Assembly: GCA_021399445.1 (NCBI GenBank)
Contig: JAJTUQ010000003.1
Coordinates: 4,526,001 to 4,590,000, forward strand
Origin: Xylogone sp. PMI_703
Taxonomy: Eukaryota > Ascomycota > Leotiomycetes
Direction: 5' to 3'
Length of the DNA: 64,000 bases
The notes below the pieces were generated by a model. It was not told where the DNA came from, searched no databases, and saw only the letters and a list, made by a program, of their open reading frames with translations. Positions within the stretch are counted from its first letter, which is position 1. Every line of letters begins with the position of its first letter. Positions 1-64,000 of the stretch are shown here, one piece after another. Made by a program: the position numbers and the translations under genes.

Positions 1-644
1 TCCGTAACCTTAATACGAGCCAAGCATGCTAAGCTCCTCCTCGAGCCCCTCAGACCCTGAATCAGAGCCGTAGGTGTGGCGAGTGTGGTAAGCAAACCGC
101 ATCTGCATAATAGTTATTCCGCTACCGAAACACCGAGCACAAAATTCCGGTACGGCATTAATAATTTAAAAGGTCCGGAGGCTTGGGTTACTAAATACAA
201 CACCGATTTTAGCTTAACTTACCTTATTCCTAACTAGCTATTGGAAATCGATCAGTTTCCCTTCCTGATGGCTGGTATGGTAGTGGTTGTGACCATATTG
301 CTACTTCTACAAGGTATGCTTCCTACGGTCACGGGCTACTAATTGGAGTACATCATTCCTTTCCCTTTAAACTGGACTCAGGAAAGTGACTAATAATTAG
401 ACAGAAAGCCATCAGTATCCTTTCATTCAATTGGTGGTTAAAACGAACTCTACTCCTGGAGCCGAGGCTGTAACTGTTAACCCAGCCAAAACGCAGCACC
501 CTAAACGGTAATGGCTTATGTTTCGTGTTTTAAAGACGAGAACTTTGCCAACAGATTCGCAGATCATTTATCCATATACATTTCTGGTCAAGCGTTATGA
601 GAACTATTTATAATTATCTGTAATGGTCACCTAATCATACCAAG
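1..644. other. Intergenic, no confident gene
   Basis: No confident gene is seen. On the minus strand an ATG near 113 opens a 32-codon frame closing with TAA near 15, which could be the 5' end of a gene running off the left edge, but a stop before any donor makes this weak. The rest is AT-rich spacer downstream of the peptidase gene. Confidence 0.4.
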
Positions 645-2675
645 TCAAGCGGGAATGTGCTCCTGAAACCAGCTCAGTAGCCTACAGCAGAAATCGATAT
701 AGGCAGGAAATTTCCTTATTCCATGGCCTTCATTGGGATAAACGGAGACAACAGATTTTACACCGTGCTCCACTAAGGCGTTATGATACTGTATGGCCTG
801 AGTTGGAGGTGTGCAGCGATCATCAGCTCCCGTAATCAGGAGCACAGGAGTCGGATAACGCCCAGCAAACATCAATGGGCTTCGATGATAATACGGGCCG
901 TCCTTGGCGTACGGGTCAGCATTCAAGAAATCTCGATCGAAATAGCCAATATTGGAAGTGGTATGCTGCGAGACCCAGTCAGTGACGGGCGCAAGTGGTA
1001 CGGCAGCGCCAAAGCGATCTGTTTGAGTGATCAGCCATGCAGACATGAAGCCTCCATAGCTACCGCCAGTCACGCCCACGCGTGAAGCATCAGCAATCCC
1101 ACGGTCAATCATCGCTTCTACTCCTGAAAGCAAATCTTGGGCATCAGCTCCGCCCATGTCCCCATAGACGTGAGAGGTGAATTCATGCCCACGGGTCTTG
1201 GAGCCGCGAGGATTCGGGCTCAAGACCGCATATCCGCGGGCAACGAGTAAAGGTACAAACGGGTATCGCAGAGACCACTGGTTCCTAAAAGCTGAGGTTG
1301 GGCCGCCATGGATGTGTAGGACTAAGGGATGTGGTTTATTCCCAGTTGAGGGGAGGCACAAATACCCCTGAATCTCCAAGCCGTCAGGAGCAGTCCAACT
1401 GACCTGTTCGATGGAACCCATTTGAGTCTGGAGATACCGTGATCCTTCATGTTCTAAAGATGCTATGGTTTTTACGTCTCCTTTGTCTATCAGTGCTAAC
1501 TCTTGGTAACGCGTCCAACTCTCAAGTACCACTGCAAACCTATCCTCTGAAAGAAGGGTTGCTTGAGGATACCGATCACCACATGTCTCAGAGCTTGTCC
1601 ATAACTCTTTTATGCTCTGATCTCCTTTGACATCAATGGTGCCTGCAACAGTGTCCCACTCACGGAGACCTATGAAGAAAAGCTTTTCATCGTTCTGCCA
1701 GATCAGTTGAGTGGTATCAACCTTCTTAGCCTCGAGAATGGATGACGATCCATTTTTGATGTTGACAACCAATACTTCACCAGCGATGACCCCTCGATCA
1801 CTGTACAAACCCTCAATCACAGCTACCTGTGTAGCAGATGGGGAAACCACTGGAAGACCCATTTGGCGAGAGCTTCTATAAAGCGTTCGTTCTTTCCCTG
1901 TGTTGATGTCAATAATAGCCAACGTAGCCTTGTACCAGGCCCCTTCATCTGGTGTGGGCGAGACGATAGCTACGAGATCCTTGTTACCGCACCAGACTAC
2001 TTCCCAAAAGTTAATCCCCTTCTCGCCAACTTGAACGAGCTTATCTTCAGCATTATGATAAATCCACGCTCTTCTCCAGGGCTTCTCACTAATGCCACCC
2101 TCAACATTTGGAAGCCATGAAGGTAGCTGACTCTCGGATCTATCTGCCATAGTCCCCGAGCCAGCACCGCCTGCCTTGTCTGCTCCTCGCTCTGCCATTC
2201 CAAGCAAGATTTTGGTGCCATCAGGTGACCAAGAAACGGATTCAACAGTGCCATCTAGCTTTCCAATAGGGCGTGCTTCGCCCAGAGAATCAAGATCCAG
2301 TAGGTAGAGCTGGAAAACTCCCATCTCGGTGCGGTCCGAGAGGAATGCTAGTGAGCGCCCGTCCGGTGAGAATCGAGCCTGGCAATCACTATTGGGGCCA
2401 TAAGTTATAGTCTCTATTGTCCCACGTTCAACATCAGCCACACAAATCCGAGTGCTGGGCACACCCTCCAACTTGTCCCAAATTGACCCTGTAAATGCGA
2501 TTTTCCGTCCATCTGGAGAAGCCGAAGGATCGATTGCACCGCTGACTTTACCAAATGCCCCGCCGTGCAATTGTTGAAAATGATTCTCAACATCCCTCCA
2601 AATACTGGTGTTACGTAGATCTCTCTGCTGCGCTAGAGGAATGGAAGACATCACCGGCACCTGGGAGTTCACCAT
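645..2675 (-). CDS. S9-family serine peptidase (acylaminoacyl-peptidase / DPP-like)
   Basis: Intronless 676-aa protein. The N-terminal two thirds hold WD40-like PD40 beta-propeller repeats (several SPDG motifs such as SASPDGRKIAF and FSPDGRSLAF). The C-terminal third is an alpha/beta-hydrolase with the prolyl-oligopeptidase nucleophile elbow GGSYGG (Ser near 539), Asp near 619 in GADDRCTPP and His near 651 in NEGHG, so the catalytic triad is complete. No signal peptide is visible, so a cytosolic oligopeptidase removing dipeptides or N-acylated residues fits better than the secreted DPP V. The start is the first ATG of the frame. It is transcribed divergently from sconB across about 1 kb. Family assignment is firm; exact substrate is unknown. 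Confidence 0.9.
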   Translation of the reverse strand: MVNSQVPVMSSIPLAQQRDLRNTSIWRDVENHFQQLHGGAFGKVSGAIDPSASPDGRKIAFTGSIWDKLEGVPSTRICVADVERGTIETITYGPNSDCQARFSPDGRSLAFLSDRTEMGVFQLYLLDLDSLGEARPIGKLDGTVESVSWSPDGTKILLGMAERGADKAGGAGSGTMADRSESQLPSWLPNVEGGISEKPWRRAWIYHNAEDKLVQVGEKGINFWEVVWCGNKDLVAIVSPTPDEGAWYKATLAIIDINTGKERTLYRSSRQMGLPVVSPSATQVAVIEGLYSDRGVIAGEVLVVNIKNGSSSILEAKKVDTTQLIWQNDEKLFFIGLREWDTVAGTIDVKGDQSIKELWTSSETCGDRYPQATLLSEDRFAVVLESWTRYQELALIDKGDVKTIASLEHEGSRYLQTQMGSIEQVSWTAPDGLEIQGYLCLPSTGNKPHPLVLHIHGGPTSAFRNQWSLRYPFVPLLVARGYAVLSPNPRGSKTRGHEFTSHVYGDMGGADAQDLLSGVEAMIDRGIADASRVGVTGGSYGGFMSAWLITQTDRFGAAVPLAPVTDWVSQHTTSNIGYFDRDFLNADPYAKDGPYYHRSPLMFAGRYPTPVLLITGADDRCTPPTQAIQYHNALVEHGVKSVVSVYPNEGHGIRKFPAYIDFCCRLLSWFQEHIPA

Positions 2676-3681
2676 ATTGAATGTTTGTGGATATTGGAAA
2701 TGGCTGCATGTGCCACTTCGTGGGCGGGGGAATTACTCCAGCGGCATGCGTGCCCCACCAGAATTGATTAGCTGGGAGCAGACGCATAAAAGTATTGCCG
2801 CACCGTTGTGGCTGTAGCACGTGATAATAAGGAGAGTGGGCACGTGCTGGCACGTGCGAGGAGCTCGCCAGCATTTTTTCCTTTGTCGTTGATCGCGTGC
2901 TTGACACCTGGAATATGAGGCTCTAAAGTAAGGCACCAACACAAGAAAACGACATCGACGATTTGCCTCCGTTATCGTCGGAGCGGAGACAAAGACCTCA
3001 GAGAAAAAGAGCAGAAGAGCAGCAGCAAACCACGGTCAAGAACAATAAATATCCTTATATAAGCTTGTTGACCAGATGAACCATGGTAGATGGGGATTTG
3101 TCTCATCGCAATTCTCTCGCAATCGCACACTATTGAACAGCGTCGAGCCCGATTGCAGCATTTGTCTTTCTCTCAGTCTCTCTTTTGTGCTCGCTACAAG
3201 TTCCCAGGTCAGAACCAGCGACCACTGACCAGTCGAGTTTGGAGGCGAATCTCTTCCCCCCAGGCGCAACCGCAACTTTCAGCGCAGCACGCCATCCGAT
3301 CTCGAGCGCACCTCACCTCCAGCGCCCGCCCGCCAGCAAATGTCCAGCGCATCTCACGCATCTCACGCATCTCCTTTCTCTCTCACTCCTCTCCTCTTTG
3401 ACGAAACAATCCGAAACTGGCACACCATCGCCCCGGCATGCAAGGGCAGACGCTGATTCCTCCGTGAGCGAGCCAGCGCCAGCCCCTCGTGCTCCTGCTT
3501 CGACCTCATTTGCGTGTTGCTCTCACTATCCTCTCCCTCTCTCCCTCTCTCTTCCTCTCAGTTCCTGGTCCTTGGATCTTGCGTGCTGGATTACTACAGC
3601 AATACGCTTCTGGCTGCTTCCCTGGGCCCCCCGTCAACGACTCCTGCTCTTGCTCTTGCTCTGAGCTCATCCCGCCCCAGG
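2676..3681. promoter_or_regulatory. Divergent promoter of peptidase and sconB; long pyrimidine-rich leader
   Basis: Shared upstream region. It contains three CACGTG boxes close to the peptidase side and, from about 3330 to 3660, a CT-rich stretch with a repeated GCATCTCAC unit (three copies near 3350) typical of fungal promoters and 5' leaders. Open frames in the CT-rich part begin at GTG or lack an in-frame ATG and are read as leader, not as coding. Confidence 0.6.
2818..2856. promoter_or_regulatory. Cluster of three CACGTG E-boxes
   Basis: Perfect CACGTG palindromes lie at 2818-2823, 2841-2846 and 2851-2856. In yeast Cbf1 binds this hexamer at sulfur (MET) genes together with Met4. The adjacent sconB encodes the F-box subunit controlling the Met4-like factor MetR, so a sulfur-feedback role is plausible but inferred. 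Confidence 0.5.
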
Positions 3682-6096
3682 ATGACTCGACACACCGCCG
3701 CCGACGACCACTCTCTGCGCCCCTCGATTGAAATATCAACGGTGCGCCGCGACGGACATGGCTCCTCGGCTCGTGTGTTCGATTCTTCCTCCTTCACGAC
3801 AACGGCTCCTTCGACCTTTACACCGACGTCCTCCATCCCCGCGCTCTCTCTCCCGGCCGTCTTCTCCTCCTCTTCCTTCTCTGCTGCTGCAATGGACTGC
3901 GAGGACACCCTCCCGCTAGCTGCCGACGCTGATGGTGCTGCTAAGACTGCTGTAGACGGCGAGCGTCATTCGAAGAACCATGGCGACAGTCAGGACGGCG
4001 TGGCGCACAACAAGTCGCTGAGTCTTTCGTCCACCAGCAGAGTGGCCGGCCAGACCGTGGCACCTTTCCTTGCAAAGCACATTCCGAATCAATATGCTCC
4101 TCTAGGTGGGCCTTCCTCGAGACCCCGGAAGGATCCCAACACCAAATATTGCTACCGTCATCACCCAGATACCAAGTGCCGTAGGACAGCGGATGAACCG
4201 ACCATGGAGAATCTACAAAGGGTACGCTACACATATATCATATATAATATACACTTGTACACAAAAGTTCTACGCTTCAACTTGGGATTGGATTTGCATG
4301 ATAAGCTACAGCTGGATAGAGATATACTTGATGCTGACTAAGTACCTTTTTTCTAGGACCTCGAGACGCTCTCGCAAGACGACCAGCAAGGGATTGCTCA
4401 CGTCTGGTCCCTCTTCTCCGCTGCCCCAGCCAAGCATCGGCAGCTTATGCTCCAGGGCATCCTCACCCAATGTTGTTTCCCGCAGCTCTCCTACCTCTCC
4501 GGCGCCGTGCGAGATCTCATCCGAATCGACTTCGTCAGCGCCCTACCCTCCGAAATTTCATTCAAGATCCTCTGTTACCTCGACACCATCTCCCTCTGTA
4601 AGGCAGCACAGGTGAGCCGGCGCTGGCGGATGCTGGCGGATGATGATGTGGTATGGCACAAGATGTGCGAGCAACATATCGACCGGAAGTGCACCAAGTG
4701 CGGTTGGGGATTGCCTCTGCTGGAACGGAAGCGACTGCGGGACTGGAAGCGGCAGCAACAGTTGCGCGCAACGGGCCGTGGTCTGAATGAGTGGTCGCCA
4801 GACTTGACTCCCCTCCCAGACCAGCCTTCGTCCAGCGAGGAAGGGACGCAGACAACGGTGGTGGTGTCTCATGGAGCAACCAAGAGGAGCGCCGATGCGT
4901 TTGGTGCCGATGGCTTGGCTCCTGCCGAGGTCGAAGTAGTAAAGCGTCCTTGCACTGATGGCCACAATGTGGTGCACTTGGATCGACCCAAATTCCGGCC
5001 CTGGAAGGATGTTTATAAGGATCGCTTCAAAGTGGGGACAAACTGGAAATATGGACGCTGTTCCACCAAAGTGTTTAAAGGACACACCAACGGTGTCATG
5101 TGTCTCCAATTCGATGACAATATCGTCGCAACCGGTTCCTACGATACTACGATCAAGATCTGGGATATCAATACTGGAGAATGCATCCGTACGCTGCGTG
5201 GTCATACCTCGGGCATTCGCGCGCTGCAGTTTGATAGCACCAAGCTGATCAGCGGCTCCCTCGACCGGACTTTGAAGGTCTGGAACTGGCACACGGGCGA
5301 GTGCCTGTCTACCTTCCAGGGCCACACCGCCGGCGTCATTGCCCTCAATTTTGACGGCAACATTCTTGCTTCGGGCTCTGTCGATACTTCGATCAAGATC
5401 TGGAACTTCGAAGACAAATCTACCTTCTGCCTTCGCGGTCATACGGACTGGGTCAACGCCGTCAAAGTTGACAGTGCATCGCGAACTGTTTTCTCTGCGT
5501 CAGATGACTGCACGGTCCGACTCTGGGACCTGGATACGAAACAGTCTATTCGAACGTTTGAAGGTCATGTGGGCCAGGTACAACAAATCTGCATCCTCCC
5601 ACCAGAGTACGAACCGGACGAGGCGGATTACCACGACGATGACGACACCTCGAGCAGTGTCTCCTCCGGCGATCTTCCTTATTCTCCTCATCCCTCAGAC
5701 GACTGCCCCACCACAACCGCCGAGTCCTTTGGTCCCGGTTTCGCCTCCTCTGCTGCCTCGGGCCGTGCCCTTCCTCCACGATACATCCTCACTTCCGCGC
5801 TTGACTCCACCATTCGTCTCTGGGACTGCCACTGCTCGCCACCACGTTGTCTGAAGACTTTGTTTGGCCATGTTGAGGGTATCTGGGCATTGGCAGGAGA
5901 CTTGCTGCGCATCGTCTCTGGCGCTGAGGACAGGATGGTCAAAGTGTGGGATGCACGTACAGGAAAGTGTGACAGGACATTTACGGGGCATGCTGGTCCG
6001 GTCACGTGCATCGGATTAAGTGATAGTCGAATGGTGACTGGGAGTGAAGATTGTGAGGTGAGGGTTTACAGTTTTACGGGCGATAACAACACCTAG
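3682..6096 (+). CDS. sconB: F-box/WD40 protein, sulfur controller SconB-like
   Basis: Two exons, 3682-4221 and 4357-6096, with a 135-bp intron (GTACGC donor, CTGAC branch, TTCTAG acceptor); 759 aa from the first ATG. The part from 3892 (initiator near MDCEDT, 689 aa) is closer to the family's usual length, so the real start may be there. Visible features are a conserved [11 protein letters not shown] segment, an F-box ([14 protein letters not shown]...) directly after the segment that starts exon 2, a zinc-like CTKCGW patch, and a C-terminal beta-propeller of about seven WD repeats ([36 protein letters not shown]) with an acidic/Ser-rich insertion before the last repeats. In the family it is the substrate receptor of an SCF ubiquitin ligase that inactivates the bZIP activator MetR when sulfur is plentiful. 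Symbol by family resemblance. Confidence 0.9.
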
Positions 6097-7050
6097 CCAA
6101 TGCAGGCTAGCAACCCGATTTTCTTTGAACTTATATTCATCAACGTTATGGAATGGGTCTTTCTCAACTTGGCTCATGGCATGGTTTTCTTTTCTATCTC
6201 ATTGAGTCTTCCTTTCTAATGAAAGGAGGCTGTAAAACGAAGGTACTGTTATATGGATACTATGGGCTTGATGGACTCTGATTGGATGGGACGAACGTAT
6301 GAATGGACGGATATCATACAGAGGCGTTTATAGTGGGCATTAGATCAAAAGCTGGTGTTTGGCGTGATTATTTCTGGCGTACGGAGAGCAAGGATATAGT
6401 TATGTCTTTTATCTCACATCTTCTTTAGAGAGTCTTCCTCTTTGCCCTTGTAGAAAGTTCTTATCTCAAGTTTACGAGAAAGATATGATTGGATTTGATG
6501 GGATGATATCCGAATGCACAAATGCTTGGTTACTGTAGCTATTTAGGATAGCTTTATACTTCTTAAATCCATCAATATTATGTTATAACGCTTAGAGGAC
6601 CTTTGTGTGATAATATTAATTCTTGTGTTAATTGCTAGAAGTGAAGGTGGTTGATTGTTGTACGGCTGTAAGAACCGGAGTCTATATACTACGTACAGAT
6701 CACGTGATACGCCGCACGTACACGTGCTACACACGTGCTGCATACTGTTTTCCCTACCACTATAGCACTTTAACTTACCTAGCCTATAAACCATTTAATA
6801 ATAGTGGTTATGGGCTTACCCTATAATGGAGTAACATATGTATCTGTAGTAAGTTAAATCTCTGTCTCAGACGACTTGTGTTATAACCTCTGACAGATTA
6901 CTCTTATTATCATTATATTAGGTTAAACATTATAAACATTTTATTTTAATTCGTTATAGTATTATCTTGTTTTATCTTTTCAGCAGTAATGGTATTTAAC
7001 TCCAGTTTGTTATTTAAGCTAACAAAAATTAGACCTAATCTCTAGTACAT
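6097..7050. other. Convergent intergenic region
   Basis: Region between two gene 3' ends. The first 400 bases are probably the sconB 3' UTR. From about 6540 it becomes AT-rich with no coding signal. It contains a second tight group of CACGTG hexamers (6701-6737). Confidence 0.6.
6701..6737. promoter_or_regulatory. Second cluster of three CACGTG hexamers
   Basis: CACGTG occurs at 6701-6706, 6721-6726 and 6732-6737, all within 37 bases. The position is odd: it lies between two convergent 3' ends, not in an obvious promoter. Function is unknown. Confidence 0.35.
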
Positions 7051-9065
7051 CTATTTGCGGGTGGGAGCCGCAGTTGCAGAGGCACAGTACGAACTTCCAA
7101 AGGCGATCACGGTGCTTGCTACTGCAGGACCACAAGCACCATTAGAACAATCGCGAAGACCAAACCCAAAGTTGACATTTTCGCAGAGACACCTAGGATC
7201 GGGACTGGAACATCCAAGAGCTGAGTATTGGGCAAGCATGTTATTGAAGCATGTTTGGCCGCACGAAGGCAAAGCAGCAATTCCCGTAACTGTAGAGGTA
7301 GCGGTACTGGTAGCGGTAGCAAGTGCAGAGGAGCAGTATGCACTGCCAAAGGCAATTACCGTGCTTGCTACTGCGGTGCCACAAGCGCCATTGGAGCAGT
7401 CGCGAAGACCAAATCCAAAGTTTACATTCTTGCAGAGACAAGCGGGATCGGGACTGGCACACCCAAGGGCCGAGTACTGCCCTAGCATGTTGTTGAAGCA
7501 GGTTTGGCCGCAAGATGGAAGGGAAGCAATTCCTGTTACGGTAGAAGTAGTGGTTGTCGTCCGTGTAGCAGTAGCGAGGGCAGATGAACAGTATGCGCTT
7601 CCAAAAGCAATTACAGTGCTGGCGACGGCTGTACCGCAGGCGCCATTAGAGCAATCGCGAAGGCCGAAACCAAAATTGACGTTTTCACAGAGACATGCGG
7701 GGTCTGGAGAAGAGCATCCAAGCGACGAGTACTGGCCTAGCATATTGTTGAAGCATGTTTGGCCACAGGAAGGTAGACTACCAATGCCTGTAATTGTGGA
7801 GGTGGTAGATGTTGATGTTTTGCGGGTAGTGGTGGTGGTAGTCGTAGTAGTAAGTCTGGTGGTGGTAGTAGTAGTAGTTGTCTTCCCAGTAGAGGTGGTC
7901 TTGGAGGTCGAGGAAGTGGTCCTTGATGTGGCCACGGAGCTACAGTTCCCAAACTGAGGTTGACTATATATTAGATTAGCTTGCGTTTTATAGTAGAATG
8001 ACCGTGATACATAAGTAAGTAGGAAGCACGAAAAACAAGCATTGGAAACCTTACCATCCTGCTCCACAATCAGATGGGAGTGAGCCACACTGTCCGTCTT
8101 TGTTACAGCAGTTTCCATAAACCAAGTTGCAGGTGTAGTAGTTGGGGCCACCGCACGTGCCATCGGTGGTATTCCCCGTTGCCCACGAGGGAGGACCCGT
8201 TGGCGGCGGGTTTGCTACAGTGCAGTTCCCCGACTGGCAGACGTCGGTACCGCAAAAATTAGTGCCATTGCCACATGCGCCATTCATGTTACAACAGCTG
8301 CCCCATTTCCCAGCGCAGAGACGGTTACCATGTTGGTAGCCACAGGTACCGTCAGTGCTGTAGATTTGATCGCCCGCGCAGGTCCCCTCGTAGCAAGTGC
8401 CCGGTGCGCAATCGGCTCTAACATTAAAGGAACTTGCGGTTAGTATGATCATACCCTAATCACTCAAAGCTGCACATAAACATCGCGAACTTACGTAGAG
8501 TTACCACATTTCCAAGTTGCTGCATTGCAGCACTGAAGAAGGGTGCCGAGACATGTGGCATTGTTGTTTGGAGGGCCGCAGAGCCCATCTGTGGATCTTA
8601 CAGGCTCAACGACTGTTCATGCCGAACGCCATCCGTCAGTGGGCTTTTTTTTCTCTCATCACAAGTCATGGGTTTATTGTGCTTACATCCGTCAACACAG
8701 TAATCGGTATTCTGCTGGATATTACTACAATCTGGATCTAGTTCTGGATTCAGCATGAAAAACTGGTCGATTGTGATCCCGTATTTATCAGCTAATTGGG
8801 TACAGGTGTAGTAGTTGACGTCGGTGTACGTGCTGCCCCAGTAGCGACAGTTGATCTGGCCGGGCTGAGCATCTCCCATGCTGGCCACGCTGGCGCTCTT
8901 GTTGAAGGTTACTGTGGGAGTAGGCGCAGCGCGCAGACGGACGGCACCAGCTGCCCACGTAGAGGGTTGGCAGTCATCGGCCGCGACAGCAGATAACAGT
9001 GAGAGTAGAAAAAAGGTAAAGGAGAGGAGTTGAAGCGACTGAGTCTGGCCTTGACAGAACTTCAT
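7051..9065 (-). CDS. Secreted LysM + three hevein-like (ChtBD1) + three CFEM domain protein
   Basis: Four exons: 9065-8687, 8612-8495, 8417-8055, 7963-7051; 590 aa. The ATG at 9065 is chosen because it gives a signal peptide (about residues 1-29). Order of domains: LysM (about 70-122), three hevein-type ChtBD1 modules (about 133-165, 181-230, 243-293; pattern STDGxCG...CCN), a Thr-rich linker (about 294-345), then three near-identical CFEM modules (about 349-412, 433-496, 514-577). Each CFEM has eight Cys, and the Asp of the PDPxCLC motif used by haem-binding CFEMs is present. Splicing reconstructs the hevein consensus CGAGC across exon 3/4. Secreted or wall-bound chitin binding is well supported; haem or iron binding is possible. 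It is divergent from the GH55 fusion gene, the layout known for LysM genes beside killer-toxin-like chitinases. Confidence 0.85.
7060..7795 (-). repeat. Three direct repeats encoding CFEM modules
   Basis: Three coding repeats at a spacing of about 250 bases inside the last exon. The modules differ at only a few residues (for example PDPACLCEN, PDPACLCKN, PDPRCLCEN), which points to recent tandem duplication or gene conversion. Confidence 0.8.
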
Positions 9066-9915
9066 GGCTATTGCTGGAGAATCAAAATCTGAAGCCTGGG
9101 AATTTGAGCGGCCTCTGAGCAGGAGATGGCCACGGCTGGAGAAGGTTAAATGCGTCGTGGACACCCTGGTAAGCTGTGTGCATCTCAACTCTCGAGGCAA
9201 TCTCCACTCAGTCCATTGGCGCAGGCCGGCAGGGATAATTTACGATAGCTGTCTCGGACGAGGGGCCGAGTTTGGCAGGAGTTTGACAGTTAATATATGG
9301 TTATATGGACACACTTATCGACATATACTTGGCGAGGGGTTCTGGAGGATATTGATGGTCTGGGGTTGATAAGAGGCGGGGAGCAGGGGTAAAGTCTCTC
9401 CTGGTTCTCCTGGTTGGTGGCTTCGGTTGAAAGCCGCTGCGGGTGATGCCTCGCCAAGCCCTATGCCACCGCACCGGGTCCCTTGCAGCCGAAGCTTGTC
9501 CACTAAACGTGCCTTGTGCTTGCCCCGTGCTTCATGTAACTTTGGGGCGTAGGGACCTTCTACGCCGCACTTCCCGCTGGAGCTCCAGGCTTGATTGGGG
9601 AGGTGATTATCTCCTTAAATGTCACATGCAGGTTCTTCCCGTATCTAATTAATATAAAGTTACACAAAATCAATGTAAATATGCATATCGGCTTTCACGT
9701 ATTTCAACTACCTTCCATACTCGGCCTCCTCGCCGAGCCGCAATCTTGTCTGGAGTCTCAGGGATGTACGTGAATATCATCGCACAAGTTATATCAGCAG
9801 ACATCGGGCACGGCAGGTAGCGATGTAGCAGCATCAGAATCAGGCTTAAAATCAGAGGAGCACGAGGGGTCGTCCCTCATCGCCTTCTCTCAAGACTTTT
9901 GCTTCATCAAAGAAA
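9066..9915. promoter_or_regulatory. Divergent promoter of the LysM/CFEM and NucA-GH55 genes
   Basis: About 850 bases separate the two start codons. No coding sequence is seen. A single bidirectional regulatory region would allow co-expression of the two secreted proteins. Confidence 0.5.
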
Positions 9916-12900
9916 ATGCCTTCCTTAGGACTTGCCGTCTTCCTTACGGCGATACTACTTTCGTTTCACATAACTCAAGTTGCGGACGCCCAATACCTTC
10001 AAGACTACATCCCGCAGAGAATACCTAGTCAATCAGGCGGAGGCACCACCCAGGCGTACTTCTAGTAAGCTATTTGGAGCGCTACTTTCCTGTTCATCTT
10101 GGGGGCTTCTCATACCCGATGAGCATATTCTGTATCGTTGAAGCATTCTAGCTCCTGAGTTGGAAAGAGTTTGCTCTTAATGCTCCTCACAATGCGTACC
10201 AGAACATATGTATACTACTGTTGTGATGAATGAAGGTACACATCAAAGCGTCCTTGCTAACTATAAAATTTCAAAGCCAGCCTACGCACAATGATGCCCC
10301 CCAGCAGGTTGTCGACCTTAGTCCCCAGTCTGTGTATCTCATTTACAACTGCTATTATATGAAAGACATATGTAAAAACTCCGCAAACTTTTACCGGACA
10401 GTGCGAGGCGGAATTACACATCCAACCAGCGGTCTTCCTACATATATATTTGGCTATGACTTCAACACGGGAAAGAGCAGATCAAGCCGGCAAAGCATGC
10501 GTCGCTCCCACTCGTGCCCAACCAGTGGCAGTTTGGCCTGGAAGAACCAACACCCGTGTCCCGAGGTTGATCAGAGAACCGTTATGCGGCACAACGGCCC
10601 CTGGTACACGACAGCTCTCGAGGATGGCACTACAATTAACGGAATCAAAAACTTGCGGGGCCCCAATAACCAGATAGTTGAGTATTCCAAAGTTAGGTAC
10701 TCTTGCGATGAATTTCCTCCGGCTACTTGGGTGGAAGGGGGCGACAACATCGATGGATCGGATCCAGCAGAGACTCGTTGCGCCGCAATTCGCTGCGGTA
10801 CTGGCGTTAAGGCTGAGCAAGACTGTAAGTAGTCTTCCTGTTTTTTTCTTGCTCATTCATAGATTTTTCAAATGAGAGAAGGGAGGTGTTGCTGACTCAA
10901 GATGTTTTAGGGCAAGCCACAGCCCACGGACGCCTGCGTGCTGAGCTAGAGCGGGTTATAGAGGAGAGGCAGACCGATTACGGTCACTTCCCCTTTTGGA
11001 ACCCAAGAAACAGTGTCGTCTTATTTGGCTTCACTGTGAATAACGTAGCTGATGGCATCGCGGCTAGAGTCTGGACATATTCAGACCCGGCCATGTCCCA
11101 AGTGGAACATGAAAGCGACATCACACAGGCAAAACGCACCGAAGCAGCAGGCAACTTTACCCATCACTGGCCTGCAGAAATTAGTTTCGAGGAGCTTGAA
11201 AACCGTATCAAGATGGGTCAAGGAACCGAATTCGTCGTTCCTGCAAATGATTCTTTTGTAAACTGGTCTGATCTGACAGGTATGAATATGCATATGCATG
11301 ATATGAGCCTGGATTGGGACGAAGATGAAGATATTGATGATGATTACGAGTACTGGAGTGAAGGCGAAGTTAAAGAGGCTCGCCATGAGCTGGAGAAGCC
11401 AGTAACTAAACGCCAGCCGGTTTTACGAAGCACATCTGATCCCACCATCACGCCGCTCCTGAAGAGAGCCAGCGCACAGGACCTTCAGTCAGCACGAAAA
11501 ATTGTCCAGGCCGCCATTACACAGTCATCTAAACTTAACAAGGCCCGTCTGGCACACCCCCTGCGCAACAGATACGGATTGAAGCCTGGAACCGTGGTAG
11601 GGGCACACATCGTCCCGCTGGCAAATGCCACCGCGACCGAGAGTGTTCCGCCACTCTTACAAATCACTGACGAAATAGCTGCTGCTGCTGCCCTCGTAGC
11701 TGAGGCTGACGCTGTAGAAGCGACAGGAAACGTAGCCAAGCGCGCGGTTGCCGCTGCAGGCTCATATTGGATGGGAAGTCTTGCTCGAAAAGGTACTGTG
11801 CCTTGGGGTGATGATCCCAGCTATGTTGTTTTCCGCAATGTTCTCGATTATGGTGCCGTAGGCGATGGTGTTACTGTGAGTCTATCATCAACCCAACCTG
11901 CTAATATTTACACTGACCGCTGCCTGTCTAGGACGACACGAAAGCCATCACGAAAGCCATGACTGACGGAAAGCGGTGCGGAGAGAAATGCAATGGCTCC
12001 ACAACGAAGAACGCCATTGTATATTTCCCCCCTGGAACATACCTGATATCTAGCACGATTGCCATGCCATTCGGAACCCAGGTCATTGGAGACGCCAACG
12101 ACCGGCCGACACTCGTGGCTTCCTCAAGTTTCGTCGGTTTGGGTGTTCTGTCTACAGATGAATATAGTGGTGGAGGTACGGGCATCGATGGGCTTGACCA
12201 GGAGTACTATGTCAATACGGCCAACTTCTATCGGCAGATCCGCAACATCATCATCGACATCACCAAGGCCCCAGACGGCCAACAAGTCACATGTCTTCAC
12301 TACCAGGTCGCGCAAGCCACCAGTCTACAAAACGTAGAACTCAGAGCCGCTGCGGGTTCGTCGCAAACCGGCATGTATGCTGAGAATGGCAGCGGTGGCC
12401 AGATTTCCGATGTCACCTTTACTGGCGGTGGGATAGGTCTCTACGGAGGCAACCAGCAGTTCACAGCACAACGCCTGACATTCAACGGCTGTACAACCGG
12501 TGTCCAGGTCATCTGGGACTGGGGATGGGTGTGGAAGTCTGTCACCATGAACAACGTTGATGTGGGGTTCAAACTCCTCGCAGACAATGATTCAGGCAAC
12601 ATCGGATCTATCTCCATCTTGGACTCGTCCTTCACCAACGTCGGCAAAGTAGTCGTCATTGCCCCGCCATCATCCAAGCCAGGTTCGGGAAGTACAGGAG
12701 TTGTTCTTGAGAATGTTGCCCTGTCAGGAGTATCTTCAGCTGTCGCGGACACCAGCGGAAACACTCTCTTGGATGGATCTGCTGCTATAGTAAACCAGTG
12801 GGCTCTCGGCCCTGTCTATGAAGGCTCAACGAGTGCTCGCAGCTTCTCTCAAGGCGGCAAGATTGGGAACTATCGCCGACACTCGACCCTTCTCGATTCA

Positions 12901-15405
12901 AAGGGAGCGTACTTTGAGCGCCCCCGGCCTCAGTATGAGGACCAGGACGTCGGGCAATTTGTCCACGTGAAAGACTTGGGTGCCACGGGGGACGGAACCA
13001 CCGACGATACGGCAGCTTTTCAGGCTGCATTGTATGCAAGCTTGGGTAAGATCTTATTTGTGGACGCTGGGTCATATATCTTGACCTCAACGGTGACTAT
13101 ACCGTCGGGAGCTAAGATAGTTGGGGAGACTTGGTCGCAGCTAGTCGCATCGGGATCGTACTTCGAGGACGCGAGGTTAGTTGCCCCTTTTCGCTTCCTT
13201 TCTTTGGGCTCACTCAAATAAATATCTTCATTCCTTTCGTTTTTTCTTCAATTCTACTTTCTCTTGCTGATGCATCTCTAGTAATCCCAAGGTCTTACTC
13301 AAGGTCGGAAACGCAGGGGATGTCGGCGATGTGGAGATGCAAGATCTCCTTTTCACGACCCGTGGACCAACAGCTGGTCTCATTCTGGTGGAATGGAATA
13401 TCCAAGCTGCGAGTGCTGGGTCTGCTGGTCTGTGGGACTGTCACGCCCGTATTGGCGGTGCCACTGGGACTCAGCTTACACCTGCTGAGTGCCCTCCCGT
13501 CACAAGTGGTATTGATCAAGGATGCAGCGCCGCCAGCCTGATGATGCATTTGACGAAATCCGCGTCTGGCTATTTCGAGAACATGTGGCTTTGGGGATCG
13601 GATCATATGATTGAGTAAGTAGTGACCTTATCTTATAGTATTCATACATACCTATCAAGTGGGTATGAGATTGAGTGTGCAGCACTAATTTAGCCAACTA
13701 CTGCCAGTGATCCTGATCTTAGTGATGCCAATAACACCATGGTGCAAAATACAATCTACGTCGCGCGTGGATTCTTGATCGAGAGCACACAACCCACCTG
13801 GTAAGCTTACTTTCTTCCAATATATAGGATTATTACTGAGAGTCTGAAAGGCTATACGCTACTGCATCCGAGCATTCTGTTTTCTACCAGTACAACTTCA
13901 ACAAAGCAACAAATATCTTTGCTGGCATGCTGCAGACAGAAACGCCTTACTTCCAGCCATCGCCGCAGCCACCCGCTCCTTTTGAAGCTGTCGTGGGCGA
14001 CTTTCCAGGCGACCCTGATTATACATGTGCATCTAATGACGAGTTCAGCGGGTGCGATGAGTCCTGGTCCGTTATCATAAGAGAGTCTGAGAACATCTTT
14101 ATTGCAGGTGCAGGGCTTTACTCCTGGTTCTCGAGTTATGCGCAGACCTGTATTGACACACAAGAATGTCAAAAGACACTTCTGCTCCTGGATTCCAACT
14201 TTGCCAACGTGCGTATCCAAAACCTCATCACCATTGGCGCTAAGTACATGGCTGTCATGGACGGTACGGGAATCCCAGCGAAAGATAACCTCAACGTGGA
14301 CACGCACCCCGACTGGTCCCAGATCTCAATTCTGGATGTTGGTGGCAACGGAACGGACTTCAACGAACTCGTCTGGATTGATCCTGCCATCTGGGACATG
14401 GATGAGCCGCAGTTCACCTGCTCACCTCCTTGTAATGTCAAGCTACCGCCTTGGACGAGCGCAACCAGCACTGTCAACTATCCCTTGCTCACCGTGAGCG
14501 ACGGTACTTGGAAGAGTACTATCACTCAGCCGCCCATAACCATATCACAATGGGTGTTCGAAGTGGTGACGCTGTCCCAAGGTGGTAGTAATAATGCTAA
14601 CAACCAAAAAATCAAACGTCAAGGCTTTGATGCATTCTGGCCCGTCCTGTCAACCACACCCTACTGGCCAGCCGTCGTCTATACTGGGCCAGACGGATCA
14701 CCATCGACAACAGCGCCCTCGGTGCCCTTTCCTACGCCTCCTCCATCCATCGGCCCTGGTGCGCCCGCGCCGCCCAAAGGAAGCTGGCCCAAACGCGCTG
14801 TCCAGCCCTTCGCCGGCCAGCTAGACCAACCCTTGGTCGGCGAATGCGACTTCTTTGACTTCCTGTGCGTCGGTGACCCATGGATCTATGGCAATTTCAC
14901 AGACCCCGACTCCCCTGATGACGACGATAATGAAAACTGGGAAGAGCTGCAGACGATCTGTCCTACCAGTACGTCTACGAAAACCTCCAAAACCACCACA
15001 GCAACGACGCCCACTAAATCGCCCTTTGAGACTGGTGATCCCATGCAGAACGAGGTGCACTGCTATAACAGCGGCGAGAACACCGAGCACGAGCGGATGG
15101 ACAACGCTGCCAACGACTTCTGCAACCAAATCGGAAGGACCAATGAAGTATTGGCTGAAAACTTTTACCGCTCGTCAACTTTCGAGTTTCCGTATAACGG
15201 TGGGATTGGTATCGTCGAGATTACCCTTTCACTAGAGATCAAGCCTGGGTGTGACTGGACATGGGACTTTAACGAGTGTCACAGATATCTGGAAGTACCC
15301 GTCGACAGCTGCAATTGCGGTGGCGTGAATTGGAAACAGGGCGGTACGGTGGAAAATAATTGCTACAAGTGGAGGATTGACCCGAATGTCAGTCTTGGAG
15401 GGTAA
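9916..15405 (+). CDS. Secreted NucA/NucB-like + GH55 (exo-beta-1,3-glucanase) multidomain protein, killer-toxin-like
   Basis: Best model has seven exons (9916-10064, 10277-10824, 10911-11875, 11932-13175, 13282-13614, 13708-13800, 13851-15405), giving 1628 aa without a stop; the first intron (212 bp) is the least certain. Residues 1-25 are a signal peptide. Residues about 50-345 carry the NucA/NucB deoxyribonuclease-like motif CDEFPPATWVEGG (from residue 193), a module I know from the C-termini of fungal class V, killer-toxin-like chitinases. From about 540 two pectate-lyase-3/GH55 halves follow, with DYGAVGDGVTDDT and DLGATGDGTTDDT motifs. A Ser/Thr/Pro linker and a Cys-rich tail (about 1512-1628) end the protein. 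Dibasic KR sites (about 398, 417, 509, 1364, 1423) separate the modules, as in Kex2-processed killer toxins. The GH55 call is firm, the nuclease activity inferred. Confidence 0.8.
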
Positions 15406-16098
15406 ATCATGAGTACTTATTGTCTATCATGGCCAGCAGGATAGAAATAGCTCCATAACCAGCACATACAATCGTAATTCTACCTGTTGTACCCGTACAC
15501 TATGTACTTGCCTGGCTCAAGAGAGAGAAGGCAAGGTTTAGTTGAGAAGAGATCTACCAAGTCTAACTGTATCTTGACTTTTTGACAACCTTCTTTTGCC
15601 GTGAGACGATGTGTGCTCCAAATAGAATGAAAGATTAAACAGCCGTAAGATATGAGATAACTGTGATTCTTGATAATCTAATATATGTTAACTAAGGACA
15701 GCATTAGCTCCACGATGCCTCCTATCTACACTTTCGAAAATACAATCAGAAACACTTTTTGGAGGCTTGGTCAATTATTACCACAAGCATTAGAATGTCA
15801 GAAACCTAGATGATACCAGTGGATGGTTTGATGTGGATGTGATGCACTCGTCATATTTAATTACTTATACACCCTTTCCAATTCAGAGAGTTGGCAGGCT
15901 GTTTAGCCTGAAATGCAGCCAATTGTCTGGGTGAGCAAGGCCACACACTCCTCCCACCCAGGTATTTACCTCGCGACCCCAATGACGTACAAAGAACAAT
16001 AAATACGTCCGCACCTCCTCGGCCTTGCTCATTAAGAATACTGAGAACTCTCTCTAACAGCCTAAAAATTCGCATCTACTATTCATTTCTGAATCACA
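15406..16098. other. Intergenic, nothing recognised
   Basis: AT-rich spacer holding the 3' end of the GH55 gene and the promoter of the next gene. No RNA gene or repeat is seen. Confidence 0.6.
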
Positions 16099-16809
16099 AT
16101 GTCAACCGCGGGTGTTGGGCAGGCGGACCAGGCGCTGCCTTCCTTCGAAGCGCTCCGCAACAGTCAACAACACATACGTCTCTCTCCTGATGCTCAGAGC
16201 CTCTTCTGGTCCCTCGATGGCCCCCTAACCTCCTCCATTTGGATCATGGAGAGCGCTAGGAATCCAGATTCTCTTGAACCCTACTGCCGACAAACCACTG
16301 GCACTGACACCGACTGGCACCCAGCCTCGCAGTCGCCACTTACCGAGCCCAAGGTCTCATCGGTAACGGTAACCGTCTATGACCTCGAGCTGTGGGAAGA
16401 CCAGTGGCTGGACGTGCATCGAGACCACGCAGATCCCGAGGGCGGCGACGAGAACGGGGACGGGGTTGAATTTGGAGAACTCCCTGATTACAATCCGGAT
16501 GAAGACGAAGAGGGACCAGAACATCTGCTGATGTGTTGCGGGACGAAACGACCACGTGGAAAGGCGGCGAGGCTGGTTGTGAAGCCCACTGCATCGGGGA
16601 ACGGGTTTCTCACCATCCACGACTACGTATCGGCGGTGCATCCTTGGCTCATGAGTTTGCGCGAGGATCTTTTGGCGGCTATGGCCGTATGGGATGACGA
16701 GCCTTTGCCCTCGGAGACGAAACTCATGGTGAATTACACTGCATTGGACCGTTTGAAAATGTATGAGAGGGAAGAATGGATTAGCTTGAAGAGGGGTAGG
16801 CCCAGCTAA
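16099..16809 (+). CDS. Hypothetical protein with acidic centre
   Basis: Single-exon, 236-aa protein starting at the first ATG after a plausible AT-rich promoter. I do not recognise a family. Visible features are a possible N-terminal globular part, an acidic stretch (about residues 115-145, DPEGGDENGDG...PDEDEEGPEH), and a conserved-looking C-terminal block (GFLTIHDYVSAVHPWLMSLREDLL). This block resembles fungal-only hypothetical proteins in which a small domain is followed by an HPWL motif. No signal peptide, no membrane segment. The composition and codon use look normal for a real gene. Confidence 0.65.
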   Translation: MSTAGVGQADQALPSFEALRNSQQHIRLSPDAQSLFWSLDGPLTSSIWIMESARNPDSLEPYCRQTTGTDTDWHPASQSPLTEPKVSSVTVTVYDLELWEDQWLDVHRDHADPEGGDENGDGVEFGELPDYNPDEDEEGPEHLLMCCGTKRPRGKAARLVVKPTASGNGFLTIHDYVSAVHPWLMSLREDLLAAMAVWDDEPLPSETKLMVNYTALDRLKMYEREEWISLKRGRPS

Positions 16810-17778
16810 AGAAGCCGAGCCTCTGTTTATGAAATAAGATGTTACTGAAACAAAACTTGCTGTTTAATAGTTAATGATATTTACGATTGAGCTCAGGCTT
16901 ACACGTATGACCATGGATTGGCAGGTATCTAATTGAATGTATTGCTTTCTTGTTGTCTGTACATTAGAGATCTTGTCTCATCTACCGTATTGTCCGTACC
17001 GTTGCTCCACTCCGTGAATCAGACATGGCAGACCTAAGATACGCACTAATTGTGTGCATTAGTTGTGGGACGATGGCTGTAAGAGTGTTGATGTTGTGTG
17101 TAGACACATACCTCATATTCGGATTCCCCGTAGTCCCAAGACAAGTCTCAAGTGTTAGCATGTGAAGGGAAAAGGCATGTCCGTTCCCACATCAGGAGGG
17201 GAGGCGTAGGTGGATTGAGCTGCAGCCCTTACTGCAAACTACATCGCATCCAATGGTATTCAATACATGTGAATGGAGAACTAGGGGGTACTCCCTTCTT
17301 ATAGGGCCTAGCCCAATCACGCAAGTAGCATCGGCCTTTATCTCCTCTGGATGACACAATACGGAGTACCGCCTTCCTCTGCTGTAACATGTGACCCTTC
17401 CAACGACTGTAATTCAAATCAACTCAGCTATGATTAGAAGAAATTATAGCCCATGTGTGTTATCATTGCAGATACCGTCTCGCAAAAGTTAGGGCTAAAA
17501 CACCGGTACAGGGTACGCCACCTGACCTTTCCATCTTAAAATTCCTGTGCTTGTGTGAACTTGTTTCGTACAGAGCCGCATAAACTCCCCTCCATAGTCT
17601 ATTTATTGTGTACGTAAATCTGCGCGTGGGATAATATCAGGAAGCTTGGCCCCGAGTTCGGGTTCGGGTTGATATTTACTTGACCAAATACAGATGTATA
17701 TCATTTGAAGACATTAATTCAAATTGATTCGGCTTACCTTCGTCTTCTAACGGCTTTAAGCTAACCTCGAATTCAACC
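16810..17778. other. Intergenic, nothing recognised
   Basis: Spacer between a gene end and the 3' end of the MFS gene. No coding signal or repeat is evident. Confidence 0.6.
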
Positions 17779-19646
17779 TCATAACTCTTCTTCCCTAACG
17801 TCCCCCTCTTTGACCTTCTCACTACCTGGTAGCACTTTTTCCACCGTTGCCTGAATCTCATCTGTCATGAGATTCTTGTCAATATTCTTTAAAAACACGA
17901 CACAAATCAACGCCACAATGCCAGCGGCAAAAACCGACCACCAAGCCATCCTAAACGCATGAGCATAGATCAACCGCCCCGTCTCTTCCGCCGCGTGGAG
18001 AGCCTTCTCTGTCAACCCAGGAACTCTATCAAAACCTTGCTCGGTATTCATCGCCACGATCAGCGCCTTGCTTGATGATCGGGGCATCCCTTCAGCAACC
18101 GCCGCTCTGGCAACGCTTGCGGACCAGGGTTCCAACTCATTGTTAAGGATGGCCGTGAAGACTGCAGAACCTAGAGCGCCTCCAAGAGCCCGAGCGGCAA
18201 GTCCACATCCCGTCGCGGTACTCAGATGAGCGTGTGGGGCAGAATATTGGAGGGCAGCCATCAGCACCGCCAGGGGGCCAGAATTAGCAATTCCACTAAC
18301 GACATTGATACCGAGAAAGGCTGATTTCCATTCGGGGGTGATATTGGCGTAGCTGACGGTTGTTGCGGCGAAGAGGAGGTAGGAGATGACCAGAGGCAGG
18401 CGAAAGTCCTTTGTCATGGTCGTGTAAATGGCAACAGGGATACATCCAAAGACGGTAGGAAGACCATACGAAAGATTGAGGATGCTGATCTGCAGACTGT
18501 TACTGGCGAAGCCGAGATTAAGGAACATGCGCGGAAGCGTATTATTGATGACGCCATAATAGATCCAGCCTTCGACGATGAGTACCAGGGATGCCAGGGG
18601 GAAGTTACGACCATTCTGAAAGAGGACATGTGGAAGGACGCCATCTTTACGGCCTTTCCATTCATATATTCCGAATATGCAGAGTAAGACGAGGCCGGTG
18701 GTGAGAGGAGCGATGATGTGGCTATCATCCCAGGAGTAGGTTGATCCGGACCAGTTCAGAGCCAGCAAAACCAAAGTGGCGCCAACGATAAACAAGAACG
18801 AACCAACAGGGTCCAGCGCCCAGATAAGACTGGTCCACTTCATCTCTAGGTGCCGTACATGGCGCGGATTGTAAAAGGCGAGGATGGAAACGGAAGCGGT
18901 CAGATGAAGTGCCAGATGAACCTAATGCTAGTATTAGCATCAAACAACGATAAAAGAGATGTATATTAATGCTCACCCAAAAGATATCCCGCCACCCAGA
19001 AGAAGACTGCTTAACCAACGCTCCTGCCGCCAATGATCCGGCTATACCCCCAATAGCACCCGCCGCAAAGGCCGATGCATTCGTATAAACACGATACTTG
19101 AGCGGCATAATCTCCGTTGCAATGGCACGCAGGACTGGCGCTGTAGTCAGCGCCACACCCCACAGCACGCTGCCCCCAATCAACATGCTCATAGACACGG
19201 CTTTTGCAGAGACGATGGCACCCACGGCTGCGACTAAGGATGGTATGGCTGCGATGTACTTGCGGTCGAGAGTGTCGGAGAGGCGCCCAATGACTGGGGA
19301 GAGGGCGCTTTGCATTAGTAAGGGCGCTTGCACGACCCAGGCGACGAGAGAGGGTTCGCCGAGATCGCGGGCGATGAAAGAGAGAACTTGGCCGCTGGAG
19401 ACGATGACGAGGACCTGTTACCATTATCAAGAGTCAGTGTGAGATGTGGGCGTGGGAAGAGCTGGTGGATGGTACTTCGAGACCAAGGCCGAATGTCACA
19501 GCAGCGAAGACGGCCCATGAACGCCAGGTCAAGCGGATGTGCTCAGCAACATAGTCGGCTTCGGTATCCATCTCAGTGGTCGTGGCCGGACAGGCCTCGA
19601 TATGAGACGCGTTGGGCTTAGTGTCGGCGAGGGTGGTGGAATCCAT
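17779..19646 (-). CDS. MFS transporter, TRI12 (trichothecene efflux) type
   Basis: Three exons, 19646-19476, 19414-18977 and 18921-17779 (introns 61 and 55 bp), 583 aa. The N-terminal tail is hydrophilic; then about 14 hydrophobic segments follow. The MFS signature between helices 2 and 3 reads SPVIGRLSDTLDRKY, and EWKGRKDGVLPHVLFQNGRNF is the loop typical of the TRI12/siderophore-transporter branch. Both junctions restore frame and conserved sequence (FGLGLE-VLVIVSSG; DIFWV-HLALHL). A plasma-membrane exporter or siderophore-type importer is likely; substrate unknown. Neighbours are a flavin monooxygenase and a Zn2Cys6 factor, which suggests a small metabolic cluster. Confidence 0.85.
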
Positions 19647-20197
19647 GATATGTTTTGAGGAATATCAATGTAGACGAAGTAATTTGATCATTGTCAATCA
19701 GCAACATGGTCGATGAGGCAGTATTATACCAGACTGTTGAGGACTAGAGGTATTGATAAGGGTTCGTTCTAGATTCGACAGCCTCCTCCAGCTGCTTCCA
19801 GTGGTACAGCGGAGTAAGTATTGGCACAGCACTAGCAGGGGATAGCCTCACTTACCTTTATTACAGTAAGTAGTAACTCCCTAATCATTCTATAACATTC
19901 ATAAATCCTATGTTAGCTTAACTAAAATTGGTGGCTCTTACTGCTATATACAGATAAGGTTGCCGTTCCGGGACAAATCCCCTGCTAGTGCTGTGCAAAT
20001 ACTTACCCCGCGGCACTGCATCTCACTGCCGGTCCCTATCCGTCGTCTCCGAGCCACCGGAAACGTTCCAACCCCTGCCCATACCCCTTTTCGGGGTTTA
20101 AGTGAGCAGCATCGCATTTTCGGAAAATTGCAATTCGACTATTGGAAGGGAAACCAAGTGCGGCAAATATACGCGGTATTAGTTACATGAAGTAATC
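19647..20197. other. Intergenic region containing a MITE-like insertion
   Basis: Spacer between the MFS gene start and the 3' end of the monooxygenase. The central 220 bases form the inverted-repeat element listed separately; no gene is seen. Confidence 0.6.
19799..20018. mobile_element. MITE-like element with imperfect terminal inverted repeats
   Basis: Left arm 19799-19843 and right arm 19977-20018 are reverse complements over about 40 bases, with a perfect core GCACAGCACTAGCAGGGGA and a similar GTAAGTATT outside it. Both ends begin with CAGTG. The interior (about 130 bases) codes for nothing. This is what a non-autonomous DNA transposon, perhaps of the pogo/Fot1 type, looks like. A clear target-site duplication was not found. 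Confidence 0.65.
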
Positions 20198-22057
20198 CTA
20201 CACCTTATCTACATGTCGCTCCTTGGCCAACCACTCATCGATCACATCCTTGTAATCCTTTGGCCGGTACGCCTCAAAATACTCTCTCCACCACCTACCC
20301 TTCCGGAACGCGTTCAACTCTAAATCTCTCATAATCGCATCTACATATGTCAAACTGTCAAAAGCATATTCTGGGTAGAGTCCAGCCATAGCGCCCGCTT
20401 CTCTGGGTCTGCGCAGTTGTTGATAAGTCGAGCTCAACGCGACTCCATATCGTATGTCGTCGTAGTCGACATTTGATGCTTTGAGATTGGATAGCTTGTC
20501 GTCGAAGAAGGCTGTAATCCACAATGCCTGGAGTTGTCCTACCAATACTCCGTGTGTGGCCGTGGCTTTGCCCATGTACGCGATGGACCTGTGTTGCAAA
20601 AGATGCGGTTGCCAGGGAGTTATATGCCGATGCATCTGGAACAATTTGCCAGTTTGTTTCTGCAAGCTCGGTACTTGTGGTGCTCGTGGGGTTCGCGTTG
20701 GTAGTGTGGAAAGGTAAGGGATTTTGCTTTGGATGAACTCCATTGCCTTTATCGAGTCGTGGTGGAAGGCTTCGTGATCGGCTTCTGCTGTTAGTTGACC
20801 AGTGGCCTTGGAGACTGACTGTTAGTCTTTCGATCCGCTGACGCGTGAATTTCTCAAAACTCACCTCAATTGGTTTTATTGAGATCAACGAATCTGGTTG
20901 CCACCCCGTACAGCATACGACAGCCTCGGCGTCCAAATGTTCCCCATTTGAGAGAATGACTTGATTTGCAGTAAGGGATTCCACCTCCCCCAGATGAACC
21001 GTGATGAGGCCCTTGCGAACCAGATCAAACCAGCTGGTCTCGTAGTTGTGGATACTCGCAGCATTCCCCGTCCAAAAAGGTGTCGTCCACGGTTCCAACT
21101 TGGCTAGCTCTGGGTCTGTCCGGAATTGATGAATGGATTTGATATGATGGTCCAGCCCATTCCAAAACATGCGACACACGGCTTGTCCAATCCATGTCTG
21201 ATGCAGCACGTCTCGAACCCAACCAGAGGTGGCCGTCTTCCCAAACGGCGAAGGATCCATGACAGACCATGCTCGCACTGAAATGAATGTTGCCAAGGAG
21301 ATGCTCTTGAACGGACCCCAGTCGAATCGTTTAGGCCAAATATAGTGCGGTCCGCCACCCGAAGGTCGCATCACCATCCTAACACGCGTTCCTCCCCGGG
21401 CCGCAGTATATATGACATCCCAAGCAGATTTGTTGCCTCCAATCACGACAATCTCTCGCTTTTGAGACAATTCTTGGGCTCGGATAGGTAGCTCTTTGGC
21501 GTGGAACAACATGCCCTTGAACTTCTCTCGGCCTGGGAGTCTCGGCATCTTGGGAACCTTCAACAACCCAGATGCAATGACCAACTTCCGTGTATGAACC
21601 GAAGACCCATCAGCCAATCCCACAACCCAGCCTCCATCGTCTTGCAAACTCGCTGACATGGCTTTGGTGGAAAATCGTATGTGTTGGTGGAGATTGTGAA
21701 AGGAAGCATACTCTTCAAAGTATTGATAGACGACTTCTCCCGGAATGTGCTGGCCGGGCTTGAGTCCGTACTTCTCTGGCATCATGGGGAAATCGCCGTA
21801 TTCGTACGAGCCGATGACATTGTTAGTTTTGAGGCCTGGGTAGAGTCGTTCTTTAGCCCATGTCCCTCCCACCGTTTTAGCTTCGTCGATGACCAAGATC
21901 TTGGCATTAGGGTGGATTTGAAGGTAAGTTTTGGCCATAACTAGGCCATGCATCCCTAGAGATTGCCTTTTAGTAGAGTAAACATGAAGATGCTGATACC
22001 TCATTACTTACCTGCACCTAGAATAAGTACGTCAAGCTCATCTTGTCTATCCATCAT
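20198..22057 (-). CDS. FAD-dependent monooxygenase (flavin-containing / Baeyer-Villiger-like)
   Basis: Three exons, 22057-22012, 21955-20865 and 20806-20198; 581 aa. The tiny first exon supplies the FAD-binding fingerprint: joined sequence gives LGAGMHGL (GxGxxG) followed by an acidic strand end (KILVIDEA). A second Rossmann motif, VVIGGNKSAWD, near 200 would bind NADPH, and TGWQPDS near the end of exon 2 is the ATG-like motif of the family. A possible FxGxxxHxxxW-type motif is not clearly seen, so Baeyer-Villiger activity is uncertain; N- or S-hydroxylation or other oxidation is equally possible. It is divergent from the Zn2Cys6 factor at 22754 over 696 bp. Confidence 0.85.
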
Positions 22058-22753
22058 CGTGCGCTGCTATGGTATGGATATGCGACAAACAAAGACAAGA
22101 GCTTTTGGTATATTTGACAATATGTAGAAGAAGAAAAGCCAACTGGGTCCCTATGAGTAAATTTTAGACTGTAAGTGCGTAGAGATTTTATTTTATATTC
22201 TACTTGGCCGCCTATAACCTAGGGTATCATCTACCATATATGCTCACCGTAGCCGGTATAGAGCTAATGATGGATTAGTCTTACTCCTTCGTCAATTACC
22301 CCTGATATAGTACAACTGTTTGCCACTAATATAACCTTGTAAAAAGCTCTTGAATTATTACTGTTTAAGAGGGTTTCCTTTATTTCCTTTACAGAACTAA
22401 TTCAATTATTCGATTAATTATAAGGAATAAAGGGGATTAAACTTTAGGTATCGATATTTCGGTAATTCAGAGGCTTTAGATTCTTGTTGTAGTTAAACTA
22501 TAGAGAGCAATAGTCTGCAGAATCTCACTATGATGAGATGAGTATTTCCGGTACATGACCAACCCCTGGAACTTGCGCCCCAGAACCCTTTCTTAGCGTC
22601 TCCACCTGGGAAAATTGCCCCACGCAGTAATTGGCGCCAAAGCGTTGATATTTGCGAAATTCCGATTGCTGAGGAGACTGATTCTCTGGATAGCTTCCTT
22701 ATCATTGATATTTGCGGATCCTTCTCTGCTCGCATTCTCCACCACCGGCAAAG
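22058..22753. promoter_or_regulatory. Divergent promoter of monooxygenase and Zn2Cys6 factor
   Basis: AT-rich 696-bp region between two start codons. It could let the factor control the monooxygenase, but no CGG pair was picked out with confidence. Confidence 0.4.
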
Positions 22754-24935
22754 ATGAGTTTACGGAAAGCGTGTGCGCCATGCAGAAGTCAAAAGTTGCG
22801 ATGCAATGCCAAAGACGCTGGGATGCCTTGTGGTCGCTGTCTGGATCGGAGAATCCCTTCAGCGTGCGTCCTAACTCCGAGACGCCGGCGAAGGTCAGAA
22901 CTGCCACTGATGATAATACTACCGACGATTAGACATCATGCTGACTGAATGAGTTCACCTCTAGACGGAATGGGGAAGCAGTTGAGGTGCCAGACCGAGA
23001 TGACCATAATGAGGCTCTCGTACATGGCCCATCTTCTATACTGCGACTAGAGAGAGCCACGAACTCGAGGCCATCGGGTGCCGTGCCTCGCGGCCAATTC
23101 CATCTACAGCTCTACTCGGAACTTACGTCTCAACAACCATCCCTTGGTTCAAACGACCTGTTGGACTCGCAATCTCCTGGGCAAGAAATTGTCGCGTATC
23201 ATGGCTCTACCGATTTGGTCTCCATCTTGGGTGAATTGAAAGGGACTTCTTCAAGACTAGTCCGTGTTGTGGTGACAGACAACCAGAATGACCTCCCAAT
23301 CACTCCGACTCGCTATACTGGTCAAGAAGACTGGCAGAGCAAGGTATACCGGCATTCCATCCAAGGTCTAGGAGAAGCGGCGATACAGTTTCTATCTTCG
23401 GAACAAGTCTTTGATGTTCCTCCGAAGCGTGTCTGGTGACTTTCCCACACGAGTCGTTCTGGGGAAATGCTCCACTAACACAGATCCAGCGACGACTTGA
23501 TCAAGCTCTACTTCGACCATTGCCACCACCTCACTCCTGTCATTGACCCCATCGACTTTATCCGCACTTACCTCACTGGCGACACCTCTTTGTTCTTGCT
23601 CTATGCCATCTTAGCAAATGCCATCCCTTTTGCATCTTTAGACGTGCTCTCTGCGGTTAGTTTCTCTGATCGTTTTACCGCCCAGCGAGCATTCTCCAAT
23701 CGCGCAAGTCATGCTTTCAACTTCAATCTGGAGAGGAGCAATCTTCGCCTTGTCCAAGGTTCCATGATTCTGACCACCGCAATCCCCGTTCATGGCTGTC
23801 AACACGATACTGACTATTGGCTTTACAACGCAATCCGGATCGCGAGTACAATGGGGCTATATAGACGGTAATGATCGCTCTCAGTCTGAGGTGCACGTGA
23901 GACTGACATACCATCCAGCGACGCAACTCAGTGCCTTAACCAGAAGATGCAGAAACTATGTCGAAGAATCTGGTGGATCATCTACGTATGTGCCCGAATC
24001 CCTTCCCATCCTACACGCAACGACACGCTGACAGCTTGCAAGTCGAGAGAGTCTCTTCATTGGATTCTAGGTATCAAGGATACGCGTCTTCAAGTAGAGG
24101 GGGGCAGCACACTGCTTAGCCCCTTAGCTATGGACGATTGGGAAGACGACGACAAAGTAGAAGAGGCCACGCACATTCTTCCATCCGTACAAGCAGTTCA
24201 CAAACAATATATGATCCAGCTCTGCCGACTATGTGAGCTTGGTATGTGTCTCCTTCACTTCAGTCAGTATGAAGCTGAGCCGTGACGACAGCCTCCAGAA
24301 TCACCTCGAATCTTGACAAGATAACCACAATGGATGAAACAATATCCACATGGCGGAACAATCTTCCAGCTGACCTTCTCAGCACAAACCATCCATGTGC
24401 TCTAGTACTTCTTTCAACCAGTTACCGCATAGAATGCATCATTCTACGTGCACTGTGCAAACGGCAGTATAATGTCACTGATCGCCTCCTAACCTGCCTC
24501 TTTGAACTCAACGCCATTTTCGGAAGAGTTGTGGCCTACGATCTAATCCAGTCCACCAGCCTCCTCTTCGCCAATACCGTCTCCTGGACCGTTGCTGTCT
24601 ACGTCGAACTATCCGTCAACACTACACTCCCCTGTGATCAACAAGATCTGGTCTTGGGGTATATCAAGACAGGTCTCATTTTGCTCAAGAGAGCTAAAGA
24701 GAGGTGGCAGAATGTCGAGTCCACCTTAAGGCTGCTGCAAACTATCATTGCTCGTGAAAGATTAGATAGGACCGCACCGATTGGTGTAAATGTTAACGAC
24801 GATTCGACTAATGGGGCACAAGACGAGGCCACACTAACATCATTTACACAAGACTTTGACATTGATGATTACTTGAATGGATCGCTGGACTTTGGAATGC
24901 TAGATTATTCACTCGGAATTGATATATCAAACTAA
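22754..24935 (+). CDS. Zn2Cys6 transcription factor with fungal-specific middle domain
   Basis: Six exons: 22754-22893, 22965-23435, 23490-23867, 23919-23985, 24043-24241, 24292-24935; 632 aa. The N-terminus has a Gal4-type cluster (CAPCRSQKLRC...CGRC...C) followed by a basic TPRRRRR linker created by splicing. The middle homology region shows YFDHCHHLTPVID, WLYNAIRIASTMGLYR, and the signature RRIWWIIY plus LGIKDTRLQ. The 57-bp intron at 23986-24042 is a multiple of three and open in frame; it is called because removing it restores the WWIIYSRESL...GIKD signature. Likely local regulator of the divergent monooxygenase and perhaps the MFS and old yellow enzyme genes. Confidence 0.8.
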
Positions 24936-25809
24936 ATTGGGAGGCCTGGGGTTCTGGGCCTTGGCACTCTGTCATCAGATACGACGTAGACAGAAGGTAT
25001 GAGCACATGAGCATCGACATTGGCCTCGACATTGATTCTTATAAGTCTCCTATGCACAAGTAGAGCGGTGCCGAAAGTCAAGATGTCACCAACATGCTCT
25101 TCGCGCTCTGATCCATGGATTCAAGCTCTCATCACTCTATCTTTAGTGCAAAGCACGTTAATAATGCCATCGATGGAACAAATCGTGAACCAATTCAACT
25201 AGTTGTTAGGAGAGGTTTAGCGGAAAATAGGTTGTAAAGTTTTTCTGATATAAAGATCGAATTTAAATGTGATGTATATCCAGAAACACGCCATCCCTCT
25301 TAACTAAGTTAATAAGATTCACTTTTCACAACCCATTGCAAATACAAGCTCAGCAAACATTCAGGCAACGTCAAGGGTCTCTTTGAACCGCCTTAAAAGA
25401 CATCTTGTCGAGGCATAGTCTATTAGGTAAACGGCTCGGCCGCTGATCTCCTTCTATTCACTAGGATCCGTTATTGTTCGCCCCTTACACAATTCTATTA
25501 AGCTACGAAGCTAGGCATCTCGTAACAAGTAGACTAGCTAGTAATGACGAGCGTAGCTGCTGCTGAGAGGTCACATTGAGTCTTCATTTCCAAAGTTATT
25601 GTCGGAAGGATCATCTAGCTTTATAAACTACTCTATCTCATTCATGCGACAGAATCAATCGTAGGTATTCAGTCGCCTTCCTAGCTGAGGAGTAAGAAGA
25701 TCTAATGGGGGACGTTATATGATCCCCACGATCCAAGGCTCGTGCACCACGTCCGAGTTTCCCATATACAGTGACAACAACATATTAAACAAGAGAGGTA
25801 GATCAAACA
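24936..25809. other. Convergent intergenic, nothing recognised
   Basis: Region between the 3' ends of the Zn2Cys6 factor and the old yellow enzyme. No gene, repeat or RNA is recognised. Confidence 0.6.
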
Positions 25810-27112
25810 TCAGTCTACACCCTCAGTTACGCTGACTTTACTCCTCTCCTTCTCCCACTCCTCACTCACGCCAAACCCAAGATATCCCTCCGCACCAGCA
25901 GGCTCATAGAAGAACTCACGCTTATACATGCTCGGCGCAATCCCTCTCTGAATTCGGAAAACGAGATCTGGATTGGAAGTAAAGAACCGCCCCATGGCCA
26001 CAGCCATATTTTGTCCTGCACAGTCCACATCAACAAGTTTCTTTGCACTTTCGGCCGTATAACCTCCAGCAAGGATAACTGCCGATGTAGTACTTTTCCA
26101 CAAGTCGACGAATGGCTGGTTGAGATTCTCCTCTGATCCTGTTCGCCGCGAGTGGGGGTCGCCAGCCAGAGGAGGTTGGATGAGATGGAGGTATGCAAGA
26201 TTCAGTTTCTTCAGCTCACTGATCAGATGCGTGAACTGAGGGAGGGTTCTCTCCTGCATGCCCATGCCGCGGAATGTGTTCCAGGGGCTGAAGCGGATTC
26301 CGACTCTATCTGACCCAACAGCGTTGGACACGGCTTTGACGACTTCGAGAGGAAAGCGAGATCGGTTTGGGATGCTTCCTCCCCAGTCATCGGTACGTTG
26401 ATTGACAACGTCTTGGATGAATTGGTCGATTAAGAAACCATGTGCTCCTAATTCCAGACATGTATATGAGAAACAACCCGTCGCACATTAAAGAAGATGA
26501 CACACCATGTATTTCAACGCCATCAAAACCCGCAACATTGACGGCTTTCTTAGCCGCCTCGGCCCAATCGCGGATTGCTCGCTGAATATCCTCTTCAGTC
26601 ATCTCGACTGGCGTCGGCTCATCGGGACGATGGACTATGGAATCTCCATACTTCATCACTGGTAATGGCACTGCAGAGCTGCTAAAGACTGGTCCCGTGC
26701 CATCTCGATCGCGGAATTCCTTGATCGCTGCTCGTCCTTGGCAATACAACTGGATAAATATGAAAGATCCTCCTAAGTACATTATATCAGCATTTGTGAA
26801 ATTAAAGATGCAGTATGGGTGTGCTTGCTTACGTTCATGTACAGCATCAACAACCCTCTTCCACGCCGAAACTTGCTCATCAGTCTCTAACACCGGCGTT
26901 ATTCTTCCTCCTGCTGCCCATAGGCTAACCGCCGTGGCTTCGGTAATCAGTAGAGTGCCTGGGACTGATGCCCGCTCGCCATAGTACGTAGGCACAATAT
27001 CGAGGATCTTGTGCTGTTCGTCAGTGCGATATCGTGTGCAAGGAGCCAGCACGATCCGGTGGCTCAATTTGATGCGGCCGAGTTGAAGAGGTTTGTGTAG
27101 AACACTCTCCAT
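25810..27112 (-). CDS. NADH:flavin oxidoreductase (old yellow enzyme family)
   Basis: Three exons, 27112-26833, 26772-26506 and 26447-25810; 394 aa, normal for fungal OYEs. The frame is open 48 codons further upstream, but the start is placed at [12 protein letters not shown] because family members begin just before the FMN-binding KPLQLGRI strand. Motifs: [25 protein letters not shown], and [18 protein letters not shown], the substrate-binding His/Asn(His) region formed across the second splice; the C-terminal phosphate-binding [12 protein letters not shown] is present. FMN enzyme reducing activated C=C bonds or involved in secondary metabolism. It is near a monooxygenase, an MFS and a Zn2Cys6 factor. 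Confidence 0.9.
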
Positions 27113-28357
27113 TTCTTTGGTAGTGAGTGTCTGCCTCTCTCGGAGGCACAGGATGCCATAAGAAGAATTTAGTGTTGTGTATACCGCGCTGTGGCTGACT
27201 TGGGGGGAACACATCCGGTCAAGTGAAGACGGAAAGGTACTGTACGTACCCGACATCTATCCGCCATTGGGGACTCTATCGGCGCAACTACAGTGGGTGT
27301 ACTTAATAATCCCCGATTGATTGATAATATCATTATCCTTTAATTATTAGAATAAGTTTTTAATTCCAAAAACTTTTTGATAGCCAAAATGTTTAGTTTA
27401 AACTAGATTAGACTGTCTTCCAAATGGTTAATCTCAAAATTAACCAATTGGATTAAACTATATAGTCTCGTCTAAAAGGTCTACAGTCTCAAAGATAACC
27501 TCTAAAAGCAAGTCCAACTTAGACTAAACTATATAGTCTATAGTCTGATGGTCTAGTCTTTAAAAACAGTTTCTAAAAACCTTTATAGTTTAGACCAAAC
27601 TGGACCGTTAGCTAGTCTAAAAAGGACTAAAGAGCTTAAAAGGGTTAATTGAATTTTGATAGTTTAAGATATATGAGAGAGTCAAGACTCAAGGAGGTTA
27701 AGGAGAGTCGGGCGCGTAATAATAGCACTGTGACCGTACTATGCAAGGCTGTAGAGCAACAATAATGATCATAACCAACTACGTCATATAATACAATTAG
27801 CAATATTACAATGTTTGTACGCGCATACCCAATTATAAGAGACAGATCTGACTCTAATTATCTAGATAAAAAGAAGGGAAAATTGTTGTTGTATTGCCTA
27901 CCGCTTCACCCTTATATAGGGGCTCGGTGGGTTCGGCGGTGGAATAATTACAAAGATATGTAGGCTCGGTTTCCTTACCACATTATCTTTATGCTTTAGT
28001 GAATAATATTATTCTATAGAGTTAATCATAATTAATTGAATTTAATCATACAAGATATTATAGCATTATAAAAATTACTATGAAGTAGCTAATAATATTA
28101 TTTCTTTGAGAGTGTTATATTTGGAACCGTTTAACTATATTCAGAATAGTATTATATGTAATCTGATTATTTAAGTTATTTAGGTCTTATTAGCGGGAAG
28201 AATCTAGAAGTAATATGAGGGTAATATAGAGAAACACTAAGTATAAAACCAAACCTGCCGTCTCTGGAATCCGAAAGAATTCTAAGCATCAGTTCTCTTC
28301 AGTTTGATCACAGAGGCAATCAGTATCACCAGTTTTATAATGCTAGAATCATTCAGA
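27113..28357. other. AT-rich intergenic region with short motif repeats
   Basis: No gene is seen. Between about 27340 and 27640 the motif TAGTCTA or its complement recurs about ten times, and TAAACTATATAGTCT occurs twice (27454-27468 and 27525-27539). From 27800 to 28250 it is very AT-rich. This could be a decayed repeat. Confidence 0.5.
27340..27640. repeat. Clustered TAGTCTA-type motifs
   Basis: Short direct and inverted copies of TAGTCT/AGACTA dominate this stretch, including a 15-base direct repeat 71 bases apart. It looks like a degenerate or mutated repeat element; no transposase frame remains. Confidence 0.4.
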
Positions 28358-28914
28358 ATGTTCTCCAAAGCGTTGCTCGTGGGTGTCCTTGCGCAGGGAG
28401 TCATTGCGGGTGGTTATCCGACGTCTGACCGCGACGTGAGTCCAGCCGTCTGGAGCACCCCTAGCCAGATAGTTGTGACGAACATCATCAGTATCCAGGA
28501 GAACAGTACCGCTATGGATGAGGTCTGTAAAATGTAGCTGAACTATGAAAGGCAGCATGTACTGAAGTCAACTAGGAACTCAAGCTCCTCAACAATTTTC
28601 TTGAACAGGTCTATCTGAACGAGCCTGGTGTAGAACTGTTCCTGCTCAATCGTGACGATGCGCACTTTCAGTACGTCACATTGGAGATGTAAGTGAACCC
28701 CCAACTTCTGGATTGCTCTTCGCACCGGCTGACAAAATTCATCGTTGACGATTCACTTAGTTACTCCAACCAGAATGCCGTGGACATCCATCTCGCCTCT
28801 CCATACATGGCGGCCCTCCTTCAGGCCGAGACCGATGGGGGTCTTAAGAGGGCTGACAATGATGTGCATCTGGAGACCTTAGTTTCACAGATTGGGCCTC
28901 GCCACCTAGCCTAG
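28358..28914 (+). CDS. Small secreted protein with ABM-like (dimeric alpha+beta barrel) domain
   Basis: Three exons, 28358-28522, 28576-28688 and 28761-28914, give 143 aa. Residues 1-17 form a signal peptide (MFSKALLVGVLAQGVIA). The mature part matches the antibiotic-biosynthesis-monooxygenase fold pattern: helix (ELKLLNNFLEQ), NEPGVELFLLNRDD strand, FQYVTLEIYSNQNAVDIHLASPYM, in which the EIYxxQxAvdxHxxSP core is typical. An in-frame ATG lies six codons upstream (28340). Most ABM proteins are intracellular, but secreted fungal versions exist; the function here is unknown. The three introns-exon joints all restore the domain, so the model is fairly secure despite the short length. Confidence 0.7.
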
Positions 28915-30002
28915 AGGTTACGGAAGGCAGGGATCCTATTTTATCCCATTAAGAAGTTGGCATCTACACTACGAGGATGGGAACTAGGGGTGTGGTTTTG
29001 CTCAGATTTTGCGGTGAGGCCAAATGATAGCAATCAGACCACAAACACTTTAGGATTTATCAGGAATTATGCTTCTCTCGTCATAATCTTACCAACAGGT
29101 TCATTTAATTCAACATATCTCTGAGTAAGCCCTACAGTAATTGACGGGTATTCGTGATTCTGGTATGCTTCAACCGACTTATTCAAGGGTTTCATCTTTT
29201 GTGTATGTAAAGGAAGCTAGAAAGACAAAGAGGATGGATACAAGCAGTATTATTCTCCTGCTGAGAATATCTATACTGTAGGGTAACTGCTCACTGCCTT
29301 TAATCTATTCAAGCTACTAAATGTATTCTTAAAATTCAGCGTAGATGTTCTTCATACAATACATTACGTGGTAATATTCTTTCTGTTACTTTCCATGGAG
29401 CGATCAAATATTCTTCCCCACACTAATTCGTCAAGTCCTTGAATTCATCAGAATATGACTATGATTGAGGTTGGACTAGGGACCAGTGCAGCCACGTCCG
29501 TCAGAGGTCAGTAGCTCCATCCGTACTAGCAACTAATTCACATTAGTATGTGCATGATTCCACTCTTGTAAATGAATCTTGATCAGATATAGTTATCCTC
29601 AGAACGAGCAGTTGGCCGGTGTCTCTGCTCTTATAACCGGAGGCAGACATTCGAATTTCGATATTCTGCGCCTCCTTCGTACTGATTATTATCCTAGAAT
29701 GACATACTTCTCTTGCTCATTCTCCATTATTACGAGCGATCTCTATAGTGAGGAAGGTAGCAAACGGTAGGTGAGTGTGGAATTCAGGACGACCAAGGAA
29801 GGAAATAGCCGTTGTCGCGTACCTTCGTACAGTATCAGGCTGCCAAGAGCTGTGCCGCTGTCCCTACAGGTGGATCCTAACTACCATCGGGTAGGTAAGC
29901 AGTATTCATCACGACCTTTGAGAGTTTGACAGATAATTAACTTGAATAACTTCAGGGACAAATGACTACCAACCCACTCAACTGCGATAGACATTACTCA
30001 TA
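28915..30002. other. Intergenic, nothing recognised
   Basis: No supported gene. Short open frames here have no family resemblance and no splice logic. No tRNA-like structure was found. Confidence 0.5.
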
Positions 30003-30935
30003 ATGTCTCAACGTTCCGAGTATTCTGACTCTGAATCCTCGGATTGGGCTCCGGACGGCCCCGATGTCTTCACCTGGCTATCCCCTGAACTTAAGCTCGA
30101 GATCTTCCGAGCGCTGCCCAACCTACATTCGGTCATCGCACTACGTCTGGGATGTTCCGAACTCAATGCAGTATACACGAGATACGAGAAGGATATCAAG
30201 GGGGCTCTTCGAGATAGGATTGTCCAGGCCGTCAGTTCTCATTATGATCTCTTGACGACACTTCACATCCCAAATTCGGCGAAGAAGCTCTCACCTGAAG
30301 GCGGCTGGCCTCATATCACCCCGGAATATCTGGCTAAACTAGGCAAAACAGACTTAGTTGTAGACGTCCTGCGCTATCTGCCTTATATCGCTGAGACAGC
30401 AAACCGCGAAGACAATTTGCATAATGTTGAGTACAAGTGCAATGTGATAGATTACTCAGTAATGATGACCTCGGAACGCCTTGAGCAGATTGAGGACTAT
30501 GCCTCCGCCCTCAGAGATGAGCCCCTCTCCAGGCACATGATTACCATTGCCGCGGGGTACGAAAGCGGTGGACTGGAAATAATACTCGACACGATGAGCA
30601 GTGAGATCTGCGAGGAAATTATCCGATTCTCACCGGGTGTTACCATGGATGTTGAGGATTATTTTGCTATGATGGCGGAGCGGTTTCGAAAACTTGAAAT
30701 AATATTCGTGCCCGGCTACGACCCTCATGTCTCGGTGAAGTGGGAACCAGGAGACGATATCGGATGCCCAGACGAGTTGAATTACCTAATCGTCCAAGAA
30801 GAAGGGTACGCCACAGAAAGGGACGTTAAGTGGATCGGACATCTATATCGCAAATTTGGATGGCCGGGTCCTGATTACAGAAAGGAGGAGGCATTGGAAG
30901 CTGTGAAGCAATTTGTGGAATCTCGACACCCATAG
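30003..30935 (+). CDS. F-box-like hypothetical protein
   Basis: Single exon, 310 aa. After a Ser/Asp-rich start, residues about 22-60 (VFTWLSPELKLEIFRALPNLHSVIALRLGCSELN) resemble a fungal F-box, which would recruit Skp1 and an SCF ubiquitin ligase. The remainder, helical with no known repeat, is the type of fungal-specific C-terminus found in large lineage-expanded F-box families. No signal peptide or membrane segment. Substrate unknown. Support comes from an intact long frame and a clean ATG. Confidence 0.7.
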   Translation: MSQRSEYSDSESSDWAPDGPDVFTWLSPELKLEIFRALPNLHSVIALRLGCSELNAVYTRYEKDIKGALRDRIVQAVSSHYDLLTTLHIPNSAKKLSPEGGWPHITPEYLAKLGKTDLVVDVLRYLPYIAETANREDNLHNVEYKCNVIDYSVMMTSERLEQIEDYASALRDEPLSRHMITIAAGYESGGLEIILDTMSSEICEEIIRFSPGVTMDVEDYFAMMAERFRKLEIIFVPGYDPHVSVKWEPGDDIGCPDELNYLIVQEEGYATERDVKWIGHLYRKFGWPGPDYRKEEALEAVKQFVESRHP

Positions 30936-31245
30936 ACCATATACTACATTAATGGTTCGTATTGTTGATGATTTATTTGTAACTCGATATTCAAGGCGAT
31001 ATATCATGCCATTAGTTTCCTGGGATTCATCAAGTCAGAGGCTAGAAATAAGTAGTAAACTATATCACCACTGAAAGATGCGAGTGCTTCAGCAAATCGA
31101 ATTAAGATATGAGTGCCTTTCGGCAGGATCATCACTGTCATCTTAAGAATAGAAATTTATATATTACGCTCTAAGGTTATGATTAAGCATAATCTCGCGA
31201 TCCAAGTCCTTGAGCCTAGATTTTAAAACAAATTATGCCAATAAA
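30936..31245. other. Convergent intergenic, nothing recognised
   Basis: AT-rich spacer between two 3' ends; no feature seen. Confidence 0.6.
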
Positions 31246-32768
31246 TTAGCACGCATAGCCGATGCCAGCGTGGATAATATAAGTTGCCTTGGAAGCATCA
31301 TATGGAACCGTGAAACTATCTGTTGAAGAGCTCACTGTAGGGTCATGCGTGTTCCCGAACTGTCCAGGTGCAATCTTGTTCGGATATGTCTTCCCGTAGT
31401 AGAAATGTGTGGAGGTAAGAGACCACCCATCAGTGGTGCTATAGGTGACAACAAGATTGGTACCGACTTTTTCGATAGTAAAGGTGCCAACAGCAGAAGC
31501 CTTGGTGATATCGTTGCCGCCAGCTCCCAGATAAAGAATGCCTGATACAGGGACTGGGCCTTCAATGACCCACCCCCAATTCTTTCCTATGTTGAGTGAG
31601 ATGAATGTCTCATCTACATCTCCCGAGGATGTGGCGTAACCATATGCAGTACCCTCACAAGTACTAGATGGTGGGGGAGGTGGGGGTGGTGGTGGCACGT
31701 ATGTACTGGTAGTGGCGGAGGTCGTTGAAGTTGTTGTAGTAGTCGTTTCAATCGTTGTGGTTGGACTTGGAGTCGTAGTAGTCTCAGTAGAGGTTGTTGG
31801 AGTTGTCGTAGCCGTCGTAGTTGTCGTAGTTGTCGTAGTTGTCGTAGTTGTTGAAGTTGTTGAAGTTGTTGAAGTTGTTGAGGTTGTTGAAGTTGTTGAG
31901 GTTGTTGAAGACGGAGGTGGTGGAGGCGGAGGCGGTAATACTCCACAAGGCTGAGTTGACTCGAATATCGTAGCTTCATAAAGGCTTAGATAGCTGGAAC
32001 CGCCACATATCTCCGAGCTGTCGCCATTGCAGGCCGTATTGCAATGAGATGAGTCGGCCGGTGCGCTACCACCTTGAAGCATGTAGCCACAATAACATTC
32101 TCCGTGATATTCGGTGGCTGCCAAAGGGTAATATTGGTTACCACAGGCCAAAAGGCACTGCTCGGTTGTGAGAGTACTCGAGGCCAGCTGGTTCTGGCGA
32201 TAGGTTACAGCACGATAACCTACTCCTTCAGAATAACATCCTTTTGCCGTATACTGGGAGACGATATCAATAGTGGAGAGGTCAACTGTGGGATAGGTGG
32301 TATCTTCATAGAGAGAAATGCGTCGATTCGCGCCGCATGTTTCGTTCTGGTTGCCGTTGCATGGTGCATTGCATTCTGTTTCGGGGGCCGGAGTAGGCGG
32401 CTGCACCGTTCCACAGTGGCACACTCCATAATAGAGCAAGCCAGCGTACCTGAATCCGTTTGACTGTATGCAAATGAATAAACTTATTCTTTATCATATA
32501 AGAATGATCTTACCTTGCAAATCGCAGTGCAATCCTCTACAGTCATTGTGCTATAGAGCAGGTTTGGGTTATATTGCAGAGTGTCAGGGCTAGGCTCTAC
32601 GAAACACCCAACGTAGGAATACGGGGTGTAATCGTCAATTGGGCATGGTGGAAGCGGGGGCGCGTCCCAGCGGCGATGGAGTTCTCTGGCTGCTTGATTA
32701 CCGGCTGGTGATGCCGTTGTGAAGGATATGAGAGCTGCCCCTGCAGCATAATGTATAAGAGATTTCAT
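31246..32768 (-). CDS. Secreted protein with two WSC domains, Thr-rich stalk and C-terminal beta domain
   Basis: Two exons, 32768-32514 and 32463-31246, 490 aa; the intron (50 bp) splits the first WSC domain and splicing restores CKSNGFRYAGLLYYGVCHCG. Residues 1-20 are a signal peptide. WSC 1 lies at about 48-145, WSC 2 at about 155-250 (GCYSEGVGYRA...CYCG...CxTxCNGDSSEICGG). Then comes a Pro run, a long Thr/Ser repeat stalk, another Pro run and a C-terminal domain of about 130 aa (from CEGTAYGYATSS to GIGYAC). That last domain, with FISLNIGKNWGWVI and LYLGAGGNDITKA, reminds me of beta-rich adhesin-type domains common in bacteria. No GPI signal or membrane helix is visible. It probably binds wall glycans. 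Confidence 0.8.
31780..31925. repeat. GTTGTTGAA-type microsatellite inside the WSC gene stalk
   Basis: On the plus strand a run of GTTGTCGTA and GTTGTTGAA units; on the coding strand it encodes Thr/Ser repeats (TTSTTSTTST), presumably heavily O-mannosylated. Length is likely to vary between strains. Confidence 0.8.
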
Positions 32769-33907
32769 GATAAACGTATACCGTGCAGTATAATGACTTT
32801 ATATAGATGTATGGGGCCCCAGGATGTGGAATGTGCGGAGCTGAACACCCACTCCCTTATTACTTATATACTCGGTGGATGAATCGTGGCTACCACGTAG
32901 GGATCGAACGAAAACTACGTCGTCTGATTTTTAATCCTCGCTCTTTAGAGGCAAGACATACTGATTGGACGCCAAATCAATAGTGCCGATTAAGCATTTT
33001 GAAGTTCAGGAACTAGTTGAATGGGTAATCGGTGGCGTTGTCAGTTAGAATGGCATGTAGGAGATGCCGATGGCAGCGGGTAAAGCACCACGCCCTAGGT
33101 TTCGTAGGAAATAGACTTTGCCGAGTTAACATTATTACAAATTATACTCTCTTGTCACTTTTTAGCCTCTTGATGTTGATAACTGTGATTATCCGGTGCC
33201 TGACGATCAAAAATGGTCTCTCGGAAGACGGGAGGTCTAGACGCCGCCGTGCTCGCCAATACGAAGTAGAACCACACAGCCAATCGGACGGAAGTAGCAG
33301 GTCACTGGCACTGAGACACTAGCAAGCTAGACTTTAGGGGTTCAATTATTTGTGCTGTGAGGGACCCGCCTCTGCGCTCTAGATATTTGAAGTTCTTGGC
33401 AGCTGAAAGCTAGAGGAATAGGTATTCTCAATCGGAATAGCGAATTCTCTCACCAAGTGCGTGGTCTTGAGCCATTCCTTGTGAACTTGCTCTTTCCCGA
33501 GATCCGCTTTATCCTCTGGTACCTATGTTTCCTAAATCAAAAGCCTGACACTGCAATTTCTATATTCTAAATAAGCTATTCAATCAAGCACGCCAGAATA
33601 TCAGCGTCCATTTATGAGAAATCTACTGGTGAGCTTACTGGGTTTGGGACAAACATTTTCTAAGATTATATCAAAAGACAGCAATAGTACCCCAAAACTT
33701 GAGAAATATATTGCTTTAGAATATATAATAAGTTATTACTCACCTTCATTTAATTACATCAGCATAGACCATAATTGAGGTGAAGGATTTATTGTATCGT
33801 AAGGCACTATTTACTATACTCGGTCTCAAGCTGAATTTTTCAGAGCTTACCCGCTTGCTCCCTTTGCAGTTTTATTTAATTGATGCTATAGATGTTGTAG
33901 TTCATGT
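32769..33907. other. Intergenic, nothing recognised
   Basis: Contains the WSC promoter and the 3' flank of the permease. A hairpin with ACGTAG/CTACGT arms near 32900 was considered as a tRNA remnant and rejected. No gene supported. Confidence 0.5.
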
Positions 33908-35710
33908 TCAAGTAGCATGTACCTTCCTTCCCTCTACCAAAGTTACTGGTCCAATGTAATGCTTGCGGGCGATAGCTGCATAATACAAAAGGGAAATGAG
34001 CAGAACAGAGACAAAGATAACGGAGGCCCAGTTGAACCCGGCGGCAGTGACTGGATAGACTTGGGGCCAGAAGCTCCAGAAGAAGCTCCAAAATGCGTAG
34101 GTGACTGCAAGGGCGTTGATCGGAATTCCGAATTTACCCAAAGAGAACTGAGCACTAGGGAGTGTCTCTGGATAACAGATTCTCCTCCATAACAAGCATC
34201 CTATGCTGAGGCAGTAGCATTGCAGCAGGGCAACAGTCAATAGTGATGTGATGGCGTAAAATGCGACGGGACTGCCAATATATATGAGAGCAAGGCATAT
34301 ACTGACGACACTTGTGAGTATGCAAGCATTCTGTGGAATTTTACGTTTCCTATCAACCGCCGATATCCAATTGGAATAAGGCAGCCCCTGATCGCGGGCA
34401 AATGCGAAGAGATCGCGACTAACAGCCGCAAGGTACGTGATATTTGAGCAGATGAGCAACACAACAACAATAACAAGTATGACCGTCATCCAGCCATCGG
34501 ACATTGATTGCCGAAGGACATAGATTGTTGGATAAAGCGTAGGGTCGGCAAGAGCGTCACTAACAACTGGGATGTGATAGCAGATTGTCAGGATAGCTGG
34601 GAAGATCAGGCAAAAGTTAACCACGTAAATGCTCATCATTGCCCTCGGGACTGATCGAGCAGCATCTTTGACCTCTTCTGCCATATGTGCAGCCTAGACC
34701 ACATTCAGTTCTTTGATGAAGATGACCAAGAAGTAAGAAACCTACCGTATCAACCCCCACCTGAGTATAAATTCCGGAAAGTTGGCCGATCATTATGGAA
34801 AGAGAAAGATTAGACCAGCCTCCTGAGTTTTCGAACCCAGTCCAAACTTGCTTGGAGGGAACCCTTGGTGCGTTGACCCAGATAGGAATAATAAATGCAA
34901 GATACGCCATGACGTGAATAGCAAACACAATGTTTTGCCAATGCGGAAGGACCTTCGCACCGAAGACGTTTCCAACAAAAGCAATAGCTACAGCACCGGT
35001 AACTAAGAGCGTTGCGTGCCAGGAGGGGAATGTGTAGGTCGGGATGTTGATGGAGATGATAGATTGAATCAGAGTGCCAACAAGGAAAACGCCAATTGCA
35101 TTCCCTGATTGCCATGCTAGCGTTGATGTCCAACTGGACAATATCAGCGAGCGAACGTACAGTAGAATTTGAATGGCTAGACAGCATGGTGGACCTACCC
35201 CGTTAAGTAACTCAGGATCTTCTGGCAATTTTCGGGTGCAAATTCACTAACCCAGTGGTACTGGGCTCCCGCAATGGGCGCCATGCTGGCCATCTCCGCC
35301 ATACTCAAGTAGATAGGGCCAAAGCCAGCAAAGTTCCAAAGAACGGAGTAGACTAGAGCCGGCCGACCACCATCCGTAAGTCCTGGGGTGATTTCGAAAA
35401 GACCGATTTCCCACGCCGCAGTGGCGATAGCAACAAAGGATGCCACGGAGAGTAGGCGAAAGTGCCGAATGAGTTCCTGGTTACGTCCCATACGTCGCAT
35501 ATTTTCGCTATCATCGCGAGTGGACTTGGTAGTCATATTCTGTTCATCAATATCCTCGAGGACATCATTTTGGCCAGTCTCAGCAGTAATAGCTGTCGCA
35601 ACGCCACCTTTCTCCCAACCCAAATCGTTGCTGTATCTATTTCCAGAAGGATAGTGTATCATTCCTACCACATCTGAGTTCGGGCCTGCCGGTGGCGGCA
35701 CTAGAGACAT
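33908..35710 (-). CDS. Amino-acid / GABA permease (APC superfamily)
   Basis: Three exons, 35710-35199, 35133-34746 and 34693-33908; 561 aa. A hydrophilic N-terminus of about 80 residues is followed by about 12 membrane segments. Junctions restore SYLTG-WTSTLAWQ and GVDT-AAHMAEEVKDA. The second is the conserved amphipathic loop (HMAEEVxDAxRxVPRAM) of fungal choline/GABA/amino-acid permeases of the Hnm1/Uga4 group. The first helix pair carries the ALVYSVLWNFAGFGPIYLSMAEMASMAP signature in the same family. A plasma-membrane or vacuolar amine/amino-acid importer is likely; the exact substrate cannot be read. Confidence 0.88.
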
Positions 35711-36470
35711 CTTGAATGATGAGAAATAAAGAGTAAGATGAGTAGTACCTGCCTAGCTTAGGAAGAAGCGATACAAAAATATCAGAGGTAATAGAACGAA
35801 AATGTGGTGCGATGAAGAAGATCCACTTGGCCGTCGGCTCGTTCCTGGCCGCGTGCTACAGGTATTGGCTCGTCCATGCATCAATTATGCCTAAAGGTAT
35901 CCCTGCGGGATGATAGGTGGTTTACGGAAGAAGGTCCGTGTTGGAAGTTCCAACAATTGGGCATCTCACGATGCTATTTAGGAAGGTGTAAGATCCTAGC
36001 GACGTGCTGTGCAGCCACGGAATGGGGAGCCTGGTAAACGGCCTAGAAGAGTCAAGCAATTTAGTTTCGATATGGGCCCTGAGAATGAAACGTTGTGCCT
36101 AGTCTTTCAAGGGTGTAATTCGTCGAGATCTCACATAAAGTTCTTACTATTGAACAGCAAGGACCACCTGCACTGAGGGGTGAGAGTTAACCCTGTATGT
36201 GCATAGTAAGCAGTAATTATCATTTGTAAATCAATAAAGAAGAAGGGTTAATGCTGAGACTCACTGTATATATAGATACTAAGGATCTATGACGGATAAG
36301 GCGCATTTGCTGCTACCGTCAGTGAATTATCGGTTATGATGAAGGAATATATATTGATCTTTAGCATTGAGATATTTGTAAGCTGTAGGGAAATGAGTTG
36401 CTAAAGAGGTATATATGTGGCATGATCAATTCCAAACACAAATTAAAGCTCTATATAATTTGAGAAATTA
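35711..36470. other. Intergenic, nothing recognised
   Basis: Permease promoter side and the 3' flank of the next gene. No coding signal or repeat recognised. Confidence 0.6.
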
Positions 36471-39019
36471 CTAATGCGTCCCGAAATGATCAATGAGGTC
36501 TGAGTTATCCTCAACATCGTCGTCGCTACTATTCAACTCACTAGACCTGCGCTCAAATACTGGCTCGAAAAATATCGTTCCGCTCGCTCCCAGTTCCATC
36601 ATCTGTCGTAGACCATTCATCACGACACGCTTCTTAGTAACCCAGGCCGTGTCGCCACTTGTCGTGCCGAACTTTGCACTATATACCGGGCTGTCTAGGC
36701 TTATGTTGACCTTTGTTATTTGATCTTGTGGTACTTGTTTGAGTCTTGCAATGCTTCCTATGATGTCTGTGATAGTAGTAGTACTATTGATAAATTTGAT
36801 ACCATCTTCCCAATGTATGATCTCGTATCTTGGATGATGTGTCACAATGAATAGCACCAGGGAGCCTTTGGGCTGTGGCCTCGCAGATGACGAAGCAGAT
36901 ACATTTGGAGTGACAGCAATCTGTTCTCGAGTGCGCTGTGCGGGTGAAGTATCCTCGGGCGGCACTGGGGACGAAGTATTGCCATCGCTGTTGTCTAATC
37001 TTTCTGGCGGTTCTTGTCCCAGATGTGTAGAGTCCGGAGCTGGGGTCGAAGCAGTGATAACTCTATCTTCTGACGTGTGTGTACAATTGGGACTCTTTTC
37101 AGAAGGCCGATCAGATGCCGACTTTTCCACAGTGAGTGTTGCTTCCGGGGCCAACACCTCCGCATTATCCCTCCGCATGAGGACTTGCTCTATGTATCCC
37201 ATCACATTCATATTTTTGTCCGCAGACTTATCTATCAAGCTTCGTAGCATGCTCTCGGGCACTAATACTAGAGCAGCTGCGGCTCTAGCCGCCGTATCTT
37301 TGCCCGACTGCTTCGGTATGGTGTCTCTGACTACTTGAACAGTTTCCTTTGCGGGATTTCCAGCAATAGAAGGCGTCGCAGCCGGAGCTAATTGTTCGAT
37401 TGCTGAAATAGCCTCGCTCTGGTTCAAAGTCGGAGACGAGGCATGATCACTAGTTGGAGACGTGAAGCAAGCTGTAGATATAACCTGTGAAATCATTGCA
37501 GCTTGTGTAGCTGGTGTAATAGTCGACAGCTCGGGAACCGTCCAGGATTGAGATGCCTGCGGGGGGAGACGTATGTTCAATTCGTTGGCAGCAATGCCAG
37601 CAGTAAGGGGTACTGGCAGGAGTGCCGAACTATGAGACGGTACTGAGCTCTGTGACTGAGAGATTGATTCGAGTGTAGGGAGAGCTTGAGTTATAGACCC
37701 AACTTCCAACGGCGTAACATTGGCTTCATTTGTTGGAAGCATATTAGACGACAAAACTCGAGGTTCCGATTGAGCAGCTTGAGATTGTTGAGCATTGTTT
37801 GTAGCCTTATGTGGTCTGCCTACTCTCTTTGTACCTGTGGTGGTTTTCCTCTGGGGTTTTTTGTTGACTTGGTTTGCCTGTTGAATCATGAGGGGTGTAG
37901 ATGGCTGCTGGAATTGAAAGGAAGTCTCAGCGATTGATGTGACGCTAATACGACTTGGCTGTGCTTCAGAAGTTCTGAACGTGATATCCTGCTCGCTAGC
38001 TTCAGTGATACTTGTCATCATTTCGCTGGCTCCTCCCGTCTCCAATATCCTGGAATTGCCGTTTGCGTTAATATAACTACGACTTATCAAACCCTGTGAA
38101 AACCCTGGCGGCACAGGTACTACTAACATCTTTCTTGATATCTCTTGACCATCATGTTTATCGCTGACATCTTGTATGTGAGCAAGCGTTCTTTTGCGCA
38201 GGTTCCTCTTAGATGAGTTGATATCCTATTATATATTGTTAGACTCATGACGAGAAATGTGTGCTATAGTTCTAACTTGCCGGTTCGCTTGGGTCATCAT
38301 ATGTATCACCTGCTAGAGAAGGAGTATAATTGCTGATTTGAGAGCTGGATGTTGTTGGTCTATTCGCCCAGTTAAAAGTAAATTCAAGTATTATAGGCCT
38401 CAGTTACTCACCTTGAAAACGGTGATGTCGGCGGGCTAATCGCTTCAACTGGTATATTTGCTAGTACAGGACTGTTCGGCACTACCTCCTGGCACGGACG
38501 TCGTTTACTATGAAGAGGAAGCAAGTTGCGTCTCCAGAATATTTCAGTCAACAGTTTGACAATTCTATGGTGAATTTTTTTATTAGTGCTCTCCTGTATC
38601 TCCTTTGTGACTATCCAAGATATGAAATGGCATAGATACTTTTCTCTGTCCTCAGGATAGCTCAAGTCGTGAGATCTCGCCCAACTACGACCTGGCGACC
38701 AGAAACGAAGATCATTGCGCTCTTTCTCATCATCAACAAATCGCCCGGCCATGTTTTGCAGCTCTTCATAGACTTGCGGATCTTCCCATTTCATTAAAGT
38801 AGTTGCAGGTTGATTGCTCCTAGTCACATATGAATCTCTCCAGTTATTTATAGCATCATAGAACTCTTGAACAACTTTCTGTGAAGCTCTTTCGAGGCCG
38901 AGTTCATTAAACAGTTGCTGCATTGAAGACCAGTCGACCTGCATGGCACGTGTTGGACAGTGAGCTGCCAAACGGATGACTTCATGAGGAATGTATTTGA
39001 CAATAGCATTGTGGAGGAA
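36471..39019 (-). CDS. Large hypothetical protein, Ser/Pro-rich with AT-hook-like motif
   Basis: A multi-exon gene whose borders are only partly solved. Firm parts are an exon of about 38408-39019 (frame open to an acceptor at 39020-39021, giving FLHNAIVKYIPHEVIRLAAH before the first internal Met) and a terminal exon 36471-38225 that starts at acceptor 38226. A short exon probably lies near 38290-38370. An upstream first exon with the true ATG is not identified. The N-terminal block is helical and acidic, with no known family. The middle is low-complexity Ser/Thr/Gln/Pro with KRVGRPHK, an AT-hook-like GRP core. The C-terminal 110 residues (LVLFIVTHHPRYEIIHW... to ASGTIFFEPVFE) look folded. 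A nuclear role is a guess from the AT hook. Confidence 0.5.
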
Positions 39020-41229
39020 CTATCCAGGCTTGCAGTTTCGATAAAATATGATTCAAATACTAAACCACCCTTCTAGGACTCGAGTAATTCCGACCTGTTG
39101 GTGGCTGGCGCCAGGATTTTCAAGGAGCCACTTGCGGCGTTTTGATCACGTTTCTTTTTCCAAGACACCCTGGATCCTCATGAACTGTTCGCTCTCAACG
39201 TTTTTACATGAGATGCGGAGACACACTTCACTGCGGAGAGTGTATCGCATGCATGGCCTTGCTCCAGTCACAGCCGCAGAAATCCGAGGAGGTGCACAGA
39301 ACAAAATCGGACGGCGATAGAATCTCCTATATGCATATTGTTTCTGTGTCATGGCGGATGCATTTCCCCCGACCCTTCGATGCATGAACCCTTTGGCGCG
39401 GGTGCCACAATGACTGCGCTGGCATTGACCTAATGAAAATAAGGAGATTGTAATGAAGATCGTGCACCGTGGTTAGAGTCATTGTGTCTTCCTGACGATG
39501 AGCATGGGGTGGCCTCCACCAACAGCCCCTATCTCCTCTTCCAAGTTACCTTCGACAAGATTCTTCGCGGTCCAGGCAGAGTAGCGGTGTATCCGAATAA
39601 CTGGGCTCATTCAGCTCTCAACTAGTTGCTTTGACTACAATGGAATACCTGTACTAATGGTCTGCAGTTGGCGTATTCTTTGTTGAGCCGTTGAAGTTGG
39701 CCCATGCCTTCCAGAGCCTTGTAATAGTCATTTTTGGGTGCTGATTGCCTCTCCTGCCAAGAAATCGAGCCCCTCTGCACCAGCCCCCAATCCTGCAACT
39801 TTATCATCATAGTATTATTTGTTGCCTCCGAGATAGCGTCCCGCGGCTGGCGCGATGCATCAATAATTCCCTGTGTACTGTGTAACAATAATAACCGCCC
39901 ATGCTCATCTTACCGTGAAAGCAGCGTGATTGTCTTCAACGCGTTGAGCCTGTGGAAGTCAGTCAATTACACTAACAGTCCAGTCCTACGGCTTGATTGA
40001 AGTACGGCGATAATTTAAGAGCCCATATGCCTGAAGTACACAAGTTGCTGTGGGTCGACTTTGGCCTCACGCAGACGCCCGGAGGAACAGATGTTTAAGA
40101 AGTCCTTTATGCCACTTTCATGCCATAACCATAGACAGAACAACGTGTAGCTTTCCGCAAAGGTCGTTGCTTTATTTACAGGTGATTTTGAAGGGGATTA
40201 AATATTGTCTTTATAATTGTAGGGTTCCAGCGGCAAGGCCAATAAGCAATTGACTTTTAAGAATCTTGAGCAACTGATACAGTACTGCAGTATAGTCCAC
40301 GCATAATAAAAGTAAGCTACGTGTATGCCCATAGATGCACTGGAACCTAACATTCTCGAATCTAGCCAATTTTGTACACTGTCCACAGATGGGTGGGAAG
40401 CCGCTTTTGAATGTTCTCCAGGACAAATCTGGTTAAGCTCCTATACGGATCATGGATTACATATATTTTGCAGAGCAAAACAAAGTTTCGCATTTCTAAA
40501 TTTCAGAACTATGCCCACGATCGTTTTGAGTGTGAGGTCTCTTCACTGTAGCGCAGTAGCAACAGCAGCACTTGCCTAAAAGCAGTACTGTTTATCTAAA
40601 TACTTTTGAAACTCCCCCTTGGTTCTTGTATAAACGGCTGGCAAGAGATACCTGGAATCTGGGGTATTTACGTACCCGCATGAATCTTCAGGGCTTAGTG
40701 TGCGGGGAAAATTGTTGTTGGAGAGACCCACCTTTGATACAGCACCAGTAAAAGACATCCTGGCTCCTAACTAAAGGCGTGTGTAGGGTTTTGAGCCATT
40801 GTCACGACATGATATAATGTTTGTTTAATTTTCAACGAGACCTCTCTTTAGGACCAGGTAATTATTGGCTTCGTTTCCTTGCAACTTGGTGATGGTTTGT
40901 TTTATCAAATTTCCACTCTAACGGACATAGTTTTTGCTCTGTCGGCAAAGCTAGATTAAGCTAGATTAAGTTTTGGTGGGTTCCAAGTTATCATTTTCTC
41001 CAACTCGTAGCCCATTCTTGATTCATTTATGCCTTGCTAGCTCTCGCACTGAAAGCCGTTATTGCCGCTCATTGCCATCTGAGTTACCCCATTTATGCGT
41101 GCTCCTGCACAGGATTTGGGGCATTATTCAAATCCAAATTTTGTCACTTGAATCCGTTCATTCTTAAACGCATCTAACAATTGAATTTGGAATATTTCTT
41201 CATATAAAGGAGCCCGGCTCACAACAAAC
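39020..41229. other. Intergenic, no supported gene
   Basis: More than 2 kb without a convincing gene; may contain the unidentified first exon of the preceding gene (39023-39400). Short frames near 39600-39900 and 40300-40580 lack family resemblance. The SDR promoter is at the right end. Confidence 0.4.
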
Positions 41230-42204
41230 ATGGTTGCCATCTATACAGATCTCAAAGACAAAGTTGTCCTGGTAACCGGCATTGGTCAAGCGCCTCAAAG
41301 CCATGATCCTGATATGTGGGGAAATGGGGCGGCAACAGCCAAGATGTTTGCCCAAAACGGAGCAAAGGTTTTCGGCTGTGATGTCAACCTAGAGGCTGCT
41401 GAACATACCAAGACGCGTATTCTGTCCGAAATAAAGGACGCAACTGTGGATGTTATATCTACGGATGTAACGAGCTCTGCTGATGTGCGGAAACTTTTCA
41501 ATGCTGTCATTGAGAAGCACGGGAGAATTGATATTCTAGTATGTAATGTTGGTAAATCAGCGCCTGGTGGACCGGTCGAGATGTCTGAGGAGGTATGTTA
41601 AAAGTATTGCTTTGCATACCTTAGATTGTATTAATAGGTGTCAATTCTTATTTTTGGACAGATATGGCATAACCAATTGGATGTCAATCTTACTTCAGTA
41701 TATCATTGCTGCCATGAAGCTCTTCCCATCATGGAAAAACAAGGATCGGGCGTAATCAATCTCATCTCCTCTGCAGCGGCGATTGGATATGTGGGGAAAG
41801 TGCAAATTGGATATTCTACTACCAAAGCGGCACTTCTTAATTTTGCAAAAGTTATTGGAGTTTCATATGCTAGAAAGGGTATCCGGTTGGTTTATCTCGA
41901 TTATCAGACTCTTCTCCATAAGTTTACTAGACTTAACTAATCGAGGGACTATAGGTGCAATGCCATAGTGCCAGGACTGATTCATACTCCACTTGTAGAA
42001 AGACTAGCGAAGGAATTCAAAGGAGGAAATTATGAAGCACATGTTGCAGGCAGAAATAACGCTGTTCCTCAGGGCCATATGGGATCTGCGTTCGATGTAG
42101 CGAACGCAAACGTATTCTTAGCATCTGATTCTGCATCTCATATTACTGCTACTCATCTAACGGTTGATGGCGGTTTATGCTCGGTTTTAACAATGAATGG
42201 GTGA
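41230..42204 (+). CDS. Short-chain dehydrogenase/reductase (SDR)
   Basis: Three exons, 41230-41592, 41662-41885 and 41955-42204, 278 aa. A classical Rossmann start is followed by an unusual coenzyme motif: TG is separated from the GNGxA helix start by about 11 residues (IGQAPQSHDPDMW). Other landmarks are normal: CDVN acidic end of strand 2, STDVTS, LVCNVG (the NNAG position), catalytic Ser in ISSAAA, YSTTK (YxxxK), and VPGLIHTP and the C-terminal HLTVDGG. Both splice sites restore the family sequence (EE-IWHNQLDVNL; GIR-CNAIVPG). NAD(P)-dependent oxidoreductase of a 3-oxoacyl-ACP-reductase-like subgroup; substrate unknown. Confidence 0.88.
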
Positions 42205-43634
42205 AGAGGCTTTGACTAGAGGAGATCAATGGGAAATAGTCACAGTGAATGATAAATTCCCCCTGAAATAACTTAAATTGGAAACTTTGTTAACTATAAA
42301 TGGTAATTAGTCTTCATTGTAGCGTGAAACCTCCATGTTGAGATAATATTAGGCAATTTTCATATTAAATAATCAAGTCATCGTACGTCGGTTCTTTGTT
42401 TGAGTCTTCACAATAAACTGCCTAGCCTGCAATACATAGACTGAAGTTCCAAAGGAGAAACCAACATGTGAGCTTATAACTTATCTTATAACACAAAGGC
42501 CAGTATCTGGCGAACGGGCTTAGCCGCCCAACAACTAGCTGCCGGGTGTTCCGAGGCTGCAAAAGGCAGTTCCCACCTATAATTCTGGAGATTAAAGATC
42601 ATTTTATGTTCTATCCTGGAACTTAGCTATTGGCTATACACCGTTGTATCACCCTGGCTCGGTCAATATCCGTCAGAGGCGCCGACTGTCAAGAGTGAAG
42701 AAAGGTCAAGATGCGACAGTACAGCGTGTATTTAATACTAAGCTTCAAGGAACAATACAGATTGATCTCTGGCCTTCTAAATTCAGGAACGGATCACTAC
42801 ATTTGTGGGCGCGACCTTCCCAATAACCAGCTATATAGTGATTATACTGTCCTTATCCGCGTGCCAACCATGCTGATTCGTGTTTACGGCCATACCCACT
42901 GTGCTGGCTCTCACGCTCTGACAATATCATCAACTACAGTGCTGTCGCCATTCCCTGATCTCTTTCATTCCGTGTAACTCACCCATCCCATAGCTTGTTG
43001 CTTATTCTGGAAAAATCTGCCTTTATTAATACACACAACTTCAATGAGCCTTAACTTGCGATTGTTGCATTTAAGTAGCTCAATATAACCCCGCTGCTTT
43101 GCAGGCTTGGGATGCATTAGTTTGAGGCCTCCCGCTCAAAATGTCACCCTTCTAATTTTTACGGCAGCCAATTCTTTTCTTACGAACTTCCTATTGGGCT
43201 ACATTTTTTGAGTATGGTTGGTTCCGTCCATGGATAACACCACAAAACAAATTCGTGGTTCGACAAAGAGGACTGTGCGACCCACCCATCTGCGTAATTC
43301 CAGCCTCGAGACCTGCTTTATTTACTGGATTTTGGTAGGTCAATAATACTGTTGTTTGCAAGTCATGGAATACATATGCATTGCATCTGCGTTTGACGGA
43401 GTTGGGCACTCTAGGAGCTGCCGCTGGATAAAAATACGTTGCACCAAATGCGAGGTATTAATCATTTCTTCTCTAGTCCCCCTACTTCTGTTCAAGAGCT
43501 CGTGCAACAAGTATAACATGCAAGTGCATTCCCATTTCTATAAATATTATTCTGCTCCTTTAGAGATTCTTCTGGCGACGTCAGAAGGGTGACTTTGTTA
43601 TACGTCTGTCTTCGAACTTCAGTGGGACTTTACA
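42205..43634. other. Intergenic, nothing recognised
   Basis: About 1.4 kb between the SDR and the helicase gene. No protein family, tRNA or repeat found; the right end must hold the helicase promoter. Confidence 0.5.
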
Positions 43635-46600
43635 ATGGCCGACAGACGCAGTAACGCTCGAAGTGGTAGACTGCGGAATCTGTTCACCGGCATCCTCTCT
43701 GGAAAGCAAAGTATCACCACTACAAATGCAAGCCTATTCCTAGAAGCAATATGCGATCAGACAGATCCCACAACATGTGTCCAAAGGCTTATTAGTAGCG
43801 CTGGAGGACTACATGCGTTGAAGTTAGCACTTTGGAGCAATACATCGCTGCCATTTATCAACAACCACTTCGCGAATCTTCTTAAATATCTTCAACCTCC
43901 AGAGTTAAAGAGTATTTGTGGAGGTGCTGTTTTACGCCAAGTCATTTGTGAAATTGTCGAGCCTCCTCTCGCTTGGAATGCGCTGGTCGCGGCTGTAAAA
44001 TCGAGGGAGGCCAACGACAGTGCCTTAGACGGATTCTCATGGCTCCTCCTACAGCTTGTCACGTCTTTGCCTGTCAAGCAGGTGCTTGTGTATTGTGAGA
44101 TTATTAGAGACCCTGCGGTTTACGTTCAACTTATTGCATCTCCACTGGAACACGTTCGCACCAGAACACATAGAATAATCCATATTGCCCAGACTGTTAC
44201 GACAACCCATGAACCAAGTATAGATGGGCCAGGGGGCCGTCATGATAATGACTTTGCAGAGATTCAGAAGATTGCTATCCTCCCCACTCGGGACGAGCTT
44301 GAAGCCAAAAACCCTTTCCTACGTCGGGCGACTGATGTTCATGAGGATGAAAGCAGATCGACTAATCTGGCCTTGCATATTGATAATCAGTTTCGACTGC
44401 TCCGAGAGGATATGCTCCGTGAACTACGTGAGGAGATACAGAGTGCTACCAAATCCAAAAAAGGGCGTGGAAGGGGACTGTGTATCGAGAACTTACGTAT
44501 ACACAATGTTCTCTGCGACGAACGTGATCCTTGGTCCTTTCAGTTTCTATGCAAGGATGATCTCTCCCAATTGAAAGGAAAAGAAACCTCATCTCGTAAG
44601 CGCTTCATCAAAGAGAATACAAGATTCCTGAAGCACCAATCCATAGCATGTGTAATGGTGGAGCAGTCTTTGATAACATTAGCAACGTTGGTGCGAAACT
44701 ATGATCTTCTGGTACAGACTCCCCCGATTATTTGTTTACAAATTCCTGGAGAAGCGGCACAGAAAGTTATACCAGTATTACTCACAAACACAATTAAAAT
44801 CATTCAGTTAAACACTGCTGTATTCTCATATGAACCTGTTCTCAAGCAGCTGCAAGAAATCAAAGAGTTATCGTTAGAGAGTGACATTCTACATTGGAAA
44901 CGTGGAAGCGATATACCAGCCCCTTCATACTCACTGTCGAAAGAAATTACCCAAACTTTAATCAGTATTGAAAAGGACCATACGAAAGACCTTTGCGGAG
45001 TTCTGGATCTCAAGAAGCCGACAAAGCTCGATAAAGCGCAAGCGACATGTTTCATTGCTGGCCTTCGCCAGAGAGTAAGCTTGATTCAGGGGCCTCCAGG
45101 TACCAAGCTTAGATATACTTTAAGCACTTTCGTACCGTAGCTAATATATCGAATAGGGACCGGGAAGTCATTTATTGGATCATTGATTACAAAAGCAATC
45201 CATAAGCACTCCTCAGAGAAGATCCTAGTTGTGTGCTACACTCATCATGCTCTTGACCAATTCTTGGAAGATTTGTTGAATTTGGGAATACCTGAGACCG
45301 ATATGGTTCGCCTAGGGTCCGCTACTAGAGCAACCGCTCGAACGGAGGCACTTTCATTAAAGGAGATGCGACAGTCTATCAGAATCAACCATGACCAATG
45401 GAAAATGTTGAATTCACAGAAAGATCGGGCTAGGGAAGATGCCCAAAATCTTCACAAAATGTTCCCAGAGTTAATAGCTAAATGGCAAAATTCCGATATA
45501 ATGGAGCACCTTGAGTTTAAAGCAGATGGTCCTCCATTTTTCGAAGCATTTTGGGTGCCCCAGGAGGAGGACGGCTGGGATCGAGTAGATAATAGGGGCA
45601 AAGCTGTTGATGAATTCTACCTGCTTAACCAGTGGTGCCGGGGATTAGATGCAGGAATATATAAAGGAATGGTTGAGGAGACATTTGAAGAGATCTGGGA
45701 AATGAATAGTCAAGAGCGGGAACAGCTTATGAACGGCTGGTTTTCTGAAATGCTACAGGAGCGCACATCTAGATTCCACGAAGCAGGAGTGAGTTATGAT
45801 GCGTCGCTTGATAAAATTCAAGCCGTCTATATGGAGAAAGACCTTCAAGTAATGCGAGGGAAGCGCATAATTGGATGTACCACGACGGCTGCAGCAAAGT
45901 ATGTCAAAACCATTCAGTCAATCTCGCCTGGAGTACTTCTTGTTGAAGAGGCTGGGGAGATATTGGAAAGCCATGTCCTTACGGCTCTGGGGCCAGAAAC
46001 AAAACAACTGGTCTTAATTGGCGACCACAAACAGTTACGCCCGAGAGTACATTATGATCTCAGCGTAGAAAAGGGAGATGGTTACGACTTAAATCGCTCG
46101 CTGTTTGAAAGACTTGTCCTCAAAGACTATCCTCATCATGTCCTTTATCAACAGCATCGTATGCGGCCGGAACTCTCAGCCCTTGTGAGGCAAATAACAT
46201 ACCCTGAGCTTGTGGATGCCCCAAGCACTCGCGGCCGGCCTGACTTGAGAGGATTTTTGGATAATCTAATATTCGTAAACCACAGTCAAGCAGAGATCGA
46301 ACTCCAAGGCGTTCCGGACTGGAAAGACGGCGGATCAACCTCATCGAAGAAAAACTTGTTCGAGGCAAAGATGACGCTTAAATGCGTTCGTTATCTTGGC
46401 CAGCAGGGTTATCGGACGGATAATATTGTCATATTAACTCCTTACCTTGGTCAACTACGACTCCTACTTGATGAGTTGAAACAAGATAATGACCCTGTGC
46501 TCAATGACCTCGACTCGTATGACCTAGTTCGTGCTGGACTGATGCCCGCTGCATCGGCAAATGTGAAAAAGCCGCGAATTCGGATATCCACAATTGGTAA

Positions 46601-49600
46601 GTAGTAAGTCTATGTAAGAAGACATGCTAATAGAAGTGTGCACAGACAATTACCAAGGCGAAGAGAGCGATATAGCGATAATTTCCTTGACGAGAAGTAA
46701 CCCTCGAAATGATATTGGATTCATGACAGCCCCCGAGAGATTGAACGTACTTCTATCCAGAGCCCGAAACGCGCTGATTATGATTGGTGATGCGGAAACC
46801 TTCATGAATTCCCGTAAAGGGAAAGATCTATGGAAACGCTTTATAGGAATTCTTAAGGAGGGTCGCCATATTTATGACGGCTTTCCCGTCAAATGTGAAC
46901 GCCACCCGAATCGACACGCTCTCTTGAGTCGGCCTGAAGCCTTTGATAAGGAGTGTCCTGACGGAGGATGTTTGGAACCATGGTAAGGACACATACTTAG
47001 TTAATAATTAATTTACTAATTCATTATTCCTAGTGGTGCTACACTGAAGTGTGGCATTCATAAGTGTCCACAATACTGCCATCAGCTCTCCGATCACTCG
47101 AAAATGAATTGTACACACGTCATGGAGACTAAATGTGACAGGGGCCATCTTAAAAGGTGGAAATGTCACGAAAGCCAACCGACTGCCTGTCAAGCATGTG
47201 TACGTGAGGACCAAAAGCGGCAGAGAGAGCTTCAAGCAGAACTAGAACGGCAAGCCAAGCTTGATCAAGAACAAGCAGAACATCTAGCAAAAATGGCTGA
47301 CCTTGACCGCCAAATTAAGCTTGCAAGAGAGCTTGTAGCAAATGCTGTGGCAGCAGAGCAAAATGCTCAAGCATTGGAACAAAAGAGATTAGATCTTGAG
47401 GCCGCAAAGCTTGCCGCAACTCGAGCACTCAATAAGCCACCGCAAACACCAGCGAAGGTACCACCAGCTAAACATTCCTCATCCAAATCTTCGAGCCCCG
47501 ACCCCATAAGATCCAATGCTGCTGCGGACGAGAAACAACATAGAGCGGATCAGAATATACCACAGGATGTAAAGGGTGAATCAGAAAAGGAATGGGAACG
47601 ACAAAAGCGCATAGAGGGGGCCTCAAATGATGCGCTCGATGCTCTTATGGGACTCACTGGTCTAGAAGAGGTGAAATCTAAAATTTTGACCATAAAATCC
47701 AAAATCGAAACTGTCCAGAGACAAGGTACAGATATGAAGAAGGAAAGGCTTGGCCTGGTCCTGCTCGGAAATCCGGGAACTGGTAGGTGTCTATCCCACA
47801 GTTTATAGCATCACTAATACCCACTAGGAAAAACCACTGTTGCACGTATCTATGCTCAATTCTTATCCTCTGTTGGAGTGCTGCCCGGAACGGAATTTAT
47901 TGAGACGACAGGAGCTCGACTAGCAAATGAAGGAGTTGCCGGAGCAAAGAAGCATATTGATAAAATTCTAAGTGCTGGTGGGGGGACACTTTTCTTAGAT
48001 GAAGCCTACCAGTTGGCCAGTGGCAACAATCCTGGCGGCTCCTCTGTTCTAGATTTCCTACTTGCGGAGATCGAGAACCAAGTGGGAAAGATAGTCTTCA
48101 TTTTGGCTGGTTACAATACGCAGATGGAAAAATTCTTCGAGCATAACCCAGGATTCGATAGTCGCATGCCTTATCGTCTTTGCTTTGCTGATTATTCTGA
48201 CTCTGAGCTCCTGATAATGCTCCATCGTCTTATTGAGAAGAAGTATAACGGTCGTGCTAAGGTAGAGGATGGATATGGAGGGTTATATGCCCGGGTTGCG
48301 ATCAGACGCTTAGGGAGAGGCCGCGGGCGTGAAGGGTATGGGAATGCCCGTGCATTAGAGAACGTCTGGGCAAGAGTCACGGACCGACAAGCCAGTCGGA
48401 TACAGAGAGAACGTGCTGCTGGTCGTAGACCAGATGATCTTTTATTTATAAAAGAAGACTTGATTGGGCCTGAGCCTTCGGGTGCAATTCGAGAAAGTAC
48501 TGCATGGAAAGAACTACAGGCACTAATCGGTCTTCAAGCTGTTAAGGATTCTATAAAGGGGCTTGTCAATAATTTACAACTGAACTACATTCGGGAGCTT
48601 GACGAAAAGCCACCTGTTGAAGTTAGTCTCAACCGCATTTTTCTTGGCTCACCAGGAACTGGTAAAACCACAGTCGGAAAATTATACGGGCAACTTTTAG
48701 CTGATATGGGAATGCTATCGAAACGAGAAGGTAAGAACTTTGCTATCTTTTGTTTCTCCCTCTGCCCCTCAGTCTTTTGGCGGAATTACCTTGTGAGTCA
48801 CTAGCATGACAAGCAACGACCATCGACCATATAAGCTATTGATGGACTAATATTCGATAGTTGTCATTAAGAATCCTTCAGATTTCATGGGAAGCGTCAT
48901 TGGAGAATCCGAAAAGAATACTAGGGCAATTCTCAAATCGACCGAGGGCAAGGTTCTGATTATCGACGAGGCGTATATGCTCTACTCAGGTACTCAAGGA
49001 GTGGGGAATACATCAGATCCCTACAAAACCGCGATTATCGACACAATCGTAGCAGAAGTCCAAAGTACTCCAGGGGAAGATCGATGTGTGCTTCTACTAG
49101 GCTACAGAGAACAAATGGAGGAAATGCTTAAGAATTCGAATCCCGGCCTCGCGAGGCGATTCCAATTAAACTATGCATTCCACTTTGAGGATTTTGATGA
49201 CACACAGTTAAGAGAGATTCTAAAACTAAAACTAAAGAAACAAGGTCTCGACGCAACAGAGGAAGCCAAGGATGTCGCCATCGAAATACTTTCAAGAGCC
49301 CGACATAGACCCAATTTTGGCAACGCTGGCGAAGTCGAGAATTTGATCTCTCATGCTAAGGCTCAAGAGCAGAAGAGACGTTCTTCTGGTAACGTGATCA
49401 ACACTGACCCTGATATCTGCTTCCTACCTCAAGACTTTGATAAAAATTTTGATAGGGCAAGCAGAGCTTCCCAGAATCTTCAGGAGCTCTTTGCAGACAT
49501 GGTAGGTTCTGCGGAGCTAATTGATAAGTTCGAAAAATATCAAAGAATAGCCGCTACTATGAAAGAACGAGGGATGGATGCAAGGTCACAGATTCCCTTT

Positions 49601-51033
49601 AATTTTATTTTCAAAGGCCCCCCTGGTAAGTACCTAACATCTACATTATTAATCAGATTTCATTAATGAATTTAGGGACTGGTAAAACAACTACGGCTAG
49701 GAAGATTGGCCAGGTGTTCTATGACATGGGCCTATTATCGACATCTGAGACTCTCGAACGATCAGCATCTGATCTCATCGCTGGATATGTCGGCCAAACT
49801 GGTCCAAAAACGATTAGTGTTCTTAAAGATGGTTTGGGAAAGGTCCTTTTCATAGATGAAGCGTACAGATTGGGTGAAGGCCATTTCGCAAAGGAAGCCA
49901 TTGACGAATTGGTTGATAGTCTGACAAAACCTCAATTCCGTGGTAAACTTGTCGTTATTCTAGCAGGATACACCGAAGACATCAACACTCTCCTTAAAGT
50001 CAATCCTGGACTATCAAGTAGGTTTCCAGACGAAGTTGTCTTCAGAAATATGACAGATGAGGAGTGTTTGAGTCTTCTTCGGCTGGAACTAAAGGGTGCG
50101 GGTATTGAATTCTTCCAGGAAGATCACCAATCTGAGGACTACAGAAATATTATGGCGCTGTTTGGGAGGTTATCTTGTCTTCCTAGCTGGGGAAATGGTC
50201 GAGATATCAAAACCTTATCTAGGACACTCATCGGGCATACTTTTGGAAGTGTAAAATCTAAATCCGAAGCTCTTGCGGTGTCTTGTTCGGATGTTATTGC
50301 TGCTCTTCAAAACACGTTGGAAGTCCAGCTTGCTCGGCAACATACGAAGTCTAACGTAGAAAGCTCGTTGAATGCTGCACGGCCAATCTTTGATCTACCT
50401 ACTCAAAACTTTTCACCCCAACCAACTAAAACCTCTCTATCATCTGCTGTGAAGGATAATATCACTAGGGCTAATGAAGAACAGCAAGCCGTTGACCAAA
50501 GCTTTGTATGTGGTGAGAATAGCAAAGAGGTATTTCAGGCTGAGGAGACATCACAAGAGCCCGAACGCGACCCAGGTGTATCAGATGAGATATGGGCACA
50601 GTTGCAAGCCCATATAAGAGCGAATGATCTTGCACAAAAACACTCGGAGATTACTATTGCCAACCTAGAGCATCAGGTAGCCACTTCCAAGGCAGAAGAA
50701 GAAACTAGTAAGCAAGCCACAACTCTTTCTGAGAGTATAGTGCAACCGCCAACTGCTCCCGCCGGTGACGACGAAGAAGCGAAAGAGCGAAAACGTAAGC
50801 ATGAAGAAGCAAGACTTCGCGCTTTGAAAGCTCACCTGGCCGCAAAAGAAGCCGAAGAAAAACTGCGCAAGGCCAAAGAGCTGAGAGATAAGGAGAGAGC
50901 TAAAGAGGCTAAGATCCAAAAGAAGTTGAGGGATATGGGCGTTTGTATTGCAGGATTTAGATGGATCAAGGAGGCTTCTGGGTACAGGTGCGCGGGGGGC
51001 AGTCATTATATTAGTAACTCTCAACTACGGTAA
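43635..51033 (+). CDS. NFX1-type zinc-finger SF1 helicase with three CbxX/CfqX-type AAA domains
   Basis: Seven exons: 43635-45099, 45157-46596, 46646-46982, 47034-47782, 47828-48730, 48861-49625, 49676-51033; 2338 aa. Residues 1-480 are an N-terminal region like that of ZNFX1 helicases. The UPF1-like SF1 helicase has Walker A GPPGTGKS (about 486-493), VEEAGE (about 750) and QGEESD (about 972). An NFX1-like Cys/His region follows (about 1081-1115, CGATLKCGIHKC), then a charged coiled coil (about 1120-1200). Three AAA modules of the CbxX/CfqX type carry GNPGTGKT/LDEAYQL, GSPGTGKT/IDEAYML and GPPGTGKT/IDEAYRL; all Walker motifs are intact. A Lys/Glu/Ala coiled coil ends the protein. Nearly every intron interrupts a Walker A motif. 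RNA surveillance or silencing is suggested by animal ZNFX1; the AAA role is unknown. Confidence 0.9.
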
Positions 51034-51778
51034 AGTTTTGTAGGCTTTTCGGGGTTTCTAGATCATGAATTAAAGTTTATTTATTAAGGAGTCTTCCTTA
51101 TTGTAGTCCAGAGTCTCAGTAAGATGAATATTCTCTATACCAAAGTTTTCCATTGCAATGATATGGACCCGAAGCATATCTACATTACTCATCTATATTT
51201 AGTGACTGAATTCACCCATCAGGCTTCATAGTTTCAAAGGTCACTTTGAAATGTTAGATATTGATGAAGAATATAATAATTAGTGTGCATAGGCTGTATC
51301 CTACTTCATTACTCATAAGAACGGGTAGGAAAAATAGATATGCATCACCGGTTCCAAACAAGTACTAATGATTTCATCAAAGAGCGTTCGTGAATTTTAA
51401 CTGTATACTGAATTTTAACTAATCTATTTAATTACAAAGGAAAACCATTGGCAGCTCGCTCATTTCTTATAATTTTAATTCAAAAATGAAACCCTATTAT
51501 GAAGCCCTATATGAAGATCAATACACAGAAATCCAACTGTGCAAGCATTAATATCTGAGTCGAAGCATCTTCGAAAATTATTATTCTATTTTATGGTGTA
51601 TTAATCACCCTCTCCTGGTAGATCGAGATGCAGGAGATGGCATAGTTAATGAAAGACTTGAAGCGGTATCAGGCTGGACCGCATGCTATCACTATCAGAC
51701 GATACAGAGAAACACTGTGCAGTAATGTAGTGTTTTAGTAGTAGATGCGATCTGGCATAGTACTGTACTATTACTCTT
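51034..51778. other. Convergent intergenic, nothing recognised
   Basis: AT-rich region between the helicase and the MFS 3' ends with a short GAATTTTAACT direct repeat near 51390-51420. No gene. Confidence 0.6.
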
Positions 51779-53393
51779 TTAGGATTCACTTTTTGCCTCT
51801 GCTACTCTCGCAGCTTCTTCCCTCTCTTTTTTCCTCCATTCCGCAGCGAATTTCCACTGGATCAGAGGGCCGATTAATGCCACTAGTTGCGCAGCGACGC
51901 AAATTGTGAATGCTACGCCGACTCCAACACCATCGATCATAGGCATGATGAAGCTTGTACCACCGGCAGCAAACAAGCATCGCGCAAGATTCAAACTAGC
52001 ACTAGCTGCCGCACTCTTATCGTGGAAGATGTCAACTAGGTAAGTCATGATGACAGATTGCGTGGATACAGCCGTCCATCCTGTTATAAAGGTTGACACA
52101 ATAGGGACAGCAATGTGTACCTTGTGAGGATAGTTGATGGTCCAGCCAAAGAGGATGATCGAGCAGCATTGCAGAATGGAGAAAATAGGCACGAGGCGAA
52201 GACGGGCTTTCTCCAAGGGAAAGTCATCGTCCCGGTTGGCTTGAGAAACATTCCCTTGTTCATTATCAAATGAAGCTTCATATTTCATCTTGATACGCTG
52301 ATAGTCGGCATTCAGAATCTTGCCAGTGAGCAGTGTCCCGATCATCGATCCTACACCATTGGCGATGAATGTGAGACCGATGTGGATTTCGGACAAACCA
52401 TAACGATCCTTGAAAAGAGAGGACATGGCAGTGATGCTCATCTGCCAAACTGCGTAATAAACTGCGAGGAAGAAAATGATTGGAGCGGCATACTTGCTAA
52501 AGAGTACGCGAAACGGACTCAAAAGATCAACAGATTTCTTCGCTGCTGGCTGAGACTGATCACCCACTGCCTGTCGCCACTGAACTTTTGTTTTTTTCTG
52601 GTAAACATTCAGCGGAAACTTCATGTAGATATTGGATGGAGTCCAGCTCCCATTCGCGACGATTGATCGTAGTGTCTCAGGCAGCAAGAAGATAAGCAAG
52701 CAGAGAAAAACGCCGCTGTAGATTGCCAGGAACCAGAAGATTGCTTTCCATCCTAGTGACCCAGCAATAGCGCCTCCAATGACTGGCCCTACGGCGACAG
52801 GAACGAGCAGTCCTGCTTGGAAAATCCCCATGTAACCTCCACGTTCAGCACGAGTGGTGAGATCGCCAATTACACCAGACCCAATAGCAATAGTACTAGC
52901 GCTGCCGGTGCTCTGTAGACATCTTAGAACAATAAGTGTCGCATAGTTTTTGGTTTCCGCAAGGCCAATGCACGCTCCAAGAAAGACAAGAAATGTACAC
53001 GCATATGCCGTCCGACGGCCTTTTACATCAGAGATAGGACCCCAGAGACTTGGTGCAAGGCCTTGGAATATGAGATATGATGTGACTGTCAAGCTGACAA
53101 GCTCGATAGAGACATTGAGGTCGTTCGCAATTGTTGGCAAGGCAGGGAAGTAAATGTTTGACGCGAAACCAGAAACTGTTTGGCATGTCAGTACGACCTG
53201 AGATAACTGTTATGAATTGGCAAAACGCACAAGTTGCTGCGGTGGAAACAATAGTAATTATTAAGGCTTTTTGTCTTTTATCGAATATGCTATAAGGTGG
53301 CTCGGGAGCGGGTGCTGTGGGCGATCTCACGGCTGTTGTTGTTGATGTTGTAGAATCAGACTGAACTGGTTCTGTACTTTCTACAGAAGGCAT
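51779..53393 (-). CDS. MFS multidrug transporter, DHA1 (Qdr/Dtr1-like) type
   Basis: Two exons, 53393-53231 and 53175-51779, 519 aa. The hydrophilic N-terminus has a Ser/Thr run. The splice restores STAATF-SGFASNIYFPALPTIANDL, the classic first-helix motif of fungal DHA1 drug:H+ antiporters. The A motif reads GPISDVKGRRTAY, and VLRCLQSTGSASTIAIGSGVIGDL (positions after helix 4) and VGPVIGGAIAGSLGWKAIFWFL are the antiporter motif C region. About 12 membrane segments. It is head to head with the isochorismatase-like gene; the shared promoter contains two inverted CTACCGGAGTT copies. Likely exporter of a toxic metabolite or drug in the phosphatase cluster. Confidence 0.9.
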
Positions 53394-53759
53394 GATGTAT
53401 GTTAATCTATTGATTGAATGAGTGCTTGAGAAAACGAATGTTCTATCAGAATCAAAATGATGGATGAGACCCGAGAAAACATTGAAATATATGAATAGTC
53501 ATTCTGCTGCATGGGGGTGGCGGTTATAGGGTTGCTACCGGAGTTCCGACCCTCTCTCGGGGTTGAGCGCCCGGTAGCCCAGGAGCTGAGGCCTCAACTC
53601 CGGTAGGGTCGACAAGGGCTGAGGATATTTTGGCCGCAAGTAATAAATGCATTCGCATAGAGATCTTCTTGTATCTGAGATCAAAAATATTCAGTCCTCT
53701 TCATCACTCCTTTGAACTTTCGTTCATAAATCCAAATAGCTCTTACTCATATAACCACC
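53394..53759. promoter_or_regulatory. Divergent promoter of MFS exporter and isochorismatase-like gene
   Basis: 366-bp region between two starts. It carries the GC-rich block 53530-53610 with inverted CTACCGGAGTT / AACTCCGGTAG, surrounded by AT-richer DNA. Confidence 0.7.
53535..53606. promoter_or_regulatory. Inverted CTACCGGAGTT...AACTCCGGTAG site (Zn2Cys6-type)
   Basis: CTACCGGAGTT at 53535-53545 and its exact reverse complement at 53596-53606. The left copy continues into CGGAGTTCCG, an inverted CGG-N4-CCG of the kind bound by Zn2Cys6 dimers. AACTCCGG recurs in the PP2A/PP1 and factor promoters. Confidence 0.6.
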
Positions 53760-54419
53760 ATGGCCCTATCTATGAGCTTCGGCGATAACTATGCAGTCCT
53801 TAACTTAGATTGGATGTCAGTTCTTGTCAACGCCGTCAAAGACACCACCGAAGGACGGGCTTTCATCGAAAATTGTTCTAAGTGGAACGATGCCGTGCAT
53901 CAGAAATCTCCTCGCCCCCTTACAATTTTCTCCGCCCTCTCCTTCAATCCTGGCCAGCCCGAGCTGCAACGCGGCTCGCCGTTTGCCAACTTAATCGCCT
54001 CATTCGGTGAATTCACAATCGGCTCCCCCGAAGTGCAGATAGATAGCCGGTTCAAAGTTGACGAGCATGATATCGTCCTCCAGAAGACCAGATGGTCTGC
54101 CACCATGGGTAATGCTCTAGAACAGATCTTGAAAGCGCAAGATATCAAGACAGTGATAATTGTATGTAGTGTCTATCATTTAGTTAATTTGTACTAACTA
54201 GTATAGTCTGGCGTGAGCCTTTCTGCTGTTGTAATGTCCACTGTCTATCGATTATTCGACCTGGACTACAACGTATATGTTATTCGAGATAATGTGTTGG
54301 AATTACCAGTCGACCAAACCGCAACCGTCTCGAAGGTGATGCTAGATATACTACTACCTAAGATGGGGTACAAGGTTGTTTCACTTGATGAGGCCCTGAA
54401 ATTGCTAGAGCGGTCTTGA
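53760..54419 (+). CDS. Isochorismatase-fold hydrolase (cysteine hydrolase superfamily)
   Basis: Two exons, 53760-54161 and 54207-54419 (45-bp intron, ACTAAC branch), 204 aa. The fold is read from NYAVLNLDWM (Asp17 at the catalytic Asp position), IDSRF...IVLQKTRWSA (Lys109 at the catalytic Lys position) and the SGVSLSAVVMSTVYRLFDLDYNVYVIRD block formed by splicing. The position of the nucleophilic Cys (GxxTxxCV) holds Val142, so a standard cysteine-hydrolase mechanism is unlikely; this Cys-less variant is seen in some fungal paralogues. Divergent from the MFS exporter with shared motif sites, so probably part of the same regulon. Substrate unknown. Confidence 0.8.
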
Positions 54420-54765
54420 GAGGTCTTTGATTATAATTTGAGTGATCTTATAAATTATTCCAAACGTTTGAATATCAGAATTAGGTATATATATGCATCG
54501 TGTACAAAATATCTGGCTGGTAATGATAAAGCAATTTTTGGTTCATCGGGTAGAGGAAAGAGCTTTGATAGAGTTTTTAGGTATTTATAAGATAAAAGAA
54601 TAAATAGCAAAGCGAAGATTTTGAAACCATACAAAGCATCTATATTTAATATTCTTTCTAGTGGCACCGTCCCTATCTAGTATGTATTAAAGGTGGAATA
54701 TTGTGCCTCCTGATAGAATCCAGAACCGCCAAGGCAAACGCCACAGTTAGGACTTCATATGCTAC
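54420..54765. other. Convergent intergenic, nothing recognised
   Basis: Short AT-rich spacer between the hydrolase and the PP2A 3' ends. Confidence 0.7.
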
Positions 54766-56008
54766 CTATAAGAAATAATCAGGTGTCCGTCGTTTCACCG
54801 TAGGCTCACCAGTTCTTGGAGAAGGGTCAAACTGTATGCTGTGGATAAAGGTTAGCATATTGATTCAACCCACTGTTCAGGTTATCGCTAAAGATGAACT
54901 TACAATTTATAGTTCAGATGTTCATCAATCTCTACAATTGCGGCTTGGTTACCGCATCGATAGCAGTAGTTCGGCGCTGGTAAAAGATTAGTATCTTAGT
55001 CCTCCAAGCTAATTTGTATTCAAAGAATGTACCAGAGAAAATCGTAACTACTTGTCTGTCATGGGACCACTGGTAGCCATCCATAACCATCTGGTGAGCC
55101 CTGGCGACAAGACTCAAACCATTGGTATGATTGAATGTCTCTGAGACATCCTGCCCAAAGGTGTAGCCAGCTCCACGAGGAGAGAGTCCCCAACCAGCCC
55201 TCTCATCCGGATCACTCCAAAGGAGATCACACATAGGACCATCATGTGGAGGCTCTTGGACGCGATCAAGAGAACGAACATCATCCAGCGTATTGAGCGA
55301 TGGGCTCAACCCTCCATGGAGACAGAAGATCTGATTCTCAACAAGAGCAGTAATGGGGAGATAGTCGAAAAGATCGGTAAAGTATCTCCAGACATTAGCA
55401 TTGCCATACTTGCGCAAACATTCATCATAGAAGCCATAAACCTGTGTGATCTGGCGCGATTCGTGATTCCCTCGAAGAATCGTAACCCGCTTCGGATACC
55501 GAATTTTGAGGGCGACGAGAAGAGATACTGATTCAACAGAATGGTAGCCACGGTCAACGTAGTCACCTAGGACAATTATCGGGTCAGCCTGCTGTTCGGG
55601 TCGTCCGTAACAGATACTTTTCTCTTACCCATGAAAAGGTAATTCGTATCTGGACATCGCCCACTGATACGGAATAACTCTATTAAATCATGATACTGGC
55701 CATGTATATCTCCACAAACTGTGACCGGGCAATTCTAATAGGGTTATCAGTTCGGTCCTGGTGGGATCGGTGTCGGTGGTCCCATGGCCCCCGCGCAACA
55801 CACATACGACTGGCTGCACGTTCGACTCATCTTGTACTACTTCCTTTGCCTGCGTTAAAAATATGGTCAGGTACTGTTTGTATGATAGATAGAGCCTGCA
55901 ACTTACCTTCTCACACAATTCTTGCACGTCGTCCTCGGAAAGAGGCTTACAGTCCATCAAACTTTCAATCCACTTCTCAACGGTCTGAATAGACCGAGAC
56001 TCGGCCAT
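54766..56008 (-). CDS. PP2A catalytic-subunit paralogue (Ser/Thr phosphatase)
   Basis: Six exons: 56008-55907, 55849-55808, 55734-55629, 55566-55033, 54976-54904, 54838-54766; exactly 309 aa, the family length. All metal/catalytic motifs are intact: [54 protein letters not shown], and the C-terminal TPDYFL tail used for carboxymethylation and B-subunit assembly. It is more diverged than a housekeeping PP2A should be: [21 protein letters not shown] instead of GYYSVE-type, and [10 protein letters not shown] instead of the CPRxGEP usual in fungi (from memory). Head to head with a PP1 paralogue across 756 bp. Self-resistance copy is an inference. Confidence 0.92.
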
Positions 56009-56764
56009 AGATCCAATGCTAGGGCTCTCAGATCGCTTTTGGATGCCACCTCAGATATATCAGCTAGAATCAAACTCACTATACAGTTATCAAGTAGAAT
56101 GAGTGGAGTAGTCATGCACAGATATGGGGCGAAGAAGCTATGTTCGTTTCAGAGTTCAGCGTAAATATATACCAAGCGATGACAGAGAATAGTCGAAGAG
56201 TGTCCCCTAGAGCAATAAGCTAAGCAAGTTAGCTTAGTTGCATGTTTTTGGAGAACAGAGATGGTGGATATGAAGCTTCAAAAAAAGAACGATACAATTT
56301 CGTTACAAGATGTGATGCGATCGCGTAGATTGTTTCGCTAGCGATGTCGTCACTGTGACTCGGTATCCCGAGTCAATTCCGACACCGGCCTTCAACTCCG
56401 GGAGCTTATGGAGACATCTACCGTAACTAGCAATACATGCATGTCATTATCAAGCGAATATGGATTTCCCCCCTATTTACAAAGTAGCATCCGAAGTCAT
56501 GTGGTTAGCCAAGATATATCTCAATGTCTAGATTTCAGTGCCTCAAAACAGATGGGTAAATGCGTGCCTCTGAAAATTCCCAGCAGACGATTTCACAGAA
56601 AGAGTTCTACGCCACAAACTTTCCTTTAGACTTTTAGTCTGTAATCTTTACTTCAAAGCATATGCACTACACCCTCTTACTGTTGCCCCTCCTTACTAGT
56701 GTTGCCCACTGTCAAGTAGTGTTTTCTCCATCTTTACCAAAACTAGACAAGTAGACAAAACGCC
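56009..56764. promoter_or_regulatory. Divergent promoter of PP2A and PP1 paralogues
   Basis: 756-bp region between the two start codons. A GC-rich block at about 56340-56410 holds the palindromic GACTCGG/CCGAGTC site and an AACTCCGG copy. Confidence 0.65.
56357..56401. promoter_or_regulatory. Palindrome GACTCGG-N4-CCGAGTC plus AACTCCGG
   Basis: Arms at 56357-56363 and 56368-56374, spacer TATC; AACTCCGG at 56394-56401, inside TCAACTCCGG as in the other two promoters. A candidate for the same Zn2Cys6 regulator. Confidence 0.55.
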
Positions 56765-57912
56765 ATGAGTGACACGGATATGGCCAATTTGGACTCTATC
56801 ATCGAGAGATTACTTTGTGTGAGGGCTCACCGACCCGGCAAACTTGTCCAGCTTTGGGAGTCCGAAATACGTTACCTCTGTCACCAAGCACGCGAAATCT
56901 GCCTATCTCAACCAATATTACTGGAGCTTGAAGCACCAATCCTGGTAAGCCCTTGGACCCCAGTAACTCCTTTGTGTGGGCACATGGCATAAATAATTCA
57001 GAACAATTGCTAACTGGGGATTGACAGATCTGTGGTGACGTTCATGGTCAGTACTATGACCTCTTACGATTGTTCGAACACGGCGGCTATCCACCAGAGG
57101 CAAACTATCTATTCCTTGGTGACTATGTTGACCGTGGTAAGCAATCCGTCGAATGCATCTGTCTCCTTCTAGCCTTCAAAATCAAGTATCCCGAAAATTT
57201 CTTCATTCTCCGCGGCAATCATGAATGCGCGTCTATCAACCGAATATATGGGTTCTATGATGAGTGCAAGAGGAGATACAGCGTCAAACTCTGGAAGACA
57301 TTTATAGATTGCTTTAACTGTTTACCAATTGTTGCTATGATTGAGGATAAGATACTCTGTATGCACGGAGGACTCAGTCCAGATTTAAACACGATAGAGC
57401 AAATTCGTCGGATTATGCGTCCCACAGATGTAAGTTCTTTCACTCTTAAGATATATGATTCGACATCCATTACTTACTATCATAGATTCCTGACTGTGGT
57501 CTGTTATGTGACCTCCTCTGGGCGGACCCAGACAAAGAAATCACGGGCTGGAGCGAGAACGACCGCGGTGTCTCTTTCACATTTGGTCCTGACATTGTCG
57601 ATCGCTTTATACAGAAACATGGGGTAGATCTGATTTGTCGCGGACACCAGTGCGTGGAAGATGGTTATGAGTTCTTCGCGAAGAGACAGCTAGTGACACT
57701 ATTCAGTGCACCAAATTACTGTGGGGAGTTCGACAATGCAGGTGCTCTGATGAGTGTTGACAAGGACTTGCTTTGTGCTTTTCAGGTACGTGGACAGGCT
57801 ATCTTATTCCCGCATTACAACTGTAGATTGCTAACGGTGTTGTAACCAGATCTTCAGACCAGCCGAAAAGAAAACAATGATGTCGCAAATTATGAGATCA
57901 GGCAAGTCTTAG
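56765..57912 (+). CDS. PP1 catalytic-subunit paralogue (Ser/Thr phosphatase)
   Basis: Four exons, 56765-56944, 57028-57429, 57486-57785 and 57850-57912; 314 aa. All phosphatase motifs are intact: [45 protein letters not shown]. It is recognisably PP1 (LDSIIERLL, [30 protein letters not shown]). Differences from canonical fungal PP1, as I recall it, include [14 protein letters not shown] where ICRAHQVVEDGYEF is usual, close to the substrate/toxin-contact Arg, and a short [11 protein letters not shown] end instead of the longer basic TPPRKQ tail. Divergent from a PP2A paralogue. A diverged second copy fits target-duplication resistance, but specialised signalling is also possible. Confidence 0.92.
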
Positions 57913-58612
57913 TGCCTCATATTTTCTTCATAATAGAGATCAGGTGCAAACGAGACGCTTGGCAATCAGTATACTCAGAGAGGAGATATCTATAGTAAAA
58001 CATTGGATGCTATCCTTCCTCGATCATGGTAGCATTTTTACATCGCCGTCTCAGAAAGCTTGCATATACTTCTTATAATATCGCTTATAGAGAACATTGT
58101 ACATGAATTAGTGGCTATCTATGGGAAGCAACAAAACAAACCGGAGCCTCTGAAAATTTAGATTTGAATGTGTATAACAGCATCAGTAAAGGATGGCGCT
58201 GAATGTGACGCCTGTATGAACCACTACTCAAATGCACAATGCATAAAGTTATGTGCATGCCAGGAACAAGGTTCGGAAGTAGTTGCCGACGTAGCGTGAC
58301 TTTCGGTTATGCTAAACCTAATGCATATAGCGCAGGCGAGCGCTCAACTCCGGCACGTTCGGAGTTCCGGAAGGCAAAACAACAGCCGGAACTGGCATGC
58401 ACGTCATGATACTTTCGAATTGAAAAGGGGCCCGTCCGTCCCACAGAAACTTCCACGCGATTAATCGTTTTATGCCATGATCACTTACCTAATTACTAGC
58501 ATCCCTTAACTTAACTGGCTATGGAGGCCCGCTTCACGTGATTCCCCTTTTCCATTCTTTCCAAATAATTTTCCAAATATTGGCTTAGACGAAGAAAAAT
58601 ACTGGAAGAGGG
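57913..58612. promoter_or_regulatory. Upstream region of Zn2Cys6 factor
   Basis: 700-bp region; no gene. At 58344-58370 it holds the third AACTCCGG/CGGAGTTCCGG block, suggesting autoregulation of the downstream factor. Confidence 0.6.
58344..58370. promoter_or_regulatory. AACTCCG-N7-CGGAGTT inverted site with CGGAGTTCCGG
   Basis: AACTCCGG at 58346-58353 and CGGAGTTCCGG at 58360-58370; the arms AACTCCG and CGGAGTT are exact complements with a 7-base spacer. Same elements as in the MFS/hydrolase promoter. Confidence 0.6.
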
Positions 58613-59872
58613 ATGAGAACGTCAAGATATTCCACTTCTCGGCAAAAGGCTTGTCAGCAGTGTTCTAGTGCCAAAGCCAGATGTGATCGCAGGACTGGAA
58701 ATGGACGCTGCATAAGATGTACGCAGCGAGGTCTGCCATGCGCTTATCCTCATACAGATGCGGCCGAAGGGCTGAGTAGGACCAACCTGGATCTCGATGA
58801 GGCACAACCGCCCAGCCCTTTCTCCATGTCAGACTCATCTTTCACGGGCCCTGAGAATCGCGTTCCAGATACACCAAGCACAGCAGTACCTGTATCAAGG
58901 ACCTTTCCGTTTGAAAATGATTCGATCAATGCCGCCGCGAGTGTATCTGCCGGGTCAGAGGCAATGGATTTCTCCGGTCTTGATTTGGTTTGTCCCATTA
59001 ATGCTGACGATATCAAGAATCGCTGGATTCAAGCATATATTCCTGTTCCTGGACAGATAATCAAAATGTATCCTGCCGGCGTCACCTCTTTCATTTACCG
59101 CATCCTAAAGTCGTACACTGCTGTAGCAGTAAGTGGCCGTGGCACCTTACCGTTCATCCATTCCAAACAGATGGTAGCACAACCCACGGGATCACCACTT
59201 ACTACTTGCTTAAGCTTGGTCCGAATATGCTCAAACGCCCTACCAGGCAGCAAAGATGCCGCAGCTAGCGTTATTCAGCGAGAAATGCATGGTCTGTACG
59301 AGCTCCGGGACGAATACAATGACGAGATTCTATTTGCCGCGTTCCAGGCTTATCTGATATATTCTATGGTCCTTTTCTTCCAACTCAACCAATCTTGCAA
59401 TGATCACTTCCGCACCATTATGACAAATCTACAGGAGCTAGCTTGTTCTTCAGCTCGGCGAGGACTTGTATGCGCAGCAGACCAACGAAGAGCTCGACCA
59501 AGATGGGAAGAGTGGATCGTAGCTGAAGCTAAACGAAGAACACTCTTGGTGATGTATTTGTTCGATAGTATTCTTTCAACTCAAGAAGGCCTCCCTACCT
59601 TCCTTGGAACCGAATTACAAGGCCTGCCGACTCCGGCGAACAAACTCTTGTGGCAAGCACCCACTCGTTATGAATGGGAGAGAGAATACAATATTTACAT
59701 GGCGGAATGGATGGAAGGGGGTCTCACAATTGATGAGCTTTGGCCTACTCCTGCCGATCTGGACGAGATTGGTATTGCTAGGAGACGTGCGAGAGTGGAT
59801 CGCTGGCTGGAGAATCTTGACGAATACGGAACTATGCTTTACGCGATTATGAGATGTACTCATGGTGATTAA
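58613..59872 (+). CDS. Zn2Cys6 transcription factor, likely cluster regulator
   Basis: Single exon, 419 aa. The N-terminal Gal4-type binuclear zinc cluster (residues about 14-43) has all six Cys: CQQCSSAKARCDRRTGNGRCIRC...C within KACQQC...PCAYPH. A Ser/Pro-rich linker and a helical fungal-specific region follow, with a weak match to the short regulatory domain of cluster factors (RRTLLVMYLFDSIL; LLWQAPTRYEWEREYNIYMAEW). No coiled coil is obvious next to the cluster. Its own promoter and those of the MFS/hydrolase and PP2A/PP1 pairs share CGG-containing inverted sites, so it is the best candidate to bind them; this is inferred from proximity and motif type. Confidence 0.85.
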   Translation: MRTSRYSTSRQKACQQCSSAKARCDRRTGNGRCIRCTQRGLPCAYPHTDAAEGLSRTNLDLDEAQPPSPFSMSDSSFTGPENRVPDTPSTAVPVSRTFPFENDSINAAASVSAGSEAMDFSGLDLVCPINADDIKNRWIQAYIPVPGQIIKMYPAGVTSFIYRILKSYTAVAVSGRGTLPFIHSKQMVAQPTGSPLTTCLSLVRICSNALPGSKDAAASVIQREMHGLYELRDEYNDEILFAAFQAYLIYSMVLFFQLNQSCNDHFRTIMTNLQELACSSARRGLVCAADQRRARPRWEEWIVAEAKRRTLLVMYLFDSILSTQEGLPTFLGTELQGLPTPANKLLWQAPTRYEWEREYNIYMAEWMEGGLTIDELWPTPADLDEIGIARRRARVDRWLENLDEYGTMLYAIMRCTHGD

Positions 59873-60448
59873 TACCGCAGCAACATCATAATTGGGTTGC
59901 AATAGCAGCAAATTTTATGCCAGATCTGACGAGATGATGAAATGAAACTATGCATCATGGTGAACAAGTTTGGAGGGCGAAGCGCAAAATGCAAGCATAG
60001 ATATTCATGTGTATGTCTAGCGTATTGTGGCTAGTCACTAAGTTCAACATTTCAAGGATAAACTAATTAATATATTAGAAGCCTTAAGTTCCTAGATTTA
60101 CAAACTGGGTTAGCACATCTCCAGCTCTTTCTCCATGAAGTGGGCGATGATCTGACCCCGCCTGTTTTCTTGGCTCACACATATTAGGATAAGCTCTCAC
60201 TTAAAATAGATACTGTAAATCGCGGGAGCCTATTCATGACTGATAGGAATAAATTATTTCAGCAGAGCATTATTCTTCATTGTCTTTGATAAGCAAAAAG
60301 ACTCAAGTAGCCTGAGTTAGGACATGCAGGTGCGTATTATCTTAGGAATCACTTCCTAGGGGAAACTTGAAGGCTCATCGTCACGAGATAGAAGATCTTC
60401 AATAAAAGGCACAGACAGCAGAAAGAAGATGACCCAGAGAGTTCAGTA
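59873..60448. other. Intergenic, nothing recognised
   Basis: AT-rich spacer. No AACTCCGG copy was seen here, so the Vps4-like gene may not belong to the same regulon. Confidence 0.5.
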
Positions 60449-62019
60449 ATGACGAATCCCATGAGAGATAAGCAAGATCAAGTAGTGACGGAAGAGGACG
60501 CTCCAAAGAAGGAACGACAGCATGACGTAGAAGATGAAGTGGCCCAGCCTATAAAAGAGGAATCAGAACATAAAATGAACAAAGAGCAGGAGACCCAAAA
60601 CCCCCCACTGGACCCCAACTTCTTGAATATGGCAATAGACATAGTTAAGAAGGCCATAGAGGCTGATACAGCGAGGAGATACAGCGAAGCGCTTGCTCTC
60701 TACCAACGCTCTTTAGAGCTATTTATGCTTGCATTGAAGCGGGAATCAAATCTTAGATCGAGAGAATTAATTCGCAATAAGGCGACGGAGTATATGGACC
60801 GAGCGGAAAAGCTAAGCAATTATCTCTCAGGCTCCTCTGGAAAGCCAGGGTCTTCCAATAACGAAAGCAAAAAGCAGCAGGAGCATGGTGAATTTGCTGG
60901 TGATGTATCACTAGAAGTACCCGAAGTGAAGTGGGAAGAAGTCGTAGGGCTCGACGCAGCTAAGCAAGTGTTGAGAGAAGAAGTGGTCTTTCCGGTCAAA
61001 TTTTCCAATATGTTGAAAGGGAAGCACTTACCATGGCAGGGAATTCTTCTGTTCGGGCCGCCAGGATGCGGAAAGAGCCACTTACTCAAGGCGGCTGCAA
61101 TGGAGGCGCATGCTTCTATTGTGAATGTGAGAAGTTCGTGTCTTGCTAGAGAACGTTCTCCTACTGATAGTCAACGGTAAAGTCTCTCCAACCTGTCCAT
61201 GTATAGAATATCTGACTTGAATTGAGTTTGGTTGAGCATATATTTGCTATGGCGGAAGAAAATAGCCCCTCTATTATTTGTGTCGACTATATAGAGACTC
61301 TCTGCGAATCTCAAGAATCTGAAAGTTGTCGTAGATTAAAGGCTGAAATGATTGCGCGTGGGAAGAAGCCACATGGAGTGGACTCGAGGGTATTTATTAT
61401 TGGAATAACACACTCCCCTTGGAAAATCAACGACGAGCTCTTGAAGTGCTTTGGGAAGAAGGTGCCCATCTCCTTGCCAGATCTAGCAGCCCGAAGTAAA
61501 CTATTCGAAGCAGCCATTCAAAGCGAAAACAGTTCTTCGACTGAGAAGAGCTCAACTTCCAACATCACGGTAGATGAGTATAAAAAGCTTGCAGAAAGAA
61601 GCGAAGGATATTCTCCGAGTGATATTCACCATATAGTCGATGAGGGTTTCGCAGGGCCAATAAGAGAGGTACAGAGGGCCACACATTTCAAGAAGGTAAC
61701 TATCACGTCCACAACTCTTTCCATCTTGCGTATTTGTAAACTAACAATATAGATTATGGATACTTCTCTTCAGAGCTCCACCCAAGAGCGTCTCATTGTT
61801 TGTTCCCCCGATGACGCGAATGCTTTGAAGATGACATGGCTAGAAATAGATCCTCCAGAGAAGCTTTATGTTCCGCCACCTCAATTCAAACATTTCTATG
61901 TGGCTCTGCGAGCATCCAGACCTTCTGTTTTATCAGAGGAAATTAAGAAGTACGAAGATTGGGCGGATACGGTGCTTGCTGACTACGTCACGGTCGAGTA
62001 TAACTCTGAGGAAGCATAG
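60449..62019 (+). CDS. Vps4-like MIT-AAA protein with degenerate ATPase site
   Basis: Three exons, 60449-61176, 61227-61695 and 61753-62019; 487 aa. After a charged N-terminal extension of about 50 residues comes an MIT three-helix domain (about 57-127), then a Vps4-type AAA module (VKWEEVVGLDAAKQVLREEVVFPVKF-like start). Walker A GPPGCGKS (203-210) is intact. The Walker B segment reads IICVDYIETL: Tyr264 replaces the catalytic Glu. The pore-loop KW pair is missing, sensor 1 has His305 (GITHSPW) for Asn, and the arginine-finger RRRFxKR region is LKCFGKK. The C-terminal Vps4 tail (WADTVLADY) is present. It should bind ESCRT-III tails and perhaps nucleotide but not hydrolyse ATP, so it could act as a regulator or inhibitor of ESCRT. 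Confidence 0.85.
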
Positions 62020-63219
62020 CGTTTTGATTGCAATCTATATCGGATTATATGAAATTATAATACATGTTAAAGTGAGACTCCGAGCATTCAATATCTATTT
62101 GTATGTTGGCGCTTTACAAATAATCTATGTTAAACCGTCAGCGTTGTAGAGGACACGACGACAGCTCTCCAAAGAATGATTGGGAAGGAGCGTGTTAAAC
62201 GTGCATTCTCGGCTGATTCACCTTTGCTAGCAACATGCTCAAAGGATTTTACGGTAAAAAAGATGGGACCTACGAAGTGCTAAGCTTGTTAGTGATTTGG
62301 CAGGCCACCAAAACGAGGTTTATGCTGTGGACTGGCCACCCACGGGGAAGATGGTAGGAAGCGGGGGCAAAGACAAGGCTAACCGGATCTGGAGTTAACA
62401 GAGGTGAGATTGCACCTGCATGCGTCATAGGTAGAATATTGAATTCAAGAACCAAAATGAAGAACGTCGAAATCAAATAATACCTTCCAACGAGACCGCT
62501 AACCTGGAGGTCAAGGTTGAGCCGGAGCCGCAACTGTGGGAGTCTAGGGAAGATATGGTACAAGATTCTTAGGGATTATAAACTGCTGATATCTTCAAAG
62601 ACGATGAGGATGATAGCTTGGAGCATGGTTAACTACTTTGAAGGGTTTTCTCTCCATACATTGCATCAAGATTTCGATGTCTATTTTTAGCCCGCAGTTC
62701 CCCTTGAGGATTATGTTAGGGCTTTCTGGGCTGTTTTTCGAAATTGGGTCCTGAGTTATTGCTCGTATAATTTCAACCGTTTGTGGGCCGCGTGGTTCTC
62801 CATCCTTCTTTCTAGGCCATGCTAAATTCGGATTTGGCTTATCTATCTCGATCTCTTGGTGAGGATCATTTGATTTGAACTTCGGTTAACGCTCCGGAGT
62901 AGAAAGACCATCCTGTGGATTATAAGAGATAGAAAACAAGATGCAAGCGAATATGTCACACTCTAATGGAACGCTGAGCAAGCATGTAGGAACTGTGTAT
63001 CTTCCGAGTTAAAAGAAGTAGTTTAAATAAATCCCCAAAAATAAAGATCTGATAATGATACATGGCTACAACACCTAACGTCGACCCAGAAATGCAAGTC
63101 ACGCATACATGCATGCCGCAGTAAATAATACATGCCCAGAACAAAAGTAGGTAGTAGAAGGAGAAATGGAATAAAAGAATAAAAGAAGGGCTCCAAAAGC
63201 GGATCACATCACGTCAACA
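62020..63219. other. Intergenic region with a WD40 pseudogene fragment
   Basis: No intact gene. The piece 62200-62398 is a broken WD40 fragment. Further right (62450-62640) an acidic stretch may be another remnant but is not assigned. Confidence 0.5.
62200..62398 (+). pseudogene. Frameshifted C-terminal fragment of a Notchless/Rsa4-like WD40 protein
   Basis: Reading from 62200 gives AFSADSPLLATCSKDFTVKK, then a frame change at about 62258 and WDLRSAKLVSDLAGHQNEVY, AVDWPPTGKMVGSGGKDKAN ending at a TAA at 62398. The order (SKDxTxKxWD, GHxxEVYAVDWSPxG, GSGGKDKxxRIW, stop) matches the last WD repeats of the ribosome-assembly factor Rsa4/Notchless. Only about 60 residues remain, with no start, so this is a truncated, frameshifted copy rather than a gene. 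Confidence 0.7.
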
Positions 63220-63561
63220 TCACATCAATCCAACGGTAACATCGCCCTTCACCCGGGCATACAGATCGACCTCGACCTCTAGATCTAGCTCGACCTTGAT
63301 CTTGACGGAGCCCTGAGTGGCATCGGTATAGTTTGGTCGGTCCTTGATGCGAGATTCCCGGACGGGATATCGCCGACCGGTCTCATCGTAGGTGCGCCAG
63401 TGTGGCAGACGGGACTCGAGGTCCTTGTCATCCTGGGCCTTCTGTGCGAGGGCGTTGTTCTGAGGACTGCCGCCGCCTTGGTGCTGGACCATGCTTTGGG
63501 CGTTCATGTTCATCTGGGGGTTGACTTCTAGCTCGGGCTGGACTGCGGTGTTGGCTGCCAT
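63220..63561 (-). CDS. Small conserved fungal protein of unknown function
   Basis: Single exon, 113 aa, ATG at 63561. A Gln/Asn/Met-rich start is followed by RLPHWRTYDETGRRYPVRESRIKDRPN and an acidic-hydrophobic beta-like end (VKIKVELDLEVEVDLYARVKGDVTVGLM) with alternating charged and aliphatic residues. Small proteins ending in this VELDLExExxLxARVKGD pattern are common in Eurotiales, and I know no function. No signal peptide. The GA-rich upstream region on the coding strand (63600-63720) looks like a normal leader. Confidence 0.75.
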   Translation of the reverse strand: MAANTAVQPELEVNPQMNMNAQSMVQHQGGGSPQNNALAQKAQDDKDLESRLPHWRTYDETGRRYPVRESRIKDRPNYTDATQGSVKIKVELDLEVEVDLYARVKGDVTVGLM

Positions 63562-64000
63562 TGTGTAGTTTGTGAGGTGAGAGATCTGGGAGATGGGTGG
63601 GGTGGTTAGTGAGAGGGCACGAGATTGAGCTTTGAGATTTGTTTTTTCTTTTCTTCTTCTCTTCCTTGCTTCTTCTTCTTCCTCCTCTTTCTCCGTTTCT
63701 TCTACTCTTCTGTTTCCATTTTGACTTTCTCTTGTGATAGTCTAACTAATTGAGGGTGGATAATGACGAGTTGACCTACCACACTTCTATTCTTCTCTTC
63801 TGCAAGAAGGTATTGGTATGGGGTATTAGGTATATGTCTTTATCCCGACAATAAAGAGAATTGTTGAAATCTCAAAAGATATTATTTTCACCGTGGTGAA
63901 GATGAAGTTGAAGATAGGGATACGGTGATGTCGGAATGGAAAGGATGATGATACCAGTCAAATGAGCCCAACAGTAACAAAAAGAGGTAGACAGTTCCAG
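63562..64000. promoter_or_regulatory. Promoter and pyrimidine-rich tract upstream of the small conserved gene
   Basis: A run of TTC/CTT-type pyrimidines at about 63640-63720 lies upstream of the minus-strand gene. No further gene is seen to the window end. Confidence 0.5.

Follow-up and report, generated by a model that had tools for sequence, protein, structure and literature searches.

Extra PP1 and PP2A catalytic subunits in a candidate resistance cassette of Xylogone sp. PMI_703

Why should a fungus keep additional copies of two essential protein phosphatases, PP1 and PP2A, side by side and next to an exporter gene? The arrangement occurs in a window of 64,000 nucleotides from Xylogone sp. 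PMI_703 (the whole stretch of DNA analysed; contig JAJTUQ010000003.1, positions 4,526,001 to 4,590,000). An initial annotation had proposed it as a self-resistance locus, in which divergent PP2A and PP1 genes accompany an exporter, an isochorismatase-fold gene and a Zn2Cys6 factor. All five genes are indeed in place, intact and clustered at 51,779–59,872. The MFS exporter gene (51779..53393, minus strand; PF07690, E 4e-44) encodes 519 residues. An apparent frameshift in this gene was ruled out, as a single 519-residue frame results once the 55-bp intron at 53176–53230 is removed. The exporter's nearest relative in the genome (52%) lies at C1:3362622. The isochorismatase-fold gene (53760..54419, plus strand; PF00857, E 9e-26) has an intron at 54162–54206 and encodes 204 residues, which on alignment apparently lack the cysteine that we take to be the usual catalytic one. 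The PP2A gene (54766..56008, minus strand; five introns) encodes 309 residues ending in TPDYFL, and the PP1 gene (56765..57912, plus strand; three introns) encodes 314. A Zn2Cys6 transcription factor gene of 419 codons (58613..59872, plus strand; PF00172 and PF04082) completes the group. Genes of AAA, helicase, ankyrin and transporter types are mixed in the neighbourhood. The G+C content of the cassette is 0.454 and that of the window 0.467, an uninformative difference.

Both phosphatase genes are extra paralogues, because a housekeeping PP1 (locus L010) and a housekeeping PP2A (locus L002) are located outside the window; a search for these genes, advised at the outset, thus establishes that the genome has a PP1 and a PP2A besides the window copies. 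The further phosphatases are assigned, by reading of their spliced sequences, to PP1, PP2A, PPZ, calcineurin A, PP6/Sit4, PPG and PP5. PP4 is likewise assigned elsewhere in the genome, in this case from exon matches only. The early claim that both copies are catalytically intact holds, as every metal-binding and catalytic residue checked is present. The PP1 copy retains D64, H66, D92, N124, H173, H248, R96, R221 and H125, which we take to be the metal-ligand and catalytic set. The PP2A copy retains D57, H59, D85, N117, H167 and H241, presumably its metal ligands, together with the TPDYFL C-terminus. Origin as retrocopies is ruled out: all introns are at housekeeping positions. Recent local duplication is rejected for PP2A (p 2.5e-6); for PP1, a clade of the window copy with the fungus's own PP1 is not rejected (p 0.06).

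In trees, both window phosphatases cluster with Aspergillus paralogues, in clades supported at 100/97 and 99/91. Long branches underlie the PP1 paralogue clade. In Aspergillus avenaceus the PP1 paralogue and the PP2A paralogue are each carried on a 177,535-bp contig. Among the matches listed (120 rows per list), this is the only species in both paralogue lists, and five other Aspergillus species (A. alliaceus, A. tubingensis, A. piperis, A. parasiticus and A. violaceofuscus) occur in one list only.

The two proteins resemble ordinary PPP-family PP1 and PP2A: they are full length, with every metal ligand and most inhibitor contacts conserved, and their best matches among solved structures are 7qwj and 8a8f for PP1 and 2ie3 and 2ie4 for PP2A. 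They differ from that family in a single pocket residue each, V250C in PP1 (codon 57651..57653, plus strand) and L243M in PP2A (codon 55088..55090, minus strand). The two sites are structurally equivalent: each follows a metal-binding histidine by two residues. Cysteine is present in 4/4 PP1 paralogues, and valine in 118/118 other rows of the alignment; methionine is present in 5/5 PP2A paralogues, and leucine in 116 of the 117 other rows. In the window copies, position 250 is the sole difference among 32 PP1 positions, a list that we take to cover the active site and inhibitor contacts, and position 243 is likewise the sole change among 24 such positions of PP2A. Divergence at inhibitor-contact residues, on which the initial annotation had made its proposal depend, is therefore found in both copies, and at one shared site. 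Both substitutions are conservative, and the remaining contact residues are unaltered. At seven well-conserved PP1 positions, Val250 among them, the four paralogues all leave the consensus. Outside this set of contacts, PP2A position 189, two residues N-terminal of the contact residue His191, is proline in 5/5 paralogues and valine in 115 of 117 other rows (codon 55250..55252, minus strand). Leu243 of PP2A contacts microcystin-LR (PMC2821003), and Val254 of PP5, the counterpart of this position, lines the pocket that binds cantharidin and endothall (PMC4507179). No occurrence of Val250 was found in the open-licence literature searched.

Pocket changes of this kind could also arise without any toxin. 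Ordinary neofunctionalisation, in which the copies serve substrates of a pathway or life stage and are co-regulated with a transporter, would have the substitutions tune activity, or metal or redox properties, and not toxin binding. Cysteine and methionine, the residues gained, both bear sulphur, the catalytic residues are intact, the PP2A copy keeps its TPDYFL tail, and Asp166 and Glu167 are swapped in 4/4 PP1 paralogues as well, all of which suits that explanation. It leaves the change at the same position in PP1 and PP2A unexplained, and it does not account for the exporter's share in a composite promoter site (below). We regard it as unlikely.

The promoters may link the phosphatases to the other genes: in a sequence scan, the motifs of both phosphatase promoters are common to the exporter and factor promoters. 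Three CGGRRTTSM sites are found in the promoter between the exporter and isochorismatase-fold genes (53539..53602), and the stretch 53539–53566 is a composite, CGGAGTT-N12-CGGRRTTGA. The same composite, with two CGGRRTTSM sites, lies between the PP2A and PP1 genes (56373..56400, minus strand), and two inverted CGGRRTTSM sites precede the factor gene (58344..58368). In the 50 Mb genome the exact composite occurs at two places, which are the two divergent promoters of the cassette. It is the fixed 19-bp spacing alone that stands out, with two exact places and two more with one mismatch against 2 for the control, for a motif picked after inspection of these same promoters. Looser forms occur near control frequency genome-wide: CTCAACTCCGG at 22 places versus 25 for the reversed control, YCGGAGTTCCGR at 19 versus 33, the inverted pair CAACTCCG-N(0-30)-CGGAGTT at 4 versus 3, and the tandem pair with gaps of 5–30 at 13 versus 10. 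Such counts by themselves give no guide to dispersed cassette partners. The suggestion that biosynthetic genes elsewhere might bear the same promoter motif found no support, as the genome holds no further exact composite site. The shared sites also bear on the notion that two unrelated duplicates are adjacent by chance, with coincidental motifs and pocket changes. The mixed gene content of the surroundings would allow this. The composite site common to both divergent promoters, the matching pocket change in PP1 and PP2A, and the placement of the A. avenaceus paralogues, each on a 177,535-bp contig, make it very improbable.

Our preferred reading, to which we give a probability of roughly 0.55, is that the five genes form a co-regulated cassette conferring resistance to a dual PP1/PP2A inhibitor, and that no biosynthetic core adjoins it. 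The missing core was anticipated in the initial annotation, which saw no PKS in the window, and no ketosynthase match occurs there; the nearest on the contig is ~0.69 Mb away. No PKS or NRPS domain was detected by Pfam in the 27 non-cassette open reading frames scanned, and the 46-kb left flank was read by eye. Of the self-resistance proposal, then, one part stands: both targets are present as diverged extra copies, altered at a contact position. Taken with the shared promoter motifs, these features lend good support, on the sequence evidence, to the hypothesis that both targets were duplicated for resistance. The 'self' part is not borne out, because there is no ketosynthase within 0.69 Mb, no further exact composite site and no known compound. 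Resistance to a toxin from another organism fits as well.

Could the product nevertheless be made elsewhere in the same genome? PKS, alkylcitrate synthase and dehydratase genes are absent from this locus and present on two other contigs, in clusters at C21:141–165 kb and C3:188–217 kb that also carry FSH1-type hydrolase and PEBP genes. A maleidride-type product of one of these clusters might be what the cassette protects against. Two isochorismatase-like genes lie in the C3 cluster; the cassette protein is only 32–34% identical to their products and scores higher against three others of this genome. Between the dehydratase at C21 and phiI the identity is 82%; phiI is named for phomoidride, a compound not known to act on PP1 or PP2A. 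Both clusters are on other contigs than the cassette, and the exact composite promoter site is absent from both. Rubratoxin A is a maleidride that inhibits PP2A, and the clusters for rubratoxin, scytalidin and zopfiellin include isochorismatase-like genes (PMC8851701). An isochorismatase-fold gene and an MFS gene are thus shared with maleidride clusters; the window differs in having no PKS, alkylcitrate synthase or dehydratase, and PP1 is not a target of rubratoxin A (>200 uM versus 30 nM for PP2A; PMC5754374). Among the 120 alkylcitrate dehydratase matches listed of 6,354, 0 are on a contig equal in length to any paralogue-bearing contig; the list lacks Oidiodendron maius, for which a maleidride cluster is reported (PMC8851701). 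No finding connects either cluster with the cassette, and such an origin is distinctly improbable.

The cassette may be compared with the duplicated-target self-resistance genes of fungal clusters, on which resistance-gene-guided mining is based (PMC6517689, PMC10320164 and PMC12616698). The likeness lies in an extra, diverged and intact target copy adjoining an exporter and a Zn2Cys6 factor. Unlike those genes, the cassette holds two targets, PP1 and PP2A, and no biosynthetic core enzyme was found nearby. The word 'phosphatase' is absent from the main text of all three papers, and the titles and abstract openings listed in searches of open-licence literature do not describe a fungal cluster that carries copies of PP1 or PP2A.

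How would a resistance cassette of this kind work? (i) The trigger would be a small-molecule inhibitor of PP1 as well as PP2A. (ii) The Zn2Cys6 factor, presumably acting on its own cassette, would turn on the exporter and both less sensitive catalytic subunits. (iii) The altered pockets of the cassette PP1 and PP2A are predicted to bind the inhibitor more weakly. (iv) The replacement subunits would then assume the essential functions. (v) The exporter would probably remove the inhibitor, with the isochorismatase-fold protein as part of the set. The source of the inhibitor may be the fungus itself or a competitor. A tentative extension is that the linked PP1–PP2A pair, changed at the same pocket residue, is a stand-alone unit that two distantly related fungi, one Aspergillus species and one leotiomycete, have kept with no coupling to a biosynthetic core; this might point to an undescribed dual inhibitor made or met by these fungi.

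If the resistance reading is true, the pair flags a dual PP1/PP2A inhibitor, and Xylogone and Aspergillus avenaceus would be the fungi in which to search for the inhibitor or its maker. Resistance to one compound would then have required a same-site pocket change in two essential enzymes, and the cassette would show which residue evolution used.

The genome holding the window spans 50.1 Mb in 25 contigs, and the window lies on contig C19 (G000:C19:4526001-4590000). At 51,779-59,872, the divergent PP2A and PP1 catalytic subunit genes described in the initial annotation were found beside an MFS exporter and a Zn2Cys6 factor. The five genes of this cassette encode the exporter (- strand), an isochorismatase-fold protein (+), PP2A (-), PP1 (+) and the factor (+); all retain an open reading frame once spliced. 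AAA-type ATPase genes flank the cassette on both sides: to its left lies a block with a helicase and AAA ATPases in tandem (43635-51033), to its right an MIT-AAA (Vps4-like) gene (60449-61752). At 17779-27256 of the window, a TRI12-type MFS gene is grouped with genes for a flavin monooxygenase and an FMN oxidoreductase, perhaps as a separate small metabolic cluster.

Phosphatases were surveyed across the genome by Metallophos and protein searches, followed by spliced alignments. Outside the window, one more gene each was read as PP1 (C12:3.42 Mb) and PP2A (C20:5.27 Mb). One gene each was also read by us as PPZ, calcineurin A, PP6/Sit4, PPG and PP5, and PP4 is represented by exon matches alone. 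The window PP1 is identical to the housekeeping PP1 at 252 of 311 residues, and the window PP2A to its housekeeping counterpart at 248 of 308. Introns (3/3 in PP1, 5/5 in PP2A) occupy the codon positions and phases of the housekeeping genes, so that the copies derive from DNA duplication; an RNA-derived origin is thereby ruled out.

Substitutions shared by the window copies and related Aspergillus proteins (together, the paralogues) include one in the inhibitor pocket of each enzyme. Among the matches listed, PP1 position 250 is Val in 117/117 non-paralogues, as in the housekeeping PP1, and Cys in 4/4 paralogues. It is the sole change in the window PP1 among 32 positions compared, which we take to be active-site or contact positions. 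All four PP1 paralogues differ at seven positions with at least 95% conservation (101, 103, 153, 166, 167, 236 and 250), of which 250 and 166 are invariant in the non-paralogues listed. At 166-167, Asp-Glu has become Glu-Asp in 4/4 paralogues; Asp166 is found in 118/118 other proteins listed. PP2A position 243 is Leu in 115/116 non-paralogues listed and in the housekeeping PP2A, and Met in 5/5 paralogues. The sole further position conserved to at least 95% at which all five differ is 189, with Val in 115/117 other proteins listed and Pro in the paralogues. PP1 250 and PP2A 243 each lie two residues past a metal-ligand His. PP2A Leu243 is described as one of the residues touching microcystin-LR through van der Waals contacts; His191 is placed in the adjoining hydrophobic pocket (PMC2821003). 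In PP5, the hydrophobic pocket that receives cantharidin and endothall is described as including Val254 (PMC4507179), by our reading the matching residue (two past His252). The self-resistance proposal presupposed both further PP1 and PP2A copies, now located on C12 and C20, and divergence at inhibitor-contact residues, now seen as PP1 Val250Cys and PP2A Leu243Met. These changes are conservative, and are candidates for an effect on inhibitor binding.

The closest relatives were sought among the best 120 of 7,994 scored proteins for PP1 and the best 120 of 7,991 for PP2A. The PP1 pocket change occurs in three of the 120 matches listed, all from Aspergillus (A. alliaceus P0018, A. avenaceus P0030 and A. 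tubingensis P0045). The PP2A change occurs in A. avenaceus P0127, A. parasiticus P0128, A. piperis P0143 and A. violaceofuscus P0191; among the matches listed P0166 has it too, yet falls outside the Aspergillus-paralogue clade. In trees of 33 chosen database proteins each, window and Aspergillus paralogues form one clade (support 100/97 for PP1, 99/91 for PP2A). Support persists in 25-protein trees (PP1 99/96, PP2A 95/89) with position 250 (PP1) or positions 243 and 189 (PP2A) masked. On these masked sets, a clade of window and housekeeping PP2A is rejected (p 2.5e-6); the corresponding PP1 test gives p 0.06. Because of this value, and because long branches meet in it, the PP1 paralogue clade is less secure than that of PP2A. 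By plain identity the window PP1 is no nearer the Aspergillus paralogues (243-252 residues; P0045, 241) than the housekeeping PP1 (252). A. avenaceus P0030 and P0127 are each on a contig of 177,535 bp, and thus almost certainly share a single contig. Among the matches listed, this species alone has both paralogues; the five remaining Aspergillus species have one or the other. A PP1-like protein of Oidiodendron maius, P0059, keeps Val250 and carries C127T, C273G and G274A, presumably at or beside inhibitor contacts; a maleidride cluster has been reported in this species.

The cassette promoters share a motif, CGGRRTTSM. Their three regions (1.8 kb) contain seven sites (3 + 2 + 2), whereas 2,000 dinucleotide shuffles average 0.15 and never reach seven, an enrichment biased by the choice of motif from these same promoters. 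Another 27 sites occur over the other 177 kb read. Tandem sites 5-30 bp apart occur at 13 places genome-wide versus 10 with a reversed control. A 19-bp start-to-start spacing is found at only two of the 13, the exporter/isochorismatase and PP2A/PP1 promoters; one mismatch adds two places, both outside the cassette (control, two). This fixed spacing would be a stronger sign of co-regulation than the motif count. A second Zn2Cys6 gene, 28 kb beyond (C19:4613714-4615476; window ~87714-89476), has three CGGAGTTCC sites around it, on both sides. Its product is distantly related to the cassette factor, at 21% across 449 positions (E 3e-14).

Rubratoxin A is described as a fungal PP2A inhibitor, and several maleidride clusters as including isochorismatase-like genes (PMC8851701); alkylcitrate enzymes were therefore looked for in the genome. 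Two maleidride-type clusters were found. That at C21:141-165 kb (L024-L026) contains two MFS genes, an FSH1 hydrolase, two PEBP genes, a PrpD-type dehydratase, a citrate synthase and a PKS. That at C3:188-217 kb (L029-L032) contains a citrate synthase, an enoyl-CoA hydratase/isomerase, an FSH1 hydrolase, a PKS, two isochorismatase-like genes, a PrpD-type dehydratase, a PEBP gene and an MFS piece slightly below the cut-off. Pfam did not reveal a dimerising cyclase in either. Both dehydratases have relatives in Talaromyces stipitatus: PhiI for that of C21 (82% identity) and another protein for that of C3 (75%). Given these clusters and dehydratases, Xylogone sp. PMI_703 is likely to be a maleidride producer. 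The clusters are only weakly tied to the cassette: they lie on other contigs and neither has the exact composite promoter site (CGGAGTT-N12-CGGRRTTGA). In addition, none of 120 dehydratase matches listed is on a contig the size of a paralogue-bearing one. The cassette isochorismatase-like protein is only 32-34% identical to the two of the C3 cluster, and three further proteins of the genome score higher; the cluster MFS genes are only the sixth, eighth and ninth nearest matches to the exporter. Rubratoxin A is also described as sparing PP1 (PMC5754374).

As the initial annotation stated for the window, PKS and NRPS genes were not found near the cassette. The 27 non-cassette ORFs Pfam-scanned in the window and right flank (versus 314 ORFs of at least 100 aa in 179 kb) lack such domains; they encode transporters, AAA proteins, an FMN oxidoreductase, flavin monooxygenases, a 2-oxoglutarate oxygenase, an alcohol dehydrogenase and ankyrin proteins. 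On C19, ketosynthase matches come no closer than ~0.69 Mb on the right side and ~1.38 Mb on the left. The proposed self-resistance locus thus stands in part: the nearby core enzyme that marks a cluster-borne self-resistance gene was not found in these scans, and the locus is termed a two-target cassette instead. A putative resistance function, which may or may not be self-resistance, is the best supported reading, and the cassette, with its two target enzymes, would work in the manner of cluster-borne self-resistance genes.
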